From: Halopseudomonas oceani
Lineage (GTDB): Bacteria; Pseudomonadota; Gammaproteobacteria; Pseudomonadales; Pseudomonadaceae
DNA length: 64,000 bases
Direction: 5' to 3'
Assembly (NCBI RefSeq): GCF_002903165.1
Contig: NZ_PPSK01000012.1
Coordinates: 62,001 to 126,000 of the forward strand
Part shown: positions 1 to 64,000 of the stretch, piece by piece
How the letters are laid out: every line of letters starts with the position of its first letter
How positions within the stretch are numbered: position 1 is the stretch's first letter
The notes under the pieces: model-generated
What the model was told of the DNA's origin: nothing
What the model saw: the letters and a program-made list of their open reading frames with translations, nothing else
Database searches by the model: none
Translations under genes and position numbers: made by a program

Positions 1-1
1 G

Positions 2-466
2 CCCAGCGCTGAGGATCTGGCTGAGATCGCTATCCAGAGTGCTCGCTCGGCAGAGGCCTTCGGCATCCCGGCGCGGGTGGCAATGATCAGCTACTCGACC
101 GGCCGCTCCGGCAGTGGCAGCGAGGTGGAAAAGGTTCGCGAAGCCACCCGACTGGCCCGCGAGCGCGAGCCCGGGCTGTTGCTTGACGGCCCGCTCCAGT
201 ATGATGCGGCCGCCATCGCCAGCGTCGGTCGCCAGAAAGCGCCAGACAGCCCGGTGGCCGGTCAGGCAACGGTCTTTGTGTTCCCTGACCTGAACACCGG
301 CAACACCACCTACAAGGCGGTGCAGCGCAGTGCCAACGTGGTCAGCGTCGGCCCTATGCTGCAAGGCCTGCGCAAGCCGGTGAACGACCTGTCACGCGGC
401 GCGCTGGTCGACGATATCGTCTATACCATTGCGTTAACCGCGATCCAGGCCTACAACAACGAATAA
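2..466 (+). CDS. pta: Phosphate acetyltransferase, C-terminal part (partial)
   Basis: The reading frame is open from the left edge, so this is the 3' end of a gene that starts outside the window; about 154 residues are visible. The segment with [26 protein letters not shown], and [21 protein letters not shown] is the characteristic C-terminal catalytic domain of phosphotransacetylase, which interconverts acetyl-CoA and acetyl phosphate in the cytoplasm. [25 protein letters not shown] is the usual end of the family. An upstream ackA would be expected from common gene order but lies outside the window. The next gene follows after 46 bases on the same strand but is unrelated in function. Confidence 0.93.
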
Positions 467-512
467 CCAATAATACTGCCGCCTGCAAGCGGCCCCTGGA
501 TGAGCCAACCCC

Positions 513-1433
513 ATGCTGTCGTTTCTGCCTGCTTCCGTGCGCGGTATCATTGCTACCCTGCTGCTGGTGCTGAACACCCTGATCCACGCGCCGATTCTGT
601 TCGTCTTCGCCCTGATCAAGCTGCTGCCGATACCCGCGCTGCGCACCTTCTGCACCCGGGTGATGATCCGCGTCGCCGAATTCTGGATCACCTGTAACAG
701 CGGCTGGATGGCGCTCAGTGGGCGCACCCGCTGGGATATCGAGGGGCTGGAGCGGCTCGACTACAACGGCTGGTACCTGGTCACCAGCAACCACCAGAGC
801 TGGGTCGACATTCTGGCCCTGCAGCACGTACTCAACCGCCACATGCCAATGCTCAAGTTCTTCCTCAAGCAGGAGCTGATCTGGGTACCCGTCATTGGCC
901 TGTGCTGGTGGGCGCTCGACTTCCCGTTCATGAAACGCTACAGCAAGGCCTATCTGGCCAAGCACCCGGAGAAAGCCGGACAGGATCTGGCAACCACCCG
1001 TAAGGCTTGCGAAAAGTTCAAATCCACCCCGGTGGCGGTCTTCAACTTCCTCGAAGGCACCCGCCTGACGCCGGCCAAGCACCAGCAACAGCAGTCACCG
1101 TTCAAGTACCTGCTCAAACCCAAGTCCGGTGGCATCGCATTCGTTCTGGATGCCATGGGTGAGCACCTGCGCTCACTGCTGGATATCACCATTCACTATC
1201 CCGATGGCAACCCGAGCTTCTGGGACCTGCTGTGCGGAAAGGTCAGGCACGTGGTCATGCATCTTGAACTCAAGCCGATTCCGGCGGCATTCCTCGGCCG
1301 CAATTACCAGGAGGACGAAGCGTTCCGCGGCGAGTTCCAGGCTTGGGTCAATCAGCTGTGGCTCGACAAGGATGCCCACTTGGCGCGCCTGCACCAGCAG
1401 TACCCGACGCCGATGGATCGCTCGAGCCGCTGA
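513..1433 (+). CDS. YihG-type 1-acyl-glycerol-3-phosphate acyltransferase family protein
   Basis: A 306-residue inner-membrane lysophospholipid acyltransferase. Two hydrophobic segments occupy about residues 8-40. The PlsC-type catalytic motif H-x4-D is present as NHQSWVD (H94, D99), with the acceptor-binding FLEGTR block at 179-184. The stretch WALDFPFMKRYSKAYLAKHPE is typical of the E. coli YihG subfamily, which is about the same length, rather than of the shorter housekeeping PlsC. The likely job is transfer of an acyl chain to the sn-2 position of lysophosphatidate or a related lysolipid. The ATG at 513 has GGATGAG upstream. It could be co-transcribed with pta but nothing shows a functional link. 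Confidence 0.85.
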   Translation: MLSFLPASVRGIIATLLLVLNTLIHAPILFVFALIKLLPIPALRTFCTRVMIRVAEFWITCNSGWMALSGRTRWDIEGLERLDYNGWYLVTSNHQSWVDILALQHVLNRHMPMLKFFLKQELIWVPVIGLCWWALDFPFMKRYSKAYLAKHPEKAGQDLATTRKACEKFKSTPVAVFNFLEGTRLTPAKHQQQQSPFKYLLKPKSGGIAFVLDAMGEHLRSLLDITIHYPDGNPSFWDLLCGKVRHVVMHLELKPIPAAFLGRNYQEDEAFRGEFQAWVNQLWLDKDAHLARLHQQYPTPMDRSSR

Positions 1434-1655
1434 GCTGTAAGGGTAATTAGTTGGTTCATTAAAGATTGCTGGGGTAGACATTCAGCCATTGCGCTGGCGC
1501 CGAATCAGCTTTTCGCCTCCACGGCGAGCCAAGGGGGGCTGCTTGCCCGCGTAAACGGGACGAACCGCAAGTGCACACTTCACCGCCTGATCATCAGGCA
1601 GACCTTCTTGGCGCAACAACCAAGCACCTCCATTCCTGCCGGATCAGAATCACAA
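1434..1655. other. Intergenic region with palindrome and dispersed element
   Basis: About 220 bases between two convergent genes with no plausible ORF. It holds a perfect 15-base palindrome GCCTGATCATCAGGC at 1585-1599 and, on the minus strand at 1528-1580, a copy of an element that recurs at 29258-29311. No promoter was recognised. Confidence 0.5.
1528..1580 (-). repeat. Dispersed 53-bp element, copy A
   Basis: Read on the minus strand this shares with 29258-29311 the identical 14-base core TTCGTCCCGTTTAC, followed by a CGGGC-AG-AGC pattern, and AAGTGT at the 5' end and TTGGC at the 3' end. CCCG and CGGG can pair as a short hairpin. Both copies start roughly 70 bases beyond a rho-independent terminator and are read in the same direction as the terminated gene. 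Function unknown. Confidence 0.5.
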
Positions 1656-1687
1656 AAAAGGCCAACCGGTTACCCGGTTGGCCTTTT
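1654..1687 (-). terminator. Rho-independent terminator of the OmpA-like lipoprotein gene
   Basis: A perfect 14-bp stem (1656-1669 with 1674-1687), loop TTAC. Read on the minus strand it ends in a run of six T; read on the plus strand it ends in TTTT. It therefore probably works in both directions between the two convergent genes. Confidence 0.85.
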
Positions 1688-1703
1688 GGCTCGCCTGCAG
1701 TGA

Positions 1704-2357
1704 TCAAAGCTGACGCAGGGTGATCTCGACGCGGCGGTTCTGAGCACGACCGGCTTCAGTCTCGTTGCTGGCGATCGGCTGGCTCGGGCCAACACCGGCG
1801 CTGCTGATGCGTGCGCCACTGACGCCTTGGCCGGCAAGATAGGACGCGACACTGGCTGCGCGCTCACGCGACAGGCGCATGTTCAGCTCCATGGAGCCGG
1901 TGCTGTCGGTATGACCAACGATGTTGATACCGTTCTGGTCGAACTCCTTGAACACCTTGACCAGCGAATTCAACGTCGGATAGAAGCTGCTGGAGATGTC
2001 GGACGAGCCTGATGCAAAGGTAATGTTGCCTGGCATGACCAGCTGCAGGGTATCGCCGTTGCGGATGACCTGCACGCCAGTGCCAGTCAGCTCTTGGCGC
2101 AGGCGCTGTTCCTGCTTGTCGACGTAGTAGCCATAACCGCCGCCAGCTGCGCCGCCAACGGCTGCACCGATCAGCGCACCCTTGGCACGATCATCGCTGC
2201 TTGAGGTGGCGGCGCCAATGGCCGCGCCAGTCAGTGCACCAATCCCGCCGTAAACCGCAGACTTGCCAGCCTGCTGTTCGCCGGTGTAGGGGTTGTTGGT
2301 ACACCCGGCAATCATCAGTGCACAGGCACCCGCAATAATCAAACCTTGGCTTTTCAT
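1704..2357 (-). CDS. OmpA-family lipoprotein (YiaD-like) with glycine-zipper segment
   Basis: A 217-residue outer-membrane lipoprotein. The signal peptide ends in MIAGC, so C19 is the likely lipidated residue. A glycine/alanine-rich zipper segment (GGIGALTGAAIGAATSS, then AAVGGAAGGGYGYYVD) spans about residues 37-85. The C-terminal OmpA-like peptidoglycan-binding domain covers about 100-217, with GHTDSTGS and the arginine-rich LSRERAASVASYL and NRRVEITL signatures. The start at 2357 is chosen over the upstream in-frame start because it gives the lipoprotein signal and has GGGAAT a few bases before it. It probably tethers the outer membrane to peptidoglycan. The metallo-hydrolase gene ends 66 bases upstream on the same strand. 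Confidence 0.9.
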   Translation of the reverse strand: MKSQGLIIAGACALMIAGCTNNPYTGEQQAGKSAVYGGIGALTGAAIGAATSSSDDRAKGALIGAAVGGAAGGGYGYYVDKQEQRLRQELTGTGVQVIRNGDTLQLVMPGNITFASGSSDISSSFYPTLNSLVKVFKEFDQNGINIVGHTDSTGSMELNMRLSRERAASVASYLAGQGVSGARISSAGVGPSQPIASNETEAGRAQNRRVEITLRQL

Positions 2358-2423
2358 AGTAATTCCCTTGTTCTGGTTGGTTCTGTCTCTCGCCCGACCC
2401 CAAGGCCAAGCCAGACGCGGCAC

Positions 2424-3065
2424 TCAGCCGCGAATAAATGGATTCTCGCGAATCTCATCTCCGATGCGGGTATCCGGCCCGTGCCCGGTCACCACAATCG
2501 CATCCTCATCAAGCGTATAGAGTCGTTCGCGAATCGATCGTTCAATCTGACGATAGTCCCCACCCCACAGATCGGTGCGCCCGATACCACGGCGAAACAG
2601 GGTATCACCAGCAATGAGCAGCTTGCCCTCGGGGAACCAGAAACTCATCGAACCCGGCGTATGACCCGGCGTGTGCAACGCAACCCCACACCCGCAGGCC
2701 AGCTCCTCGTCATCCTGCAACCACTGGTCCGGCGCCGGGGCCGGTTTGTAGGGGATACCGAACATCTTGCACTGCATCTCCAGACCGTCCCAGAGAAACT
2801 GATCTTCCTTGTGCAGGTGCAGCGTAGCACCGGTCAGCTTCTTCAGTTCACCGGACGCCAGAAAGTGGTCCAGATGAGCATGGGTATGAATGATGCTGAC
2901 CAGCTTGAGCCCAAGCTCATTGAGGCGTTTGACGATAAATTCATGGTCCCCGCCCGGATCCACCACAATCGCCTTTTTGCTGACCGGATCACCAATCAGC
3001 GTGCAGTTACACTGCAATGGGCCAACAGGGAACGTTTCGCGAATCAGGGTGGGCGTTTGCGTCAT
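2424..3065 (-). CDS. Metallo-beta-lactamase-fold hydrolase, glyoxalase II-like (YcbL type)
   Basis: A 213-residue cytoplasmic hydrolase. The zinc-binding motif HTHAHLDH is at residues 60-67 (H62, H64, D66, H67), and further ligands lie in HTPGHTPGS and IAGDTLF; VVTGHGPDT carries the last histidine. Length and motif order fit the short YcbL-like group of hydroxyacylglutathione hydrolases, which lack the C-terminal glutathione-binding domain of classical GloB. The substrate is therefore likely an acyl-glutathione-type thioester but is not proven. Start taken at 3065, where homology to the family (PVGPLQCNCTLIGD) begins shortly after. Confidence 0.85.
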   Translation of the reverse strand: MTQTPTLIRETFPVGPLQCNCTLIGDPVSKKAIVVDPGGDHEFIVKRLNELGLKLVSIIHTHAHLDHFLASGELKKLTGATLHLHKEDQFLWDGLEMQCKMFGIPYKPAPAPDQWLQDDEELACGCGVALHTPGHTPGSMSFWFPEGKLLIAGDTLFRRGIGRTDLWGGDYRQIERSIRERLYTLDEDAIVVTGHGPDTRIGDEIRENPFIRG

Positions 3066-3183
3066 CTTGCTTCCAGCATCAAAAAATCGGCCAAGCTGCA
3101 CTGACAGTGCCAGCTTGGGGTTCAAGACCCAGAGTATAGGTAGGCAGGCCGCAGGAGGCCAGCCGCGGATGGATCACCCGAGG

Positions 3184-5460
3184 CTAACTGCAGTCCCCTG
3201 TCTGGCCATTTTCGATCCTGCGCATCACCCATCCGTCAAAGTCCGGCGCCGGCATCGGCGGCGAGAACAGGTAGCCCTGGGCCTGATCACACCCGAGTAA
3301 GCGCAGGGTATCGAAGGTCTCGCTATCCTCAATCCCCTCAGCAGTCGTTTTCAGCCCCAGGCTGGACGCCATCTGCACCACCGCCTGGACGATGGCCGCG
3401 TTCTGCGAGTTGAGTGCCACATCCCGCACAAACGACTGATCAACCTTCAGCTTGTCGACCATAAAACGCTGCAGGTAGGTCAGGTTTGAATAACCGGTAC
3501 CAAAATCATCGATCGCCAGCCGCACACCCAGCCGGCGCAGGCGGGCCAGCAGGTCGACAAACTGCTCAGGCTGGTTGATCAGCGCCGACTCGGTGATCTC
3601 CAGCTCGAGCAGATTCGCCGGTGCCTGATGGACCGCGAGGCTGCGCGCAAGAACCTGATCAAGGTCGCCGCGCCCAAACTGCTTGGCAGAAACGTTGATC
3701 GCCAGCGTCAACTCGCCAAGCACTGGTTGACCAACCCAGCCGGCAAGCAACGCACAAGCCTGATCAATCACCCAGCCGCCAATCTCGACAATCAGCCCCG
3801 CCTTCTCGGCAATCGGGATAAATACACCTGGCGAGACAAAACCACGTACCGGATGCAACCAGCGAATCAGCGCCTCAGCACCCACCACCCTGCCGCTCTG
3901 CATGTCCAGGATGGGCTGCAGATACAACACAAACTCGTTGCGTTGCACCGCCCCATGCAGCTCACTGGTCAACAGAATTTCCTCGTGCAGCTGCCCATCC
4001 ATGTCGCTGTCGAAGAAGCGAATCATGTTCTGCCCCGCATCCTTGGCGCTCTTGACTGCCAGACTGGCCTGCTTGAGCAGGCGCTCAAAGCTGTCACCAT
4101 TGCTCGGGTAGAGCGCAACGCCGATAGACACCGTGATATTCAGGTCGATACCTGCCAGTTGATAGCCTTCGCCAGCGCGCTGTAACAACCTAGAGGCAAT
4201 CGCACTGGCGCTGGCAGGCCCGTCTTGCAGCGGCAGCAAAAGCAGAAACTCGTCGCGCGAGATACGCGCCAGCGAGGGGTTGCCGTTGCTGACCTCGGCC
4301 ATGCGCGCAGCCAATTGGCTCAGCAACTCATCCCCCTTGGTGTAGCCAAAGGCATCATTGATGCTGGAGAAGCGATCAATATTAATCAGTATCAGGGCAT
4401 GCCCGCGTCCGTCGCGCAGCGATACACTGGCGAGCTGCTCGATGCCAAAACGGTTAAGCGTACCGGTCAGGTGATCATGGGTTGCCTGTTGAATCAGGCG
4501 CTGTTCGGCCTCGCGAATATCGGTCTCGTCAGAGAGCACCAGTTGAATCGCCACGCGACCGTCCCACTCGGTCAGCCAGCCAGTCATGCGCAGTTGCAAT
4601 ATCCTGCCAGCGGGGCCGGTGACAGTCTGCACCCAGGACAGCGTTTCCGCGTCGCCATTGCGCAGCTCGGCCAGTCGCTCCGCGAACAGTTGACGATCAA
4701 AGTCCTTCAGCGCGAGCTGCTCCCAGTTGGGTGGAATCTCAGCGGAGGTTTTCAAGCCGAACAGACGCAAGGCCGCGGGATTGGCGTAGACGAAGCGGTC
4801 ACCCTGCAAGACGACAACGCCCTGATGCGAACTATCGGTCAGGCGCATAAAGCGCGAACTGAGACGCTCGGCCTGCTGCGCCGAACGATCAACACAGGCA
4901 TAAAGCAACGCCAGCCCCATCAGCAAACGGATCAAGGCGACGATCTGAGCCTGCAGCGGATGAGACTCAACGCCCCAGATCGGGGAAATCCACCAGCACA
5001 GTGCATTGAGCAGCAGCAGCCCGCTGGCCAGCTTTTCTGCCGGGGGACCACTGCGTAGCTGCTGGGCGACAAACAGCGCCGTGACCGAGAACATTAACGC
5101 GATGGTGAACACCGCCATGCGCGGCGACCAGAGCAGCGCCAGCATCAGCACCACAAACATGATGACGCCCGACAGCACAAAGTAGCGCAGGGGATAGGTT
5201 GCTCCCCGCATCAGCGAGGCACCGTACATCAGAAACAACATGCTCAACACAATGTGAGCACACCAGCCCACGCCGCCCAACCAGCGCAGCGGCGTATCAC
5301 TGTAATAGAGCAGAGTAGTGGGTACCCAGAGCGCACCGGTCATAAAGAACAGGCCGATCCAGCGGGTAAAAGGCTGTCCCTTGTCCCGCTGCCAGGCAAG
5401 AAGCAGCGCTGCGCCAACTGACAGATTGACGGCCATTGAGTACAGCATGAATAACTGCAT
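3184..5460 (-). CDS. Membrane-bound PAS-GGDEF-EAL protein, probable c-di-GMP phosphodiesterase
   Basis: About 758 residues. The N-terminal ~190 residues form several hydrophobic helices (a 7TM-like sensor), followed by a PAS-like region near 200-310, a GGDEF domain near 325-490 and an EAL domain near 505-750. The GGDEF signature is degenerate: RISRDEFLLLL has SRDEF in place of GGDEF, and no RxxD inhibitory site is seen. The EAL side looks intact: GAEALIRWLHP, INVSAKQF, EITES, DDFGTGYSNL, KVDQSFV, TTAEGIED and QGYLFSPP. The protein should therefore hydrolyse c-di-GMP at the inner membrane, with the GGDEF domain perhaps serving as a GTP sensor. Start chosen at 5460 (MQLFMLYS, start of the first helix); 5490 is an alternative. 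Confidence 0.85.
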   Translation of the reverse strand: MQLFMLYSMAVNLSVGAALLLAWQRDKGQPFTRWIGLFFMTGALWVPTTLLYYSDTPLRWLGGVGWCAHIVLSMLFLMYGASLMRGATYPLRYFVLSGVIMFVVLMLALLWSPRMAVFTIALMFSVTALFVAQQLRSGPPAEKLASGLLLLNALCWWISPIWGVESHPLQAQIVALIRLLMGLALLYACVDRSAQQAERLSSRFMRLTDSSHQGVVVLQGDRFVYANPAALRLFGLKTSAEIPPNWEQLALKDFDRQLFAERLAELRNGDAETLSWVQTVTGPAGRILQLRMTGWLTEWDGRVAIQLVLSDETDIREAEQRLIQQATHDHLTGTLNRFGIEQLASVSLRDGRGHALILINIDRFSSINDAFGYTKGDELLSQLAARMAEVSNGNPSLARISRDEFLLLLPLQDGPASASAIASRLLQRAGEGYQLAGIDLNITVSIGVALYPSNGDSFERLLKQASLAVKSAKDAGQNMIRFFDSDMDGQLHEEILLTSELHGAVQRNEFVLYLQPILDMQSGRVVGAEALIRWLHPVRGFVSPGVFIPIAEKAGLIVEIGGWVIDQACALLAGWVGQPVLGELTLAINVSAKQFGRGDLDQVLARSLAVHQAPANLLELEITESALINQPEQFVDLLARLRRLGVRLAIDDFGTGYSNLTYLQRFMVDKLKVDQSFVRDVALNSQNAAIVQAVVQMASSLGLKTTAEGIEDSETFDTLRLLGCDQAQGYLFSPPMPAPDFDGWVMRRIENGQTGDCS

Positions 5461-5874
5461 TGAACTGCTCCCTGAGTTGTGCGCCTGCACACCGCATCCT
5501 TTAGATAGAATGCGTTCTCACCGGGATACGTTTCAAGATATATAGCATTCGCCGCGGCATTCTTCACCGCAAACGGACATCACCGTGCACACCCTCATAC
5601 CAGGGCTGAACGCCGCAAGCCACTGATTGTCGGCCATTGGACCACCGCCACATTGACTAGTCGGCATTACCGCCTGGCAGTCAGTTGCCGGAAACTCCCT
5701 GTACCAGCATCGCCCACCCGGCAGCAGAAGGCTGCCTGTCAGCGGGCTTCAAGCGCAACACAACAACCGGTCGTTAAACCGGCAGCAACGGAAGTCCGCA
5801 TGGGATACAGGAAGATTTATTCACCGGCGCCAAATGGCTATCAGGGCAAGGCCAGATGCAGTTGGTTTGCTCCG
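5461..5874. other. Intergenic gap, about 410 bases
   Basis: Lies upstream of the EAL gene (minus strand) and downstream of the GFA gene (minus strand). No convincing ORF, terminator or RNA was recognised; it presumably contains the promoter of the EAL gene near 5500-5560, which is locally AT-richer. Confidence 0.4.
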
Positions 5875-6243
5875 TCAGGCGTCGCGCTGAAAACGCTGCT
5901 GCACGGCAAAGGGAGGTAGCCACGCCTCACGGCGACAGCTCCACAGCTCGTAGCTGGGGATAAACTGATCCGGCTCATCCAGCGCGCCCAAATGCACCTC
6001 CATCTCGTCGCCGCTACGTGAATAGACCGACGACCCACAGAGCGGACAGAAATGCCGTCCGGCATATTCCGCGGTCTGCCCCGCTATCTCGACCGCCGCC
6101 AACACGAAGATCGCCGAAGCGTGAAACAGCGCACCGTGGTGCTTGCGACAATCCAGGCAATGGCAGATGCCAACGCGCAACGGCTGGCCTTCAGCCCGCA
6201 GACGGACCGCCCCACACAGGCAGCCTCCCAACACTGTAGTCAT
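5875..6243 (-). CDS. GFA-family (Mss4-like, zinc-binding) protein
   Basis: A 122-residue small cytoplasmic protein of the glutathione-dependent formaldehyde-activating (GFA) family. The zinc ligands are visible as GGCLCGAVR near the N terminus, CHCLDCRK near residues 28-35 and FCPLCGSSVY near 65-74. The family includes centromere-free single-domain proteins of mostly unknown substrate; only a few members act on S-hydroxymethylglutathione. GGAGA lies about 8 bases before the ATG. It shares orientation with the DJ-1/PfpI gene 69 bases upstream and could form a two-gene unit with it. Confidence 0.85.
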   Translation of the reverse strand: MTTVLGGCLCGAVRLRAEGQPLRVGICHCLDCRKHHGALFHASAIFVLAAVEIAGQTAEYAGRHFCPLCGSSVYSRSGDEMEVHLGALDEPDQFIPSYELWSCRREAWLPPFAVQQRFQRDA

Positions 6244-6312
6244 CGTTCTTTCTCCGCTTCGGCCTGGCTTCGCTGGCCATCCTGCGTCCAGGGTGAAGTC
6301 CGCGCAAGCGTA

Positions 6313-6909
6313 TCAACCCACAGACTGAATCCGGCAAAGGACCTGCTCAACAAAATCCGTCTTCTCTCCGACCGGCGCTACATAGTGAACCGCCTGTTCC
6401 ACGGCCGCCTGCCCGGCCAACCGCCAGACCAGCCAGGCCGCCAGATACACAGACGCCAGGCAGCCGCCAGCCGTTGCGATATTGCCCTGCTGATAGAACG
6501 GTTGCTCCAGCACATCCACGCCCGCATCGACCAGCCAGGGGCACGTGGTCAGATCAGTGCAGGCAGGGACACCCTCCAGCACACCCAGCCTGGCCAACAG
6601 CAGTGCCCCGGAGCACTGCGCCGCTACCAACTGGCGCGCCGGGTCCAGCGCCAGCTGCGCCATCAACCCGTCATTCTCGGCTATCTGGCGGGTCTGCAGG
6701 CCACTACCAATCAGCACCGCGTCGGCACTGCACGCTTGGGCCAGAGTGGCTTGGCGGTCAACAACCAGCCCGTTCATCGAACAGGGGCGCTCGCTTGGGC
6801 TGGCAATAGTCACGCGCCAGCCCTCAAGACGGACACGATTGAGAATGCCATAGGCAATAAAGGAGTCGAGTTCGTTGAACCCTTCGAACGTGAGAATACT
6901 GATGTGCAC
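6313..6909 (-). CDS. DJ-1/PfpI family protein
   Basis: A 198-residue class I glutamine-amidotransferase-like protein. The nucleophile elbow is AAQCSGALLLARLG, with the cysteine near residue 100, and the start MHISILTFEGFNELDSFIAYGIL is typical of the family, including the glutamate that activates the cysteine. Members act as deglycases, amide or isocyanide hydratases or chaperones; the ThiJ/isonitrile-hydratase-like subgroup is the closest by eye, but the substrate is not assigned. Translation appears to start at GTG (6909) with GAGGG about 10 bases upstream. It is divergent from the MocR-type regulator at 6987 and shares its control region, so it is a likely target of that regulator. Confidence 0.85.
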   Translation of the reverse strand: MHISILTFEGFNELDSFIAYGILNRVRLEGWRVTIASPSERPCSMNGLVVDRQATLAQACSADAVLIGSGLQTRQIAENDGLMAQLALDPARQLVAAQCSGALLLARLGVLEGVPACTDLTTCPWLVDAGVDVLEQPFYQQGNIATAGGCLASVYLAAWLVWRLAGQAAVEQAVHYVAPVGEKTDFVEQVLCRIQSVG

Positions 6910-6964
6910 GGCGTTAAACCCTCTGATAACAAATCACTGTTGCCGGGCAGAATCAGATAGCAGA

Positions 6965-6990
6965 CCATGACAATCAATAAATTGTCATGG
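6965..6990. promoter_or_regulatory. Perfect 10-bp inverted repeat overlapping the regulator start codon
   Basis: CCATGACAAT and ATTGTCATGG are exact reverse complements separated by six bases (CAATAA). The ATG at 6987 of the MocR-type gene is inside the right arm. The position between the divergent DJ-1 and regulator genes suggests an operator for autoregulation and for control of the DJ-1 gene. No Shine-Dalgarno sequence is visible before either ATG 6987 or ATG 6999. Confidence 0.6.
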
Positions 6991-8345
6991 ATACACCAAT
7001 GCCAGCGCCGCGCTACAAGCAACTGGTTGACCGCTTCGCCGAACAGATACGCTCCGGCGCACTGCCCCCGGGCACACGCTTGCCGACCCACCGCACCCTG
7101 GCGAAAGAAGAGCATCTGGCACTCGCTACCGCGTCACGAGTGTACGCAGAGCTGGAATCAATGGGACTGATCAGCGCCGAGGTCGGGCGCGGCACCTTTG
7201 TTCGCGAAACCCGTGTTTCTCCAGGACAGGGTATCGATCAGAGCCCGACAGCACCGGACATGCTCGACCTCAATTTCAACCATCCCGAACTGCCGGAGCA
7301 AACGGAGCTGCTGCGCACCGCGTTACGCCAGCTTGCAGCGTCAGGCGATCTGGACGCGCTGTTGCACTATCAACCGCACGCCGGACGGCCGCACGAGCGG
7401 GCCATTGTTGCCGAGCACCTGAGTACGCGAGGGCTGGCGGTAACGGCAGAACAACTGATGCTGGTCAGCGGCGCCCAGCATGGTCTCGCGGTAGCCCTGA
7501 TGAGTACGCTGCGCGCTGGTGATGTGATTGCGGCGGATGCCCTGACCTACCCCGGATTCAAGGCCATCGCACAATTACTGCATCTGGAGGTGCTGGCAAT
7601 CCCGGCAGGCAAGGCAGGGCCGGACCTGATGGCGCTCGACGCGCTATGCCAACATCGCAAGATACGTGCGCTGTACTGCATGCCCACTCTGCACAACCCG
7701 CTCGGCTGGGTCATGCCCCGTGCGCAGCGAAAAAAACTGGCAGCTCTGGCGCGTCAGCACGATCTGCTGCTGATCGAAGACGCCGCTTACGCCTTTCTTG
7801 CTGATGCCCCGCCGCCGCCCCTCTACAACTTCGCACCGGAGCGTACCCTCTACGTATCGGGCTTTTCCAAAAGCGTCGCCACCGGCCTACGGGTGGGCTA
7901 TCTGGTTGCCCCTATCAACCGGGTTGCCAGCCTGCAACGCACGATTAGAGCGACAACCTGGAATACCCCGGCACTGCTGACCCGCATTACCTGCAGCTGG
8001 ATCAGCGACGGCACCGTGCAGCAGTTGGAACAGCAAAAGCGCAGCGATGCCGCAGCCCGGCAACAGCTCGCTCGCCGAGTGCTACACGGACTCCCCTGGC
8101 AAGGCCATCCCAATGCCTACTTTCTCTGGTTGCGGCTGCCAGCGACGGTACGCGCTGAGCAGGTGGTCTCCGCACTCCTGCAGCGCAACGTGTCCGTATC
8201 CAGCGCTGCCCCCTTCGTGGTGGGTGAACACACGCCGCAGGCGATCAGGCTGGCACTGGGCTCATTGGATATCACCCGTCTTGAGTCAGCGCTCTATCAG
8301 GTCAGAGCGGTGCTCGAAGCGGCCGAATGTGGTGCTCTCGGCTAA
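6987..8345 (+). CDS. MocR/PdxR-type regulator: GntR winged helix fused to aminotransferase fold
   Basis: A 452-residue transcription factor. Residues about 5-75 are a GntR winged helix-turn-helix (LVDRFAEQIRSGALPPGTRLPTHRTLAKEEHLALATASRVYAELESMGL). The rest is a fold-type I aminotransferase-like domain with PLP-binding features: LMLVSGAQHGL, IEDAAYAF and the lysine in VSGFSKSVATGLRVGYL. Members sense PLP or an amino-acid/amine external aldimine. The gene is divergent from the DJ-1/PfpI gene with a strong palindrome between them. An alternative start is ATG 6999. Its 3' end overlaps the convergent nitrilase gene by four bases. Confidence 0.9.
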   Translation: MDTPMPAPRYKQLVDRFAEQIRSGALPPGTRLPTHRTLAKEEHLALATASRVYAELESMGLISAEVGRGTFVRETRVSPGQGIDQSPTAPDMLDLNFNHPELPEQTELLRTALRQLAASGDLDALLHYQPHAGRPHERAIVAEHLSTRGLAVTAEQLMLVSGAQHGLAVALMSTLRAGDVIAADALTYPGFKAIAQLLHLEVLAIPAGKAGPDLMALDALCQHRKIRALYCMPTLHNPLGWVMPRAQRKKLAALARQHDLLLIEDAAYAFLADAPPPPLYNFAPERTLYVSGFSKSVATGLRVGYLVAPINRVASLQRTIRATTWNTPALLTRITCSWISDGTVQQLEQQKRSDAAARQQLARRVLHGLPWQGHPNAYFLWLRLPATVRAEQVVSALLQRNVSVSSAAPFVVGEHTPQAIRLALGSLDITRLESALYQVRAVLEAAECGALG

Positions 8346-9226
8346 TGCTTTGCGGGGCCGACACAGCCAAACTGCTTTGGCCAGTCCCGGCGGGTAAACA
8401 CCTGGCCGTTGTCACGCACCCGGCGCACCTCGTCCAAATCCAGCTGGCAGATCAGCCACTGGCTCCGGGCCGGACTCAGCTCCGGGCTTTCAGCAGCAAT
8501 ACCGTTGGCTGGCATGCCATAGTCCGAGGGCACATACAGCGCAGCGCGGCCGGTATTTTCGTCCAGCGCCGGTGACCACGCGGCCATGCCAACGGTGGGC
8601 GACTGCAGTACCGCAATCTGGTTTTCCAGCGCCCGCGCCTGCGCGCCGATACGCACCCGGTAAAACCCGGCCGCCGTGTCGGTGCAGCTCGGCGCCAGAA
8701 TCAGATCAGCACCCTGCTCGGCCAACCCTCGCGCCAACATGGGGAACTCGTTGTCGTAGCAGATCAGAATGCCGAGCTTGCCCAGGTCGGTGTCGAACAC
8801 GTTCAACTCACTGCCGGCGGCGATATTCCACTGCTCCAGCTCGAAGCGGGTCATCATCAATTTGTCCTGACTGCCGAGGCAGCCCTGCGGGCCGAACAGC
8901 CAGGCACGGTTACGGTATTGCCCATCCTCATCCAATACCGGCATTGAGCCGGGTTGCAGGTAGACGCCGCAGTCCCGCGCAATCTGCTCGCAGAGTTCCA
9001 GCCAGCGCGGCACCAGCGGCTGGATGCCGGCGATGGAGGCATGCAGATCGCTGCGCTCGGCGGCGGGCAACTGGCCGCTCAGCACCAGCCCGGCGTACTC
9101 CGGCAACAACAGCAGCTGAGCCCCCTGCGCCACCGCCTCCTCACAAAGGGTCGTCAGGTGCCGGGCATAGGCGTCCCAGGTCTCCAGCAGATCGATGTGG
9201 TACTGGCAGGCAGCCAACGTAATCAT
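8342..9226 (-). CDS. Carbon-nitrogen hydrolase (nitrilase superfamily)
   Basis: A 294-residue cytoplasmic amidase/nitrilase-fold enzyme. The Glu-Lys-Cys triad is visible: glutamate in LLLLPEYAGL, lysine in GSQDKLMMTRFE and cysteine in LGILICYDNEFPML. The length and motifs match stand-alone C-N hydrolases. The gene overlaps the upstream GNAT gene by one base (ATGA), so the two proteins are probably made together. Acetyltransferase/nitrilase pairs and fusions are a recurrent arrangement, which suggests they act on the same amine or amide. The exact substrate is unknown. Confidence 0.88.
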   Translation of the reverse strand: MITLAACQYHIDLLETWDAYARHLTTLCEEAVAQGAQLLLLPEYAGLVLSGQLPAAERSDLHASIAGIQPLVPRWLELCEQIARDCGVYLQPGSMPVLDEDGQYRNRAWLFGPQGCLGSQDKLMMTRFELEQWNIAAGSELNVFDTDLGKLGILICYDNEFPMLARGLAEQGADLILAPSCTDTAAGFYRVRIGAQARALENQIAVLQSPTVGMAAWSPALDENTGRAALYVPSDYGMPANGIAAESPELSPARSQWLICQLDLDEVRRVRDNGQVFTRRDWPKQFGCVGPAKH

Positions 9227-9813
9227 CAGACCAGCTCCTTCAGCCAGAACGACATGGGTTTGGCTGATTCCTCAGCCTCATCCAGGTCGCGCCAGTGGTA
9301 GACCGTCGCCAGTTCCGGGTGGTGCTGATAGCCCCGGCGCGCCCAGAAGGCATCCAGCGGCTGGTAATCCGCTGGGCGCCGCGGATGGTCGACGGGGCGT
9401 TGCACCGCGCAGAACGCTGACCATTCAAACCGGCCGAGCTGGCGCGCATGCTCTTCGCGCTCGGCAAAGAACCGCACCCCCAACCCCTTGCCCCGCCATG
9501 CAGGCAGCACCACGGACTCGGCGCAGTAGAAGACCCGCTCGCAGTTCCAGCCCTGCTGGACAAAGGGCCGCTTGAATGCCTCGGTCTCATCCGCCAGCGG
9601 CAGCGCGGTAGACGCACCGACCACCTGACCTTCGTCCTGCACCAGCACGCACAGGCTGTCCGGACTGCGCAGGTAGGTGGACAGGTACTCGGCCTCGTAT
9701 TCTCGACTGCCGTCGTACAGATAGGGAAATTCGCGAAACACGCGAATGCGCAGATCCGCCAGTGCATCAATCCAGGGCGCAATCTGTTGTCCGCGGAGCA
9801 GTTGGATGTCCAT
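9226..9813 (-). CDS. GNAT family N-acetyltransferase
   Basis: A 195-residue protein with the GNAT acetyl-CoA-binding loop in VVLPAWRGKGLGVRFFAERE (R/Q-x-x-G-x-G at about 109-114). FYCAESVV before it forms the beta-strand next to the cofactor, and the C terminus carries a WARRGYQHH segment common in the fold. It is translationally coupled to the C-N hydrolase downstream. The substrate is not identifiable from sequence. The start at 9813 is the first ATG in the frame with family-like sequence (MDIQLLRGQQIAPWIDALADLRIRVFREFPYLY). Confidence 0.85.
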   Translation of the reverse strand: MDIQLLRGQQIAPWIDALADLRIRVFREFPYLYDGSREYEAEYLSTYLRSPDSLCVLVQDEGQVVGASTALPLADETEAFKRPFVQQGWNCERVFYCAESVVLPAWRGKGLGVRFFAEREEHARQLGRFEWSAFCAVQRPVDHPRRPADYQPLDAFWARRGYQHHPELATVYHWRDLDEAEESAKPMSFWLKELV

Positions 9814-9913
9814 GCTGAAACTCGCTGCAAATGTATCTCGCCGGGCTCTGTACCGGCACCTGCGGGCAACTTATCATGCCTGCAGCCCAACCTCTAACAG
9901 GAGCCCGCCCCAC

Positions 9914-10312
9914 GTGACCACCCGCGATCTGATCCAGGCCTATTACGACGCCTTCAACGCCGCAGACATGCCCGCCTTTCTCGCCCTGCTCAGTGATGAC
10001 ATCGTGCACGACATCAATCAGGGCGAGCGCCAGACCGGCAAGGCGGTATTCGCCGAGTTTATGGACAAGATGAATCGCTGCTACCGCGAGCAATTGACCG
10101 ATCTGGTCATCATGGTCAGCGCCGATGGCCGCCGAGCCGCCGCTGAATTTGTCGTCAATGGTGAATATCTGGCCGACGACGAAGGCCTGCCACCAGCCAA
10201 AGGCCAGAAGTATGTGCTGCCGGCGGGCGCCTTCTTCGACGTTAAAGACGGCAAGGTCGCGCGCATCAGCAACTACTACAACCTGAACGACTGGATAGCT
10301 CAGGTCTGCTGA
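9914..10312 (+). CDS. SnoaL/NTF2-like protein (ketosteroid-isomerase fold)
   Basis: A 132-residue protein starting at GTG 9914 with GGAG about 9 bases upstream; the frame is open further upstream but that part lacks family-like sequence. It contains the NTF2-like pattern: DLIQAYYDAFNAADMPAFLALLSDDIVHDIN, then EFVVNGEYLAD, and VKDGKVARISNYYN at the end. Such single-domain proteins are isomerases, hydratases or ligand-binding proteins; the function of this one is unknown. It is divergent from the GNAT gene (about 100 bases apart) and ends in a strong terminator. Confidence 0.85.
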   Translation: MTTRDLIQAYYDAFNAADMPAFLALLSDDIVHDINQGERQTGKAVFAEFMDKMNRCYREQLTDLVIMVSADGRRAAAEFVVNGEYLADDEGLPPAKGQKYVLPAGAFFDVKDGKVARISNYYNLNDWIAQVC

Positions 10313-10334
10313 GAAGGTATCTGCGCCGCAACGC

Positions 10335-10361
10335 AAAACGCCCGGAAAAGCCGGGCGTTTT
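10335..10361 (+). terminator. Rho-independent terminator, probably bidirectional
   Basis: An 11-bp perfect stem AAAACGCCCGG / CCGGGCGTTTT with loop AAAAG, located between the convergent NTF2-like gene and the DUF1329 gene. T-runs exist in both directions. Confidence 0.88.
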
Positions 10362-10379
10362 GGTTACTGCAACGAGCGC

Positions 10380-11741
10380 TTAGCGCACGCCAGACTGACG
10401 CAGGGCAGTCGGCGTGAACTCGACACTGGAGGTCTTGTAACCGTAGTTGTAGTTACTGCGCTCTTCGTTGTTGGCACCCATCACCAGGTAACGGCCAGCG
10501 ACCAGGTCATACAGGGTTTCCATGGTGTAACCCAGAACCTTGTCGGCATAACGTTGGACAGCATGGGCCTCAGCGACACGCCACAGCTCACCGCGACCAT
10601 CGTAATGATCGATGTGGGCAGCCTGCCAGGAGTCCTCATCGATAAAGATGTGACGCTTGGCGTAGATATGACGCTCACTCGGCTTGACGTTGGCAACCAC
10701 TTCCCAGACGCGGTGCAGCTCGTAGCGCGCCAAGTCCTGGTTGATGTGGCCAGCCTGGAAGATCTGGTCATACTTGACCTGCGGTGAGCCCAGCTCGAAG
10801 TTGTTGTAGGAGATGAACATCTCACGCTTGCCAACCAGTTCCCAGTCGTAACGATCCGGTGCACCGTTGTACAGGTCCAGGTTGTCGGAAGTGCGCATAC
10901 CGTCAGCAGCGGTACCCGGACCATCGTAGGACACCTGCGGGGCACGGCGAACACGACGCTGGCCAGCGTTGTAGATCCAAGCCATACGCGGGGACGCGAC
11001 CTGGTTGATAGTCTCGTGGACCAGCAGCACGTTACCGGCCAAGCGCGCCGGGTCGGTCACCTGCTGCTTGAAGTAGTAGAGCATGTCCGCTGCTGTGCTC
11101 GGGTCGTAATCTTCCAGCCCGCTCGGTACGGCATATTCTTCCACGAAGCGCACAACGTTGTAGTTGCCATTGACCTGCGGCGTGGCCTGCACCACGGTGC
11201 GCTGGAATGCCTCGCCACGGTAGCGGGTAATGTGGTTCCAGATCGCTTCCAGACCATCTGCCGGGATCGGGAAAGCGTAGGCCAGACTGTAGTTGTTCAG
11301 ACCGTTGCCACCCTGAACCAGAGTCGTCTTGGTCGCATTGGCCGCTGCGGCATCATAAACAGCCTGGGGGAATGCGGCAGAACGGTGGCTGGCAAACACG
11401 CGCATCTTGAAGGTGTCGGGATAACGCTTGAACATGGCAATCTGACCAGGCGCCAGATTGTCTGCATATTGCTCATAGTTGGCAGCGGTAATGACAAACT
11501 CCGGCTGCTCACCAGCGTAGGGATCAGCCATGAATCCGTTGGCATCAACAGCAGCGGCGTCAGTCGCCAGACCACCGGTCCACTCAGGGATAGTACCGGC
11601 CGCGTTGCCCGCAACCTCGGCGCCAATCGGTGTGAGGCTGGAGCCCAGTTTGGCCGCATCCTGCTCGCTGACCGAAGCCATTACAGACGGCACGAACAGC
11701 GCGGTTGCCAGAATCGAAGAAGCAATGGAGATGGGTTTCAT
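10380..11741 (-). CDS. DUF1329 domain exported protein
   Basis: A 453-residue protein with a signal peptide (MKPISIASSILATALFVPSVMA). It belongs to the DUF1329 family, with an outer-membrane-lipoprotein-like fold; ELVGKREMFISYNNFELGSP, LHRVWEVVANVKPSERHIYAKRHIFIDEDSWQ and DHYDGRGELWRVAEAH are typical. These proteins are frequently encoded beside DUF1302 proteins and RND exporters and in hydrocarbon or sterol catabolic loci; here none of those partners is adjacent. The start at 11741 is preceded by AGGGCGA; the longer frame upstream has no signal peptide. Function unknown, probably envelope lipid or hydrophobic-compound handling. Confidence 0.85.
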   Translation of the reverse strand: MKPISIASSILATALFVPSVMASVSEQDAAKLGSSLTPIGAEVAGNAAGTIPEWTGGLATDAAAVDANGFMADPYAGEQPEFVITAANYEQYADNLAPGQIAMFKRYPDTFKMRVFASHRSAAFPQAVYDAAAANATKTTLVQGGNGLNNYSLAYAFPIPADGLEAIWNHITRYRGEAFQRTVVQATPQVNGNYNVVRFVEEYAVPSGLEDYDPSTAADMLYYFKQQVTDPARLAGNVLLVHETINQVASPRMAWIYNAGQRRVRRAPQVSYDGPGTAADGMRTSDNLDLYNGAPDRYDWELVGKREMFISYNNFELGSPQVKYDQIFQAGHINQDLARYELHRVWEVVANVKPSERHIYAKRHIFIDEDSWQAAHIDHYDGRGELWRVAEAHAVQRYADKVLGYTMETLYDLVAGRYLVMGANNEERSNYNYGYKTSSVEFTPTALRQSGVR

Positions 11742-12131
11742 ACATTCGCCCTGTTTTGCTTGGAGTTGTTTGGGGTGACCGGCCACCAGCACATTCGCTG
11801 CAACGACCATGACCGGTGTTGTTCCCTCAAGGAGCACACACGGTGCCTGCCGTCAGACTTTCAGACGCACAACATCGCCCGCATTACCTGATGATAGACA
11901 CCGGGTCACGCAGCGAAGAGGATTTATTAGGATTTTTATAAGACTTGAGAGGGCCACGACTCTACTGTCTGGAGGCGAGCTAATCAAGCCCATTCGTCCC
12001 ATTTACACCACAGAACCCATCGCACAAAAAAACACAAACCCGCTCTAAATCAAGCACTACAACAAAAAATAAAAGCAATTCAAAAGAAGCCAATGAGACA
12101 ACTAGCATGTTATGGCCCACTGTCTCAGGCA
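11742..12131. other. Intergenic gap upstream of the DUF1329 gene
   Basis: About 390 bases, unusually AT-rich at 11930-12120 compared with its surroundings. It must hold the minus-strand promoter of the DUF1329 gene. TTCGTCCCATTTACAC at 11994-12009 resembles the core of the dispersed element described at 1528 and 29258, but the flanks do not match. No ORF is convincing. Confidence 0.4.
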
Positions 12132-12162
12132 TAAAAAAGCCGCGCCGGAAACCGGCGCGGCC
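12132..12162 (-). terminator. Rho-independent terminator of the acyl-CoA ligase gene
   Basis: A 10-bp perfect stem GCCGCGCCGG / CCGGCGCGGC (12139-12148 with 12152-12161), loop of three bases, followed on the minus strand by a run of six T. It sits 18 bases after the ligase stop codon. Confidence 0.88.
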
Positions 12163-12179
12163 TGGACTTCATCCGGCGA

Positions 12180-13865
12180 TCAAGCCAGCGAGGAGATGCA
12201 CTCCGCGCCCGCTTCCAGCCAACCGGCGATATCAGCGCGGATGCGCTTCTTGTCGAGCTTGCCGACGCTGGTTTTCGGAATCTCGGCAACCACCGCAACC
12301 TGATGAGGAATCGCCCACTTGTTGATGTGGCCTTCCTCTACACAGGGCGTCAGGTGATCGGCGATAGACTGAGCCGTAACCGTCTGACCGGCCGCCGGGA
12401 CGATCAGCGCAAACGGACGCTCATCCCAACGCGGGTCCGGCACACCGACCACAGCCACTTCAGCCACCAGCGGGCTACGACTAATCAGGTCTTCCAGCTC
12501 CAGCGAAGACAACCACTCACCGCCAGTCTTGATCACGTCCTTGATCCGGTCGCGAATCTCGATAAAGCCCATCGGGCTGATAGTTGCTACGTCACCAGTG
12601 TGCATCCAGCCGCCAGCCCAAAGCTCCTGGCTCTTCTCCGGCTCACGGAAATAACCCTGGGTCAGCCAGGGCGCGCGCAGCACCAGTTCGCCCTGGGTTT
12701 CGCCGTCATTCGGCAGCATCGAGCCATCCGGCGCCATGATCTGCGCTTCAACCAGCGGACCGGGCACACCGGCCTTGATCCGATGAGCGATCTGCACTTC
12801 CTCAGACGCCTCTTCCAGCTCCAGGTTGACGTAGCCAGCAGAAATCATCGGGCAGGTCTCGGACATGCCGTAGGCGGCCCCCAGCTGCATACCTTTGGCC
12901 TTCGCCGCCAGATACAGCGACCGGTTCAAGGCGCTACCGCCAATGATCACGCGCATGCCGTTGAAATCGAAGTCCTTGGCGCCCTCGGCGTTCAGCACCA
13001 TCTGCAGGATGGTCGGTACACAGTGGGAGAAGGTGACCTTGTGGTCCTTGATCATCTGCACCAGACGCTCGGGTTCGTAGCGGCCCGGATAAACCTGCTT
13101 CAGACCCAGCATGGTCGCCGTGTAAGGGATGCCCCAGGCGTGAACGTGGAACATCGGGGTAATCGGCATGTAGACGTCGCGGTTACCGAGCTGACGAACG
13201 CTGTCGAGCGCGCTCAGTGACGCAGCCTGCCCCAGCGTGTGCAGCACCAACTGACGGTGGGTGAAGTACACCCCTTTCGGATTACCGGTGGTGCCGGTGG
13301 TATAGAAGGTGGTAGCAACCGAGTTCTCGTCAAAGTCAGCAAATTCGTAAGTCGCTTCTGCCGCCGCCAGCAGTTGCTCGTATTCACCCACCAGGCCCGG
13401 GAGGTCAGCCGTCTTCTCGTCTTCGTCGGTAAGCAGAATGGTCGTTGTAACGGTGGTCAGTTCGTCTTCGATGGCCTTGTAGATTGGCACAAACTCACTG
13501 TTGATCAGCACCACGATGTCTTCGGCGTGGTTCATGGTGTACAGGATCTGGTCATGCGACAAACGAACGTTGATGGTGTGCATCACCGCGCCCAGCATGG
13601 GAACGGCGAACATACACTCAAGATAACGGTGACTGTCCCAGTCCATCATGGCAACGGTGTCACCCGCCTTGACGCCCGCCTTGGTCAGCGCATTGGCCAG
13701 GCGGCAGACGCGCTCATTGAAGGTTCGATAGTCGTAACGAACAAGGTCCCGATAGATGATCTCCTGCGTGCGCTCGTAGCGCTGTCCTGTCAGTAACAGG
13801 TTCTTGATCAGCAACGGAGTGGAGCGCGCCTCGTCGGTCGGCTTGAGGATACGAGTATTGAGCAT
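12180..13865 (-). CDS. Fatty-acid--CoA ligase (AMP-binding, AlkK-like)
   Basis: A 561-residue acyl-adenylate-forming enzyme that activates a fatty or other carboxylic acid to its CoA thioester. The P-loop motif TTGTTGNPKG is at residues 189-198. YGMSETCP, the hinge GFIEIRDRIKDVIKTGGEWLSSLELE and the C-terminal catalytic lysine in KTSVGKLDKKRIR are all present. The length and motifs fit medium/long-chain ligases of the AlkK group. Start placed at 13865 (MLNTRILKPTDEARSTPLL). It is divergent from a thiolase gene, so both probably belong to acyl-CoA catabolism and may share regulation in the 222-base gap. Confidence 0.88.
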   Translation of the reverse strand: MLNTRILKPTDEARSTPLLIKNLLLTGQRYERTQEIIYRDLVRYDYRTFNERVCRLANALTKAGVKAGDTVAMMDWDSHRYLECMFAVPMLGAVMHTINVRLSHDQILYTMNHAEDIVVLINSEFVPIYKAIEDELTTVTTTILLTDEDEKTADLPGLVGEYEQLLAAAEATYEFADFDENSVATTFYTTGTTGNPKGVYFTHRQLVLHTLGQAASLSALDSVRQLGNRDVYMPITPMFHVHAWGIPYTATMLGLKQVYPGRYEPERLVQMIKDHKVTFSHCVPTILQMVLNAEGAKDFDFNGMRVIIGGSALNRSLYLAAKAKGMQLGAAYGMSETCPMISAGYVNLELEEASEEVQIAHRIKAGVPGPLVEAQIMAPDGSMLPNDGETQGELVLRAPWLTQGYFREPEKSQELWAGGWMHTGDVATISPMGFIEIRDRIKDVIKTGGEWLSSLELEDLISRSPLVAEVAVVGVPDPRWDERPFALIVPAAGQTVTAQSIADHLTPCVEEGHINKWAIPHQVAVVAEIPKTSVGKLDKKRIRADIAGWLEAGAECISSLA

Positions 13866-13982
13866 TGAATGGCCTACTGTTTTTGGGATTGTCAGGACAT
13901 GGAACGGTCGTCGTACGCAACCGGGCAAATACAATTGATTTCAGAGTAGCCCAGCCAGCGCAAGCGGAAATTATCATACGGA

Positions 13983-14033
13983 TTTTCTTTGCGACCATCA
14001 TGCGTATAATTGTAAACAAAGTCGTTTTGTGAC
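13983..14033 (+). promoter_or_regulatory. Candidate thiolase promoter with palindromic operator
   Basis: A perfect -10 hexamer TATAAT at 14005-14010 lies about 16 bases after a poor -35-like TTTCTT. Immediately downstream AAAC and GTTT face each other across six bases, overlapping the likely start site. It resembles but does not match the PsrA/FadR-type consensus spacing. It is the only plausible regulatory site in the divergent gap. Confidence 0.35.
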
Positions 14034-14087
14034 TGAACTTAGCTTCATAGTCTCAACAAGCACCCAAACATCAAGTCAGGAGCCGGT

Positions 14088-15269
14088 ATGTCGGACCAAA
14101 GCATCGTAATCGTCAGTGGCGTTCGCACCCCCATGGGTGGTTTTCAGGGTAGCCTGTCCAGCATTAGCGCAGTTGAGCTGGGCGCCATCAGCATTCGCGA
14201 AGCCGTCAGCCGAGCCGGCATCCCAGCCGAAGCGGTAGAAGAGGTCATCATGGGCTGCGTACTGCCCGCTGGCCTCAAGCAAGGTCCGGCCCGCCAGGCC
14301 AGCCTGAACGCCGGTCTGCCAGCCGCGACGGGCTGCACGACTATCAACAAACTGTGCGGCTCCGGCATGAAAGCCGTGATGCAGGCCCATGACGCACTCA
14401 AGGCCGGCAGCAACAGCATCATGGTGGCCGGCGGCATGGAAAGCATGTCCAACGCCCCCTACATCATTGAGAAAGCCCGCACCGGCCTGCGCATGGGCCA
14501 CGGTGAAATCAAGGACCACATGTTCCTCGACGGCCTGGAAGATGCACGCACTGGTCGCCTGATGGGCTCCTTCGCCCAGGACACCGCCGACCAGAACGGT
14601 TTGACCCGCGAAGACATGGACGCCTACGCCATCGAATCGCTCAAACGCGCCCAGGCCGCCATTGAAAGCGGCGTGCTGGCCAACGAAGTCGTCCCGGTCA
14701 CCGTCAAGACCCGCAAGGGCGAGGTCGTGGTCAAGGACGATGAGCAGCCGCTGAACGCCAATCTGGACAAGATCCCGACCCTCAAACCGGCCTTCAAGAA
14801 AGACGGCACCGTCACCGCCGCCAACGCCAGCTCCATCTCCGACGGCGCCAGCGCCCTGGTGCTGATGACCGCTGCCGAAGCCGAGCGCCGTGGTCTGAAG
14901 CCGCTGGCCCGTATCGTCGGCCACGCCACCCAGAGCCAGGACCCGAGCGAGTTCACCCTCGCTCCGATCGGCGCCATGACCAACCTGTTCAACAAGACCG
15001 GCTGGACTGCCGCAGATGTCGACCTGTTCGAGATCAACGAAGCGTTCGCCATGGTCACCATGCTGGCCATGCGTGAGCACGGCCTGGACCACGCCAAGGT
15101 CAACATCTACGGCGGCGCCTGTGCCCAGGGGCACCCGGTTGGCTCCACCGGCTCGCGGCTGATCGTCACTCTGATCAATGCCTTGCAACAGACCGGCGGC
15201 AAGCGCGGCGTGGCCTCGCTGTGCATTGGTGGCGGCGAAGCTACCGCAGTAGCCATCGAGCTGATGTAA
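14088..15269 (+). CDS. Acetyl-CoA C-acetyltransferase (biosynthetic-type thiolase)
   Basis: A 393-residue thiolase of the AtoB/PhaA class, which interconverts two acetyl-CoA and acetoacetyl-CoA or acts in beta-oxidation. The acyl-accepting cysteine is C90 in NKLCGSGMKA, the histidine is H349 in AQGHPVGSTG and the second cysteine is C379 in SLCIGGGEATA; NEAFA is also present. The length is exactly that of the family. It is preceded by CAGGAGCCGGT, a good ribosome-binding site, and is divergent from the acyl-CoA ligase. Confidence 0.92.
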   Translation: MSDQSIVIVSGVRTPMGGFQGSLSSISAVELGAISIREAVSRAGIPAEAVEEVIMGCVLPAGLKQGPARQASLNAGLPAATGCTTINKLCGSGMKAVMQAHDALKAGSNSIMVAGGMESMSNAPYIIEKARTGLRMGHGEIKDHMFLDGLEDARTGRLMGSFAQDTADQNGLTREDMDAYAIESLKRAQAAIESGVLANEVVPVTVKTRKGEVVVKDDEQPLNANLDKIPTLKPAFKKDGTVTAANASSISDGASALVLMTAAEAERRGLKPLARIVGHATQSQDPSEFTLAPIGAMTNLFNKTGWTAADVDLFEINEAFAMVTMLAMREHGLDHAKVNIYGGACAQGHPVGSTGSRLIVTLINALQQTGGKRGVASLCIGGGEATAVAIELM

Positions 15270-15360
15270 TGCGTCGGAGCCCGAGCCGTGCAACGCGGCC
15301 CGGGCTTTCACTTGTCCCTTCCCCTTTCCGCACAAAATCCTGACCACGCACCACGGCAAC

Positions 15361-15375
15361 GCACCATATTCGTGC
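15361..15375 (+). promoter_or_regulatory. Probable NtrC-binding site upstream of urtA
   Basis: GCACCATATTCGTGC matches the NtrC core GCAC-N7-GTGC exactly. Its centre is about 155 bases upstream of the start site predicted from the sigma54 promoter, a usual enhancer distance. A weaker half-site-like GCACCACGGCAAC lies just before it. Confidence 0.6.
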
Positions 15376-15497
15376 GTCGCACCACCGCATAGCACTGCCG
15401 CCAAACACCGCGCAAGCCGCTCACATTTCAGTCAGCCACCGCTGCAACCCCCACGCCAGCGCGCTTCGACTTTGACAATGTCAGCCAATGTCAAAAC

Positions 15498-15513
15498 TGG
15501 CACGGTCTCTGCT
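15498..15513 (+). promoter_or_regulatory. Probable sigma54 promoter of the urt operon
   Basis: TGGCACGGTCTCTGCT has GG and GC separated by exactly ten bases. The -24 half is perfect (TGGCACG); the -12 half has CTGCT for TTGCW, one mismatch. Transcription would start near 15524, about 110 bases before urtA. Confidence 0.6.
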
Positions 15514-15634
15514 CTGTTCATGGCACAGGCTGACTTGCTGGGGCGGTCTGCGCGGTCCTAGTGCGTCAACACCGGACCAGCAAGTATCGAGCAACAGCCG
15601 TGACTCCTGCCAATAACAGAGAAAGGAAAGGAAC

Positions 15635-16933
15635 ATGACTCTGAAGAAGATCGTCAAACAGGTCGGCGCACTCGGCGTCGCCTGCAGCATGGCCATTGGC
15701 GCACTCAGCGCCCAAGCCGAGGAAACCATCAAGGTCGGCGTGCTGCACTCGCTGTCCGGCACCATGGCCATCTCGGAAACCACCCTGAAAGACACCATGC
15801 TGATGCTGATCGAAGAGCAGAACAAGAAAGGTGGCCTGCTCGGCAAACAGCTCGAACCCGTGGTCGTTGACCCGGCCTCCAACTGGCCGCTGTTCGCTGA
15901 ACGTACCCGCGAGCTGCTGGAGCAGCACGGCGTGGACGCCATCTTCGGCTGCTGGACCTCCGTTTCGCGCAAATCGGTTCTGCCGGTGGTTGAAGAGCTG
16001 AACGGCATCCTGTTCTACCCGGTTCAGTACGAAGGCGAAGAGTCTTCCCGCAACGTGTTCTACACCGGCGCTGCACCGAACCAGCAAGCCATTCCGGCGG
16101 TTGACTACCTGAAGGATGAAGTCGGCGTTGAGCGCTGGGTTCTGGCCGGTACCGACTACGTCTACCCGCGCACTACCAACCGCATTCTGGAGGCCTATCT
16201 GAAGGCCAACGGTGTGGCTGAAGAAGACATCATGATCAACTACACCCCGTTCGGCCACGCTGACTGGCAGAACATCGTTGCTGAAATCAAGCGCTTCGGC
16301 AGCGCCGGCAAGAAGACTGCCGTGGTCTCCACCATCAACGGTGACGCCAACGTGCCCTTCTACCGCGAACTGGGTAATCAGGGCGTTTCCGCTGAAGACA
16401 TCCCGGTTGTTGCCTTCTCCGTTGGTGAGGAAGAGCTGTCCGGCATCGACACCGCTCCGCTGGTCGGCCACATGGCTGCCTGGAACTACTTCATGAGCGA
16501 AGAAACTCCGGAAAACGAAGCCTTCATCAAGGCCTGGCACGACTACATCGGCGACACCAAGCGCGTCACCAATGACCCGATGGAAGCCCACTACATCGGC
16601 TTCAACATGTGGGTCAAAGCGGTTGAAGCAGCCGGCACCACCGATACCGACAAGGTCATCGATGCCATGGTTGGCGTGGAAGTCCCGAACCTGACTGGCG
16701 GCGTCAGCACCATGCTGCCGAACCACCACATCACCAAGCCGGTCCTGATCGGTGAAATCCAGGACGACGGCCAGTTCCTGACCGTTTCCAGCACCGAAGA
16801 GCTGGTGCCCGGCGACGCCTGGTCCGACTACCTGGAAGGCAGCAAGGACCTGATCTCCGACTGGACCGCGCCGATCAGCTGCGGCAACTACAACACCCAG
16901 ACCAAGAGCTGCGTCGGCGCCACCGCCGAATAA
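15635..16933 (+). CDS. urtA: Urea ABC transporter, substrate-binding protein
   Basis: A 432-residue periplasmic binding protein with a signal peptide cleaved after about residue 28 (GALSAQA). The mature start EETIKVGVLHSLSGTMAISETTLKDT, the segment FGCWTSVSRKSVLPVVEE and YPVQYEGEESSRNVFYTGAAPNQQ are hallmarks of UrtA within the branched-chain amino-acid-type binding proteins. It is the first gene of the urtABCDE operon. GAAAGGAAAGGA gives a strong ribosome-binding site. Two hairpins follow it before urtB, consistent with much higher expression of the binding protein than of the membrane parts. Expression is probably induced by nitrogen limitation through sigma54 and NtrC. Confidence 0.95.
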   Translation: MTLKKIVKQVGALGVACSMAIGALSAQAEETIKVGVLHSLSGTMAISETTLKDTMLMLIEEQNKKGGLLGKQLEPVVVDPASNWPLFAERTRELLEQHGVDAIFGCWTSVSRKSVLPVVEELNGILFYPVQYEGEESSRNVFYTGAAPNQQAIPAVDYLKDEVGVERWVLAGTDYVYPRTTNRILEAYLKANGVAEEDIMINYTPFGHADWQNIVAEIKRFGSAGKKTAVVSTINGDANVPFYRELGNQGVSAEDIPVVAFSVGEEELSGIDTAPLVGHMAAWNYFMSEETPENEAFIKAWHDYIGDTKRVTNDPMEAHYIGFNMWVKAVEAAGTTDTDKVIDAMVGVEVPNLTGGVSTMLPNHHITKPVLIGEIQDDGQFLTVSSTEELVPGDAWSDYLEGSKDLISDWTAPISCGNYNTQTKSCVGATAE

Positions 16934-16949
16934 TCAGCCATCCTCTGAC

Positions 16950-17002
16950 GGCGGGCCATGCGCCCGCCACGGCAACCGGGGCGACCATCACGCCCCGGTT
17001 GC
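16950..17002 (+). other. Two hairpins between urtA and urtB
   Basis: GGCGGGC/GCCCGCC (16950-16956 with 16962-16968), then a 12-bp perfect stem GCAACCGGGGCG/CGCCCCGGTTGC (16972-16983 with 16991-17002). Neither is followed by a T-run, so they probably protect the urtA 3' end or attenuate rather than terminate. Confidence 0.6.
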
Positions 17003-17035
17003 ACATTCAGTTCGATCTTCAATCAGGACGATGCC

Positions 17036-18682
17036 ATGAACCCCATTTGCCGTCTGACACCCCGGCATGCCGCGCAGCAATGGCTTACCCGTTTGCTGCT
17101 GCTGTGTCTGTGCAGTCTGCCTCTGCACGCCAGCGCCCAGGAGGCTGAACCAGCCCCCGCAGAACCCACCTTTGACGAACTGGTCCGCCAACTGGCGACC
17201 GGCAACCTGCGCCAGCGCGCAGCCACCGTCGAGCAACTGGCCACCCATCAAGACGAACGTCTGGCCGACATTTTCAACGCCCTGGTGGCCGGCGATCTGC
17301 TGGCCAGCAAGGACAAACCACCGGTCATCGCCATTCGCAGTGGCGACCAGCTCACCAGCGCCCTGGACGGCTCAGACCTGACCGGCACCGCCGGCCTGCG
17401 CCGCATTCCGGTGAACAACAGCCTGCGCACCCAACTGCGCGGGATGGTTGCCCAGCTCAACCTGACCCATCCCAACAGCGACAAACGCTACGATGCCGTT
17501 CAGCGCTTTATTCGTGACGGAGTGGATGCCGAGACTGCCACGCTGCTGCGCCAGCACCAGCCCGTTGAGGAGTCTGGCCGGGTGAACGACGCAATCGACG
17601 CAGCGCTGGCCCTGTTTGACTTGCAGAACGGTGACCGCGATCAACGCATGGCCGCCATTGACACCCTCAGCGGTTCTCTTGAACAGGAGGCCCGCAACGC
17701 TCTGCGCAGCGTCGCCGAGAACGATGAAGACGCAACACTGCGTGCCGCCGCCGCCAAGGCGATCGACTCTATTCAGGGCCGCATCGACTTCTACCGCTTT
17801 ATCGAAAACGTATTCTTCGGCCTCAGCCTGGGTTCGATTCTGCTGCTGGCCGCTATCGGCCTGGCCATCACCTTCGGCGTGATGGGCGTGATCAACATGG
17901 CCCACGGCGAGCTGATCATGATCGGCGCCTACACCACCTGGGGCATTCAGGTGCTGTTCCCGGATCTGATCGAGTGGAGCCTGCTGATTGCCATTCCGGC
18001 AGCCTTCCTGATCACCGCACTGGTCGGCATCGCCATCGAACGCGGGGTCATCCGCTTCCTCTATGGCCGCCCGCTGGAAACCCTGCTGGCAACCTTCGGC
18101 CTGAGTCTGGTCCTGCAGCAGGCGGTCCGCACCCTGTTCAGCCCGCTCAACCGCTCGGTCACCTCACCCGAGTGGATCAGCGGCACCCTGGCCATCAACC
18201 CGGTGCTGTCGATCACCTATACCCGTCTGTACATCCTATTGTTCGGGCTGGCGGTGTTCTTCGCCCTGATGCTGGTCATGAAGCGCACCAGCCTCGGCCT
18301 CAAGGTCCGCGCCGTCTCGCAGAACCGCGCCATGGCCCGCGCCGTGGGTGTGCGCTCCAACTGGATCGACGCCCTTACCTTTGGCCTGGGTTCCGGCATC
18401 GCCGGGGTAGCAGGTGTTGCCCTGTCGCAGATCACCAACGTCGGCCCCAACCTCGGCCAGGCCTACATCATCGACTCGTTCATGGTGGTGGTATTCGGCG
18501 GCGTGGGTAACCTCTGGGGCACGCTGGTCAGCGCCATGAGCCTGGGTCTGATCAACAACTTCCTCGAGCCCTGGGCCGGCGCCATGCTCGCCAAGGTGCT
18601 GGTGCTGATCATGCTGATCCTGTTTATCCAGAAGAAACCCAAGGGACTCTTCCCGCAGAAAGGACGGGCCGCGGCTGACTGA
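17036..18682 (+). CDS. urtB: Urea ABC transporter, permease
   Basis: A 548-residue inner-membrane permease. It has a signal-like N terminus (LLLLCLCSLPLHASA), a periplasmic HEAT-repeat-like extension up to about residue 250, then the LivH-type multi-helix permease domain starting at YRFIENVFFGLSLGSILLLAAIGLAITFGVMGVINMAHGE. The extension is normal for proteobacterial UrtB and distinguishes it from LivH. The start is set at 17036, with AGGACG upstream; an earlier in-frame ATG at 16958 lies within the hairpin and is unlikely. Confidence 0.93.
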   Translation: MNPICRLTPRHAAQQWLTRLLLLCLCSLPLHASAQEAEPAPAEPTFDELVRQLATGNLRQRAATVEQLATHQDERLADIFNALVAGDLLASKDKPPVIAIRSGDQLTSALDGSDLTGTAGLRRIPVNNSLRTQLRGMVAQLNLTHPNSDKRYDAVQRFIRDGVDAETATLLRQHQPVEESGRVNDAIDAALALFDLQNGDRDQRMAAIDTLSGSLEQEARNALRSVAENDEDATLRAAAAKAIDSIQGRIDFYRFIENVFFGLSLGSILLLAAIGLAITFGVMGVINMAHGELIMIGAYTTWGIQVLFPDLIEWSLLIAIPAAFLITALVGIAIERGVIRFLYGRPLETLLATFGLSLVLQQAVRTLFSPLNRSVTSPEWISGTLAINPVLSITYTRLYILLFGLAVFFALMLVMKRTSLGLKVRAVSQNRAMARAVGVRSNWIDALTFGLGSGIAGVAGVALSQITNVGPNLGQAYIIDSFMVVVFGGVGNLWGTLVSAMSLGLINNFLEPWAGAMLAKVLVLIMLILFIQKKPKGLFPQKGRAAAD

Positions 18683-18727
18683 TCGCCGCCGCCGTTTCTT
18701 TTTACAACCGAATTGAACGAGGGAAGT

Positions 18728-19825
18728 ATGCTTACCCAACGACTGTTACTCAGTGATCGGGGCGGAATGCTGGTGCTGGGCCTAGTGCTGCTCACCACCA
18801 TCATCGTGCCGATTCTCAATCTGGCGGTGCCGACCGACTCACCGCTGTACGTTTCCAACTTTACCGTCGGCCTGCTCGGCAAGTTTCTCTGCTTTGCCCT
18901 GCTGGCCCTCTCGGTCGACCTGATCTGGGGCTACGCCGGCATCCTGTCGCTCGGCCACGGTGCCTTCTTCAGTCTGGGCGGCTACGCCATGGGCATGTAC
19001 CTGATGCGTCAGATCGGCGACCGCGGCGTCTACGGCCACCCCGAGCTGATGGACTTCATGGTGGTGCTCAACTGGGACAAGCTGCCGTGGTACTGGCAGG
19101 GCTTCGACATGTTCTGGTTCGCCATGCTGATGGTGCTGCTGGTGCCAGGTCTGCTGGCCCTGGTGTTCGGCTGGCTGGCGTTCCGCTCACGGGTGACCGG
19201 CGTCTACTTCGCCATCATCACCCAGGCGCTGACCTACGCCCTGATGCTCGCCTTCTTCCGTAACGAGATGGGCTTTGGCGGCAACAACGGCCTGAACGAC
19301 TTCAAGGAAATCCTCGGCTTTGATCTGGCGGCCAAGACCACCCGCGTCGGGCTGTTCGTCGCCTCCTCGATTGCCCTGATCCTCGGCTATATGGCCTGCC
19401 GCTACATCGTCACCTCACGCATGGGCCGGGTCATCATTGCCATCCGCGACGCCGAAAGCCGCACCCGCTTCAGCGGCTATCAGGTCGAAAGCTACAAGCT
19501 CTGGCTGTTTGTCTTCTCCGCCATGCTGGCGGCGGTGGCCGGCGCGCTCTATGTGCCGCAGGTCGGCATCATCAACCCGGGCGAGTTCTCCCCGCTCAAC
19601 TCCATCGAAATGGTGGTCTGGGTCGCAACCGGCGGCCGTGGCACCCTGTTCGGCGCCATCGTCGGCGCGTTCAGCGTCAACTACGCCAAGACCTTCTTCA
19701 CCACCTTCTCACCGGAAACCTGGCTGTTCATCCTCGGCGGTCTGTTCGTACTGGTAACCCTGCTGCTGCCCAAGGGCATCGTGGGCCTGTTCGACCGCTT
19801 CAGCCGCAAGGGAGACAAACAATGA
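18728..19825 (+). CDS. urtC: Urea ABC transporter, permease
   Basis: A 365-residue LivM-type permease with about nine hydrophobic helices. Segments such as LLALSVDLIWGYAGILSLGHGAFFSLGGYAMGMYLM and GEFSPLNSIEMVVWVATGGRGTLFGAIVGA are family signatures. The start at 18728 follows GAGGGAAGT. It overlaps urtD by four bases (ATGA), showing tight coupling with the ATPase genes. Confidence 0.94.
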   Translation: MLTQRLLLSDRGGMLVLGLVLLTTIIVPILNLAVPTDSPLYVSNFTVGLLGKFLCFALLALSVDLIWGYAGILSLGHGAFFSLGGYAMGMYLMRQIGDRGVYGHPELMDFMVVLNWDKLPWYWQGFDMFWFAMLMVLLVPGLLALVFGWLAFRSRVTGVYFAIITQALTYALMLAFFRNEMGFGGNNGLNDFKEILGFDLAAKTTRVGLFVASSIALILGYMACRYIVTSRMGRVIIAIRDAESRTRFSGYQVESYKLWLFVFSAMLAAVAGALYVPQVGIINPGEFSPLNSIEMVVWVATGGRGTLFGAIVGAFSVNYAKTFFTTFSPETWLFILGGLFVLVTLLLPKGIVGLFDRFSRKGDKQ

Positions 19826-20658
19826 ACCCGCTTGAACAACTGCGCGAAACCTGGCGCCGCGATCAGGTCTTCGACTTCGTCCAGCCCGCGCCGGACTTTT
19901 CCACCAAGGTCGACACCACCCACGGCCCGATCCTCTACGTGGAAGACGTCAGCGTGAGCTTTGACGGTTTCAAGGCGCTGAACAACCTGAACCTGTACAT
20001 CGATGACGGTGAGCTGCGCTGCATCATCGGCCCCAACGGTGCCGGCAAGACCACTATGATGGACGTCATCACCGGCAAGACCCGCCCGGACACCGGCAGC
20101 GTCTGGTTCGGCCAGCGCATGAACCTGCTCAAGCTCTCCGAGCACGAGATTGCCCGCGGCGGCATCGGCCGCAAGTTCCAGAAGCCGACCATCTTCGAGG
20201 CGCTCTCGGTGTTCGAGAATCTGGAACTGGCCACCGCCTCCAACAAGCACGTCTGGTACACGCTGAATAAAAGCCTGACCGGCGAACAGCTCGACCGCAT
20301 CGACGAAGTGCTCAAGCTGATCGGTCTGAAGGAGCAGTTCCGCATGGAAGCCGGCGCCCTCTCCCACGGCCAGAAGCAGTGGCTGGAGATCGGTATGTTG
20401 CTGATGCAGAACCCGCGCGTGCTGCTGGTCGACGAACCGGTCGCCGGCATGACCGGTGAAGAAGTCGAACACACCGCCGAACTGCTGACCTCGCTGGCCG
20501 GCCGTCACTCGGTCATCGTGGTCGAGCACGACATGGCGTTCGTGCGCTCCATCGCCCGCAAGGTGACCGTGCTGCACCAGGGCTCGGTGCTGGCCGAAGG
20601 CACCATGGATCAGGTGCAGAATGACCCGCGTGTGGTCGAAGTCTATTTGGGGGAATGA
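19822..20658 (+). CDS. urtD: Urea ABC transporter, ATP-binding protein
   Basis: A 278-residue cytoplasmic ATPase of the LivG type. Walker A GPNGAGKTT is at 70-78, the signature LSHGQKQWLEIGM near 184 and Walker B VLLVDEPVAGMT near 204. The N-terminal ~35 residues (RRDQVFDFVQPAPDFSTKV) precede the nucleotide-binding domain, as is usual in UrtD. It forms the heterodimeric motor with UrtE. Confidence 0.95.
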   Translation: MNPLEQLRETWRRDQVFDFVQPAPDFSTKVDTTHGPILYVEDVSVSFDGFKALNNLNLYIDDGELRCIIGPNGAGKTTMMDVITGKTRPDTGSVWFGQRMNLLKLSEHEIARGGIGRKFQKPTIFEALSVFENLELATASNKHVWYTLNKSLTGEQLDRIDEVLKLIGLKEQFRMEAGALSHGQKQWLEIGMLLMQNPRVLLVDEPVAGMTGEEVEHTAELLTSLAGRHSVIVVEHDMAFVRSIARKVTVLHQGSVLAEGTMDQVQNDPRVVEVYLGE

Positions 20659-20660
20659 CC

Positions 20661-21356
20661 ATGCTCAGCATTCAAGGCATCAACCAGTTCTACAACCAGA
20701 GCCACATCCTCTGGGATCTCGACCTCGAGCTGAAAGAAGGCAGCTGCAGCTGCCTGCTCGGCCGCAACGGCGTGGGCAAGACCACCCTGCTCAAATGCAT
20801 CACTGGCCTGCTGCCGGTGAAAAGCGGGCAGATCAGCCTGATGGGCCGCGACATCACCAAGCTCTCGACCGAAAACCGCGCCCGCTCCGGGATCGGATAC
20901 GTGCCGCAGGGGCGCGAGATCTTTCCGCTGCTGACGGTGGAAGAGAACCTGAAAATCTCACTCGGTGCCCGCCCCGACCGTGCCCGGCAGATTCCTGCGC
21001 ATATCTACGAGCTGTTCCCGGTACTCAAGGAAATGAAACATCGCCGTGGCGGCGACCTGTCCGGTGGTCAGCAACAGCAACTGGCGATTGGCCGGGCGCT
21101 GGTGCTTGACCCCAAGCTGCTGATTCTCGATGAGCCGACCGAAGGTATTCAGCCCAACATCGTGCGCGACATCAGCGACGTGATCCGCAAACTCAACACC
21201 GAACTGGGGCTGACCGTCCTGCTGGTCGAGCAGAAACTGCCGTTTGCCCGCCGGGCCGCGGAAAGCTTCTTCATCATGGAACGCGGGCGCATGGTCGCCA
21301 ACGGCCCGATGGATGAGCTGAACGACGACCTGATCCAGCGCTATCTGACCGTCTGA
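20661..21356 (+). CDS. urtE: Urea ABC transporter, ATP-binding protein
   Basis: A 231-residue LivF-type ATPase. Walker A LGRNGVGKTT is at about 33-42, the signature DLSGGQQQQLAIGRAL and Walker B LLILDEPTEGIQPNIV follow. The ATG at 20661 is preferred because GGGGGA ends six bases before it; ATG 20655, overlapping the urtD stop, would have no spacer. This is the last gene of the operon. Confidence 0.93.
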   Translation: MLSIQGINQFYNQSHILWDLDLELKEGSCSCLLGRNGVGKTTLLKCITGLLPVKSGQISLMGRDITKLSTENRARSGIGYVPQGREIFPLLTVEENLKISLGARPDRARQIPAHIYELFPVLKEMKHRRGGDLSGGQQQQLAIGRALVLDPKLLILDEPTEGIQPNIVRDISDVIRKLNTELGLTVLLVEQKLPFARRAAESFFIMERGRMVANGPMDELNDDLIQRYLTV

Positions 21357-21372
21357 TCTCCTCTACCTTTGT

Positions 21373-21389
21373 CGCCGGGCCGCCCGGCG
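21373..21389 (+). terminator. Weak terminator-like hairpin after urtE
   Basis: CGCCGGG/CCCGGCG with a three-base loop just after the urtE stop. There is no T-run, so termination may be partial or Rho-dependent. Confidence 0.4.
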
Positions 21390-21393
21390 GCAA

Positions 21394-21443
21394 TGGGTCA
21401 TTTCCCACCCATCCCCCTCAAAAATCGGGGTGAGAATCCACCC
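21394..21443 (+). promoter_or_regulatory. Two tandem GGGT-N8-ACCC inverted repeats (candidate enhancer sites)
   Basis: Site 1 is GGGT (21395-21398) and ACCC (21407-21410); site 2 is GGGT (21428-21431) and ACCC (21440-21443). Both also share A at position 6 and CC before ACCC. Their centres are 33 bases apart, close to three helical turns, and lie about 121 and 88 bases before the predicted sigma54 start. This is the layout of paired upstream activator sites, most likely for the DctD-type regulator encoded at 26713. Confidence 0.55.
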
Positions 21444-21497
21444 AATACGCCCTCACAGAAAATACAAATTCCTTTAAAAACAGAAACTTCCTTCCTG

Positions 21498-21513
21498 TGG
21501 CACAACGCTTGCT
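21498..21513 (+). promoter_or_regulatory. Consensus sigma54 promoter of the TAXI-TRAP operon
   Basis: TGGCACAACGCTTGCT matches TGGCAC-R-N4-TTGCW at every specified position. Transcription would start near 21524, about 52 bases before the binding-protein ATG. The operon encodes a sigma54-activating response regulator, which supports the assignment. Confidence 0.8.
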
Positions 21514-21575
21514 CTGGTCTATGTGTGATTGCCCACCCTCGGGCCAACAACAAACACAAGAACCGGAGTTATGCC

Positions 21576-22559
21576 ATGAAAACCCTACGCACCCTGGCCG
21601 TTGCCGGCCTGTCTGCCACTGCCCTGCTGTCCAGTTCGTTTGCTTTTGCTCAGGATCGCGCCGGCTGGCCTTCCAGCTTCACCGTCGGTACCGCCAGCCA
21701 GGGCGGCACCTACTTCGCCTATGGTTCCGGCTGGGCCAACTTCATCGCCGAGCAGACCGGTGTTTCCGGCGGCGCAGAAGTGACCGGCGGCCCGGTACAG
21801 AACATGGCACTGGTTCACACCGGCGATCTGGCGTTCGGTTTCACTACCATGGGCCCGGCCCGCGACGCGATCGAAGGCAAAAGCCCACTGGCTCCGGGCA
21901 TGCCGCTGGATAACACCTGCGCCATGTTCCCAATGTACGAAACGCCGTTCTCCATGGCCGCTCTGGGCAGCTCCGGCATCACCAGCGTGAGCGGCATTCC
22001 GGCAGGCACCCGCATCGGCTTCGGCCCATCCGGCTCAACCTCTGACAGCTACTTCCCAAACATGCTGCGCACCCTCGGCGTCCAGTTCGAGCCACGCAAC
22101 GGCAGCTGGGCCGACCTGGGTGGTCAGATGCAGGACGGCCTGCTCGACATGGTCGGCTTCGCCGCCGGTGTGCCGATCCCGACCATCAGCCAGCTGGAAG
22201 TACAAACCTCCGTCAACGTGCTGTCTTTCACGCAGGAAGAAGCTGACAAGCTGATCGCCGCCTACCCGGTTTCCGAGTACATCATCCCGGCTGGCACCTA
22301 CAGCACGGTAAAGGACGATGTGCGCGCCGTCGCCATGTGGAACTTCGCCGTGGCCAACTGTGACCTGCCGGAAAGCTTCGTCTATGAAGTCACCCGCCTG
22401 ACCATGGAAAACAACCCGCGCATGGTGTCCATCCACCAGTCTGCGGTGACCAGCATTCCGGAAAATCGCGACAAGAACACCTTCATTCCGTGGCACCCGG
22501 GCGCGGCGCGCTGGTTTGCCGAGAACGGCTACGAGCTGGACCCGGCACTGGTCAAGTAA
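21576..22559 (+). CDS. TAXI-family TRAP transporter solute-binding protein
   Basis: A 327-residue periplasmic protein with a signal peptide ending near FAFAQ. The mature region WPSSFTVGTASQGGTYFAYGSGWANFIAEQTG and later GFTTMGPARDAIEGKSP fit the TAXI (TRAP-associated extracytoplasmic immunogenic) group. Start at 21576 with CCGGAG upstream. The ligand cannot be read from sequence; glutamate/2-oxoglutarate-like or other carboxylates are known for relatives. It is followed by the fused permease and a two-component system, together forming a sense-and-import unit. Confidence 0.9.
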   Translation: MKTLRTLAVAGLSATALLSSSFAFAQDRAGWPSSFTVGTASQGGTYFAYGSGWANFIAEQTGVSGGAEVTGGPVQNMALVHTGDLAFGFTTMGPARDAIEGKSPLAPGMPLDNTCAMFPMYETPFSMAALGSSGITSVSGIPAGTRIGFGPSGSTSDSYFPNMLRTLGVQFEPRNGSWADLGGQMQDGLLDMVGFAAGVPIPTISQLEVQTSVNVLSFTQEEADKLIAAYPVSEYIIPAGTYSTVKDDVRAVAMWNFAVANCDLPESFVYEVTRLTMENNPRMVSIHQSAVTSIPENRDKNTFIPWHPGAARWFAENGYELDPALVK

Positions 22560-22581
22560 CCCCTTCTTTCCCTGTCCACCG

Positions 22582-22603
22582 CCGCCCGGCCCACGCCGGG
22601 CGG
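22582..22603 (+). other. Hairpin between binding protein and permease genes
   Basis: A 9-bp perfect stem CCGCCCGGC/GCCGGGCGG with loop CCAC and no T-run, probably stabilising the upstream transcript or partly attenuating the permease. Confidence 0.55.
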
Positions 22604-22625
22604 CCCGCTCCCTTGCAGGTGCACC

Positions 22626-24812
22626 ATGACTCAGCTAACTCACTCCCATGCGGATGATCCGCAGGCCACCCTCGCCCCCACCGACCCGGTAATGGCAGAA
22701 GGCGTGGATGACGAACCCGTCGAGGGCAACCGCCGCCTGTATCAAGGCTGGCGCATGCATGGCATGGCGTTGCTCGCCATCGCCTATTCGGCTTTCCATC
22801 TCTATGTGTTGAACGTGTCGCCGATGGAGACCTGGAGCTATCGCATCGTTCACGTCTGCGGCGCGCTGATCCTGGGTTACCTGCTGTTCTCCGGTCGCGG
22901 CTTTGCCGACGCCCCCAGCGCCATGCACCGCTGGCTCAATGTCGCGGCGACTGCCGCGCTGCTGCCCGCAGCCTATGCCCTGTGGCAAACCGTCTCGATG
23001 TACCAGTTGCTCAAAGGCGGCGCCATGCGCGTGCCGGTCGACATCGAAACCCTGCATTTTGGCTGGCCACTGCTGGCCGCTACCGGGCTCGGCATTGTGC
23101 TCAGTTGGCTGCAGCGCCAGCAGCGCGACGGCTTCAACCTGCCGGACCTGGTGCTGATCGTCTGTTCGCTGGCGACGGCTGGCTATTTTCTGGTGATTTT
23201 CAATTCACCTCTGCGCATGAGCACCGGCACCCCCTTCGCGCCCATCGGCATGAGCTTCGCTGCCGTGGCGGGCACCGCGCTGATCATGGAGATGACCCGC
23301 CGCGTCGCCGGTCTCGCGCTGGTGGTGATTGCCCTGCTGTTCGTTGCCTATGTGTTTGCCGGCCCGCATCTGCCGAGCTTCCTCGGCTATCCCGGCCTGA
23401 GCATTCAGCGCTTCTTCAGTCAGGTCTACACCGACATTGGCGTACTGGGCCCGACCACCGCCGTGTCCTCGACCTACATCATCCTGTTCATCATCTTCGC
23501 CGCCTTCTTACAGGCATCGAAGGTCGGCGACTACTTCGTCAACTTCGCCTTTGCCTGCGCTGGTCGTTCGCGCGGCGGCCCGGCCAAGGTGTCGATCTTC
23601 GCCTCCGGCCTGATGGGCATGATCAACGGTACCAGCGCCGGTAACGTGGTCTCCACCGGCTCGCTGACCATTCCGTTGATGAAGAAGGTCGGCTACAGCA
23701 AGAAAACCGCTGGCGCGGTGGAAGCCGCTGCCTCCACCGGTGGTCAAATCATGCCGCCGATTATGGGCGCAGGCGCCTTCATCATGGCCGAGATCACCGG
23801 CATCCCCTACACCGAGATCGCCATTGCGGCGGTCATCCCGGCGATTCTGTACTTCGCCTCGGTGTACTTCATGGTCGACCTGGAAGCGGCCAAGACCGGC
23901 ATGCGTGGCATGCGCAAGGAGGAGCTGCCGCAGCTCAAGGCCCTGCTGCGCCAGGTCTACCTGTTCGTACCCATCCTGATTCTGGTGGTCGCCCTGTTTG
24001 TCGGTTACTCGGTGATCCGTGCCGGCACCCTGGCGACAGTCGCTGCCGCCGTGGTCAGTTGGCTGTCGCCCAACAAGATGGGCCTGCGCGGCATGCTCAA
24101 GGCGCTGGAGCTGGCGGGTATCATGTCGATCCAGATCATCGTGGTGTGCGCCTGCGCCGGCGTGATCGTTGGCGTCATCGCGCTGACCGGTGTCGGCGCG
24201 CGCTTCTCCTCGATGCTGCTGGGTCTGGCCGACGCCAGCCAACTGCTCGCACTGATCTTCGCAATGATGATCTCCATCGTACTGGGCATGGGCATGCCCA
24301 CCACCGCCGCCTATGCCGTCGCCGCCTCGGTGGTCGCACCCGGCCTGATCCAGCTGGGCATCGACCCGCTGACCGCGCACTTCTTCGTGTTCTACTTCGC
24401 GGTCGTATCGGCGATCACCCCACCGGTTGCCCTGGCCTCTTTCGCGGCTGCCGGCATCTCCGGTGCCAACCCGATGCAGACCTCGATGGCCTCGTTCAAG
24501 ATCGGTCTGGCCGCCTTCATTGTGCCGTTCATGTTCTTCTATAACGGCGCGCTGCTGATGAACGACAGTATTCCTGCCATCATCCAGGCATTGATCACCG
24601 CCAGTGCCGGGGTGTATCTGCTGTCGGCCGGCGTTCAGGGCTGGTTCATGAACCTGCGTGCCTCCTGGTTTATCCGCGTCCTGCTGACTGTTGCCGCGTT
24701 CCTGATGATCGAAGGGGGCGGGCTCACCGATCTGGTTGGCATCGCCACTGCGGTCGCCGCCGTCGCCCTGCAGAAGAAGCTCGGTCGGCAGGCAGCACCC
24801 AGCTTGTCCTGA
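22626..24812 (+). CDS. TRAP transporter fused permease (DctQM type)
   Basis: A 728-residue inner-membrane protein in which the small (DctQ) and large (DctM) subunits are fused, as is standard for TAXI systems. Several helices in the first ~220 residues are followed by the large domain with GLMGMINGTSAGNVVSTGSLTIPLMKKVGYSKKTAGAVEAAASTGGQIMPPIMGAGAF, the conserved core. HFFVFYFAVVSAITPPVALASFAAAGISGANP is the matching second conserved loop. Transport is sodium- or proton-driven and depends on the binding protein encoded upstream. Confidence 0.93.
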   Translation: MTQLTHSHADDPQATLAPTDPVMAEGVDDEPVEGNRRLYQGWRMHGMALLAIAYSAFHLYVLNVSPMETWSYRIVHVCGALILGYLLFSGRGFADAPSAMHRWLNVAATAALLPAAYALWQTVSMYQLLKGGAMRVPVDIETLHFGWPLLAATGLGIVLSWLQRQQRDGFNLPDLVLIVCSLATAGYFLVIFNSPLRMSTGTPFAPIGMSFAAVAGTALIMEMTRRVAGLALVVIALLFVAYVFAGPHLPSFLGYPGLSIQRFFSQVYTDIGVLGPTTAVSSTYIILFIIFAAFLQASKVGDYFVNFAFACAGRSRGGPAKVSIFASGLMGMINGTSAGNVVSTGSLTIPLMKKVGYSKKTAGAVEAAASTGGQIMPPIMGAGAFIMAEITGIPYTEIAIAAVIPAILYFASVYFMVDLEAAKTGMRGMRKEELPQLKALLRQVYLFVPILILVVALFVGYSVIRAGTLATVAAAVVSWLSPNKMGLRGMLKALELAGIMSIQIIVVCACAGVIVGVIALTGVGARFSSMLLGLADASQLLALIFAMMISIVLGMGMPTTAAYAVAASVVAPGLIQLGIDPLTAHFFVFYFAVVSAITPPVALASFAAAGISGANPMQTSMASFKIGLAAFIVPFMFFYNGALLMNDSIPAIIQALITASAGVYLLSAGVQGWFMNLRASWFIRVLLTVAAFLMIEGGGLTDLVGIATAVAAVALQKKLGRQAAPSLS

Positions 24813-24871
24813 TGTTGTTTGCCTGAGCGTAGCCAGCTACGCTCAGGCCTTCTGTTTGCGAGCTGTTGAAC

Positions 24872-26689
24872 ATGAAGCACCCGCTCTGGATTGCCTTGAG
24901 CTTTACCCTGGTCGCCATCACCGCCTGGCAGGCTGGCGCCGTGCTGGGCTATCGCCAGGTGGAACGCCAGGGCCGGGACGAATCCTTTCGCTACAGCCAA
25001 CTGATCAGCAACGAAGTCAAACGCTACAACCCGATTGTCACCCTGTCCGCCCAGCACCCCGTACTCCACCAGGCACTGCAACACCCGCAGGATCCAGACC
25101 TGGTTGCAGCCGCCAACGACATCATGCGCGCCATGGCCACCATCGTCGCCAGCTCCGATGTCTATCTGATGGACAGCCGCGGCCACACCATCGCGGCCAG
25201 CAATTATCAGCAACCGGCCAGCTTCATCGGTCAAAACTTCAGCTACCGCCCCTACTTCCGGCGGGCGCTGGAAAAACCGGGGAGCCCCGCGTTCTATTTC
25301 GCTCTGGGCACGACCTCGGAAGTACGCGGACTGTACTTCGCGCATGCCATTCAAACCACCGGTGCCAATCCGCAGCCGCTCGGCGTCATCGCCATGAAGG
25401 TGCAGGTCACCGAACTGGAGCAACAGTGGCATCGACCCGACGCACTCGACGACGCCGAAATGCTGGTAACTGATGCCCAAGGCGTGAGTTTTCTCGCCAG
25501 TCGCCCGGATTGGCTGTATCGCGCCATTGCCCCGCTCGACATTGCCCAGCGCGATCAGCTGGCAAGGGAGCAACGCTACGCCAACCAGCGCATTACCCCG
25601 CTCGACTTCACTGTGAAAGCATCCCCGGTTGGTACCAGCAACGCGACCGAGCGCCTGCTATTGCACGACAAGGGCGTGCATCGCGAGTTTCTTGGCATCA
25701 CCACCCCGCTGCCGAACGAGCAATGGTCTCTGCGTGTGCTGATCGGCACCCGCTCGGTATTCTGGGTACAAGTCCGTTTTCTACTGGTCGGCATTCTGCT
25801 GCTATCAGGTGCACTGCTGGCCTGGCTTTATCTGCGCGAACGCTACCGCCGCGAAGCGGAGCTGGCCGAGCGCAGCATTCAACTCGAACGCCGCGTCAAT
25901 GAGCGCACCGCCGACCTGAAGGCCTCCAACCAGAAGTTGATTGACGAAATACGCGAGCGCGAACGCGCCGAGAAGGAACTCAAAGCCATCCAGCAGGAGC
26001 TGGTGCAAGCCGCCAAGCTGGCGGTGCTCGGGCAAATGTCTGCGGGCTTGAACCACGAAATGAATCAGCCGCTGACAGCAATCCAGACCTACGCCCGCAA
26101 CAGCCGGCGCTTTCTTGAGCGCGGCGACCAGCAGACGGTCGACAGCAACCTCGGCGAGATCATCAGCCTGTGCGACAAAATGGCCGAGCTGACCCGCCAA
26201 TTCAAAGTCTTTGCCCGCAAATCCGAAGGGCTGCCGTCACAGGTTGATCTGCGCCAACCGGTCGACGCGGCAATCAAGATCATCAATGCACAGGACGGTA
26301 TGGAACGCATCGCCATCGACTGGCAGCGCCCGCCGGAACCTGCCATGGTGCATGGTGACCTGATCCGCATCGAGCAGGTCATGGTCAACCTGCTGAGCAA
26401 TGCAGTTCAGGCGGTCGAAGCGGTAGCCGAACCGCGTATCAGCGTACAGATCGAAGAGCGGGGCCAGCAGTTGCTGTGCCGCGTGCAGGACAACGGCCCG
26501 GGCTTGCCCGCCAATACCGAGCAGATCTTCGAGCCGTTTTTCACCACCAAATCTATGAAGCAGGGCCTGGGACTGGGGCTGTCCATCTCCCGGCAAATCA
26601 TGGACGCACTCGGAGGCAGCCTGGTCGGCCATAATCGCGCAGATCAGCACGGCGCCGAATTTGTCCTCAGTTTTCAGACCCGCGCCTGA
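24872..26689 (+). CDS. DctB-type sensor histidine kinase
   Basis: A 605-residue kinase. One helix at the N terminus, a periplasmic double-Cache-like sensor (about 30-285, including YRPYFRRALEKPGSPAFYFALGTTSEVRGLYFAH), a second helix near 295-320, then a coiled-coil linker and the kinase core. The H-box is AGLNHEMNQPLTAIQTYARN; the ATPase core has VNLLSNAVQAVE, VQDNGPGLP and GLGLGLSISRQI. The signature matches the DctB C4-dicarboxylate sensor group. ATG 24872 is preferred over TTG 24866. It lies directly after the TRAP permease and before its cognate regulator. Confidence 0.9.
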   Translation: MKHPLWIALSFTLVAITAWQAGAVLGYRQVERQGRDESFRYSQLISNEVKRYNPIVTLSAQHPVLHQALQHPQDPDLVAAANDIMRAMATIVASSDVYLMDSRGHTIAASNYQQPASFIGQNFSYRPYFRRALEKPGSPAFYFALGTTSEVRGLYFAHAIQTTGANPQPLGVIAMKVQVTELEQQWHRPDALDDAEMLVTDAQGVSFLASRPDWLYRAIAPLDIAQRDQLAREQRYANQRITPLDFTVKASPVGTSNATERLLLHDKGVHREFLGITTPLPNEQWSLRVLIGTRSVFWVQVRFLLVGILLLSGALLAWLYLRERYRREAELAERSIQLERRVNERTADLKASNQKLIDEIRERERAEKELKAIQQELVQAAKLAVLGQMSAGLNHEMNQPLTAIQTYARNSRRFLERGDQQTVDSNLGEIISLCDKMAELTRQFKVFARKSEGLPSQVDLRQPVDAAIKIINAQDGMERIAIDWQRPPEPAMVHGDLIRIEQVMVNLLSNAVQAVEAVAEPRISVQIEERGQQLLCRVQDNGPGLPANTEQIFEPFFTTKSMKQGLGLGLSISRQIMDALGGSLVGHNRADQHGAEFVLSFQTRA

Positions 26690-26712
26690 CGCGCACCCAG
26701 CAAGAGGACGGT

Positions 26713-28065
26713 ATGACCGAGCCAGCCATCATCTTCATCGATGACGACGCAGATATTCGCCAGGCAATTACCCAAACCCTGGCGCTGGAAGACCTGAGCG
26801 TGCAGAGCTACGCCGAAGGCTCCCAGGCTTTGGCCAGGCTGAGTCGTGATTTCACCGGCATCGTGCTGTGCGACTACCACATGCCAGGCATGGATGGGCT
26901 GGCGGTACTCGATGCGATACAGCAGCTGGATGACAGCATCCCGGTGATCATCCTCACCGGCCAGGGCGATATCAGTACCGCCGTTGCCGCCATGCGCAAC
27001 GGCGCCTACGACTTCATCGAGAAACCCTTCCACCATGACGGCCTGATCGAAATCATCAAACGGGCGCTGGACAAACGTCGTCTAGCGCTCGAGAACCGCC
27101 ACCTCAAAGCCCAAGTGCGCGGCCTCACCCGTCCTGGCCCACGACTGCTGGGTGACTCCCAGAGTATGCAGACCGTGATCAGCCTGCTCGAACCGCTGCT
27201 CAACACCAGCGCCGATATCCTGCTGCATGGCGAAACCGGCTCGGGCAAAGACGCCATCGCACGCTACATCCACGAAAACAGCAACCGCAGCGATCACAAT
27301 TTCGTCGCCATCAACTGCGGCGCAGTACCGGAGAATCTGATCGAAAGCGAGTTATTCGGTCATGAAGCCGGCGCTTTCACTGGTGCCGACAAACGCCGCA
27401 TCGGCAAATTCGAGCACGCCAATCAGGGCACCTTGTTTCTCGATGAACTGGAAAGCATGCCGCTGAACCTGCAGGTCAAGCTGTTGCGGGTTCTGGAAGA
27501 ACGCAAGGTTGAGCGGCTGGGCAGCAACCAGCCGATTGCCGTTGATGTCCGCATCGTCGCCGCAACAAAATCCGACCTCAAGGCCTTGAGCGACGCCGGC
27601 GAATTTCGCGCCGACCTGTACTACCGCCTCAACGTCGTGCAGATCAACATTCCGCCGCTACGCGAGCGCAAGCAGGATGTTCCGCTCCTGTTTCACCATT
27701 TCGCACTGATCGCCGCGTCCCGCTACGACCGGGAAATCATTCCACTCGACGCCAACCAGGCCGCCGCGCTGATGCAGCACGACTGGCCCGGCAATGTGCG
27801 CGAGCTGCGTAACCTTGCCGAGCGCTACGTTCTGATGGGAGCCAGCGCCTTGAGCGGACCGGAAACCGGTCAGTTGCCGCCGGCGGGTGGTCAGCAAACC
27901 CTGAGCGAAATGCTCGATGCCTATGAGCAGAGCCTGCTGGTCAGCGCGCTCAAGGCCTGCAACGGCAGCATCAAGGAAGTCATGATGCAACTGGGGCTGG
28001 CGCGCAAAACCCTGTACGACAAGATGAAACGCCATGGTCTGGACAAGGCCGACTTCAAGGATTAA
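26713..28065 (+). CDS. DctD-type sigma54-dependent response regulator
   Basis: A 450-residue activator. Receiver domain at 1-120 with phosphorylation site D54 (VLCDYHMPGMDG) and K105; AAA+ domain with Walker A GETGSGK at 174-180 and the sigma54-contact loop GAFTGA at 221-226; C-terminal Fis-type helix-turn-helix in NGSIKEVMMQLGLARKTLYDKMKRHG. A perfect GAFTGA predicts direct activation of a sigma54 promoter, and a consensus one lies before the TRAP binding-protein gene. AAGAGGACGGT gives the ribosome-binding site. Confidence 0.93.
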   Translation: MTEPAIIFIDDDADIRQAITQTLALEDLSVQSYAEGSQALARLSRDFTGIVLCDYHMPGMDGLAVLDAIQQLDDSIPVIILTGQGDISTAVAAMRNGAYDFIEKPFHHDGLIEIIKRALDKRRLALENRHLKAQVRGLTRPGPRLLGDSQSMQTVISLLEPLLNTSADILLHGETGSGKDAIARYIHENSNRSDHNFVAINCGAVPENLIESELFGHEAGAFTGADKRRIGKFEHANQGTLFLDELESMPLNLQVKLLRVLEERKVERLGSNQPIAVDVRIVAATKSDLKALSDAGEFRADLYYRLNVVQINIPPLRERKQDVPLLFHHFALIAASRYDREIIPLDANQAAALMQHDWPGNVRELRNLAERYVLMGASALSGPETGQLPPAGGQQTLSEMLDAYEQSLLVSALKACNGSIKEVMMQLGLARKTLYDKMKRHGLDKADFKD

Positions 28066-28192
28066 GTCGGGCCAACGGGTCGACCCTCGTTTATAGGCCA
28101 ATATTCAGAGCTTTGCCTGCCTATTGCCTTGTTCAAACAAGTGTTCGACACTGGCTGCCTTTTTCAACCCGCACAAACCAAGGGGACAACCC

Positions 28193-29098
28193 ATGAGCGA
28201 TATCCGTTTTGACGACAAAGTCGTCATCGTAACCGGTGCCGGCGGCGGCATTGGCCGCGCCCACGCCCTGCTGTTCGCAAAACACGGCGCCAAAGTCGTC
28301 GTCAACGACCTGGGTGGCAGCACCAACGGCGAAGGCGCCAACAGCGAAGCCGCGCTCAAGGTTGTCGAAGAGATCAAGGCCGCTGGCGGCACTGCCATCG
28401 CCAACCCGGACAACGTCATCAACGGTGATCGCATCGTTGAGTGCGCGATGGACAACTTCGGTCGCATCGACGTCGTCGTTAACAACGCCGGCATCCTGCG
28501 CGACAAGAGCTTCGCCAAGATGACCGATGCCGACTGGGACCTGATCTACAAAGTCCACGTCGAAGGCGCCTACAAGACTACCAAGGCCGCCTGGGACCAC
28601 ATGAAGAACAACAACTTCGGTCGCATCATCTTCACCTCGTCCACCTCCGGCATCTACGGCAACTTCGGTCAGGCCAACTACGGCATGGCCAAGCTGGGCC
28701 TGTACGGCTTCACCCGTACCCTGGCGATCGAAGGCCGCAAGAACAACATCTTCGTCAACGCCATTGCCCCGACTGGCGGCACCCGCATGACCGAAGGTCT
28801 GTTCCCGGAAGGCGCATTCGACAAGCTGAAGCCTGAACTGGTCAGCCCGCTGGTTGCCTACCTGTGCTCCGAAGAGTGTAAGGAAACCGGCAGCCTGTTC
28901 GAAGTCGGCGGTGGCTGGATGGGCAAGGTACGCTGGGAGCGCTCCCTGGGTATCGGCTTCAACCCCGACGAAGGCTTCACCCCGGAAGACGTCGCCGCCA
29001 ACTTCGAACAGCTGTGCAGCTTCGAAGGCGCCGTCCACCCGAAAGACAATATCGAAGCCCTGCGCGAGCTGATGGCCAATATCCAGAAGTTTGCCTAA
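28193..29098 (+). CDS. SDR-family 3-hydroxyacyl-CoA dehydrogenase-like protein
   Basis: A 301-residue short-chain dehydrogenase. The NAD-binding glycine motif TGAGGGIGRAHA is at 14-25, NNAG at 97-100, and the catalytic pair is Y163 and K167 (NYGMAK) with the upstream serine in TSSTSG. The segment NDLGGSTNGEGANSEAALKVVEEIKAAGGTAIAN is characteristic of the dehydrogenase domain of multifunctional enzyme type 2 (peroxisomal MFE-2), here without hydratase or SCP2 domains. A role in beta-oxidation of unusual acyl or steroid side chains is plausible. Start at 28193 with AGGGGAC upstream; followed by a strong terminator. Confidence 0.88.
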   Translation: MSDIRFDDKVVIVTGAGGGIGRAHALLFAKHGAKVVVNDLGGSTNGEGANSEAALKVVEEIKAAGGTAIANPDNVINGDRIVECAMDNFGRIDVVVNNAGILRDKSFAKMTDADWDLIYKVHVEGAYKTTKAAWDHMKNNNFGRIIFTSSTSGIYGNFGQANYGMAKLGLYGFTRTLAIEGRKNNIFVNAIAPTGGTRMTEGLFPEGAFDKLKPELVSPLVAYLCSEECKETGSLFEVGGGWMGKVRWERSLGIGFNPDEGFTPEDVAANFEQLCSFEGAVHPKDNIEALRELMANIQKFA

Positions 29099-29109
29099 CG
29101 GCCACTTCT

Positions 29110-29146
29110 GGAGCGACAAGCTTTAAGCCTCAAGCTAGAAGCTAGT
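29110..29146 (+). repeat. Degenerate AAGCTxxA-type heptamer repeat
   Basis: Consecutive units GACAAGC, TTTAAGC, CTCAAGC, TAGAAGC, TAG follow the seven-base period seen more clearly at 58416-58443 and 58549-58604. Confidence 0.45.
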
Positions 29147-29150
29147 GTTA

Positions 29151-29188
29151 GAAAGCCCGCCCCTGTGCAACAGGTGGCGGGCTTTTTG
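29151..29188 (+). terminator. Rho-independent terminator of the SDR gene
   Basis: Stem AAGCCCGCC/GGCGGGCTT extended by CCTG/CAGG around loop TGCAA, followed by TTTTTG. Confidence 0.88.
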
Positions 29189-29257
29189 TTAGCTATTCGC
29201 GCGATTCAGGGGTGAGGTGCTACCTTGTTGCAACAAAACAGTCTGCCGGACGCTGTA

Positions 29258-29311
29258 AAGTGTATATCCGTGATTCGTCCCGTTTACACGGGCTAGTAGC
29301 GCCGGGTTGGC
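29258..29311 (+). repeat. Dispersed 53-bp element, copy B
   Basis: Second copy of the element at 1528-1580 (minus). Core TTCGTCCCGTTTAC is identical and roughly three quarters of the aligned bases agree by eye. It lies about 70 bases after the SDR terminator, in the same direction as that gene, mirroring copy A. Confidence 0.5.
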
Positions 29312-29320
29312 GAATATAAA

Positions 29321-30070
29321 TTAACCGCTGCGCAACCAACGTCTAGCCAAACGTCGCTTGGCTGCTACCGCAACCACCCTGCCCGGCCACACCGAACGCC
29401 AAGTCATGACAAAAGCGCCATAAAGCGTCAGCGGCCGCTTGCCGTCTGCATCAATTTCCGGCTTCACCAAGCCTTTGGCCAACAACGTATCGGACTCTTC
29501 GCGCAGGAAAGCAGCCATTTCGGCAAAACCGTGCTCCGCCCGGTAGTCGATCGACGGCATATCGCCCTTCAACTTGCTTCGCAGTTGCTTATGCCGTTCC
29601 AGCAGCACGTCAACATCATGCGTATCAGGAAACTGAAAACTCTGTTTGATAGGTAATTCCGGGTAGGCCTCAGAGCGGTTGCTATTGGAAACATTCAGCC
29701 AGCATCCGTCGGTGTATTTTTGCGATAACTCGCAATAGCTCAGCGTGGATTGGTTGGCTCCAATAATGTCCACTGCCGTAGCGGCTAGCTTCAACGCATC
29801 GTGCCAGTAAACCCGGAAGTAGCTATCAGTCTGGCTGTCGTGCATCGATGAGTTGCCGACGACCAAGAACCCCGCGTCACGGAGCTGCTGGTCATACAAC
29901 TGCACCAACGCTGAACAATGCTCATAGAAAGCATCGTCGCTGAGCGGCTCAAACTGGACAATGGTAGGAATCTTCTGGGTACGCCAGACGATGAAAGGGC
30001 CAATGGCATTCATGAACAGCGGCCCGATCAACAGCAGCCCAACCAGCCCACAAAATACAATCTCAAGCAT
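29321..30070 (-). CDS. Hypothetical membrane-anchored protein
   Basis: A 249-residue protein I do not recognise. The first ~28 residues (MLEIVFCGLVGLLLIGPLFMNAIGPFIVW) form one hydrophobic helix; the remainder is soluble-looking and mixed, with FYEHCSALVQLYDQQLRDAGFLVVGNSS and a basic tail RRLARRWLRSG. Most of it is probably cytoplasmic or periplasmic behind a single anchor. Its wobble-base GC preference is visibly weaker than in its neighbours, and it stands alone between the SDR and speC, which fits an accessory or recently acquired gene. No motif suggests catalysis. Confidence 0.7.
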   Translation of the reverse strand: MLEIVFCGLVGLLLIGPLFMNAIGPFIVWRTQKIPTIVQFEPLSDDAFYEHCSALVQLYDQQLRDAGFLVVGNSSMHDSQTDSYFRVYWHDALKLAATAVDIIGANQSTLSYCELSQKYTDGCWLNVSNSNRSEAYPELPIKQSFQFPDTHDVDVLLERHKQLRSKLKGDMPSIDYRAEHGFAEMAAFLREESDTLLAKGLVKPEIDADGKRPLTLYGAFVMTWRSVWPGRVVAVAAKRRLARRWLRSG

Positions 30071-30192
30071 ACTAATCCCTATACGCAGTTATTTCCCTGC
30101 GCGGAATGTACCACCCTACAGCTGCGTCAGTTAGCTGCTACAGGCTCTTCTTGCCCGCGGCATATCGAAACTGCGATCCATGCCCATAAACA

Positions 30193-30224
30193 AAAACCCC
30201 GCGCCGTTACCGACGCGGGGTTTT
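30193..30224 (-). terminator. Rho-independent terminator of speC
   Basis: Stem AAAACCCCGCG/CGCGGGGTTTT (30193-30203 with 30214-30224) with an additional inner CG pair. On the minus strand it is followed by TTTTTG. It lies about 45 bases after the speC stop. Confidence 0.88.
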
Positions 30225-30266
30225 CACTTGCAACATGCGGCTTAGAGCGCGCCGCTGCTTTCAGCG

Positions 30267-31430
30267 TCAGACGTAGATCGCTTCCAGCGGCGGGAAGCCG
30301 TTGAACTCGATAGCGCTGTAACTGGTGGTGTAGGCACCGGTAGACAACCAATATAGACGGTCGCCGATGGCCAGGTTCAGCGGCAGGCCGTACTTGTAGT
30401 GCTCGTACATGATGTCGGCGCTGTCGCAGGTCGGGCCGGCGATGACGGCTTCTTCCAGTTCGCCCTGCTTCTCGGTCCACAGCGGGAACTTGATGGATTC
30501 GTCCATGGTTTCGATCAGGCCGGAGAACTTGCCCACGTCGGTGTAAATCCAACGCTCCAGCGCTGTGTGCGACTTACGCGAGACCAGTACGACTTCACTG
30601 ACCAGAATACCAGCGTTGGCGATCAGCGAACGGCCCGGCTCCAGAATGATCTCCGGCAGTTCATCACCGAAGTCTTCCTGCAGGAAGCGGGTGATTTCTT
30701 CCGCGTAGGTCTGCAGGGTGTTGGTCTTGGTAATGTAGTTGGCCGGAAAGCCGCCACCCATGTTGATCATCTTCAGGTTGATGCCGTCTTCTTCTTTCAG
30801 GCGCTCGAAGATCACCTTGACCTTGGCGATGGCAGCGTCCCACGCGCCGATGTCGCGTTGCTGCGAACCAACGTGGAAGGAGATGCCGTAGGGCTCCAGG
30901 CCCAACTCTCGCGCCAGCACCAGCAGGTCCATGGCCATATCGGTCTGGCAGCCGAACTTGCGTGACAGCGGCCAGTCGGCAGTGGTCGAGCCTTCGGTCA
31001 GAATCCGCACATACACCTTGGAGCTTGGCGCAGCCTTGGCAATGTTACGCAGGTCCGCTTCGGAGTCAGTGGCATACAGGCGCACCCCCTTCTCATAGAA
31101 GGCGCGAATGTGACGTGCTTTCTTGATGGTGTTGCCAAAGCTGATCTGCTCCGGCTTGACGCCCAGCGCCAGCACCTTCTCCAGCTCATAGATAGAGGCG
31201 ATGTCGAAGTTGGAGCCCTTGTCGCGCAGCAGCGAGAGTACTTCGTTGGCGGGGTTGGCTTTTACGGCGTAGTAGACCTTGGCAAACGGAAAGCCGTCGA
31301 CCAGCTCGTCATAGGCACGATCAATGGTTTTCAGGTCAACGACCAGGAACGGGGTTTCGCGCTGGTCAGCGGCGGCCTTCAGACGGCTGAAGGTGTCACG
31401 ATCGAAGTAGTCGTCAAGTTTGATGGACAT
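30267..31430 (-). CDS. speC: Ornithine/lysine decarboxylase, alanine-racemase fold
   Basis: A 387-residue PLP-dependent decarboxylase making putrescine (or cadaverine). The Schiff-base lysine is K57 in YYAVKANP; HVGSQ, NMGGGFP, EPGRSL and the active-site cysteine in AGPTCDSAD are present. The fold and length match the Pseudomonas speC product rather than the larger E. coli SpeC. GGAG lies about nine bases upstream of the ATG. It is monocistronic, closed by its own terminator, with nearly 500 bases of non-coding sequence upstream. Confidence 0.92.
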   Translation of the reverse strand: MSIKLDDYFDRDTFSRLKAAADQRETPFLVVDLKTIDRAYDELVDGFPFAKVYYAVKANPANEVLSLLRDKGSNFDIASIYELEKVLALGVKPEQISFGNTIKKARHIRAFYEKGVRLYATDSEADLRNIAKAAPSSKVYVRILTEGSTTADWPLSRKFGCQTDMAMDLLVLARELGLEPYGISFHVGSQQRDIGAWDAAIAKVKVIFERLKEEDGINLKMINMGGGFPANYITKTNTLQTYAEEITRFLQEDFGDELPEIILEPGRSLIANAGILVSEVVLVSRKSHTALERWIYTDVGKFSGLIETMDESIKFPLWTEKQGELEEAVIAGPTCDSADIMYEHYKYGLPLNLAIGDRLYWLSTGAYTTSYSAIEFNGFPPLEAIYV

Positions 31431-31919
31431 GGCGTCGGCTCCAAAGCATTAAGTTCGGGTGACGGACCGCGTGGGGACGAAAAGAGGATCAGATATGCAG
31501 GGCAGAGGTGCACACGCACGCCCCGCTCAATGAGCAGGAGCCTGAGGTACGCCTTCCGACGGAAGCGACTCTGAACGCTTTCAGCCAACACACAACCCGG
31601 GGGTGCGAACGTCTGATCAGTATCCCCACTTTGGTTCGCCTACTTCCCAAGGCGTGCGCCGAAAGCAATAAGCCCGCTCTATTCAGCAGTCTTGCTGTCT
31701 CGTCGTCAGTACTTGAGCCGTATGGATCGTGCCAGCCTCAACGTTCGGAGCGAACCTTAAAACCAAGCGACCCGGCGGTCAATAGTGGGGAACCATTTAT
31801 CTGGGACAACGGCATTACCGAGACGCTCCCGAAGCCGGCATCTCTGTATTTCTTGTTGTTGCAAGAAGTAATGAGAACACCTATCATTTGCACCTCAATT
31901 TTCTCTCCGGAGACCGACC
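31431..31919. other. Divergent control region between speC and exbB, about 490 bases
   Basis: Contains the long 5' region of speC (minus) and the Fur-like box before exbB (plus). A short inverted repeat GTTCG-GAG-CGAAC is at 31743-31755. No ORF with family-like sequence is seen; a minus-strand frame reading into the speC start is not supported by a ribosome-binding site. Confidence 0.45.
31870..31888 (+). promoter_or_regulatory. Fur-box-like site upstream of exbB
   Basis: AATGAGAACACCTATCATT agrees at 15 of 19 positions with the symmetrical Fur box AATGAGAATAATTCTCATT and has the inverted pair AATGA/TCATT. It ends about 31 bases before the GTG start, a usual place for iron repression. Confidence 0.6.
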
Positions 31920-32756
31920 GTGACAGTAGAAGCCACCACGCCCACCGCAATCGAACCCGCAGCCACCGCGCTCGGCAGCGCCGTTCCTGATGCTGCCATC
32001 GACGCAGCGGCGGCTACCGTCGCTGCCGATCCCACGTTGCCTGCCGCCTCCCTGGACGCCAGTCTGAACGCTGCTGTTGACAATGTTGAGACAGCCACCA
32101 CCCTGCTGGATACGCTGCGCGAGTGGCTGATCGTCGGCGGCCCGGTGGTCTGGATTCTGCTTGGCATGTCGGTTGTTGCCCTCAGCATCCTGCTGATCAA
32201 ACTGTGGCAGTTCTACATGCCCGCCCCGGAAGGAACCCGCGCCGTACGCCGCAGCCTGGCACTTTGGCACCAGGGCCAGGCCGACGAAGCCATCGCCCAG
32301 CTCAATACCCGTCAGACCGTTCCCGCGGTTCTACTACTGGCCATGCGCGGCAAGCGCAGTGGCACCAATCAAGAGTTGCTGCGCGAAGAGCTGGAGCGGG
32401 TTGCCAGCTTCCGTCTCAACCAGCTCAAGCTGCTGCTGCGCCCACTCGAAGTTATTGCCAACCTGGCGCCACTACTTGGCTTGCTCGGCACCGTTCTGGG
32501 CATGATTGTGGCCTTCCAGAATATGGAAGCCGCAGGTAGCCGGGTTGATCCGTCTGTACTGTCCGGAGGCATCTGGCAGGCGTTGTTGACTACCGCGGTC
32601 GGCCTGGCGGTCGCGATCCCAGTGGTTGCCGTGCACAGCTGGATGGAGCGCCGGGTTGAGCGCATCGCCGCCAGCCTGAACGATGCCGTCACTCAGGTGT
32701 TTACCCACCAGCCCAAGTCGTCGGTCAGCAGCGGAAAAGTCGCCAATGCAGCTTGA
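31920..32756 (+). CDS. exbB: ExbB-type proton channel subunit of the TonB system
   Basis: A 278-residue MotA/TolQ/ExbB family inner-membrane protein. The first ~55 residues are an Ala/Pro-rich extension; helix 1 is LIVGGPVVWILLGMSVVALSILLIKLW. The conserved channel part is VIANLAPLLGLLGTVLGMIVAFQ and QALLTTAVGLAVAIPVVAVHSWM. Translation starts at GTG with CCGGAG eight bases upstream. It heads a coupled exbB-exbD-exbD-tonB set that energises the receptor encoded at 34458. Confidence 0.9.
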   Translation: MTVEATTPTAIEPAATALGSAVPDAAIDAAAATVAADPTLPAASLDASLNAAVDNVETATTLLDTLREWLIVGGPVVWILLGMSVVALSILLIKLWQFYMPAPEGTRAVRRSLALWHQGQADEAIAQLNTRQTVPAVLLLAMRGKRSGTNQELLREELERVASFRLNQLKLLLRPLEVIANLAPLLGLLGTVLGMIVAFQNMEAAGSRVDPSVLSGGIWQALLTTAVGLAVAIPVVAVHSWMERRVERIAASLNDAVTQVFTHQPKSSVSSGKVANAA

Positions 32757-33141
32757 AGCCTTCCCGGGCAAGAAGCGTCGCGGCATCAGCCTGACACCGC
32801 TGATTGATGTGGTGTTCATCCTGCTGCTGTTCTTCATGCTCTCCTCCAACTTCATGCACTGGCGGCAGATCACCCTGTCCTCAGCGGAGCAGTCCGAGCA
32901 AACGCCGGACAAAATTGAAGTGGTGCGTGTGGAGTCAGACGCCGGCCGTGTCACCCATGCAGGCAAAAGCTATCAGCTGCAGGATCTGACCGCGCTGAGT
33001 GCTTTGGTGGCGGCCAATCCCGAGGCGGTTTTTGCCGTTGAAGCCGCGCCCGAGGTCAAGACCCAAACGCTGGTATCGCTGCTGGATCAGCTACACCGCG
33101 CCGGCGCGAAAAAAGTCTCCATGACCGGAGTGCTGCCATGA
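32746..33141 (+). CDS. exbD: ExbD-type protein, first copy
   Basis: A 131-residue ExbD/TolR family protein with one N-terminal helix LTPLIDVVFILLLFFMLSSNFM carrying the essential aspartate of the proton path, then a periplasmic domain. It overlaps exbB by 11 bases and the next exbD by four bases. A C-terminal VSMTGVLP is unlike the second copy, so the two probably form a heteromeric pair. Confidence 0.88.
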   Translation: MQLEAFPGKKRRGISLTPLIDVVFILLLFFMLSSNFMHWRQITLSSAEQSEQTPDKIEVVRVESDAGRVTHAGKSYQLQDLTALSALVAANPEAVFAVEAAPEVKTQTLVSLLDQLHRAGAKKVSMTGVLP

Positions 33142-33566
33142 AGCTGGTTGCCGAAAACAGCACCCGCAAGGACAACGGCGACGACCAGTTGATTCCGCTG
33201 ATCAACATCGTGTTCCTGATGCTGATCTTTTTCATGGTCGCCGGCCAGATCAGCCAGTCCGATGCCACCTTTGTATCGCCACCTGAATCGATTGCCGAGG
33301 CACCGATTGACGATGAGGCAATGCAGATATTGATCGACGCCGAGCTGAACATCTGGCTCAAGGATCAACAGATCACCCTCGACGAGCTTGAGGCTCCACT
33401 GGTCGCCGCCTTCGAGCAGATGGCGGACCCGGAGAGCTTCACGCTGGCCGTCAAGGCAGACGGCGATGTTCCGGTCGAGAACCTGCAAGCCCTGCTCCAA
33501 CGCATCAAAGCAGCCGGGTTCCGCCGCGTCACCTTGCTGACCCAACCCGGTGAGGCCCTGCCATGA
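33138..33566 (+). CDS. exbD: ExbD-type protein, second copy
   Basis: A 142-residue ExbD/TolR family protein. The helix is LIPLINIVFLMLIFFMVAGQIS, in which the position equal to the aspartate of the first copy is asparagine (LIN in place of LID). If ExbD chemistry holds, this subunit lacks the protonatable residue and may be structural only. It ends with the FRRVTLLTQ motif usual in the family. Start and stop overlap the neighbours (ATGA). Confidence 0.85.
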   Translation: MKLVAENSTRKDNGDDQLIPLINIVFLMLIFFMVAGQISQSDATFVSPPESIAEAPIDDEAMQILIDAELNIWLKDQQITLDELEAPLVAAFEQMADPESFTLAVKADGDVPVENLQALLQRIKAAGFRRVTLLTQPGEALP

Positions 33567-34312
33567 TCCGTGCACATCATTGGATTGGTGCCCTGCTGCT
33601 GGCCGCTTTAGCCCATATCGCCGTCTTTATTCTGCTGGTATTCAATCCGCCCCAGGGCACGGCAGCGGCCCAGGGCCAGCTTGGCGTTGAGATCGATCTG
33701 GGCATGCTGGGCGACCTGGGTGAAGCGCAGGAAACCGAGCAACCCAAGGAAGTAGCCCCCCCCAAGCCAACACCGCCACCGCCGCCACCGGAGCCGACTC
33801 CGGAGCCGCCGCGTCAACAGGCACAGGCGCGGGTCCAGACCAAGCCCAAGCCACGTCCGGAGCCGCCACGCGAACAGGTCGAAGCACCCCAGCCGACACC
33901 CGAACCTGCGCCCACCGCAACGCCGGTCGAGCAAGGTCAGAGCGAAGCCAGCCAGGCCCAGCTCAAGCAATCTACCGGTGTCGGCAACGCGGCCACTTCT
34001 GGTGGTATGGGCGGCGCGTCCACTGACTACAAGGCCAAGGTCGCAGCGAGTCTGGCACGGCACAAACGCTACCCGCATGCCTCCCGCCGCCGGCGCGAGG
34101 AAGGGGTCGCCATTCTCAGCTTTGTGATTCACCGCGATGGCTCAGTCACCGATGCGCAGATCCGCGAAAGCTCGGGTTACCCACGCCTGGATCGGGCGGT
34201 AATGAAGATGCTGGAAGACGCTTCGCCATTTCCGCCATTCAGCGACGACATGAGTGAAGACCAGATGCCGCTGCGCATTCCGGTCGACTTCAAGGTGGTC
34301 AACAGCCGCTGA
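33563..34312 (+). CDS. tonB: TonB energy-transducing protein
   Basis: A 249-residue protein with one N-terminal helix (about 7-28, LLLAALAHIAVFILLVF), a long Pro/Glu/Gln-rich periplasm-spanning region (about 55-125) and a C-terminal TonB domain with YPHASRRRREEGVAILSFVIHRDGSVTDAQIRESSGYPRLDRAVMKML. It overlaps the second exbD by four bases. It couples the proton motive force to outer-membrane receptors, most directly the siderophore receptor next to it. Confidence 0.92.
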   Translation: MIRAHHWIGALLLAALAHIAVFILLVFNPPQGTAAAQGQLGVEIDLGMLGDLGEAQETEQPKEVAPPKPTPPPPPPEPTPEPPRQQAQARVQTKPKPRPEPPREQVEAPQPTPEPAPTATPVEQGQSEASQAQLKQSTGVGNAATSGGMGGASTDYKAKVAASLARHKRYPHASRRRREEGVAILSFVIHRDGSVTDAQIRESSGYPRLDRAVMKMLEDASPFPPFSDDMSEDQMPLRIPVDFKVVNSR

Positions 34313-34457
34313 GCAAACGCCCCGCCCGCAACAGCAGTGCCTAACAGGAAAAACCGTAACGCGGTATCAACGACGGCGTTCCCGACGCACGGACGCGTTC
34401 CAGAGAAGAACGCGCCGTCGCCAACATGGAAACCATTAGATCCAGGAAAAAGAGAGC

Positions 34458-36704
34458 ATGAGCAACAAAACCGTCAACGCTACTACCCCACAGGGTAGCG
34501 AACTCAGCATGCGCAAGATTGCAGGCCCGCACAGTCTGGTAGCCACCTCACTGGCACTGGCAATCTCTGGTGGTATCGCCAACCCACTGTATGCTGAGGA
34601 AGTCAGCCTCGACACCCTGCACGTCGAAGACACCGGCATCCAGGCCGACGCCAACCCCTACGCTGAAGAAGCTGCACCGTACAAGGCCCGCACCCTGTCT
34701 GACAGCCGTCGCACCCGCGACATCGCAGACACGCCGCAGACCATGACTGTCATCACGCGCAGCGCCATCGAAGACTCAGGCAAAACCGAACTCAAGGACA
34801 TCCTCAGCGCCCAGCCCGGCATCACCCTGGGTACCGGCGAAGGCGGCAACTCGTTCGGCGACCGCTACATCATCCGCGGCTACGAAGCCCGCAGCGACAT
34901 CTACACCGACGGTCTGCGCGACCCGGGTCTGATTACTCGCGAGACCTTTGCGCTGGAGCAGATCGAAATCGCCAAGGGCCCGAGTTCCACCTTTGCCGGC
35001 CGCGGTTCCACCGGCGGCGCGGTCAACAGCGTGACCAAGAAGGCCAACCTGTGGGATGACTTCACCACCATCGAAGGCGGCCTCGGCACCGACGACTACG
35101 AGCGTTACACCCTGGATGCCAACCGCGTCCTGACCGAGGATCTGGCCATCCGCTTCAACGGCCTGTACACCGAAGCCGAAGTGCCGGATCGCGGCCCGGC
35201 CGAGAAGCGTCGCACTGGCGCCCTGATCTCCGGCATCTACCAGCCGCTGGATGAGTTCAAGATCCTCGCCGACTACTACTACGCACGCAGCGATGACCGC
35301 ACCGATCCAGGCACCTTCATGACCAACGGCAAGCCGGACGACCACGGCAAGTACGTTGGCCAAAGCGGGCTCGACTTCCAGCGCACCGGCGCCGATATCT
35401 TCACCCTGGGCTTCGAATGGGAGCTGGGCGATGGCGTGAAGCTGGAAAACAAGAGCCGGATTGGTTCCACTGAAAACAGCTACATCATTTCTGCCTATAG
35501 CGCCCGCAGTGGCGGCACACGCAGCTTTGCCGGCTGGCAGGAAAACGACTACATCGGCAACCAGACCAACCTGACCATCGACAAGATGTGGGGCGATATT
35601 CGCCACACCGTGATCACCGGCCTGGAGTACGCCAACGAGCAAACCGATGCGGGCGGCTATTCAGCCAACCCAAGCAGCGTCGCCGTCGACCCCTATAACC
35701 CGAACAATCATGCCTGGAGCGGCACCAAAACCCGCAGTGCCAAGCAGAGCGAACTGGAACTGGAAACCATCTCTGCCTATGTGATGGATACCGTTACCCT
35801 CAACGAAGACTGGGAAGTGTTTGCCGGTCTGCGCTATGACCGCTTTGACTACTATCTCGACACCGCCGAGCGGACCGGACGTGGCGGCGTGATCATCCCG
35901 GCAGCAACCTACAAATATAACGATGGCTTCTGGAACGGCCATCTGGGCGTGGTCTACTCGCCATGGGAGCACGGCAACGTCTATGTGAGCTGGAGCACCT
36001 CCTCCAACATCAACGGCGGTGAGGCGGATGCCGGCACCAACTGCGGCTACGGTGGCCTGTGCGTCGATGACGCCGGCAACTACGCGCAAGCTGAACCAGA
36101 GCAATCCACCAACTGGGAACTGGGTACCAAGTGGAACCTGCTGGATCATCGCCTGCTGCTGACCGCAGCCGTGTTCCAGACCACCAAGGATGACGTCATC
36201 GAAGGTGGCAATGATTCCTACCAGACCGGCGGCAGCCTGAACACAGGCAAAAACCGCGTGCACGGTGTGGAACTGGGCCTGGCAGGCAACATCACCGACC
36301 GCCTGAGCGGCCAAATTGGCGCGGCGTTGATGGACTCCGAAACCCTCAAGTCCTACAACCAGGCCAACGAAGGCCTGCCCAAGGCCAACTTTGCGGAGAA
36401 GAGCGCCAACGCCCAGTTGCGTTATCAGTTGACGCCCGACTTCGCTTTCGGCGGCACCATGACCTACTCCAGCGAAATTCGGGGTGGACAACCTGACGCA
36501 GGGGCAACTAACCGCATCGTGCTGGATGGGTATACCGTGTACGATTTGTTCGCCACCTACCAGGTCAACGAGCATCTTGACCTGCGAGCCAACGTGCAGA
36601 ACATCTTCAACGAAGACTACTACACCGCGGTTTATCGAGGCGGCAGCATTGTCTACAAGGGTGATGCCCGCAACGCCCAGCTCACCGCGCGTTACAAGTT
36701 CTGA
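34458..36704 (+). CDS. TonB-dependent siderophore receptor (Fiu/PiuA-like)
   Basis: A 748-residue outer-membrane receptor. A signal-like N terminus with the hydrophobic stretch LVATSLALAISGGIA ends near residue 46. A TonB-box-like VSLDTLHVEDT follows; the plug domain has TPQTMTVITRSAIEDSGKTELKDILSAQPGITLG and RGSTGGAVNSVTKKA. The last strand ends in LTARYKF with terminal F. Placement before a PiuC/YbiX-type dioxygenase is the E. coli fiu-ybiX arrangement, which points to catecholate or monomeric catechol iron ligands. Iron control is likely through the Fur-like box at 31870. Confidence 0.9.
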   Translation: MSNKTVNATTPQGSELSMRKIAGPHSLVATSLALAISGGIANPLYAEEVSLDTLHVEDTGIQADANPYAEEAAPYKARTLSDSRRTRDIADTPQTMTVITRSAIEDSGKTELKDILSAQPGITLGTGEGGNSFGDRYIIRGYEARSDIYTDGLRDPGLITRETFALEQIEIAKGPSSTFAGRGSTGGAVNSVTKKANLWDDFTTIEGGLGTDDYERYTLDANRVLTEDLAIRFNGLYTEAEVPDRGPAEKRRTGALISGIYQPLDEFKILADYYYARSDDRTDPGTFMTNGKPDDHGKYVGQSGLDFQRTGADIFTLGFEWELGDGVKLENKSRIGSTENSYIISAYSARSGGTRSFAGWQENDYIGNQTNLTIDKMWGDIRHTVITGLEYANEQTDAGGYSANPSSVAVDPYNPNNHAWSGTKTRSAKQSELELETISAYVMDTVTLNEDWEVFAGLRYDRFDYYLDTAERTGRGGVIIPAATYKYNDGFWNGHLGVVYSPWEHGNVYVSWSTSSNINGGEADAGTNCGYGGLCVDDAGNYAQAEPEQSTNWELGTKWNLLDHRLLLTAAVFQTTKDDVIEGGNDSYQTGGSLNTGKNRVHGVELGLAGNITDRLSGQIGAALMDSETLKSYNQANEGLPKANFAEKSANAQLRYQLTPDFAFGGTMTYSSEIRGGQPDAGATNRIVLDGYTVYDLFATYQVNEHLDLRANVQNIFNEDYYTAVYRGGSIVYKGDARNAQLTARYKF

Positions 36705-36722
36705 CGCCAGCGGTTGATCGGT

Positions 36723-36754
36723 AACGGCGACGGGGGCAACTCCGTCGCCGTTTT
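36723..36754 (+). terminator. Terminator/attenuator between receptor and dioxygenase genes
   Basis: An 11-bp stem AACGGCGACGG/CCGTCGCCGTT with an 8-base loop, followed by TT. It would reduce read-through into the dioxygenase gene, which starts 19 bases later. Confidence 0.75.
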
Positions 36755-36772
36755 GTATCAAGGGAAACAACC

Positions 36773-37456
36773 ATGATCATCGTGATTCCCCGCGTTTTCT
36801 CCGACACCGATATTCAACGTATCCGCGACCATCTGGACGCGGCAGACTGGCAGGATGGCAACACGACAGCAGGCGAGCAGGCCCGCCAGGTCAAGCACAA
36901 CCAGCAGTTGCCGCTGGATGGCTCGCTGGCCCGGCAGCTGGGCGACATCCTCATCAGAACCCTGTCACAGCATCCTACCTTTGTTTCTGCAGCCCTCCCG
37001 CTGCGCATTTTTCCGCCGATGTTCAATCGTTACCGCACCGGCGAAACCTACGGCCTGCACGTGGACAACGCGATTCGCTACACACCTGGAAGCCCAACCC
37101 CGATCCGTACCGACCTGTCAGCCACTCTGTTCCTCTGCAGCCCACAGGAGTATGAAGGCGGTGAACTGGTCATCGAAGACAACTTCGGCAGCCAGCGTGT
37201 CAAGCTGGAGGCTGGCGATCTGGTGCTCTACCCCTCCACCAGCCTGCATACCGTGACCCCAGTCAGTAGCGGCGCACGGACCTGCGCGGTGTTCTGGCTG
37301 CAGAGCATGGTACGCAGCAACCAGCAGCGCGAAACCCTGTTCGAGCTGGACCAGAGCGTTCAGGCGCTGACCGCCGAGCTGGGCGCCAGCCACAGCGAAG
37401 TCGTACGCCTGTCCGGCGTCTATCACAACCTGATTCGCCAATGGGCGGACACCTGA
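36773..37456 (+). CDS. piuC: PKHD-type Fe(II)/2-oxoglutarate dioxygenase (PiuC/YbiX)
   Basis: A 227-residue cytoplasmic dioxygenase. The iron-binding facial triad is H96 and D98 (YGLHVDN) and H159 (TSLHTV), with R169 as the 2-oxoglutarate ligand (GARTCAV). Length matches the PKHD-type hydroxylase family. Genes of this family sit next to siderophore receptors of the Fiu/PiuA group; the reaction is not established, though processing of the ligand after uptake is suspected. AAGGGAAAC precedes the ATG. Confidence 0.9.
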   Translation: MIIVIPRVFSDTDIQRIRDHLDAADWQDGNTTAGEQARQVKHNQQLPLDGSLARQLGDILIRTLSQHPTFVSAALPLRIFPPMFNRYRTGETYGLHVDNAIRYTPGSPTPIRTDLSATLFLCSPQEYEGGELVIEDNFGSQRVKLEAGDLVLYPSTSLHTVTPVSSGARTCAVFWLQSMVRSNQQRETLFELDQSVQALTAELGASHSEVVRLSGVYHNLIRQWADT

Positions 37457-37469
37457 GCGAGAAGCCCCG

Positions 37470-38585
37470 ATGAGCATGCCAGACCATTCCCCGCTGCGCG
37501 CACCACTCAGCGAGATTCCACGCGATCTGGTCAGCGTTGCCGACTACGCGCGCTATGCCCCCGAATTCATCGCCCCACCGGTACTGGAGTACATCGCCGG
37601 TGGCGGCGCGGACGAGATCACGCTCAAGCGCAACCGTCAGCAGCTGGATGCGTTAATGATTCTGCCGCGGCCACTGGTTGACTGCACCGCAGGCAGCACC
37701 CACACCCGCGTGCTGGGCGAGACATTGCGCCACCCATTACTGCTGGCGCCGGTTGCCTTCCAGCGGCTGGTGCACCCGGACGGCGAGCTGGCGACCGCTA
37801 CCGCGGCCAGCGTGCTGGAAACCAGCATGGTGGTCAGCACACTGGCCAGTCAGCCGCTGGAAGACATCGCAGCCCGGCTGGACAGCCCACGCTGGTTCCA
37901 GCTTTATATGCAGCAGAACCGCGACTTCACCCTGAGTCTGGTGCGTCGCGCCGAAGCAGCCGGCTACAGCCAATTGATGATTACTGTAGACGCGCCGCTG
38001 CACGGTATTCGTAACCGCGCCCAGCGCGCCGGATATGAGTTGCCCGTCGGTATCGAAGCCGTCAACCTGACAGGCCGGCCACCGCTGCCGAGCGCCAGCT
38101 TCGATCCCAGCCAGAGCATCGTTTTTCAAGGCATGATGAGTGAAGTACCTAACTGGGACGACATTGCCTGGCTGCAGCAGCAGACCCGTCTGCCGATCAT
38201 CCTCAAGGGCTTACTGCACCCGGCGGACGTAAAACGCGCACAGGACATGGGGCTGGCTGGCGCGGTGATCTCCAACCACGGCGGCCGCACGCTGGATTGC
38301 GTGCCGAGCGCCATCGAAATGCTGCCGCGTATCCGCCAGACGGTCGGCCCGGACTTCTGCCTGCTGCTGGACGGCGCCATTGAACGCGGCACTGACGTTT
38401 TTAAAGCCATCGCTCTCGGTGCCAATGCCGTGCTGCTCGGCCGCCCACAACTCTACGCACTGGCCGTCGCCGGACCGCTGGGGGTTGCGCACATGCTGCG
38501 AGTGCTGCGTGAGGAGCTGGAGGTGACCATGGCGCTGGCCGGTACGCCGACCATTGCCGATATCACCGCGGATGCGTTGATGTAA
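37470..38585 (+). CDS. FMN-dependent alpha-hydroxy-acid oxidase/dehydrogenase (LldD-like)
   Basis: A 371-residue TIM-barrel flavoenzyme. The catalytic histidine is H270 in ISNHGGRTLD with R273; K246 in IILKGLL binds FMN; the N-terminal EYIAGGGADEITLKRN and the phosphate loop in LLLDGAIERGTDVFKAIALGANAVLLGRP are typical. The family oxidises L-lactate, glycolate or similar acids. It starts 13 bases after piuC, so it is part of the iron operon, which is unusual. A hydroxy-acid moiety released from a siderophore is a possible substrate (inference). Confidence 0.88.
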   Translation: MSMPDHSPLRAPLSEIPRDLVSVADYARYAPEFIAPPVLEYIAGGGADEITLKRNRQQLDALMILPRPLVDCTAGSTHTRVLGETLRHPLLLAPVAFQRLVHPDGELATATAASVLETSMVVSTLASQPLEDIAARLDSPRWFQLYMQQNRDFTLSLVRRAEAAGYSQLMITVDAPLHGIRNRAQRAGYELPVGIEAVNLTGRPPLPSASFDPSQSIVFQGMMSEVPNWDDIAWLQQQTRLPIILKGLLHPADVKRAQDMGLAGAVISNHGGRTLDCVPSAIEMLPRIRQTVGPDFCLLLDGAIERGTDVFKAIALGANAVLLGRPQLYALAVAGPLGVAHMLRVLREELEVTMALAGTPTIADITADALM

Positions 38586-38665
38586 CACACCGCCACGGGC
38601 ACAGCGTGCTACCCACATCTACCCACACGTGCCTGCATGTGCCTACGCGCGCCCCAAAACAGAGG

Positions 38666-39532
38666 TCAAACCCCTTCCGGTCGCCGCTGCCGCTCGTACA
38701 GAAAGCTCAGCACCTGCGAGCGGAACTGGTTGTAGCGCTCGTCACTGGCCAACGCCAGCCGCTCACGGGGCCGCGGCAGATCGACGGTCAGCACCTCGCC
38801 GACCGTCGCCGACGGGCCATTGGTCATCATCACGATCTTGTCCGACAGCAGCACCGATTCGTCCACATCGTGGGTAACCATGATCACCGTGTTGTTCAAC
38901 TCGGCCTGAATCTCCATGACCGAATCCTGCAGGTGGGCACGGGTCAGCGCATCCAGCGCCCCGAAGGGCTCGTCCATGAGCAACACTGAGGGCTCCATTG
39001 CCAACGCCCTTGCTATTCCAACCCGTTGCTTCATGCCGCCGGAGATTTCCGCCGGGTATTTGTGAATCGCGTGATCCATGTGCACCAGTTTGAGGTTGTG
39101 CTCGATCCACTCGCGCATTTGCTGCTTGCTCTTGCGGCCCTTGCACACCGTTTTGACCGCCAACTCCACGTTCTGGTAACAGGTCAGCCAGGGCAGCAAG
39201 GCGTGGTTCTGAAACACGACGGCTCGCTCGGGCCCCGGCTCGGTCACCTCCTTACCATTGAGGATCGCACCGCCCTCGGTGGCGCGGCAAAGGCCGGCGA
39301 CGATGTTCAGCACCGTCGACTTGCCGCAGCCGGAGTGGCCGATGATCGAGACAAACTCGCCTTTGGCAATCCTCAGATTGACGTTGTTCAGCGCGCGAAA
39401 CGGCCCCTTGCGGGTCGGGAAGTCAATCGACACGCCGGACAGATCCAGGAAACTTCGTTCACGTGATACCTCCGGAGTAACAATTTCCTCCTGGCTGTCG
39501 ATCTGCTCTTTACGCATGGCAATAACGGACAT
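38666..39532 (-). CDS. Nitrate-type ABC transporter, ATP-binding protein
   Basis: A 288-residue ATPase of the NrtD/SsuB/TauB group. Walker A GHSGCGKST near residue 62, signature ISGGMKQRVGIARAL, Walker B VLLMDEPFGALD. AGGAGAATTCACC supplies the ribosome-binding site. It is the last gene of the leftward operon porin-nrtA-nrtB-nrtD like, and works with the permease 18 bases upstream. The substrate is judged from the binding protein; nitrate is most likely. Confidence 0.9.
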   Translation of the reverse strand: MSVIAMRKEQIDSQEEIVTPEVSRERSFLDLSGVSIDFPTRKGPFRALNNVNLRIAKGEFVSIIGHSGCGKSTVLNIVAGLCRATEGGAILNGKEVTEPGPERAVVFQNHALLPWLTCYQNVELAVKTVCKGRKSKQQMREWIEHNLKLVHMDHAIHKYPAEISGGMKQRVGIARALAMEPSVLLMDEPFGALDALTRAHLQDSVMEIQAELNNTVIMVTHDVDESVLLSDKIVMMTNGPSATVGEVLTVDLPRPRERLALASDERYNQFRSQVLSFLYERQRRPEGV

Positions 39533-39550
39533 GGTGAATTCTCCTGTTGA

Positions 39551-40570
39551 TCAGTGGCCAGCGGGCTTTTGATGGGACAGCAGGCCCTGCAGGGTCTGCA
39601 TCAGCCAGTCGAGCAAAAAGCCGATGATGCCGATGGTGATCACTGCCACCATGATGCGGCCAAGCGAATCGGAGCTGCCGTTCTGGAACTCATCCCAAAC
39701 GAACTTGCCGAGCCCCGGGTTCTGCGCCAGCATCTCGGCGGCAATCAGCACCATCCAGCCCACCCCGAGCGACAGCCGCAGGCCGGTGAACATCATCGGC
39801 AGCGCCGCCGGGATGGCGATGCGAAACACCTGAGTTACCCAGCTCAGACGAATCACCCGACCGACGTTGATCCAATCCTTGTCAATCGAGGCAACCGCCA
39901 CAGCCGTATTGATCAGCGTTGGCCACAGCGAACACAGGGTTACCGTCACCGCAGAGGTAATAAACGACTTCTGAAACAGCGGGTCGTCGGAGATGTACAC
40001 CGCACTCACCACCATGGTGACAATCGGCAGCCAGGCCAACGGCGACACCGGTTTGAATATCTGCACCAGCGGACTGATTGCGCCATACAGGGTCGGGCTC
40101 AACCCACAGGCCACCCCGACCGGAATGGCAATCAGGCTGGCCAGCACAAAACCGGTAAATACCGTCAGCAGGCTGGTACCGATCTGATCAATAAAGGTCG
40201 GCTTGCCGGTATAGTCACGAATGCGTACTTCGGCAGTCGGGTCCCGTTCCAGCTTGGCGGCGTTACGCACCTCCTGGCGCTGATAGAAGGCATCAGCCTT
40301 GGCGCGCTCGATCTGATGTTCGTCGACCAGATTGACCGCCTGCTGCCAGACGGCTGCCGGTCCCGGCAGTACACCGAGACTGGTCTTGACCTGTGAGGCG
40401 CCGACCGACCACACCAGCAGGAACACCAGTAGCGCAATCAGCGGCAACCCCGCCTTGTTGAACAGCTCGGTTGCCTGCTCGCGTGCATCTTCACCGCGGC
40501 ACAGCCGAACCACGGGCACCATCCAGTTAAGCCCGGCGGTTTCCAGATAGTTGATCAGCTTGTTACTCAT
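39551..40570 (-). CDS. Nitrate-type ABC transporter, permease
   Basis: A 339-residue inner-membrane permease of the NrtB class. After one helix at about 43-62 there is a charged segment (RAKADAFYQRQEVRNAAKLERDP), then the BPD-type permease domain with about five helices. The conserved EAA-like loop is RLSWVTQVFRIAIPAALPMMFTGLRLSLGVGWMVLIAAEML. The insertion after the first helix is seen in proteobacterial nitrate permeases. Confidence 0.88.
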   Translation of the reverse strand: MSNKLINYLETAGLNWMVPVVRLCRGEDAREQATELFNKAGLPLIALLVFLLVWSVGASQVKTSLGVLPGPAAVWQQAVNLVDEHQIERAKADAFYQRQEVRNAAKLERDPTAEVRIRDYTGKPTFIDQIGTSLLTVFTGFVLASLIAIPVGVACGLSPTLYGAISPLVQIFKPVSPLAWLPIVTMVVSAVYISDDPLFQKSFITSAVTVTLCSLWPTLINTAVAVASIDKDWINVGRVIRLSWVTQVFRIAIPAALPMMFTGLRLSLGVGWMVLIAAEMLAQNPGLGKFVWDEFQNGSSDSLGRIMVAVITIGIIGFLLDWLMQTLQGLLSHQKPAGH

Positions 40571-40630
40571 AGCCTTATACCTCTGCCATCAGGGTAAAGG
40601 GACTCCGGCGGCTGGCCGGAGCCACTCGGA

Positions 40631-42013
40631 TTACAGCTGTTCGTCACCCTTGAGCCCAATTGCAAACTGCTGCAGATAGGCGTTGGGCTGGGTGCCGTCG
40701 TAGGTCACGCCGTCGATGAACTCGCCGGTCGGTGCCTTGAAACCGGTTTCGGTCGCAAAGTTAGGGAAGGCATCAGCCGGCAACTTGCCTTCGGCAATCA
40801 GCTCCTGCGCGGCCTGGGCGTAGATGTCCGGGCGGTAGACCTTCTTCGCCACGTCCATGTACCAGCTGTCCAGCTGGGCGGTTCCAATCTGGCCCCAGCG
40901 GCGCATCTGGGTCAGATACCAGATGGCGTCGGAGTAGAACGGATAGGTCGCGTTGTAGCGGAAGAACACGTTGAAGTCCGGGACCTCCCGCTTGTCGCCC
41001 TTCTCGTATTCGAAGGTGCCGGTCATCGAGTTGGCGATTACTTCGGCGTCGGCACCCACATAGGCCGGCTGGGACAGAATCTGCACAGCCTCAGCACGGT
41101 TGGCGTTGTTATCCGCATCCAGCCAGGCCGCAGCACGGATCAGCGCCTTAACCACCGCGATGTGGGTGTTGGGGTTCTCGTCGGCCCAGGTCTGGCTGAC
41201 GCCAAACACCTTCTCCGGGTTGTTCCTCCAGATCTCATAGTCAGTGATCACCGGCACGCCAATGCCCTTGAACACCGCCTGCTGGTTCCACGGCTCACCC
41301 ACGCAATAGCCATTGATGGTGCCGGCTTCCATGGTCGTCGGCATCTGCGGCGGCGGCGTCACCGAGAGCAGCGCGTCGGCGTTGATCTGACCCGAGGTAT
41401 CGCCACGCGCCGGCGCGTAGTAGCCGGGGTTGATGCCGCCGGCCGCCAGCCAGTAGCGCAGCTCGTAGTTATGGGTGGACACCGGAAACACCATGCCCAT
41501 GTTGAATGGCTTGCCGGCCGCCCGGTATTGCTCGATCACCGGCTTGAGCGCGGCGGCGCTGATCGGGTGCTGGGGCCGGCCGTCGGCATCCAGCGGGATG
41601 TGCTTTTTCATCTCATCCCAGACGTCGTTGGAGACGGTGATGCCGTTGCCGTTGAGGTCCATCGAGAAGGCAGTAATGACGTCAGCCTGGGTGCCAAAAC
41701 CGATAGTCGCACCGAGCGGCTGACCCGCCAGCATGTGCGCGCCGTCCAGCTCGCCGTCGATCACCCGGTCGAGCAGCACCTTCCAGTTGGCCTGAGCCTC
41801 AAGGGTGACATACAGCCCCTCATCCTCGAAAAAGCCCTTCTCGTAGGCAATCGCCAGCGGTGCCATGTCGGTCAGTTTGATGAAGCCGAACTTGAGATCT
41901 TCCTTCTCCAGATCCTTGACCGCCTGCACCGAGGTCGAGAGCAGACTGCCGAGGCCCAGCGAAACCGCGAGCGACAGGGTGGCAGCGAGTGACTTGCGCT
42001 TGAACGTGTTCAT
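40631..42013 (-). CDS. NrtA/CmpA-type ABC transporter substrate-binding protein
   Basis: A 460-residue exported protein with a signal peptide ([23 protein letters not shown]). [60 protein letters not shown] is the standard start of the nitrate/bicarbonate binding group, and [17 protein letters not shown] carries the binding-pocket part. Nitrate is the most likely ligand, nitrite or cyanate are alternatives. No nitrate reductase gene is in the window. GGAG lies upstream of the ATG. Transcription is probably nitrogen-controlled through the sigma54 promoter upstream of the porin gene. Confidence 0.9.
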
Positions 42014-42055
42014 GGTTGTGCTCCGTTAAACAGTGATCAGTGAAAGGCCCGCGGC

Positions 42056-43276
42056 TCAGAAGGCAACCTGCGCCATCAGCCAGAGCTTGTCGGTGTCGGT
42101 GGCAAATTCATCGGCGTTGTAGCTGGCGTACTTGGCGACTAGGGTGACGTCGCCAAACTTGCGCGCTGCCAGCAGATCCAGTTCGCTGCCGTAGTCGGCG
42201 CCGCCCTTGTCGGCGGAAACGTCGTGGTAGACCGCCTGCAGCTTGAACCCGGCGAGACTGCCGCCGAGTTGCAGGTAGAGATCTTCCAGCCCGTTGGCCG
42301 GAGTATTGAGAAACTTGTCAGCCCAGCCATTGAACGCATGACCGGTCGCCAGCGGGGTGCTGAAAGCGGAGTCGTCCGCGCCCAGCAACTCGTAGCCACC
42401 GAGCAGCTGCAGACCACCGACGTTCACACCTAGCTCGGCCAGCCAGTAATCGGCGCCGATGTTGCTGCCGTCTTCGTAATCGCTCTGGCGGGCGTACTCC
42501 AGCGCGTAGCTGAGGCTGGTGCGCTCGGTCAGCTTGGGTGCACCGGTCAGACGCAGGCCAAGGGTCTTGTTGGACGCGGCCGGCGCATCCTCTAGATCCA
42601 GGAAGTAGCCGTAACCGGTGATCTTGACCAGATCAAAACCGCCATAGGCCAGATTGACGAAATGGGCCTTGGTATCCAGATCACCTTTCGGCGAATCCTC
42701 GCCGAAGATACGATTCACGTTGTAGACGTAGGCATAGTTGAGGGTGGCGTCGGCCAGGCTGCTGTTGCTCAGGCTGAAGCCATCGTAGGTCTGCTCGGTC
42801 TGACGCCAGCCGACGTTGCCGATAAACCGTGCGTTGTCATAGATGATGCGCTGACGGCCAAACTTCAGGGTGGTGGCGTCCAGACCGGCATAGCTCAGCC
42901 AGGCCTGATTGATTTCAGTGCCGTCCGGGTCGGCGACCACCGGATACCGGGTCTTGGCACTCGGCAGGCCGGTAGCGTTGTTGTAACGCTCGCTGCCGAT
43001 CACGGCGACGTCATCGGCCTCAACAAACGCGCCGAAACCACGATAGGGCGCAGTAGCAAAGTTGATGCGGGTGCGCAGCGTTGATGCACCGGCACTCTTG
43101 TCGATGCCATCCTGATCCACATACTCATAGCGATAACGCAGGTCCAGCCCCGCCTTGCCGCCGGTTACCGCTTCGCTGATCGAATTTGCCTCAGCCAGCA
43201 CCACGCTGCTGCCCATCGCCAGCATCGCTCCCATCACCCATGCCCCTGTTACCCCTGCCCGCAGTGTCATCCCCAT
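42056..43276 (-). CDS. Outer-membrane porin (alginate-export-like beta-barrel)
   Basis: A 406-residue exported protein with a signal peptide ending near SSVVLAEA. The body is a series of amphipathic strands (GLDLRYRYEYVDQDG, LRTRINFATAPYRGFGAFVEADDVAV, LKFGRQRIIYDNARFIGNVGWRQTEQTYDG), ending LWLMAQVAF with a terminal F, as in 18-strand porins and AlgE-like barrels. It begins the operon with the nitrate-type ABC transporter, so it probably admits the same anion across the outer membrane. ATG 43276 with GGGGGC upstream is preferred; ATG 43270 is possible. Confidence 0.85.
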   Translation of the reverse strand: MGMTLRAGVTGAWVMGAMLAMGSSVVLAEANSISEAVTGGKAGLDLRYRYEYVDQDGIDKSAGASTLRTRINFATAPYRGFGAFVEADDVAVIGSERYNNATGLPSAKTRYPVVADPDGTEINQAWLSYAGLDATTLKFGRQRIIYDNARFIGNVGWRQTEQTYDGFSLSNSSLADATLNYAYVYNVNRIFGEDSPKGDLDTKAHFVNLAYGGFDLVKITGYGYFLDLEDAPAASNKTLGLRLTGAPKLTERTSLSYALEYARQSDYEDGSNIGADYWLAELGVNVGGLQLLGGYELLGADDSAFSTPLATGHAFNGWADKFLNTPANGLEDLYLQLGGSLAGFKLQAVYHDVSADKGGADYGSELDLLAARKFGDVTLVAKYASYNADEFATDTDKLWLMAQVAF

Positions 43277-43418
43277 GGTTACGCCCCCAAAAAACGCGCA
43301 CAAAAAAAGGCGTCCACAAACACAGCCGCTGATGCAGGTATGTTGGTGGACGCCTTTGCCCGAAAATTCTGTGTGGTCAGCGCTCCCACCATTGGGATAG
43401 CCGACACAGGGGGTTGGC

Positions 43419-43434
43419 AGCAAGGCCTGTGCCA
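43419..43434 (-). promoter_or_regulatory. Consensus sigma54 promoter of the porin/nitrate ABC operon
   Basis: On the minus strand TGGCACAGGCCTTGCT matches TGGCAC-R-N4-TTGCW at every specified position. The start site would be near 43408, about 130 bases before the porin ATG. Confidence 0.8.
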
Positions 43435-43532
43435 GAATTCTCAAGTCACTGATTAAATAGAATAAAGCCAATACCGAGCGGGTTAAACCTGTATCGAGCA
43501 TGCGTTTGCACGGTGCAGCGATCAGAAAGAGC

Positions 43533-43547
43533 GCACTGGGGCTGTGC
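43533..43547. promoter_or_regulatory. Probable NtrC-binding site in the divergent control region
   Basis: GCACTGGGGCTGTGC matches GCAC-N7-GTGC exactly, centred about 132 bases upstream of the predicted leftward sigma54 start. A one-mismatch copy (GCAC-N7-GAGC) is at 43676-43690, closer to the rightward operon. The two could serve both operons. Confidence 0.55.
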
Positions 43548-43730
43548 GTACCTCTCCCTCTTTTGCCCGCTTCGACCATACGCCCGGGTTTGTCCGCCTA
43601 TAAGCCCGCCCGCCAGCCGCACCGGCATGACGCACCAAAAGCGAGCGAAGCACCACAACCGTGCACAGCTTCATTGCACCGCACTGGAGCCACTGCCTCT
43701 ATCCCGCGTGTTACGGGGCATTGCCCACTC

Positions 43731-43746
43731 TGGTCTGCATATTGCT
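43731..43746 (+). promoter_or_regulatory. Possible sigma54 promoter of the guanidine operon
   Basis: TGGTCTGCATATTGCT keeps GG-N10-GC and a perfect -12 TTGCT, but its -24 half is TGGTCT rather than TGGCAC. The start would be near 43757, which is correctly placed about 40 bases before the riboswitch. Confidence 0.4.
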
Positions 43747-43794
43747 TTGTACTCAGCGTTCGCACTCCGTACTACTGCGCAACTCACAATTTGC

Positions 43795-43897
43795 AAATAG
43801 AGCGCTAGGGTTCCGGCCGCTGTAGCGGTGCCTGGTCCGAGAGCACTCGACCTTTCAGACAAAGGTTACACGGCGGGATAAAAGCCCGGGAGACGAT
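43795..43897 (+). ncRNA. Guanidine-I (ykkC) riboswitch aptamer
   Basis: The conserved blocks of the ykkC subtype 1 aptamer are present in order: CTAGGGTTCCG (43805-43815), CTGGTCCGAGAG (43832-43843), a hairpin ACCTTT/AAAGGT (43850-43855 with 43861-43866), ACACGG (43868-43873) and GGGATAAAAGCCCGGGAGA (43875-43893). It lies about 50 bases before the ABC binding-protein gene. Guanidine is the known ligand and the motif normally turns expression on. The outer boundaries are approximate. Confidence 0.93.
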
Positions 43898-43912
43898 TGG
43901 CACCACTGCCAG

Positions 43913-43941
43913 GAGTGCTCCACGTGACATTGACTGAGAGG
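43913..43941 (+). promoter_or_regulatory. Possible expression platform of the guanidine riboswitch
   Basis: GAGTGCTC (43913-43920) is the exact complement of GAGCACTC in the aptamer (43841-43848). CTGAGAGG (43934-43941), which contains the presumed Shine-Dalgarno sequence of the next gene, can pair with CCTTTCAG (43851-43858) with one G-U pair. The latter bases form the aptamer hairpin when ligand is bound. No T-run follows, so control is more likely translational. Confidence 0.45.
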
Positions 43942-43947
43942 TTCCCG

Positions 43948-44991
43948 ATGAAAAGATTCTCCGCCCTGCTACTCAGCTCCCTGCTGCTGTCGACCGCCGC
44001 CCAGGCACAGGACAGCTTCAAGGTCTGCTGGTCGATCTACGCCGGCTGGATGCCCTGGGCCTACGGCGCCGAAAGCGGCATCGTCAAGAAATGGGCCGAC
44101 AAGTACGACATCAACATTGATGTGGTGCAGATCAACGATTACATCGAGTCCATCAACCAGTACAGCGCCGGCGAGTTCGATGCCTGCACCATGACCAATA
44201 TGGATGCGCTAACCATTCCGGCCGCTGGCGGCATCGACAGCACCGCGCTGATCGTTGGTGACTTCTCCAACGGCAACGACGGCATCGTGCTCAAGGGCGA
44301 AAGCGAGCTGGCCGCCATCAAGGGTCAGAACGTCAATCTGGTCGAGCTGAGCGTGTCCCACTACCTGCTGGCCCGCGCACTGGACTCGGTAGGTCTGAGT
44401 GAAGCCGATGTGCAGGTGGTCAACACCTCGGACGCCGACATGGTCGCTATCTACGGCACCGACGATGTCACCTCGGTCGCGACCTGGAACCCGCTGCTGA
44501 GCGAAATCAGCCAGCAACCGAACAGCACCGTGGTGTTCAACTCGGCGCAGATTCCGGGCGAAATCATCGACCTGCTGGTCATCAACACCGATACCCTCGG
44601 CGCACACCCTGAACTGGGCAAGGCACTGACCGGCGCCTGGTACGAAATCATGGCGACCATGAGCAGCGACAGCGAGCAGGGTGTCGCCGCCCGCAGCTAC
44701 ATGGCTGAAGCCTCCGGCACCGATCTGGCCGGTTACGAAGCTCAGCTCGCCGCGACCAAGATGTTCTATACCCCGGCCGCCGCACTGGAGCTGACCAACA
44801 GTGCGCAGCTCAAGCAAACCATGCAGTACGTTGCCGAGTTCTCCTTCGACCACGGTCTGCTGGGTGACGGCGCACCGGATGCCGGTTTCATCGGCGTGCA
44901 GATGCCCGCTGGTGACTACGGCGACAGCAGCAACCTGAAGCTGCGCTTTGACCCGACCTACATGCAGATGGCTGCCGACGGCGCGCTCTGA
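43948..44991 (+). CDS. Guanidine ABC transporter, substrate-binding protein (annotated in databases as urea-carboxylase-associated)
   Basis: A 347-residue exported binding protein of the nitrate/sulfonate class. The signal peptide is MKRFSALLLSSLLLSTAAQA; the mature part starts QDSFKVCWSIYAGWMPWAYGAESGIVKKWADKYDINIDVVQINDYIESINQYSAGEFDACTMTNMDAL, the pattern of the binding protein encoded with urea carboxylase. Its position directly behind a guanidine-I riboswitch implies guanidine as ligand. ATG 43948 has GAGAGG upstream; the longer frame from 43897 would put the riboswitch end into coding sequence. Confidence 0.88.
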   Translation: MKRFSALLLSSLLLSTAAQAQDSFKVCWSIYAGWMPWAYGAESGIVKKWADKYDINIDVVQINDYIESINQYSAGEFDACTMTNMDALTIPAAGGIDSTALIVGDFSNGNDGIVLKGESELAAIKGQNVNLVELSVSHYLLARALDSVGLSEADVQVVNTSDADMVAIYGTDDVTSVATWNPLLSEISQQPNSTVVFNSAQIPGEIIDLLVINTDTLGAHPELGKALTGAWYEIMATMSSDSEQGVAARSYMAEASGTDLAGYEAQLAATKMFYTPAAALELTNSAQLKQTMQYVAEFSFDHGLLGDGAPDAGFIGVQMPAGDYGDSSNLKLRFDPTYMQMAADGAL

Positions 44992-45037
44992 GCCCTGAAA
45001 CACACCGGGCGCAGTTGCGCGCCCCAGCGGGATGCAT

Positions 45038-45856
45038 ATGAAGCGACTGATCAATCTCACACCACCACCGGCCAGCCGGCTGTTCCTTGGCCTGCTGCCG
45101 TTCGCGCTGCTGTTGCTGCTGTATGTGATTGCATCGGACGCACGGCTGGCCGAGAACGCCAACGACAAGCTGCTGCCGGCGTTCAGCCAGATGGGTGAAG
45201 CCATTGACCGCATGGCGCTGGAGCCGAGCAAGCGCACCGGCGAATACCTGTTCTGGCAGGACACCGCCAGCAGCCTCAAGCGCCTCGGTCTGGGCGTGCT
45301 GATCGCCGCCGCCATCGGCCTGGCGCTGGGGCTGTTTACCGGCGCCCTGCCGCTGGTACACGCCGGGGTCAGCCCGCTGCTGACGGTAGTGTCACTGATA
45401 CCGCCGCTGGCGATTCTGCCGGTGCTGTTCATTCTGTTCGGGCTGGGTGAAGCCTCCAAGGTGATCCTGATCGCCATCGGCATCACCCCGTTCATCGCCC
45501 GCGACCTGCAGCGCCGCACCCAGGAAATCCCCAGCGAGCAACTGGTCAAGGCGCAGACCCTCGGCGCCAACACCAGCCAAATCATGGTCCGCGTGCTGCT
45601 GCCGCAACTGATGCCCAAGCTGATCGACGCCGTGCGTCTGTCGCTGGGTGCCGGCTGGCTGTTCCTGATCGCCGCCGAGGCCATCGCCGCCACCGACGGT
45701 CTGGGCTACCGCATCTTTCTGGTCCGTCGCTACATGTCGATGGACGTGATCCTGCCGTATGTCGCCTGGATCACCCTGCTGGCCTTCCTCTTCGACTGGC
45801 TGCTGGCGACCCTGTCGCGCCGCCTGTTCCCGTGGAACGCCCAAGGAGCCCACTGA
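45038..45856 (+). CDS. Guanidine ABC transporter, permease
   Basis: A 272-residue inner-membrane permease with a first helix LFLGLLPFALLLLLYVIA and five more in the BPD-type domain; the coupling loop is EQLVKAQTLGANTSQIMVRVLLPQLMPKLIDAVRLSLGAGWLFLIAAEA. ATG 45038 is preferred over 45032 because AGCGGG is then correctly spaced. It overlaps the ATPase start by one base. Partner of the binding protein upstream. Confidence 0.88.
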   Translation: MKRLINLTPPPASRLFLGLLPFALLLLLYVIASDARLAENANDKLLPAFSQMGEAIDRMALEPSKRTGEYLFWQDTASSLKRLGLGVLIAAAIGLALGLFTGALPLVHAGVSPLLTVVSLIPPLAILPVLFILFGLGEASKVILIAIGITPFIARDLQRRTQEIPSEQLVKAQTLGANTSQIMVRVLLPQLMPKLIDAVRLSLGAGWLFLIAAEAIAATDGLGYRIFLVRRYMSMDVILPYVAWITLLAFLFDWLLATLSRRLFPWNAQGAH

Positions 45857-46638
45857 TGATTGAAGTCAAGAACGTCGGCAAGAGCTACGACGGCAACCCA
45901 GTGCTGGAACGCTTGAACGTCACCGTCGCCGAAGGCGAGTTCGTCACCCTGGTCGGCGCCTCCGGCTGCGGCAAGAGCACCTTTTTGAAAATGCTGCTGG
46001 GCACCGAATCACCGACCAGCGGCGAGCTGCTGCTCGACGGCAAGCCGATTGCCTCCGAGCCCGGCCCGGATCGCGGCATCGTGTTTCAGCAGTACTCGGT
46101 GTTCCCGCACATGACCGTGCTGGAGAACGTCATGGCGGCGGTCGGCTTCGCCCAACGCGGCCTCACCGGCTACCTGTTCGGCAGCAAGCGCAAGCAGGCC
46201 CGGCAGGACGCCGAAGCGATTCTCACCGAGGTCGGCCTTGGCCACGCGCTGAAGAAGTACCCGCACGAACTGTCTGGCGGCATGAAGCAACGTCTGGCAA
46301 TTGCCCAGGCGCTGCTCGGCAAGCCGCGCATCCTGCTGCTGGACGAACCCTTCGGCGCACTCGATCCCGGCATCCGCGCCGACATGCACGAGCTGGTGCT
46401 GCGCCTGTGGCAGGAACACAAGCTGACCATCTTTATGGTCACCCACGACATCAAGGAAGGCTTTCACCTCGGCACCCGTCTGTGGGTGTTCGACAAGGTG
46501 CGGCATGACCCGCACGCACCGCAAGCCTTTGGCGCCACCATTACCTACGACCTGCCGATCGACCACCGCGCCCGGCAGCCGGCGCCGCAAACCACCGAAC
46601 AAACCATTGCCCCGCTGCTGGCCGAAGCCGCCAGCTGA
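45856..46638 (+). CDS. Guanidine ABC transporter, ATP-binding protein
   Basis: A 260-residue cytoplasmic ATPase. Walker A GASGCGKSTF near 36-45, signature LSGGMKQRLAIAQALL, Walker B ILLLDEPFGALDPGIR. The C-terminal part GTRLWVFDKVRHDPHAPQAFGATITYDLPID is typical of the ATPase linked to urea carboxylase genes. It starts at the stop codon of the permease gene (TGATG). Confidence 0.9.
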   Translation: MIEVKNVGKSYDGNPVLERLNVTVAEGEFVTLVGASGCGKSTFLKMLLGTESPTSGELLLDGKPIASEPGPDRGIVFQQYSVFPHMTVLENVMAAVGFAQRGLTGYLFGSKRKQARQDAEAILTEVGLGHALKKYPHELSGGMKQRLAIAQALLGKPRILLLDEPFGALDPGIRADMHELVLRLWQEHKLTIFMVTHDIKEGFHLGTRLWVFDKVRHDPHAPQAFGATITYDLPIDHRARQPAPQTTEQTIAPLLAEAAS

Positions 46639-46664
46639 GCCACCGAATCACGGAGACAAGGCAG

Positions 46665-47381
46665 ATGACGCTGAATACCTATACCACCGACATCCCCGGC
46701 GCCAGCCACTGGTCCCTGCGCGTACGCAAGGGCACCCTGATGCGCCTGACCGACCTGGCCGGCGACGCCAACGTTGGCATGCTGTTCTACAACCCGGAAA
46801 ACCTGCTGGAGCGCTACAACGCGCCCGACACCCTCAAGTGCCAGCACACCTTCAAACTGACCCGGGGCAACTGCCTGTACTCCGACATGGGCCGCATCTT
46901 CGCCTCCATCGTCGAAGACGATCTGGGCTGGCACGAAAGCGTCTGCGGCAACAGCAACGCCGCGCAGGTGGCCGAGCGCTGGGGCGCGCGTGACTACCAG
47001 AACGCCCGCAACGAATGGCACCAGAACGGCTACGACGCCTTCCTCGTCGAGCTGGCCAAATACGGCCTGGGCCGCGCCGACATGGCCGCCAACCTGAACC
47101 TGTTCAGCAAGGTCGCCACCGACGACGAAGGCCGCATGCAACTGGTCAGCGGCCACAGCAAGGCTGGCAGTCAGGTCGCCCTGCGTTTCGAAATGGACAC
47201 GCTGGTCGTGCTGCATACCTGCCCGCACCCGCTCAGCAACGCTGAAAGCTACCCATACACCCCGGTACGCATCGAGCTGAGCCAGGCCGCGCCGGTCAGT
47301 GATGACGACTTCTGCCGCAACTTCCGCCCGGAAAACCAGCGCGGCTTCCAGAACAACGCCCTGTACCACCTGGGCAAGTAA
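46665..47381 (+). CDS. DUF1989 protein, carboxyguanidine deiminase subunit (UAAP2-like)
   Basis: A 238-residue member of DUF1989, long called urea carboxylase-associated protein 2. Published work on guanidine degradation (Schneider and co-workers, 2020, from memory) showed the DUF1989 pair to be a carboxyguanidine deiminase, CgdAB. Visible features include [57 protein letters not shown] with a cysteine and [22 protein letters not shown]. It is followed by the second DUF1989 gene after 11 bases, as expected for a heteromeric enzyme. Which of the two is CgdA or CgdB is not decided here. Confidence 0.85.
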
Positions 47382-47392
47382 GCGAGGACACC

Positions 47393-48031
47393 ATGATCAA
47401 GCACAGCTCCCTGCTCCCCGAAAACGCCGCCTCGCGCACCACCATCGGCGCTGGCGATTACTACATCGGCATCGTCAAGGCCGGCCAGACCCTGCGTCTG
47501 CTGGATCTGGAAGGCAATCAGGCCGCCGACACCCTGTTCTTCAGCGCCGCCAATCCGGTCGAGCGTTACAGCGCCACCGACACCATCCGCGAACAGGGCA
47601 ACGTCTACCTGACCGCCGGTTCGGTAATCCGCTCAAATGAAAACAACCCGATGCTGGAAATCGTCGCCGACACCTGCGGCCGCCACGACACCCTCGGCGG
47701 CGCCTGCGCCAGCGAAAGCAACACCGTGCGCTACGACCTGGAAAAGCGCTGCATGCACTCGTGCCGTGACAGCTGGATGCTGGCCGTAGCGGAGAACCCG
47801 CAGTACGGCATCGGCAAGCGCGACATCACCCACAACATCAACTTCTTTATGAACGTCCCGGTTACCGCCGAAGGCGGCCTGACCTTTGAAGACGGCATAT
47901 CCGGCGCCGGCAAGTATGTCGAGCTGACCGCGCTGATGGACGTGGTGATCCTGATCTCCAACTGCCCGCAGCTGAACAACCCGTGCAACGGCTATAACCC
48001 GACGCCGGTAGAACTCCTCGTCTGGAACTAA
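47393..48031 (+). CDS. DUF1989 protein, carboxyguanidine deiminase subunit (UAAP1-like)
   Basis: A 212-residue DUF1989 protein, formerly urea carboxylase-associated protein 1. The pattern [67 protein letters not shown] and [23 protein letters not shown] has conserved cysteines and histidine likely to bind metal. In the proposed pathway it removes the imino group of carboxyguanidine to give allophanate and ammonia, together with the protein encoded upstream. It precedes the carboxylase by 89 bases. Confidence 0.87.
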
Positions 48032-48120
48032 GCAGCGGCGACGCAACGAGACACAACATCTTCAGTGGACGACCACTGTCGTAAGAAGCAGCCTGGGACG
48101 GCCCGGCAGAGGCTAGCGAC

Positions 48121-51100
48121 ATGTTCAACAAGGTTCTGATCGCCAACCGTGGCGCCATCGCCACCCGTATCATCCGCACCCTGCGCAAGCTCGGCGTCGG
48201 CTCCGTTGCCGTCTACGCCGAATGCGACGCCGACAGCCTGCATGTGCGGCTGGCCGACGAGGCCTACAGCCTCGGCGAAGGCGCTGCCGCCGACACCTAC
48301 CTGCAGGTCGATAAACTGCTGGCCATCGCCGCCGAAACCGGCGCCCAGGCCATCCATCCCGGTTACGGCTTCCTCAGCGAGAACGCCAACTTCGTGCGCC
48401 GCTGTGAGGCCGCCGGTGTCGCCTTCATCGGCCCGACGCCCGAACAGATGCTGGCCTTTGGTCTCAAGCACCGCGCCCGCGAGCTGGCCGAGCAGGCCAA
48501 TGTGCCGCTGCTGCCGGGCACCGACCTGCTGACCGATCTGGCTGCTGCCAAGGCAGAAGCCGCGCGTATCGGCTATCCGGTCATGCTCAAGAGCACCGCC
48601 GGTGGCGGCGGTATCGGCATGCAGCTGTGCCACAGTGAAGACGAGCTGTCCGGCGCCTTCGACAGCGTCAAGCGCCTTGGCGCCAGCAACTTTGCCGACG
48701 ATGGCGTGTTCCTGGAAAAATTCATCGCCCGCGCCCGGCATATCGAGGTACAGGTGTTTGCCGATGGCCAGGGCAACGCGCTGGCACTCGGTGAGCGCGA
48801 CTGCTCCAGCCAGCGCCGCAACCAGAAAGTCGTTGAAGAGTGCCCGGCACCGAACCTGAGCGACACGGTGCGCAGCGAGCTGCATGCGACCGCTGAGAAG
48901 CTGCTGTCCAGCGTCAGCTACCGCAACGCCGGAACCGTCGAATTTATCTACGACGCCGACAGCCACCAGTTCTACTTTCTTGAGGTGAACACCCGCCTGC
49001 AGGTTGAGCACGGCGTCACCGAAGAGGTCTACGGCGTTGATCTGGTCGAATGGATGGTGCGCCTTGCCGCCGGCGAAGAGCTCGACCTGAACGCCCGCCG
49101 CGCCAGTCTTGCGCCCAAGGGCCATTCCATTCAGGTACGCCTGTACGCCGAAGACCCGTTCCGCGACTTCCAGCCCTGCGCCGGCCTGCTCAGCGAAGTG
49201 GCCTTCCCGTCCGGTGACGGCATCCGCATCGACCACTGGATTGAGTCCGGGCTGGAAGTACCGCCCTACTTCGACCCCATGCTGGCCAAGGTTATTGTCC
49301 ACGCTGAAGACCGCGCTGCGGCGCTGACCAAACTGCAGAACACCCTGGACGCGACCCGCCTGTACGGCAGCGAAACCAACCTCGACTACCTGCGTGCGCT
49401 GACCCGCGATCCGGCGCTGCTGGCTGGCGAGGTCACCACCCGCTACCTCAACAGCTTCCGCTTTCAGCCGGCGCGCATCGACGTGCTGGCCGGCGGCACC
49501 CAGACCACCATTCAGGACTTTCCGGGCCGCACCGGCAGCTGGGATGTCGGCGTACCGCCGTGCGGTCCGTTTGACAGCTACGCCTTCCGCCTCGGCAACC
49601 GCCTGCTGAACAACCCGGCCGACGCCGCCGGGCTGGAAATCACCCTGCAGGGCCCGACCCTGCGCTTTGCCAGCGCCAGCCAGATCGTGCTGAGCGGCGC
49701 CGCGATCGACGCCAAACTGGATGACCAGCCGATTGCGCCCTGGCAGGTGATCGACGTCGCTGCTGGCCAGACTCTGACCCTCGGCCGCATCAAGGACGCC
49801 GGTGCCCGCGCCTATCTGGCGGTGCTCGGCGGCCTGCAATGCCCGGATTATCTGGGCTCCAAGTCGACCTTTACCCTCGGCCAGTTCGGTGGCCACAACG
49901 GCCGCGCGCTGCGCACCGGTGACGTGCTGCACCTGAGTGCCGCAGGCAGCCCGGTCGCGGCGGCAGAAGTACCGAGCGAGCTGCGCCCGGCGATCAGCAA
50001 CCAGTGGGAGCTGCGGGTAATCTACGGCCCGCACGGCGCGCCGGACTTCTTTACCGGCAAGGACATCGACAGCTTCTTCGCCACCGACTGGGAGATTCAC
50101 TACAACTCCAGCCGCACCGGCGTACGTCTCATCGGCCCGAAACCGGAATGGGCGCGCAAGGACGGCGGCGAAGCCGGCCTGCACCCGTCCAATATCCACG
50201 ACAACGCCTACGCCTTCGGCACCGTCGACTTCACCGGCGACATGCCGGTGATCCTCGGCCCGGACGGCCCGTCACTGGGTGGCTTCGTCTGCCCCGCGAC
50301 CGTGATTACCGCCGACCTGTGGAAGCTCGGCCAGCTGCGCGCCGGCGACACCGTGCGCTTCGTACCGGTCAGCATCGACCAGGCGGTCGCACTGGAAGCC
50401 GCGCAGATCGAGCAGATCAACGCGCTGGCCGCCAAGCCGGTTGAATGGCAACCGGTGGCGGCAGACACGCCGATTCTCAAGCGCCTGCCCGCCGAGCAGT
50501 TCGGCGACGAGATCGTCTACCGCGCCGCCGGCGACCACTTCCTGCTGGTCGAGTACGGCGAGCAGATGCTGGATATCCGCCTGCGTTTCCGCGCCCACGC
50601 GCTGATGCAGTGGCTGCAGCAGAACCCGGTGGCAGGTCTGCGTGAACTGACACCGGGCATCCGCTCACTGCAGGTGCATTTCGACAGCCAGCAATTGAGC
50701 CATGACGCCCTGCTTGATCACCTGCTCAAGGCCGAGCAGGCGCTGTCGGAACGCCTCAATGAACTGGCGGTGCCCTCGCGCATCGTGCACATCCCGCTGT
50801 CATGGGATGACGAGGCCTGCCAGCTGGCGATCGAAAAATACACCCAGTCGGTGCGCAAGAACGCGCCCTGGTGCCCGAGCAACCTGGAGTTCATCCGCCG
50901 CATCAACGGCCTGGACAGCATCGACGACGTCAAGAAGGTGCTGTTCGAGGCGTCCTATCTGGTCATGGGCCTGGGCGATGTTTACCTCGGCGCGCCGGTG
51001 GCTACACCGACCGACCCGCGCCACCGCCTGGTGACCACCAAGTACAACCCGGCGCGCACCTGGACCGCCGAGAACTCGGTCGGCATCGGCGGCTCCTACC

Positions 51101-51735
51101 TCTGCGTCTACGGTATGGAAGGCCCCGGCGGCTATCAGTTCGTCGGCCGTACCCTGCAGATGTGGAACCGCTACCGCCAGACCCGCGAGTTCAGCAAACC
51201 GTGGCTGCTGCGCTTCTTCGACCAGATCCGTTTCTACGAAGTCAGCCACGAGGAGCTGCAGCAGATTCGCCGCGACTTCCCGCAGGGCCGCTACCCGCTG
51301 CGCATCGAGGAAAGCCAGTTCAGCCAGGCCGAACACGAAGCCTTTATTGCCAACAACGCCGACGACATCGACGCCTTCAAGCAGCAGCGCAACGCGGCGT
51401 TCGCCGAAGAACTGCGCCAGTGGCATGCCAACGGCCAGTTCAACTTCGAAAGCGAGGAGCTGGAAAGCAGCGACGAGGATGTCAGCTGGCCGGAAGACAG
51501 CGTCGGCGTCGACAGCCCAGTATCCGGCAGTCTGTGGCAGGCCGAGGTCAAGGTCGGTGATACCGTCAAGGCCGGGCAAACCCTGCTGATTCTCGAATCA
51601 ATGAAGATGGAGATCCCGTTGCAGGCGCCGTGCGATGGCGTGGTAACCCACGTGCTGCAGCAGCCCGGTGGGCGGGTACAGGCCGGTCAGCCGCTGGTGG
51701 TGCTGCGCGACGAGGCATTGGAGACCGTCGCCTGA
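48121..51735 (+). CDS. Guanidine carboxylase (biotin-dependent, urea carboxylase family)
   Basis: A 1204-residue ATP- and biotin-dependent enzyme. Domains: biotin carboxylase about 1-450 (MFNKVLIANRGAIATRII, HPGYGFLSENANF, ATP loop KSTAGGGGIGM, EVNTRLQVEHGVTEE), the KipA/KipI-type carboxyltransferase about 455-1040 (TIQDFPGRTG, PCGPFDSYAFRLGNRLL, HPSNIHDNAYAFGTVDFTGD) and the biotin carrier at the end with ESMKMEIPL. D703 in VDFTGD occupies a position that is asparagine in true urea carboxylases, as far as I recall, and favours guanidine. The riboswitch and the DUF1989 pair support the same substrate. The expected allophanate hydrolase does not follow. Confidence 0.88.
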   Translation: MFNKVLIANRGAIATRIIRTLRKLGVGSVAVYAECDADSLHVRLADEAYSLGEGAAADTYLQVDKLLAIAAETGAQAIHPGYGFLSENANFVRRCEAAGVAFIGPTPEQMLAFGLKHRARELAEQANVPLLPGTDLLTDLAAAKAEAARIGYPVMLKSTAGGGGIGMQLCHSEDELSGAFDSVKRLGASNFADDGVFLEKFIARARHIEVQVFADGQGNALALGERDCSSQRRNQKVVEECPAPNLSDTVRSELHATAEKLLSSVSYRNAGTVEFIYDADSHQFYFLEVNTRLQVEHGVTEEVYGVDLVEWMVRLAAGEELDLNARRASLAPKGHSIQVRLYAEDPFRDFQPCAGLLSEVAFPSGDGIRIDHWIESGLEVPPYFDPMLAKVIVHAEDRAAALTKLQNTLDATRLYGSETNLDYLRALTRDPALLAGEVTTRYLNSFRFQPARIDVLAGGTQTTIQDFPGRTGSWDVGVPPCGPFDSYAFRLGNRLLNNPADAAGLEITLQGPTLRFASASQIVLSGAAIDAKLDDQPIAPWQVIDVAAGQTLTLGRIKDAGARAYLAVLGGLQCPDYLGSKSTFTLGQFGGHNGRALRTGDVLHLSAAGSPVAAAEVPSELRPAISNQWELRVIYGPHGAPDFFTGKDIDSFFATDWEIHYNSSRTGVRLIGPKPEWARKDGGEAGLHPSNIHDNAYAFGTVDFTGDMPVILGPDGPSLGGFVCPATVITADLWKLGQLRAGDTVRFVPVSIDQAVALEAAQIEQINALAAKPVEWQPVAADTPILKRLPAEQFGDEIVYRAAGDHFLLVEYGEQMLDIRLRFRAHALMQWLQQNPVAGLRELTPGIRSLQVHFDSQQLSHDALLDHLLKAEQALSERLNELAVPSRIVHIPLSWDDEACQLAIEKYTQSVRKNAPWCPSNLEFIRRINGLDSIDDVKKVLFEASYLVMGLGDVYLGAPVATPTDPRHRLVTTKYNPARTWTAENSVGIGGSYLCVYGMEGPGGYQFVGRTLQMWNRYRQTREFSKPWLLRFFDQIRFYEVSHEELQQIRRDFPQGRYPLRIEESQFSQAEHEAFIANNADDIDAFKQQRNAAFAEELRQWHANGQFNFESEELESSDEDVSWPEDSVGVDSPVSGSLWQAEVKVGDTVKAGQTLLILESMKMEIPLQAPCDGVVTHVLQQPGGRVQAGQPLVVLRDEALETVA

Positions 51736-51737
51736 GA

Positions 51738-51791
51738 AAAAAAGATGCTTTCTGGTGCTGAATAAGCATCAGAAAGCATCAGAAAGCATCA
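51738..51791. repeat. Hairpin with decamer repeats after the carboxylase gene
   Basis: GATGCTTTCTGGTGCT (51744-51759) pairs with AGCATCAGAAAGCATC (51765-51780) as a 16-bp stem with one G-U. The right arm is part of a direct repeat AGCATCAGAA at 51765, 51775 and partly 51785. Seven A precede the stem, so on the minus strand it is a good intrinsic terminator; on the plus strand it has no T-run. It lies where allophanate hydrolase is normally encoded. Confidence 0.65.
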
Positions 51792-51816
51792 TGTCGTATC
51801 AAGTTACAAACTCCCC

Positions 51817-51836
51817 AAGCGTGGTGTCACACGCTT
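51817..51836. other. Hairpin upstream of the symporter gene
   Basis: AAGCGTG (51817-51823) and CACGCTT (51830-51836) are a 7-bp inverted repeat about 55 bases before the AGCS start. It could be an operator or an RNA hairpin; no T-run follows. Confidence 0.4.
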
Positions 51837-51889
51837 CAATGAGCCTGCCCAATCCACAATAAAATTCGGCTCACCGAAAGGAGTTAGTC

Positions 51890-53320
51890 ATGCTATCCGC
51901 CCTCAGCGACCTGCTGTGGAGCAAGGTCCTCATTGCTCTGCTGGTCGGCATCGGTATCTGGTTCACCTTCGCTACCCGCTTCGTGCAGTTTCGTTACTTC
52001 GGCAAGATGTTCGGCATTCTCACTGCCAACCATCATGAGGCGGACGGACGCCACCTCAGCTCCTTTCAAGCCCTGATCCTGTCGGTTGCCGGCCGGGTTG
52101 GCGGCGGCAATATCGCCGGTGTCGCGGTGGCTATCACCCTGGGTGGCCCTGGCGCCATCTTCTGGATGTGGGTTGTCGGCCTGATGGGCATGGCAACCAG
52201 CTTTATCGAATGTACCCTCGCCCAGCTGTACAAGACCGCCGAACCGGATGGTGCCTACCGTGGCGGCCCGGCCCACTACATCGAACGCGGTCTGGGCCGT
52301 AACTGGAAGTGGCTGGCGATGGTTTACTCGGTGCTGCTGCTGGTGACCTTCGGTATCGGCTTTATCGCCCTGCAGTCCTACGCAGTCGCCACCTCGCTGC
52401 AGGATGCGTTCAGCATTCCGCTGTACTACAGCGGTATCGGTCTGGCACTGGTGGTCGGCCTGATCATCTTCGGCGGCGTCAAACGTATCGCTCAGGTCGC
52501 TGAGGTGCTGGTGCCGATCATGGCGGGCGGTTACCTGCTGATCGCGGTGGTGGTACTGGGTCTGAACTTCAGCGAGATTCCCGCGACCCTCAAGCTGATT
52601 GTGGAAAGCGCCTTCGGCATTGGCCCGGTGGTCGGCGGCGGTATCGGCGCGGCAATCCTGATGGGCGTCAAGCGCGGCCTGTTCTCCAACGAAGCGGGTC
52701 TCGGCAGCGCGCCCAACGTGGCGGCGGTGGCCTTCGTCCCGCACCCGGCCAATCAGGGTGTGGTGCAGTCGTTCTCGGTCTTCATCGACACCATCGTGCT
52801 GTGCACCTGCACCGCGCTGATCATTCTGATGGGCACCGCCTATGACCCGACGCTGGGCGACGCCAGTCAGGGCGTGGCCTTGACCCAGGCCTCGCTGGCA
52901 ACCCATATCGGCGAATGGGGCCGTGTGTTCGTCAGCATTGCCATGCTGCTGTTCGGCTTCAGCACCGTGCTCTACAACTACTACCTCGGTGAGAACAGCG
53001 TCAGCTACCTGACCACCGGCCGCAGCAACGAGTTCGTCATGAACGGCTTTCGGGTGGTGGTGATCTGCCTGTGCTGTCTGGGCGCGATCATGGATCTGGG
53101 TACCGTATTCGGCTTCGCCGACCTGACCATGGGCCTGCTGGCACTGGTCAACCTGGTTGCCCTGACCCTGCTGTTCAAGACCGGCAAGCGCGTGCTCGCC
53201 GACTACGACCGACAGCTCAAGAGCGGCAACAAGACGCCGACCTTCCACGCTGAAGAGTACGCCGACCTGGATCTGGACCACGAGTCCTGGCCGGCCAGCC
53301 AGCGCAAAGACAACCACTGA
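51890..53320 (+). CDS. AGCS-family sodium/amino-acid symporter
   Basis: A 476-residue inner-membrane protein with about eleven helices. GRVGGGNIAGVAVAITLGGPGAIFWMWVVGLMGMATSFIECTLAQLYK is the family signature near the N terminus, and KRGLFSNEAGLGSAPNVAAVA is the second. It imports alanine, glycine or glutamine/asparagine with sodium. Since aspartase and asparaginase follow within 60 bases on the same strand, asparagine or aspartate-linked amino acids are plausible substrates. AAAGGAG precedes the ATG. Confidence 0.92.
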   Translation: MLSALSDLLWSKVLIALLVGIGIWFTFATRFVQFRYFGKMFGILTANHHEADGRHLSSFQALILSVAGRVGGGNIAGVAVAITLGGPGAIFWMWVVGLMGMATSFIECTLAQLYKTAEPDGAYRGGPAHYIERGLGRNWKWLAMVYSVLLLVTFGIGFIALQSYAVATSLQDAFSIPLYYSGIGLALVVGLIIFGGVKRIAQVAEVLVPIMAGGYLLIAVVVLGLNFSEIPATLKLIVESAFGIGPVVGGGIGAAILMGVKRGLFSNEAGLGSAPNVAAVAFVPHPANQGVVQSFSVFIDTIVLCTCTALIILMGTAYDPTLGDASQGVALTQASLATHIGEWGRVFVSIAMLLFGFSTVLYNYYLGENSVSYLTTGRSNEFVMNGFRVVVICLCCLGAIMDLGTVFGFADLTMGLLALVNLVALTLLFKTGKRVLADYDRQLKSGNKTPTFHAEEYADLDLDHESWPASQRKDNH

Positions 53321-53374
53321 CCCCTGCCCCGAGCGCCGGATCCCCGGCGCTCCGTTTCCTCTGGAAGCACACCC

Positions 53375-54774
<1,400 letters not shown>

Positions 54775-54778
<4 letters not shown>

Positions 54779-55800
54779 CCAGCGAGGTGCTGATCCTGCA
54801 CACCGGCGGTACTATCGGCATGGTGCCCGGCCCACACGGGCTGGCACCGGCCCCCGGTTTGCGCCAGCGCATCGAACAGCAACTGGGCAGCAGCCTGCAA
54901 CAGCTGCCCGCCTTTGACTTGCTGGAAATCGATCCGCTAATCGACAGCGCCGACCTCACGCCCGGTCACTGGCAACAACTGGCCGGTCTGCTGGCCGAGC
55001 ATTGGGATCGTTACCGCGGCTTCATCATTCTGCACGGCACCGACACCATGGCCTATAGCGCCGCGGCGCTGTCGTTCATGCTCGGCGCCAGCGAACGCAA
55101 CGTGCTGTTCACCGGCTCGCAGGTGCCGCTCGGGCTGCCGCGCAGCGACGCGGTAGCGCACCTGCAGGCGGCGCTGCAACTGGCAGCCGGGCCGCGCCTG
55201 CGCAATGTCGGCCTGGTGTTCAACAACCGACTGCTCAACGGCAGTCGCCTGCGCAAGGTCAGCAGCCAGCAGTTTCAGGCCTTCGACACCCCCAATGCGG
55301 CGCCGCTGGCCGAACTCAATATCCGCCCGCAGCTCCATGCCGAGCGACTTCTTGGCGAAGCCATCGCCAGCCGTCATCCGCGCGAAGCCGCCGCCCTCGA
55401 CTTCCAGCCGGGCGCGGTTGCCATGCTCTGCCTGCATCCCTCGATGCCGGCAGTCCTGTACGACGCGATTCTGGCCGACAACGCCTGCAAAGCGGTGGTG
55501 CTGCAGAGCTTTGGTGCCGGCAACGTACCCAGTCGCGACCCGGCGTTCGCCGCCTTCATCAAACGCGCCAGCGCCCGCAACAAGGTGGTGGTCAACGTGA
55601 CCCAGTGCCTGCAGGGCGGCATCAGCCCCGGCGCCTATGCCGCGAGCGCAGGTCTGGTGAATCAGGGTGTGCTGAGTGGCGGTGACATGACGCCGGAAGC
55701 GGCGTTCTGCAAACTGCACTGGCTGCTCGCGGGTGGCCGCGACGCGGCAGCCGTGATCCGCGACTGGTCACTCAACCTGAGCGACGAACGGTCGATCTAA
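54775..55800 (+). CDS. L-asparaginase, cytoplasmic type
   Basis: A 341-residue asparaginase without a signal peptide. The nucleophile threonine lies in HTGGTIGMVPG (T13) and the second active-site motif is LHGTDTMAYSA (87-97); GSQVPLG and VVLQSFGAGNVP follow. The absence of an export signal and the length fit type I (AnsA-like). It ends the AGCS-aspA-asparaginase set and its stop overlaps the convergent regulator gene by four bases. Confidence 0.92.
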
Positions 55801-56624
55801 AACCGCGCCCGGAAGTGCCACTCTCCCGGGCCGATGTCATTGCGGATCGCCGCCCGGATATCCGCATCCAGCGCCGGGTCATCACAGGCGTACAGCCCGC
55901 ACAGCGCCAGTACCCGCTGGCGATCCACCTCCCGGCCGAGATACTCGTACAGCACCCGAGTACAGCACGGCACCCGCTCGCCGCTGCCGGACACACCGAT
56001 ACGCAGGCCCGTCAGCCGATCCACCCGGTTGCGGAACGAAGGATAGAGCACGGTCTGGGTCATCTCGAAGTTGGTGAGGGTTTCATAGTCGGCGAGAAAG
56101 ATGCGGTCCGACAGAAACTGCACCATGCCGCGATACACGCCATGAAACGGCTTGCTGCCCGGCCGCTCGCGAATCCGCTCGGTGCGCTGGTAATAGGTCT
56201 TGCCGTCGTGCTCTTCCAGACACACCAGCGTGCGCAGGATGCTGCCGGGATAGGCCATCGACAGGTAGTACTCGAAGTAGTAGCCCAGATACTTGTCTAA
56301 CCCGCTTTGGCCGACACTATTCAGCCGCTGCAAGTACTGCTGCTCCAGCGAGTCGGGCTGTAACGGCACCAACACCGTTCGCTCGCCCTGCTGCGGACGG
56401 ACTTGGATCAACCGCCGAAACTGCCCGTGCGGCAGCAAGATCTCGTGTACTTCAACGCCGAAAAAATCGCACAGTCGCCGCATGGTGCTGTCGGACGGTC
56501 GATTGATGCCGTTCAAATAGCGATTGAACTGAGGGCGGTTGATACCAAGCCGTCGACACACCTCGGCGGTGGACTTGTAGTAGCTGCACAGCAGCCGCAG
56601 GTTGTCGCCAAAATCGTCGTGCAT
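55797..56624 (-). CDS. XRE-type helix-turn-helix regulator with a large ligand domain
   Basis: A 275-residue regulator. Residues about 5-65 are a Cro/C1 helix-turn-helix (LRLLCSYYKSTAEVCRRLGINRPQFNRYLNGINRPSDSTMRRLCDFFGVEVHEIL). The remaining ~200 residues (LDKYLGYYFEYYLSMAYPGSILRTLVCLEEHDGKTYYQRTERIRER) have no enzyme motif known to me and probably sense a ligand. Start set at 56624, where the HTH begins. It is convergent with the asparaginase gene, which makes that operon a reasonable but unproven target. Confidence 0.82.
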   Translation of the reverse strand: MHDDFGDNLRLLCSYYKSTAEVCRRLGINRPQFNRYLNGINRPSDSTMRRLCDFFGVEVHEILLPHGQFRRLIQVRPQQGERTVLVPLQPDSLEQQYLQRLNSVGQSGLDKYLGYYFEYYLSMAYPGSILRTLVCLEEHDGKTYYQRTERIRERPGSKPFHGVYRGMVQFLSDRIFLADYETLTNFEMTQTVLYPSFRNRVDRLTGLRIGVSGSGERVPCCTRVLYEYLGREVDRQRVLALCGLYACDDPALDADIRAAIRNDIGPGEWHFRARF

Positions 56625-56810
56625 GGTCGCCCTCACTCGTGACCGCAATGGTAGTTCAAACTGCTGGCGGGCGACACCGGGCGCTGTACACGTTTTAGCC
56701 TTTGTCATCCCCCGCCCGATCAGCGACAATACGCAGCTATTTTTCAAGCCTCGTCCGGACCCGGGCTGCACAGCGCAGCGACCGCGTCCCGCCACTACTC
56801 AGTAGCCGAC

Positions 56811-58397
56811 ATGTCCAACGCCATCGAAAAAGAAGTCGCCAAACGGCGCACCTTCGCCATCATCTCCCACCCGGATGCGGGTAAGACCACCATCACCGAA
56901 CGTCTGTTGCTGATGGGCCAGGCGATCAGCGTGGCCGGCACGGTCAAGTCGCGTAAATCCGACCGCCATGCCACCTCCGACTGGATGGCGATGGAAAAGG
57001 AGCGGGGCATTTCGGTGACCACCTCGGTGATGCAGTTCCCCTATCGCGACGCGATGGTCAACCTGCTCGACACCCCCGGCCACGAAGACTTCTCGGAAGA
57101 CACCTACCGTACCCTGACCGCGGTCGACTCAGCGCTGATGGTGCTCGACGGCGGTAAGGGTGTCGAACCACGTACCATCGCGCTGATGGACGTCTGCCGC
57201 CTGCGCGACACGCCCATCGTCAGCTTCGTCAACAAACTCGACCGCGACATCCGCGACCCGATCGAACTGCTCGACGAAATCGAGGCGGTATTGAACATCA
57301 AAGCCGCACCGATCACCTGGCCGATTGGCTGCTACCGCGACTTCAAGGGCGTCTACCACCTGGCTGAAGACAAGATCATTGTCTACGTCCCGGGCCACGG
57401 CCACGAGCGCACCGAGCAACAAGTGATCGATGGCCTGGACTCGGACAAAGCTCGTGCCCATCTGGGCGATCTGTACGACAACTTTGTCGAAGAGCTGGAG
57501 CTGGTTCAGGGTGCCTGCCACGAGTTCGATCAGGACGCCTTTATCAAGGGCGAACTGACCCCGGTCTTCTTCGGTACCGCCCTGGGCAACTTCGGTGTGG
57601 ATCAGGTGCTGGACGCCATTGTTGACTGGGCGCCGCGGCCACAGCCGCGTGCCAGCCACGAGCGCGAAGTACAGCCGACCGAAGCGCCGTTCACCGGTTT
57701 CGTGTTCAAGATTCAGGCGAACATGGATCCCAAGCACCGCGACCGTATCGCCTTCGTGCGCATCTGTTCCGGCCGCTACGAGAAAGGCATGAAGCTGCAC
57801 CACGTGCGTACCGGCAAGGAAGTGCGCATTGCCGACGCGCTGACCTTCTTCGCCGCCGAGCGCGAGCATCTGGAAGAAGCCTGGGCCGGCGATATCATCG
57901 GTCTGCACAACCACGGCACCATCCAGATCGGCGACACCTTCACCGAAGGCGAGAAGATCGGTTTTACCGGCATTCCGCACTTCGCCCCGGAACTGTTCCG
58001 CCGCGTGCGCCTGAAAGACCCGCTGAAATCCAAGCAGCTGCGTCAGGGCCTGCAGGAACTGGCAGAGGAAGGCGCCACCCAGGTGTTCTTCCCCGAGCGC
58101 AACAACGACATCATCCTCGGCGCGGTGGGTGTGCTGCAGTTCGACGTCGTAGCCGAGCGCCTGAAGCAGGAGTACAAGGTCGAGTGCATGTACGAGCCGG
58201 TGAACGTCTGGTCCGCCCGCTGGGTCGAGTCTAGCGATAGCAAGAAGCTCGACGAGTTCAGCAAGAAGGCGACCGAGAACCTCGCGGTCGATGGCGGCGG
58301 CCACCTGACCTACCTGGCGCCGACCCGCGTCAACCTCAGCCTGACCGAAGAACGCTGGCCGGAAATCAACTTCCGCGCTACGCGAGAGCATCACTGA
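56811..58397 (+). CDS. prfC: Peptide chain release factor 3
   Basis: A 528-residue translational GTPase that recycles RF1 and RF2 from the ribosome. G1 is [15 protein letters not shown] (19-33), the switch has [15 protein letters not shown]3 is [16 protein letters not shown] and G4 NKLDRD. The length is normal. The stop codon at 58395-58397 lies at the start of a long inverted repeat. The gene is unlinked in function to its neighbours. Confidence 0.95.
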
Positions 58398-58415
58398 GCC
58401 GCTACGCGGCTCAGC

Positions 58416-58443
58416 TGCAAGCTACAAGCCTCAAGCTGCAAGT
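58416..58443. repeat. Heptamer repeats, left block
   Basis: Four units TGCAAGC, TACAAGC, CTCAAGC, TGCAAGT in the complementary orientation to the block at 58549. Confidence 0.7.
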
Positions 58444-58445
58444 AA

Positions 58446-58478
58446 CACCCGTGCGGTCACCAGCTGCGCGGGTGGTTT
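58446..58478 (+). terminator. Terminator-like hairpin after prfC
   Basis: CACCCGTGC pairs with GCGCGGGTG (one G-U) and is followed by GTTT. It is inside the inverted repeat region. Confidence 0.5.
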
Positions 58479-58548
58479 GAGGGCACTGCAACTGCAAACG
58501 ACCGCGATAACCCCCACCGCAATCCCGCAGGGCCCACAGCCTATCCTC

Positions 58549-58604
58549 GCTTTTCGCTTTTCGCTTGTAGCTTGTAGCTTGTAGCTTGTAGCTTGTAGCT
58601 TGCA
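58549..58604 (+). repeat. Tandem heptamer repeats (GCTTGTA)n
   Basis: Eight consecutive seven-base units: GCTTTTC twice, GCTTGTA five times, GCTTGCA once. A simple-sequence tract likely to vary in copy number. Confidence 0.9.
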
Positions 58605-58664
58605 GCTGAGCCGCGCAGCGGCTTCCGGCTTGCAGCTCGCTACGCGTGAGCGTAGCGTTCCCCC

Positions 58665-59465
58665 ATGCGCTATATCGACACCCACACCCATCTCGACTTC
58701 GCTGCCTTCGACTCCGATCGCAATCAGGTGCTGAGCGACTGCGCGCGTCTTGGCGTCGAGCGGCTAGTGGTGCTGGGTGTCACCCGTGCCAACTGGGACG
58801 GGGTCTGGCAGCTCTGTCAGCAGCACGACAACCTGTTCGCCGCCTTTGGCTTGCACCCGATGTTTATGAGCGAGCACCGTGCCGAGCACATCACAGCACT
58901 GCAGCAGGCTCTGGCCGACCGCCTGGACGATCCGTGCTGCTGCGCCGTTGGCGAATACGGGCTGGATTACTGGCACAAGGATGCAGACCGTACCGCCCAA
59001 AAGCACCTGTTCGAGGCCCAGTTGCAACTGGCGGTCGACTGCCGTCTGCCCAGCCTGCTGCATGTGCGCCGCGCCCACGCCGATGTGATCGCCATACTCA
59101 AGCGCTACCGTCCCGTGCGCGGCGGCATCATCCATGCTTTCAGCGGCAGCCCGGAGGAGGCCCGCGAGTACCACAAGCTGGGCTTCAAAGTCGGCCTTGG
59201 AGGCGCTGCCACCTGGCCGCAGGCAACCCGGCTGCGCCAGACCATTGCACAGCTGCCGGCCGATCAACTGGTGCTGGAAACCGACTCGCCCGACATGGCT
59301 CCCGCTTTCCATGCCCAGCAACGCAACAGCCCCGCCCTGCTCCCACAGATCGCCGCCGAACTGGCGACGCTACGCGCTGAACCGCTTGAACAATTCAGCG
59401 TGCGCTGCTGGCAGAACAGTTGCGAGCTGTTTCAGTGGTCGCCGCCGCCCCCTGCAGCTTGCTAG
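58665..59465 (+). CDS. TatD-family metal-dependent hydrolase
   Basis: A 266-residue cytoplasmic deoxyribonuclease-like hydrolase. The metal ligands are in DTHTHLDF (residues 5-12), ALHPMF region (FGLHPMF), VGEYGLDY, LLHVRRAH, GIIHAFSGS and LETDSPDM. The order and length match TatD. Members are 3'-5' exonucleases on DNA or RNA. No good ribosome-binding site is visible, because the start is just after the repeat region; the ATG at 58665 is set by family alignment. Confidence 0.9.
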   Translation: MRYIDTHTHLDFAAFDSDRNQVLSDCARLGVERLVVLGVTRANWDGVWQLCQQHDNLFAAFGLHPMFMSEHRAEHITALQQALADRLDDPCCCAVGEYGLDYWHKDADRTAQKHLFEAQLQLAVDCRLPSLLHVRRAHADVIAILKRYRPVRGGIIHAFSGSPEEAREYHKLGFKVGLGGAATWPQATRLRQTIAQLPADQLVLETDSPDMAPAFHAQQRNSPALLPQIAAELATLRAEPLEQFSVRCWQNSCELFQWSPPPPAAC

Positions 59466-59496
59466 AGTTGTAGCTTGCTCCAAGGAGGACCGAATC

Positions 59497-59967
59497 ATGC
59501 CTTATGGCATAGCCCTGTTTCTGATCTGGCTGGTACTGCTGCTGCGTTTTCCGCGGGTCATGCTGCCGGTAAGTGCGGTAGTCGCCGGCCTCGGCCTGTT
59601 GCTCGGTGCAATCATGGGTGTGCTGCAGTGGCAGCAAAGCCAGCGCATCGACCATCTCGCCTTCGATCTGAGCTACCAGCCCGCCGACTGTCCGTTCGGT
59701 CAGCCATTGGCCGTCCGCATCCACAACGGCGGTGAACTGACCGCGCGCAATATAAGCTGGCAGCTATGGGTCAACCAGCCCGGTTACAACTCCAATCTGG
59801 TCGACGTTGCCAGCAGCGATCAGCGCTTCACCCTAGGCCCCGATCTGCTGCCTGGCGCCGACACCCTGGTCTGTTACAGTCTTCCGCGGCTGCGCCGCGG
59901 CTATCGTGAGTCCGAACTGGAATACCGTGCCGATGCGGTACGGGCCGACTTCATCAAAGAACAATAA
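59497..59967 (+). CDS. Small inner-membrane-anchored protein, function unknown
   Basis: A 156-residue protein with two N-terminal helices (about 3-17 and 22-44: GIALFLIWLVLLLRF, VMLPVSAVVAGLGLLLGAIMGVLQW), then a periplasmic region with beta-rich character, FDLSYQPADCPFGQPLAVRIHNGGELTARNISWQLWVNQPGYNSNLVDVAS. The hydrophilic part resembles a small Ig-like fold by pattern (inference). AAGGAGGA gives a strong ribosome-binding site at ATG 59497. It precedes the SDR gene by 10 bases and may be co-transcribed with it. Confidence 0.8.
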   Translation: MPYGIALFLIWLVLLLRFPRVMLPVSAVVAGLGLLLGAIMGVLQWQQSQRIDHLAFDLSYQPADCPFGQPLAVRIHNGGELTARNISWQLWVNQPGYNSNLVDVASSDQRFTLGPDLLPGADTLVCYSLPRLRRGYRESELEYRADAVRADFIKEQ

Positions 59968-59977
59968 GGAGCGTTTC

Positions 59978-60796
59978 ATGACCCAACCCGTCGCCCTGAT
60001 CACCGGCTGTTCGTCCGGCATTGGCCAGGCTCTCGCTTTGGCCTGCCTGGACGCGGGCTATCAGGTGTTTGCCGCCGCGCGACGCATCGACACCCTGACC
60101 CCGCTCACCGACAAGGGCGCCATCGCCATCGATCTCGATGTGAATGACGCAGCTCAGCGTCAGCAGTGTGTCGAGCAGATTCGCGAGCAGGCCGGGCGTC
60201 TGGACCTGCTGGTCAACAATGCCGGGTACGGTGCCATGGGCCCGATCATGGATGCTGATCGCGACACCCTGCTGCGCCAGTTCGACACCAACGTCTTTGC
60301 CCCGCTGCAGCTGGTGCGCGACAGCGCCGAGCTGCTGCGCGCCGCCAAGGGTCTGATCGTCAATATCGGCAGTGTTTCCGGCGTTACCACCACGCCGTTC
60401 TCCGGAGTCTACTGCGCGTCCAAAGCAGCGCTGCATGCGATTTCCGATGCACTGCGCATGGAATTGCACCCATTCGGCATTCAGGTCATGACAGTCATGC
60501 CCGGCGCCATCGCCTCGGACTTCGGCAACAACGCCACCGCGGCGATTACCATGGCCGACAGTTCCTGGTTCAAACCTTGGGAAAAGGCCGTACAGGCACG
60601 TGCCAAGGCCTCGCAGAACGCCCGTTCGACCAGTGCGAAGGACTTTGCCCGCGAGCTGCTCGGCTACATCCGTAACCCGGTGCGTCCTGAGAACGTACTA
60701 ATCGGCTCCGGCGCACGCAGCATGGTGCGCCTCAAGCGCTGGCTGCCCACCTCGATCCTCGACAAGCGAATGCGTCAGCGCTTCAAACTGGAGTGA
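59978..60796 (+). CDS. SDR-family oxidoreductase
   Basis: A 272-residue short-chain dehydrogenase. Glycine motif TGCSSGIGQALA near 9-20, NNAGYGAMGPIMDAD near 82-96, catalytic serine in NIGSVSG and Y-x3-K in GVYCASKAAL. The position-specific pattern AARRIDTLTPL suggests NADP preference (arginines after the second strand). The family member resembles retinol/17-beta-HSD-like SDRs; substrate unknown. Start 59978 with AAGGAGCG upstream. Its stop abuts the convergent dehydrogenase gene. Confidence 0.88.
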   Translation: MTQPVALITGCSSGIGQALALACLDAGYQVFAAARRIDTLTPLTDKGAIAIDLDVNDAAQRQQCVEQIREQAGRLDLLVNNAGYGAMGPIMDADRDTLLRQFDTNVFAPLQLVRDSAELLRAAKGLIVNIGSVSGVTTTPFSGVYCASKAALHAISDALRMELHPFGIQVMTVMPGAIASDFGNNATAAITMADSSWFKPWEKAVQARAKASQNARSTSAKDFARELLGYIRNPVRPENVLIGSGARSMVRLKRWLPTSILDKRMRQRFKLE

Positions 60797-61828
60797 TCAG
60801 AACCTACCCTCGCTGTAAAGCAGCTGCTCCGCCTGCCGGTCAGCCACCACGGCAGGTGACTGGCCGTCGGCACGGCTCTGCTCAAAGATCGAGTCAAGCC
60901 GACTGCCGATGTTTTTGACCCGGCCTGCGATTTCACCGGCACCGACACCCTGGTGCGTCAGCGCTACATGCAGCAGGCCGCCAGCATTGATCACGTAGTC
61001 CGGCGCATAAAGAATGTCACGCATCATCAGTTGGTCCGCCATCTCGGCATCAACCAGTTGATTGTTCGCCGCGCCTGCGACCACGGCACAACGCAGCTGA
61101 GCAACACTGCGCTGATTGATTGAGCCACCCAAACCACAAGGGGCGAACACGTCACAGGGCGCCTCAAAAACCGCATCCAGGGCCAACGGTTGGGCACCCA
61201 GCTCCTCTTCTGCCAGCCGTACCTTGCCCTGATCCAGATCAGCCACCAGCAGTTCAGCCCCCTCGGCCTGCAGCAGTTGCGCCAGCGCATACCCCACATT
61301 ACCGAGTCCCTGCAGGGTAACCCGCACTCCGCTCAGCGAATCCTGCCCAAGTCGGGCCCGCACCGCCGAGCGAATACCCGCTAGCACACCCAGCGCGGTA
61401 TGCGGTGAGGGGTCGCCAGCATGGGACGTACTGGTCACGTGGGCAGTGTGCTGGGCGATGCAGTCCATGTCGGCGCTGCTGGTACCGCTGTCCATCGCGG
61501 TGATATAGCCACCGCGCAACGACTCGATACAGCGACCAAAGGCCTCGAACAGTGCCGCTCGATTGGCCACGTGGGGCTGCCGCAGAATCACCGCTTTGCC
61601 CCCACCCTGCGCCAGTCCAGCCAGAGCGGCCTTGTAACTCATGCCACGGGCCAGCCGCATGGCGTCGGCAATGGCATCCTCGACGCTGTTGTACGCCAGG
61701 TAACGGCAGCCACCGAGCGCCGGACCAAGCTGGGTGTTATGGATCGCAACAATGGCTTCCAGCCCGGTCGTCTCGTCGGAAAAGAAGTGCAAGCCCTCCA
61801 TTCGCTCGGCACGCATCGCTGTAAACAT
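60797..61828 (-). CDS. Leucine/valine-type NAD-dependent amino-acid dehydrogenase
   Basis: A 343-residue Glu/Leu/Phe/Val dehydrogenase. GPALGGCRYLAYNSVEDAIADAMRLARGMSYKAALAGLAQGGGKAVI carries the substrate pocket with catalytic lysine in the segment MSYKAALA. The NAD domain has LQGLGNVGYALAQLL. The length matches leucine or valine dehydrogenase, not glutamate dehydrogenase. It reversibly deaminates branched-chain amino acids. Start 61828 with GGGAGAG upstream. Confidence 0.9.
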   Translation of the reverse strand: MFTAMRAERMEGLHFFSDETTGLEAIVAIHNTQLGPALGGCRYLAYNSVEDAIADAMRLARGMSYKAALAGLAQGGGKAVILRQPHVANRAALFEAFGRCIESLRGGYITAMDSGTSSADMDCIAQHTAHVTSTSHAGDPSPHTALGVLAGIRSAVRARLGQDSLSGVRVTLQGLGNVGYALAQLLQAEGAELLVADLDQGKVRLAEEELGAQPLALDAVFEAPCDVFAPCGLGGSINQRSVAQLRCAVVAGAANNQLVDAEMADQLMMRDILYAPDYVINAGGLLHVALTHQGVGAGEIAGRVKNIGSRLDSIFEQSRADGQSPAVVADRQAEQLLYSEGRF

Positions 61829-61938
61829 GGTCACTCTCCCGCTTATTTCGGTTGTCTGAAACAACCATACACACTAAAGCCATTCCTTGCCTGCGCCTCT
61901 TTGGCAAACTTGGCGTCCCCTGTATTCGGAGGTTTTAC

Positions 61939-62802
61939 ATGCGCTGGTTGCTCCCCTTTTTTACCGTGATGCTGATGGTTGTCGTCAGCACACCTGATGC
62001 TGAAGCCCGTCGTCTGGGTGGTGGCAAGAGCTTCGGCAGCTCGCCAACCCATCAGAGTCAACCGGCGCAACGCCAGGCCACTCCACGCGATCAGCAGGCC
62101 GCGCCCGGCCGCCAGCAACAGACGGCTGGTGCCGCCACTTCCGGTGCCAGCCGCTGGCTTGGCCCCTTGGCCGGTATCGCTGCGGGCGGTCTGCTCGCGT
62201 CCATGCTGTTCGGTGATGGCTTCGAGGGCCTGCAGCTGTTCGACATCCTGCTGTTCGGCCTGATCGCCTTTGTCCTGTTCAAGCTGTTCAGCCGTCGCCC
62301 GCAGGCTGCCCAGCAGCGCCAACCGCAATGGCAACCGGCCGGTGGTGCCGCCATGCCACGCGAGCCGGTACAGAACTGGGAACCCGCACATGTCGCGCAA
62401 CCTGCCGCGCCAGCACCTGCGCCGATTGACGCACCATCCTGGTTCGACGCCGAGGTATTCCTGCGCGGGGCCAAAGAGCACTTCTACACCCTGCAACGTC
62501 ACTGGCGTGACGGTGACAGCGCCGGCATGGCGGAATACCTGAGCCCCGAGCTGTTGCAACAGCTGCTGGCCGCCCGCGAAGAGCAGCCACCGACTGCCAA
62601 CGGCTTCGTGGACGAACTGACCGCCCGTCTGGACGGTGTCAGCCAGAGCAACGGACGCACCCTGGTGACCGTCAGCTTCAACGGTCTGGATCGTGATAGC
62701 GCCGACGACGCCGGCCAGTGGTTTGATGAGAGCTGGGCGCTGGAGCGCGCCGATGGCGACAATCAACCGTGGATTATCACGGGTATTCGGCAGAACGGCT
62801 GA
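61939..62802 (+). CDS. Tim44-like domain protein
   Basis: A 287-residue membrane protein. A signal or anchor (MRWLLPFFTVMLMVVVSTPDAEA) precedes a low-complexity Q/P-rich region, then two close hydrophobic helices (WLGPLAGIAAGGLLASMLFG and LQLFDILLFGLIAFVLFKLF). The C-terminal Tim44-like domain follows (FDAEVFLRGAKEHFYTLQRHWRDGDSAGMAEYLSPELL ... WTFDESWALERAD-type end). Bacterial members are of unknown function, perhaps envelope quality control. ATG 61939 follows GGAGG. It ends in its own terminator. Confidence 0.85.
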   Translation: MRWLLPFFTVMLMVVVSTPDAEARRLGGGKSFGSSPTHQSQPAQRQATPRDQQAAPGRQQQTAGAATSGASRWLGPLAGIAAGGLLASMLFGDGFEGLQLFDILLFGLIAFVLFKLFSRRPQAAQQRQPQWQPAGGAAMPREPVQNWEPAHVAQPAAPAPAPIDAPSWFDAEVFLRGAKEHFYTLQRHWRDGDSAGMAEYLSPELLQQLLAAREEQPPTANGFVDELTARLDGVSQSNGRTLVTVSFNGLDRDSADDAGQWFDESWALERADGDNQPWIITGIRQNG

Positions 62803-62824
62803 GCGCGCCCCTGGCGCGCGCTTA

Positions 62825-62845
62825 GCCGCAAGCTACAAGCTACAA
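62825..62845. repeat. Heptamer repeats after the Tim44-like gene
   Basis: Units CCGCAAGC-TACAAGC-TACAAG follow the same seven-base period as at 58416-58443. Confidence 0.6.
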
Positions 62846-62884
62846 GAAAAAACCGCGCTGATGCTAATCGCGTGGTTTTTCTTG
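62842..62884 (+). terminator. Terminator of the Tim44-like gene
   Basis: CAAGAAAAAACC pairs with GGTTTTTCTTG around an imperfect GCG/CGC inner stem. T-rich on either strand. Confidence 0.75.
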
Positions 62885-62974
62885 AGGCGGGCAATGGCGT
62901 CAAAGTCTTTTAGGAAACATTTGACGGCCTAGCAGGCGAACACATTATGAGCGGCTTGCAGCTGGCGCGACGCG

Positions 62975-63529
62975 CTAGCGTCGCACCGGCCGCTTCTGCA
63001 GTTTGCGCTGCAGGGTACGACGGTGCATACCTAGCGCCCGGGCGGTCGCGGAGATATTGCCGTCATGCTCGGCCAGTACGCGCTGGATATGTTCCCACTG
63101 CAACCGGTCAACCGACATCGGGTGTTCGGGCACCAGAGACTCGGGATCGGCCTGCTCCGACAACAGCGCGGTCAGCACGTCGTCGGCGTCAGCCGGCTTG
63201 CACAGGTAGTTGCAGGCACCGCGCTTGATCGCTTCCACAGCGGTGGCAATGCTTGAGTAGCCAGTCAGGATCACGATACGCAGATCCGGATACAGCTCCA
63301 GCAGTTTCGGCATCAACACCAGACCAGAGTCACCTTCCATCTTCAGGTCCAGCACCGCGTAATCGGGGCGGCGCTCACGGGCAATGCGCATGGCTTCCTC
63401 AGCCCCACCTGCGGTTTCAACCTGCAGACCACGGCGGCTCAACGCCCGCGCCATCACTCGGGTGAAGGTCGGGTCGTCATCAACCATCAACAACAACGGC
63501 AGGTCTTCCTGGTTCATTTCTTCAGTCAT
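62975..63529 (-). CDS. roxR: Response regulator RoxR (RegA/PrrA/ActR family)
   Basis: A 184-residue regulator. Receiver domain about 10-125 with D61 (YAVLDLKMEGDSGL) and the strongly conserved ILTGYSSIATAVEAIKRGACNYLCKPADADDVL. The C-terminal Fis-type helix-turn-helix is EHEGNISATARALGMHRRTLQRKLQKRP in the family; here NISATARALGMHRRTLQRKL is seen intact. It is the redox-responsive regulator of terminal oxidases in Pseudomonas. ATG 63529 overlaps the roxS stop and has AGGAGAG upstream. An 18-base palindrome GCGACGC-GCTA-GCGTCGC overlaps its 3' end (62967-62984). Confidence 0.93.
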   Translation of the reverse strand: MTEEMNQEDLPLLLMVDDDPTFTRVMARALSRRGLQVETAGGAEEAMRIARERRPDYAVLDLKMEGDSGLVLMPKLLELYPDLRIVILTGYSSIATAVEAIKRGACNYLCKPADADDVLTALLSEQADPESLVPEHPMSVDRLQWEHIQRVLAEHDGNISATARALGMHRRTLQRKLQKRPVRR

Positions 63530-64000
63530 CAAAGCTCTCCTGTCACCACCGGCAACCGTACTTCGGTCAGGGTACCACCGCCATCCTGATTAAACAGCTT
63601 TACACTCCCGCCCAGCCGCGACACCGCCGCCTGACTGAGGAACAAGCCCAGCCCGAAACCTTTCTTGCCCTTGGTGGTAACAAAAGCGGTGCCCAGCTGT
63701 TCAGCAATGTGCAAAGGCACACCCGGGCCATGATCACGGATACGCAGGGTCAACTGACTACTATCCCAGTGCAGACTGATCTGAATATTGTCCGGGCAGG
63801 CATCAGCGGCATTGTTGAGCAAATTCAGAATGCCCTGCCCCAGCTCGGGCGTCGCGCGCAGCAGCGGCGCCTCACCCTCAGGCAGTGGTTGCAACTGCCA
63901 CGAGGCCTCCGGCCGCATCAGTTGCCAACGCGCCAGGAGCGCCCGCAGCCAGTCGTCGCCAGGCTGCATTTTCTCCGGCTGACGGCGGCTGTCCTCGGCG
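63529..64000 (-). CDS. roxS: Sensor kinase RoxS, C-terminal part (partial)
   Basis: The frame runs off the right edge. The visible ~157 residues are the HATPase domain: LLNNAADACPD (N box), IRDHGPGVP (G1) and GKKGFGLGLFLSQAAVSRLGG (G2), ending in LPVVTGEL. It is the partner of RoxR, with which it overlaps by one base at ATGA. The membrane sensor and H-box are outside the window. Confidence 0.88.
   Translation of the reverse strand, partial: AEDSRRQPEKMQPGDDWLRALLARWQLMRPEASWQLQPLPEGEAPLLRATPELGQGILNLLNNAADACPDNIQISLHWDSSQLTLRIRDHGPGVPLHIAEQLGTAFVTTKGKKGFGLGLFLSQAAVSRLGGSVKLFNQDGGGTLTEVRLPVVTGEL

What the first reader, a model, noticed from the sequence alone, without database searches (positions are those of the whole stretch)
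43795..51735. Guanidine-I riboswitch in front of a 'urea carboxylase' operon: a guanidine-utilisation system
The sequence between 43795 and 43897 carries all conserved blocks of the ykkC subtype 1 aptamer. It precedes an ABC importer, two DUF1989 proteins and a biotin carboxylase. By established knowledge, guanidine carboxylase plus the DUF1989 pair (carboxyguanidine deiminase) turn guanidine into allophanate and ammonia. Routine annotation would call this urea carboxylation, which is probably wrong; urea is already served by urtABCDE at 15.6 kb.
Basis: partly seen in the sequence, partly recalled or inferred. Interest (0 to 1): 0.75.

Follow-up and report, generated by a model that had tools for sequence, protein, structure and literature searches.

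The report
Guanidine-feeding operon under two riboswitches
This relative of Pseudomonas carries a known kind of gene set, switched on by guanidine through RNA sensors, that very probably takes up guanidine and breaks it down for nitrogen, although standard annotation calls it urea degradation.

Summary
Rfam places a full-length Guanidine-I aptamer at 43794-43894 (92.7 bits, threshold 63), followed by an ABC importer, two DUF1989 proteins and a 1204-aa biotin carboxylase. The carboxylase has Asp703 and Asp953 at the two positions that published work uses to recognise guanidine carboxylases. Of 54 related loci fetched, 47 have Asp at the first position and seven, of urea-carboxylase type, have Asn. 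The guanidine interpretation is therefore supported; this kind of operon is already published.

Additions: (1) a second, Guanidine-II-like sensor at 48063-48106 before the carboxylase, below Rfam's cut-off but conserved in relatives; (2) the Guanidine-I leader looks like a translational switch, its P2 strand pairing with the ribosome-binding site; (3) the operon lacks allophanate hydrolase, which this genome encodes on another contig; (4) the carboxylase groups with those of other families.

Outside the window, the genome's second Guanidine-I riboswitch heads a widespread operon (riboswitch in 72 of 81 loci) encoding a homologue of the methylguanidine lyase MgdL, with a desaturase-type membrane protein where MgdH would be expected. 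It is a candidate undescribed guanidine-releasing route. No experiment was run.

The parts
43794..43894 (+). Guanidine-I (ykkC) riboswitch aptamer
   Evidence: Rfam RF00442, 92.7 bits, gathering 63, E 1.8e-15
43849..43943 (+). Proposed expression platform: P2 5' strand GACCTTTCAG (43849-43858) can pair either with the aptamer's own P2 3' strand or with CTGAGAGGTT (43934-43943), which holds the Shine-Dalgarno sequence before ATG 43948
   Evidence: 10 contiguous pairs; present in the minimum-energy fold of the whole leader and of 43846-43950, a stretch chosen for it, z -3.91, 0 of 200 shuffles as good; no terminator-like site in 43550-44000; across 28 leaders the own pairing score exceeds 400 of 400 permutations
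43948..44991 (+). periplasmic substrate-binding protein of the putative guanidine importer (annotated as urea SBP)
   Evidence: TIGR03427 554 bits
45032..45856 (+). ABC importer permease
   Evidence: TauC/NtrB-like, below equivalog cut-offs
45832..46638 (+). ABC importer ATPase
   Evidence: NtrCD-like, below cut-off
46665..47381 (+). UAAP1, DUF1989; putative carboxyguanidine deiminase subunit (CgdA)
   Evidence: TIGR03425 332 bits; the name CgdA is recalled and inferred
47393..48031 (+). UAAP2, DUF1989; putative carboxyguanidine deiminase subunit (CgdB)
   Evidence: TIGR03424 326 bits; the name CgdB is recalled and inferred
48063..48106 (+). Guanidine-II-like (mini-ykkC) riboswitch: two hairpins with ACGA and ACGG loops; 14 nt lie between it and the carboxylase start codon
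   Evidence: RF01068 26.8 bits, below gathering 32; double hairpin in 37 of 45 CgdB-linked loci and 0 of 7 urea-carboxylase-type loci, 0 of 1040 shuffles
48121..51735 (+). guanidine carboxylase (Gca), 1204 aa: biotin carboxylase, carboxyltransferase and biotin carrier parts in one chain; no allophanate hydrolase domain
   Evidence: TIGR02712 1871 bits; D703 and D953; biotin motif ESMKME
51744..51780 (+). imperfect inverted repeat after gca, possible end of the transcript; L180 and L182 have a fuller stem followed by TTTT at this place
   Evidence: sequences printed, read by eye; the terminator scan did not flag it on the + strand

Best explanation
A guanidine-inducible operon for using guanidine as a nitrogen source. 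Without guanidine, the 5' leader folds so that the P2 strand at 43849-43858 covers the ribosome-binding site of the first gene; guanidine binding closes the aptamer's own P2 and frees it (an ON switch of translation; inferred). A second sensor before gca gates the carboxylase separately (inferred). The ABC importer brings guanidine in; Gca makes carboxyguanidine with ATP, bicarbonate and biotin; the two DUF1989 proteins (CgdA/CgdB) deiminate it to allophanate and ammonia; an allophanate hydrolase encoded on contig C4, outside the operon and without a guanidine sensor found beside it, finishes the job (gene identities supported by sequence; the enzymology is that of the cited papers and recall).
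For: Riboswitch. Gene families. Carboxylase signature residues; 47 D versus 7 N across 54 fetched loci; all 45 D loci with a readable start have CgdB and all 7 N loci lack it. Guanidine-II-like hairpins conserved at the same place; same place as the in-line-probed Gd-II of Vreelandella boliviensis (passages). Leader switch. Allophanate hydrolase: one gene over cut-off in the genome, on C4. Among 37 genus genomes 28 have a hydrolase over cut-off and all 28 have a guanidine- or urea-type carboxylase; the 29th carboxylase genome, G451, has the hydrolase in two pieces; the 8 genomes without a carboxylase have none over cut-off, G463 a partial one. The own genome has one carboxylase of this type only, so the hydrolase most likely serves this operon. 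Urea has its own importer and urease.
Against: No enzyme, binding or growth data. The Guanidine-II match is below Rfam's gathering score; the fold of 48050-48135 prefers another structure (z -0.90) and that of 48060-48110 shows the hairpins but is no better than shuffles (z -0.77). The full-leader fold has only a modest z of -1.87, and the fold of the aptamer alone does not show the bound form. The published view of a related Gd-I leader is transcriptional, by a terminator. The hydrolase on C4 is 77% identical to those paired with N-type carboxylases, not to those paired with gca, so its link to this pathway rests on co-occurrence. Genus genomes are related and a few are incomplete, so the Fisher values overstate independence.
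Confidence: 0.93

Rival explanations
1. A urea carboxylase operon, as routine annotation says: urea is imported, carboxylated to allophanate and hydrolysed.
For: NCBIfam names the binding protein, the carboxylase and the DUF1989 pair after urea; plasmid relatives are annotated uca.
Against: Asp, not Asn, at the residue that separates the two enzymes; DUF1989 pair and two guanidine sensors. None of the 7 N-type carboxylase loci has CgdB or the hairpins; allophanate hydrolase lies beside the N-type enzyme in L145 and L146 and, by coordinates, in L170, L171 and L172, but not visibly in L173 and L175. urtABCDE and urease are present.
Confidence: 0.03
2. The operon mainly detoxifies guanidine, nitrogen gain being secondary.
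For: Guanidine sensors also control exporters (passages of PMC12186494).
Against: An importer, not an exporter, is encoded first; the window also holds nitrate-type and urea importers.
Confidence: 0.04
3. The Guanidine-I leader acts by transcription termination rather than on translation.
For: Stated as presumed for the V. boliviensis Gd-I leader.
Against: No terminator-like site in 43550-44000; a strong helix over the ribosome-binding site instead, with locus-specific matching across leaders.
Confidence: 0.2
4. The carboxylase's natural substrate is a substituted guanidine such as methylguanidine.
For: The published Gd-II binds methylguanidine as well as guanidine.
Against: In that system methylguanidine is first demethylated, and guanidine enters the carboxylase pathway; no gene of the window operon was recognised as MgdH or MgdL.
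Confidence: 0.05

Closest known systems
gca/cgdAB operon of Vreelandella boliviensis (PMC12508155, passages)
   Same: Gd-I at the front, three ABC importer genes, cgdA and cgdB, Gd-II between cgdB and gca (the exact place of the importer genes was not seen)
   Different: There mgdH, mgdL and allophanate hydrolase follow gca; here the next gene is an AGCS carrier and the hydrolase is on another contig. The Gd-I leader here looks translational, there it is presumed to be a terminator switch.
Guanidine carboxylase pathway of Pseudomonas syringae DC3000 (named as model organism in PMC11410670, passage)
   Same: ABC importer and the guanidine carboxylase pathway genes in one neighbourhood
   Different: The window carboxylase is 61-63% identical to most gca of its own family and groups with gca of other families. 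The DC3000 sequence itself was not compared.
Ectopseudomonas guguanensis G3 'operon IV' (PMC13296017, passages)
   Same: A second 'uca' with guanidine-I riboswitches and importer genes, suggested there to be a guanidine carboxylase, with atzF kept elsewhere
   Different: There atzF is still paired with a urea carboxylase gene; here it stands alone and no second carboxylase is left.
Urea carboxylase - allophanate hydrolase (urea amidolyase), PDB 5i8i / 3va7 (K. lactis, organism of 5i8i recalled)
   Same: homologous carboxylase over its whole length
   Different: Asn at position 1330; in the N-type relatives no CgdB and no Guanidine-II hairpins.

Membership tests
Guanidine-I riboswitch (RF00442) | Covariance-model score over gathering threshold, full length | tested here: met
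   92.7 vs 63 bits, 1-107/107
Guanidine-I riboswitch (RF00442) | Binds guanidine | not testable with these tools
   needs in-line probing
Guanidine-II riboswitch (RF01068) | Score over Rfam's gathering threshold | tested here: not met
   26.8 vs 32 bits
Guanidine-II riboswitch (RF01068) | Two G+C-rich hairpins with ACGR loops close to the ribosome-binding site of a guanidine gene (PMC5486947, passages) | tested here: met
   CAGTGG-ACGA-CCACTG and CTGGG-ACGG-CCCGG, 14 nt apart, 14 nt before ATG 48121
Guanidine-II riboswitch (RF01068) | Conserved structure in relatives | tested here: met
   37 of 45 CgdB-linked loci have both hairpins (five or more pairs each), the other 8 at least one of four or more pairs; 0 of 7 N-type loci; 0 of 1040 shuffles. 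57 cells with changes on both sides in 27 sequences, but those sequences were chosen for having the pairs
Guanidine carboxylase (Gca) | Asp at K. lactis 1330 | tested here: met
   D703 aligns with N1330 of 5i8i (counted by hand)
Guanidine carboxylase (Gca) | Asp at K. lactis 1584 | tested here: met
   D953
Guanidine carboxylase (Gca) | Prefers guanidine to urea | not testable with these tools
   enzyme assay needed
Carboxyguanidine deiminase CgdAB | Two adjacent DUF1989 proteins of the UAAP1 and UAAP2 types | tested here: met
   TIGR03425 and TIGR03424 over cut-off; the UAAP-to-Cgd equation is recalled; PMC11410670 defines CgdA and CgdB by a tree of PF09347, which was not built here
Carboxyguanidine deiminase CgdAB | Heteromer active on carboxyguanidine | not testable with these tools
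   -
Complete guanidine carboxylase pathway | Allophanate hydrolase in the operon | tested here: not met
   next gene after gca is an AGCS carrier at 51890
Complete guanidine carboxylase pathway | Allophanate hydrolase in the genome | tested here: met
   C4:225771-227438, 823 bits, cut-off 511
Urea carboxylase | Asn at K. lactis 1330 | tested here: not met
   Asp
MgdL lyase family (second operon, contig C25, protein X) | Sequence homology to MgdL-type proteins and catalytic D-x-R (D49, R51 in print) | tested here: met
   X versus the L215 MgdL-type protein 32.6% identity, E 1e-21; D-x-R in all 15 aligned; the L215 protein has D49 and R51. The V. boliviensis sequence itself was not fetched, so homology to it is indirect
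MgdL lyase family (second operon, contig C25, protein X) | Paired with a 2OG dioxygenase MgdH | tested here: not met
   the operon has an FA_desaturase-family protein and no 2OG oxygenase among the genes scanned
MgdL lyase family (second operon, contig C25, protein X) | Cleaves N-(hydroxymethyl)guanidine | not testable with these tools
   enzyme assay needed

The most novel reading that the evidence does not exclude
The genome holds a two-storey guanidine economy. Its second Guanidine-I riboswitch (contig C25) heads an operon, conserved in Pseudomonas, Stutzerimonas, Halopseudomonas and, in shorter forms, Paraburkholderia and other genera, that releases guanidine from a larger N-alkyl guanidine: a desaturase-type membrane di-iron hydroxylase (replacing the 2OG enzyme MgdH) hydroxylates the carbon next to the guanidine nitrogen, and an MgdL-family barrel protein splits the hemiaminal into guanidine and an aldehyde. 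The guanidine then induces and feeds the window's operon. The creatininase-type, biuret-hydrolase-type, lactonase-type and SDR enzymes of the operon would prepare the substrate or clear the other product.
Probability: 0.5. Interest if true: 0.7.

Novelty: new member of a known kind. Interest (0 to 1): 0.42.

Why it matters
For the finding itself: it corrects a urea label to guanidine, adds a second sensor that Rfam's cut-off hides, and shows a pathway whose last enzyme has left the operon and is supplied by a stand-alone gene of urea-carboxylase type. A search for Halopseudomonas with guanidine listed one paper, a taxonomic description that I did not open. For the linked operon on C25: the biological source of guanidine is called an open question in PMC12186494 (passages); a widespread, guanidine-riboswitch-led operon with an MgdL-type lyase and a different hydroxylase is a directly testable candidate source.

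Tried and rejected
Urea carboxylation: rejected on the signature residue, gene company and sensors. Transcription terminator after the aptamer: none found. Guanidine sensor at the C4 allophanate hydrolase: no Rfam match at E up to 0.1 in the 19 kb of L012. MgdH-MgdL in the window operon: not recognised among its genes; the own genome's best matches to an MgdH-type protein are 37% identical at most and lie on other contigs than C12 and C25. Rfam P11 sRNA match at 43309-43446 minus: 27.2 bits against 70, not pursued. PDB sequence search for the C25 desaturase-like protein: no match at E up to 0.1. Foldseek of the X model: weak barrel matches only, best E 2e-4 to a lipocalin-like protein and 3.8e-4 to yeast YLR301w; this agrees with the Pfam HRI1 hint (19.4 bits, below cut-off 27; that YLR301w is HRI1 is recalled) but does not show function. 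Loci L176-L178 and L184-L189, fetched in search of mgdL, held none that I recognised.

Weak spots of my own tests. Loci for the carboxylase comparison were capped at the best 30 per call, so the 54 are not all that exist; further N-type-like matches in G061, G412, G393 and G448 were listed but not fetched. One search picked a wrong start codon for several leaders, the window among them (score 8 instead of the 10-pair match), which works against the result; leaders without a picked start were dropped and identical ones merged before the count, leaving 28. One search used 40 distinct leaders of 43 found, one of them a spurious second motif in L019; leaders of the C25 type mostly do not show the pairing. 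The stretch folded was chosen because of the helix. Model R1 was built from 24 leaders, two from this genome and 22 of the 29 loci L013-L041. The scan found 165 relatives of the desaturase-like protein and kept the best 80. The 72 of 81 count includes this genome; of the nine without a hit, L058, L094 and L107 have under 500 bases upstream of the desaturase gene, L121 has 1.6 kb with a hydrolase in it, and L063, L098, L116, L117 and L120 have enough sequence and still lack it. Rows for one search were 27 of 30 distinct double-hairpin sequences and had been selected for pairing, so the 100% paired is by construction. The tree used 46 of 48 chosen loci (L101 and L108 fell out), and one locus of another family (L186) grouped elsewhere. 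Of the 37 genus genomes, the desaturase count (13) uses matches of 78% identity or more; seven weaker matches at 44-49% were left out, one of them in G458, a genome without a carboxylase match.
Full report
What was claimed and what is there. Rfam confirms the aptamer at 43794-43894, 92.7 bits against 63, full length, and it is the only gathering-level match in the window. NCBIfam identifies the substrate-binding protein (TIGR03427), UAAP1, UAAP2 and a 1204-aa carboxylase (TIGR02712, 1871 bits), these four over their curated cut-offs, with a permease and an ATPase between. Urea is served otherwise: urtABCDE is complete at 15635-21353 and a urease alpha subunit lies on contig C4.

Guanidine or urea. 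PMC11410670 (passage seen) separates guanidine from urea carboxylases by Asp at K. lactis position 1330, and requires Asp at 1584. Counting by hand along the alignment to 5i8i, the window enzyme has D703 at position 1330, where 5i8i has Asn, and D953 at 1584. As an internal control I read the same positions in 54 carboxylase loci of the family and genus (L122-L175, the best 30 of each of two calls, overlapping): 47 have D and 7 have N at the first, all 54 have D at the second. Of the 52 with a readable start, all 45 D loci have a CgdB gene alongside, and all 7 N loci lack it. Of the N loci, L145 and L146 carry allophanate hydrolase beside the carboxylase, and so by coordinates do L170, L171 and L172; for L173 and L175 it was not seen. 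So residue, gene company and sensors sort together, and the window falls on the guanidine side.

A second sensor. A permissive Rfam scan gave RF01068 (Guanidine-II) at 48063-48106, 26.8 bits, under the gathering score of 32 (E 0.0012 when only 301 bases are searched). It is two hairpins with ACGA and ACGG loops, 14 nt before the carboxylase start codon. PMC5486947 (passages) describes the class as G+C-rich helices with ACGR loops near ribosome-binding sites. Looking 150 nt upstream of the carboxylase in relatives, both hairpins with at least five pairs are present in 37 of 45 CgdB-linked loci, at least one of four or more pairs in the other 8, none in 7 of 7 N-type loci, and a double hairpin in 0 of 1040 dinucleotide shuffles. 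Stems differ by compensating changes (57 cells in 27 sequences; these sequences were selected for pairing). V. boliviensis has a probed Gd-II between cgdB and gca, binding guanidine and methylguanidine (passages). Against it: the fold of 48050-48135 prefers another structure. I regard the element as a Guanidine-II riboswitch that the cut-off hides, while noting that the Rfam criterion was not met.

How the first switch may work. No terminator-like site follows the aptamer. Instead the P2 5' strand GACCTTTCAG (43849-43858) matches CTGAGAGGTT (43934-43943), ten pairs covering the ribosome-binding site before ATG 43948. The fold of 43846-43950 is dominated by it (-40.7 kcal/mol, z -3.91, 0 of 200 shuffles; the stretch was chosen for the helix); the whole leader has z -1.87. 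Since the same strand is needed for P2 of the bound aptamer, the two forms exclude each other. In 28 leaders from the order, each leader's P2 strand fits its own start region better than those of other leaders (mean score 16.3 against 13.2, 0 of 400 permutations as high; an earlier and looser version, 18.4 against 15.7 in 20 swaps). Leaders are related, so this is supporting, not conclusive. The V. boliviensis paper presumes a transcriptional mechanism for its Gd-I; here translation seems more likely.

The missing last enzyme. The next gene after gca is an AGCS carrier, followed by aspartase- and asparaginase-type genes. The genome's only allophanate hydrolase over cut-off is on contig C4. Among ten neighbouring ORFs scanned there is no carboxylase; the one directly downstream matches a phosphonate-type regulator model below its cut-off (GntR family is recalled). 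No Rfam guanidine sensor was found in the 19 kb around it. The hydrolase is 77% identical to those beside the N-type carboxylases in L145 and L146, and 49% to those beside gca in L179 and L181. In close relatives with the same gca type, G450 and G444 have a hydrolase directly after gca and G451 has one starting 120 bp after it by coordinates. In this genome, G417, G438, G443, G445 and G456 it lies elsewhere (coordinates). In 37 genus genomes a hydrolase over cut-off occurs in 28, all of which have a guanidine- or urea-type carboxylase; the only carboxylase genome without one, G451, has it in two pieces; the 8 genomes without any carboxylase match have none over cut-off, though G463 has a partial match at a contig edge. 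The simplest reading is that the operon's own hydrolase was lost and a stand-alone gene of urea-carboxylase type took over. PMC13296017 (passages) describes a related state in Ectopseudomonas guguanensis, where atzF is still paired with a urea carboxylase gene.

Origin. The window carboxylase is 88-98% identical to those of eight genus relatives but 61-63% to the D-type enzymes of other members of the genus and of most of the family. In a FastTree tree of 46 carboxylases it groups with L211 from another family (80% identity, support 0.997) inside a clade of nine loci from other families (support 0.993), away from the rest of its own family. Transfer within the order, or unequal retention of two old copies, would explain this. 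Named relatives of the C25 desaturase gene, 99% and 97% identical, are Halopseudomonas aestusnigri and H. pachastrellae, so the organism is probably a Halopseudomonas.

Outside the window: the second Guanidine-I riboswitch. It lies at C25:18932-19036 (84.9 bits) and heads an operon of eleven genes: substrate-binding protein, FA_desaturase-family protein, two SDRs, EamA transporter, creatininase (TIGR04448 382 bits, cut-off 235), an isochorismatase-fold enzyme nearest to biuret hydrolase, an MBL-fold lactonase-like enzyme, a protein X, and an ABC permease and ATPase. A scan of GTDB genomes with the desaturase-like protein found 165 relatives, of which the best 80 loci were kept. The gene order is largely the same in Pseudomonas, Stutzerimonas and Halopseudomonas, shorter forms occur elsewhere, and gca genes lie nearby in many. 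A Guanidine-I aptamer precedes the operon in 72 of 81 loci, own genome included. In the genus, 13 of 37 genomes have this desaturase at 78% identity or more, and all 13 have a guanidine-type carboxylase; 12 guanidine-carboxylase genomes lack it and 12 genomes have neither. The dependence runs one way, as expected if the operon makes guanidine; the genomes are related, so the p of 0.002 is optimistic.

Protein X. Its profile (A3, 30 sequences) finds relatives in 21 of 390 genomes of the order. I fetched wider stretches for seven of these (L210-L216), none of which matched the desaturase. In the four where the neighbouring ORF was scanned (L210, L211, L214, L215) it is a Pfam 2OG-Fe(II) oxygenase; L212 has a neighbour of the same type by its HxD...H motif, and L213 and L216 have a neighbouring ORF that looks like part of one (by eye). 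Four of the seven (L210, L211, L214, L215) lie beside gca; L215 has the order gca, dioxygenase, X-type protein, like gca-mgdH-mgdL in V. boliviensis but with no hydrolase match in the stretch. The L215 protein carries D49 and R51, the numbering of the pair shown by mutation to matter in MgdL, and X aligns with it at 32.6% identity, E 1e-21, with D41-x-R43 conserved in all 15 sequences aligned. The X model is confident (pLDDT 91) and rich in strands, the pair lying on strand 38-44; structural matches are weak and of barrel type. I infer that X is an MgdL-family protein and that the desaturase-like protein does the hydroxylation that MgdH does elsewhere; the MgdL of V. boliviensis itself was not at hand. 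GntB, a guanitoxin-pathway arginine hydroxylase, is a very weak relative of the desaturase-like protein (25.6 bits, cut-off 380). The substrate is unknown; creatinine- or creatine-derived compounds are a guess from the creatininase.

In print. Searches for guanidine with riboswitch and creatininase (none), at least two of ykkC, creatininase, desaturase, guanidine with riboswitch and desaturase, methylguanidine with riboswitch (12 of 13 listed), and at least two of alkylguanidine, guanidine riboswitch, guanidine carboxylase, creatinine gave no title or abstract start that describes such an operon; most listed papers were not opened. Only open-licence PMC text was searched, supplements were not available, and Sinn 2021 (Mol. 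Microbiol.), which surveys these operons, was not read and may mention it. Of PMC12508155 I saw passages, the outline and the Discussion; of PMC11410670, PMC12186494, PMC5486947, PMC13296017 and PMC2211319, passages only.

Verdict. The more novel lead is the C25 operon.

Noticed in passing
L003:1729-11037 (contig C25, about 9728-19036, minus strand): Second Guanidine-I riboswitch heading an eleven-gene operon with an FA_desaturase-family protein, creatininase, biuret-hydrolase-like enzyme and an MgdL-family protein X; riboswitch present in 72 of 81 loci with the desaturase gene.
   Followed up: yes
L012:9631-11457 (contig C4): Stand-alone allophanate hydrolase of urea-carboxylase type, apparently serving the window's operon.
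   Followed up: yes
window:48121-51735: Carboxylase belongs to a clade found in other families of the order, not to the usual gca of its own family; possible horizontal transfer.
   Followed up: partly
   Followed up: partly
L210 (G377:C14): Three Guanidine-I riboswitches within about 6 kb of one guanidine gene cluster, each before a transporter gene.
   Followed up: no
window:38666-42013 and 51890-55800: The operon is flanked by a nitrate-type ABC transporter set with a porin (minus strand) and by AGCS carrier, aspartase-type and asparaginase-type genes: a nitrogen neighbourhood.
   Followed up: no
window:43309-43446 (minus): Sub-threshold, full-length Rfam match to Pseudomonas sRNA P11, 27.2 bits against 70, inside the longest porin ORF but probably upstream of its true start; not tested further.
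   Followed up: no
window:48077-48082 and 48116-48121: TGTCGT after the first Guanidine-II hairpin can pair with GCGACA up to the first base of the gca start codon in the predicted fold of 48050-48135, and is conserved in the six window-type loci aligned; possible switching partner.
   Followed up: partly
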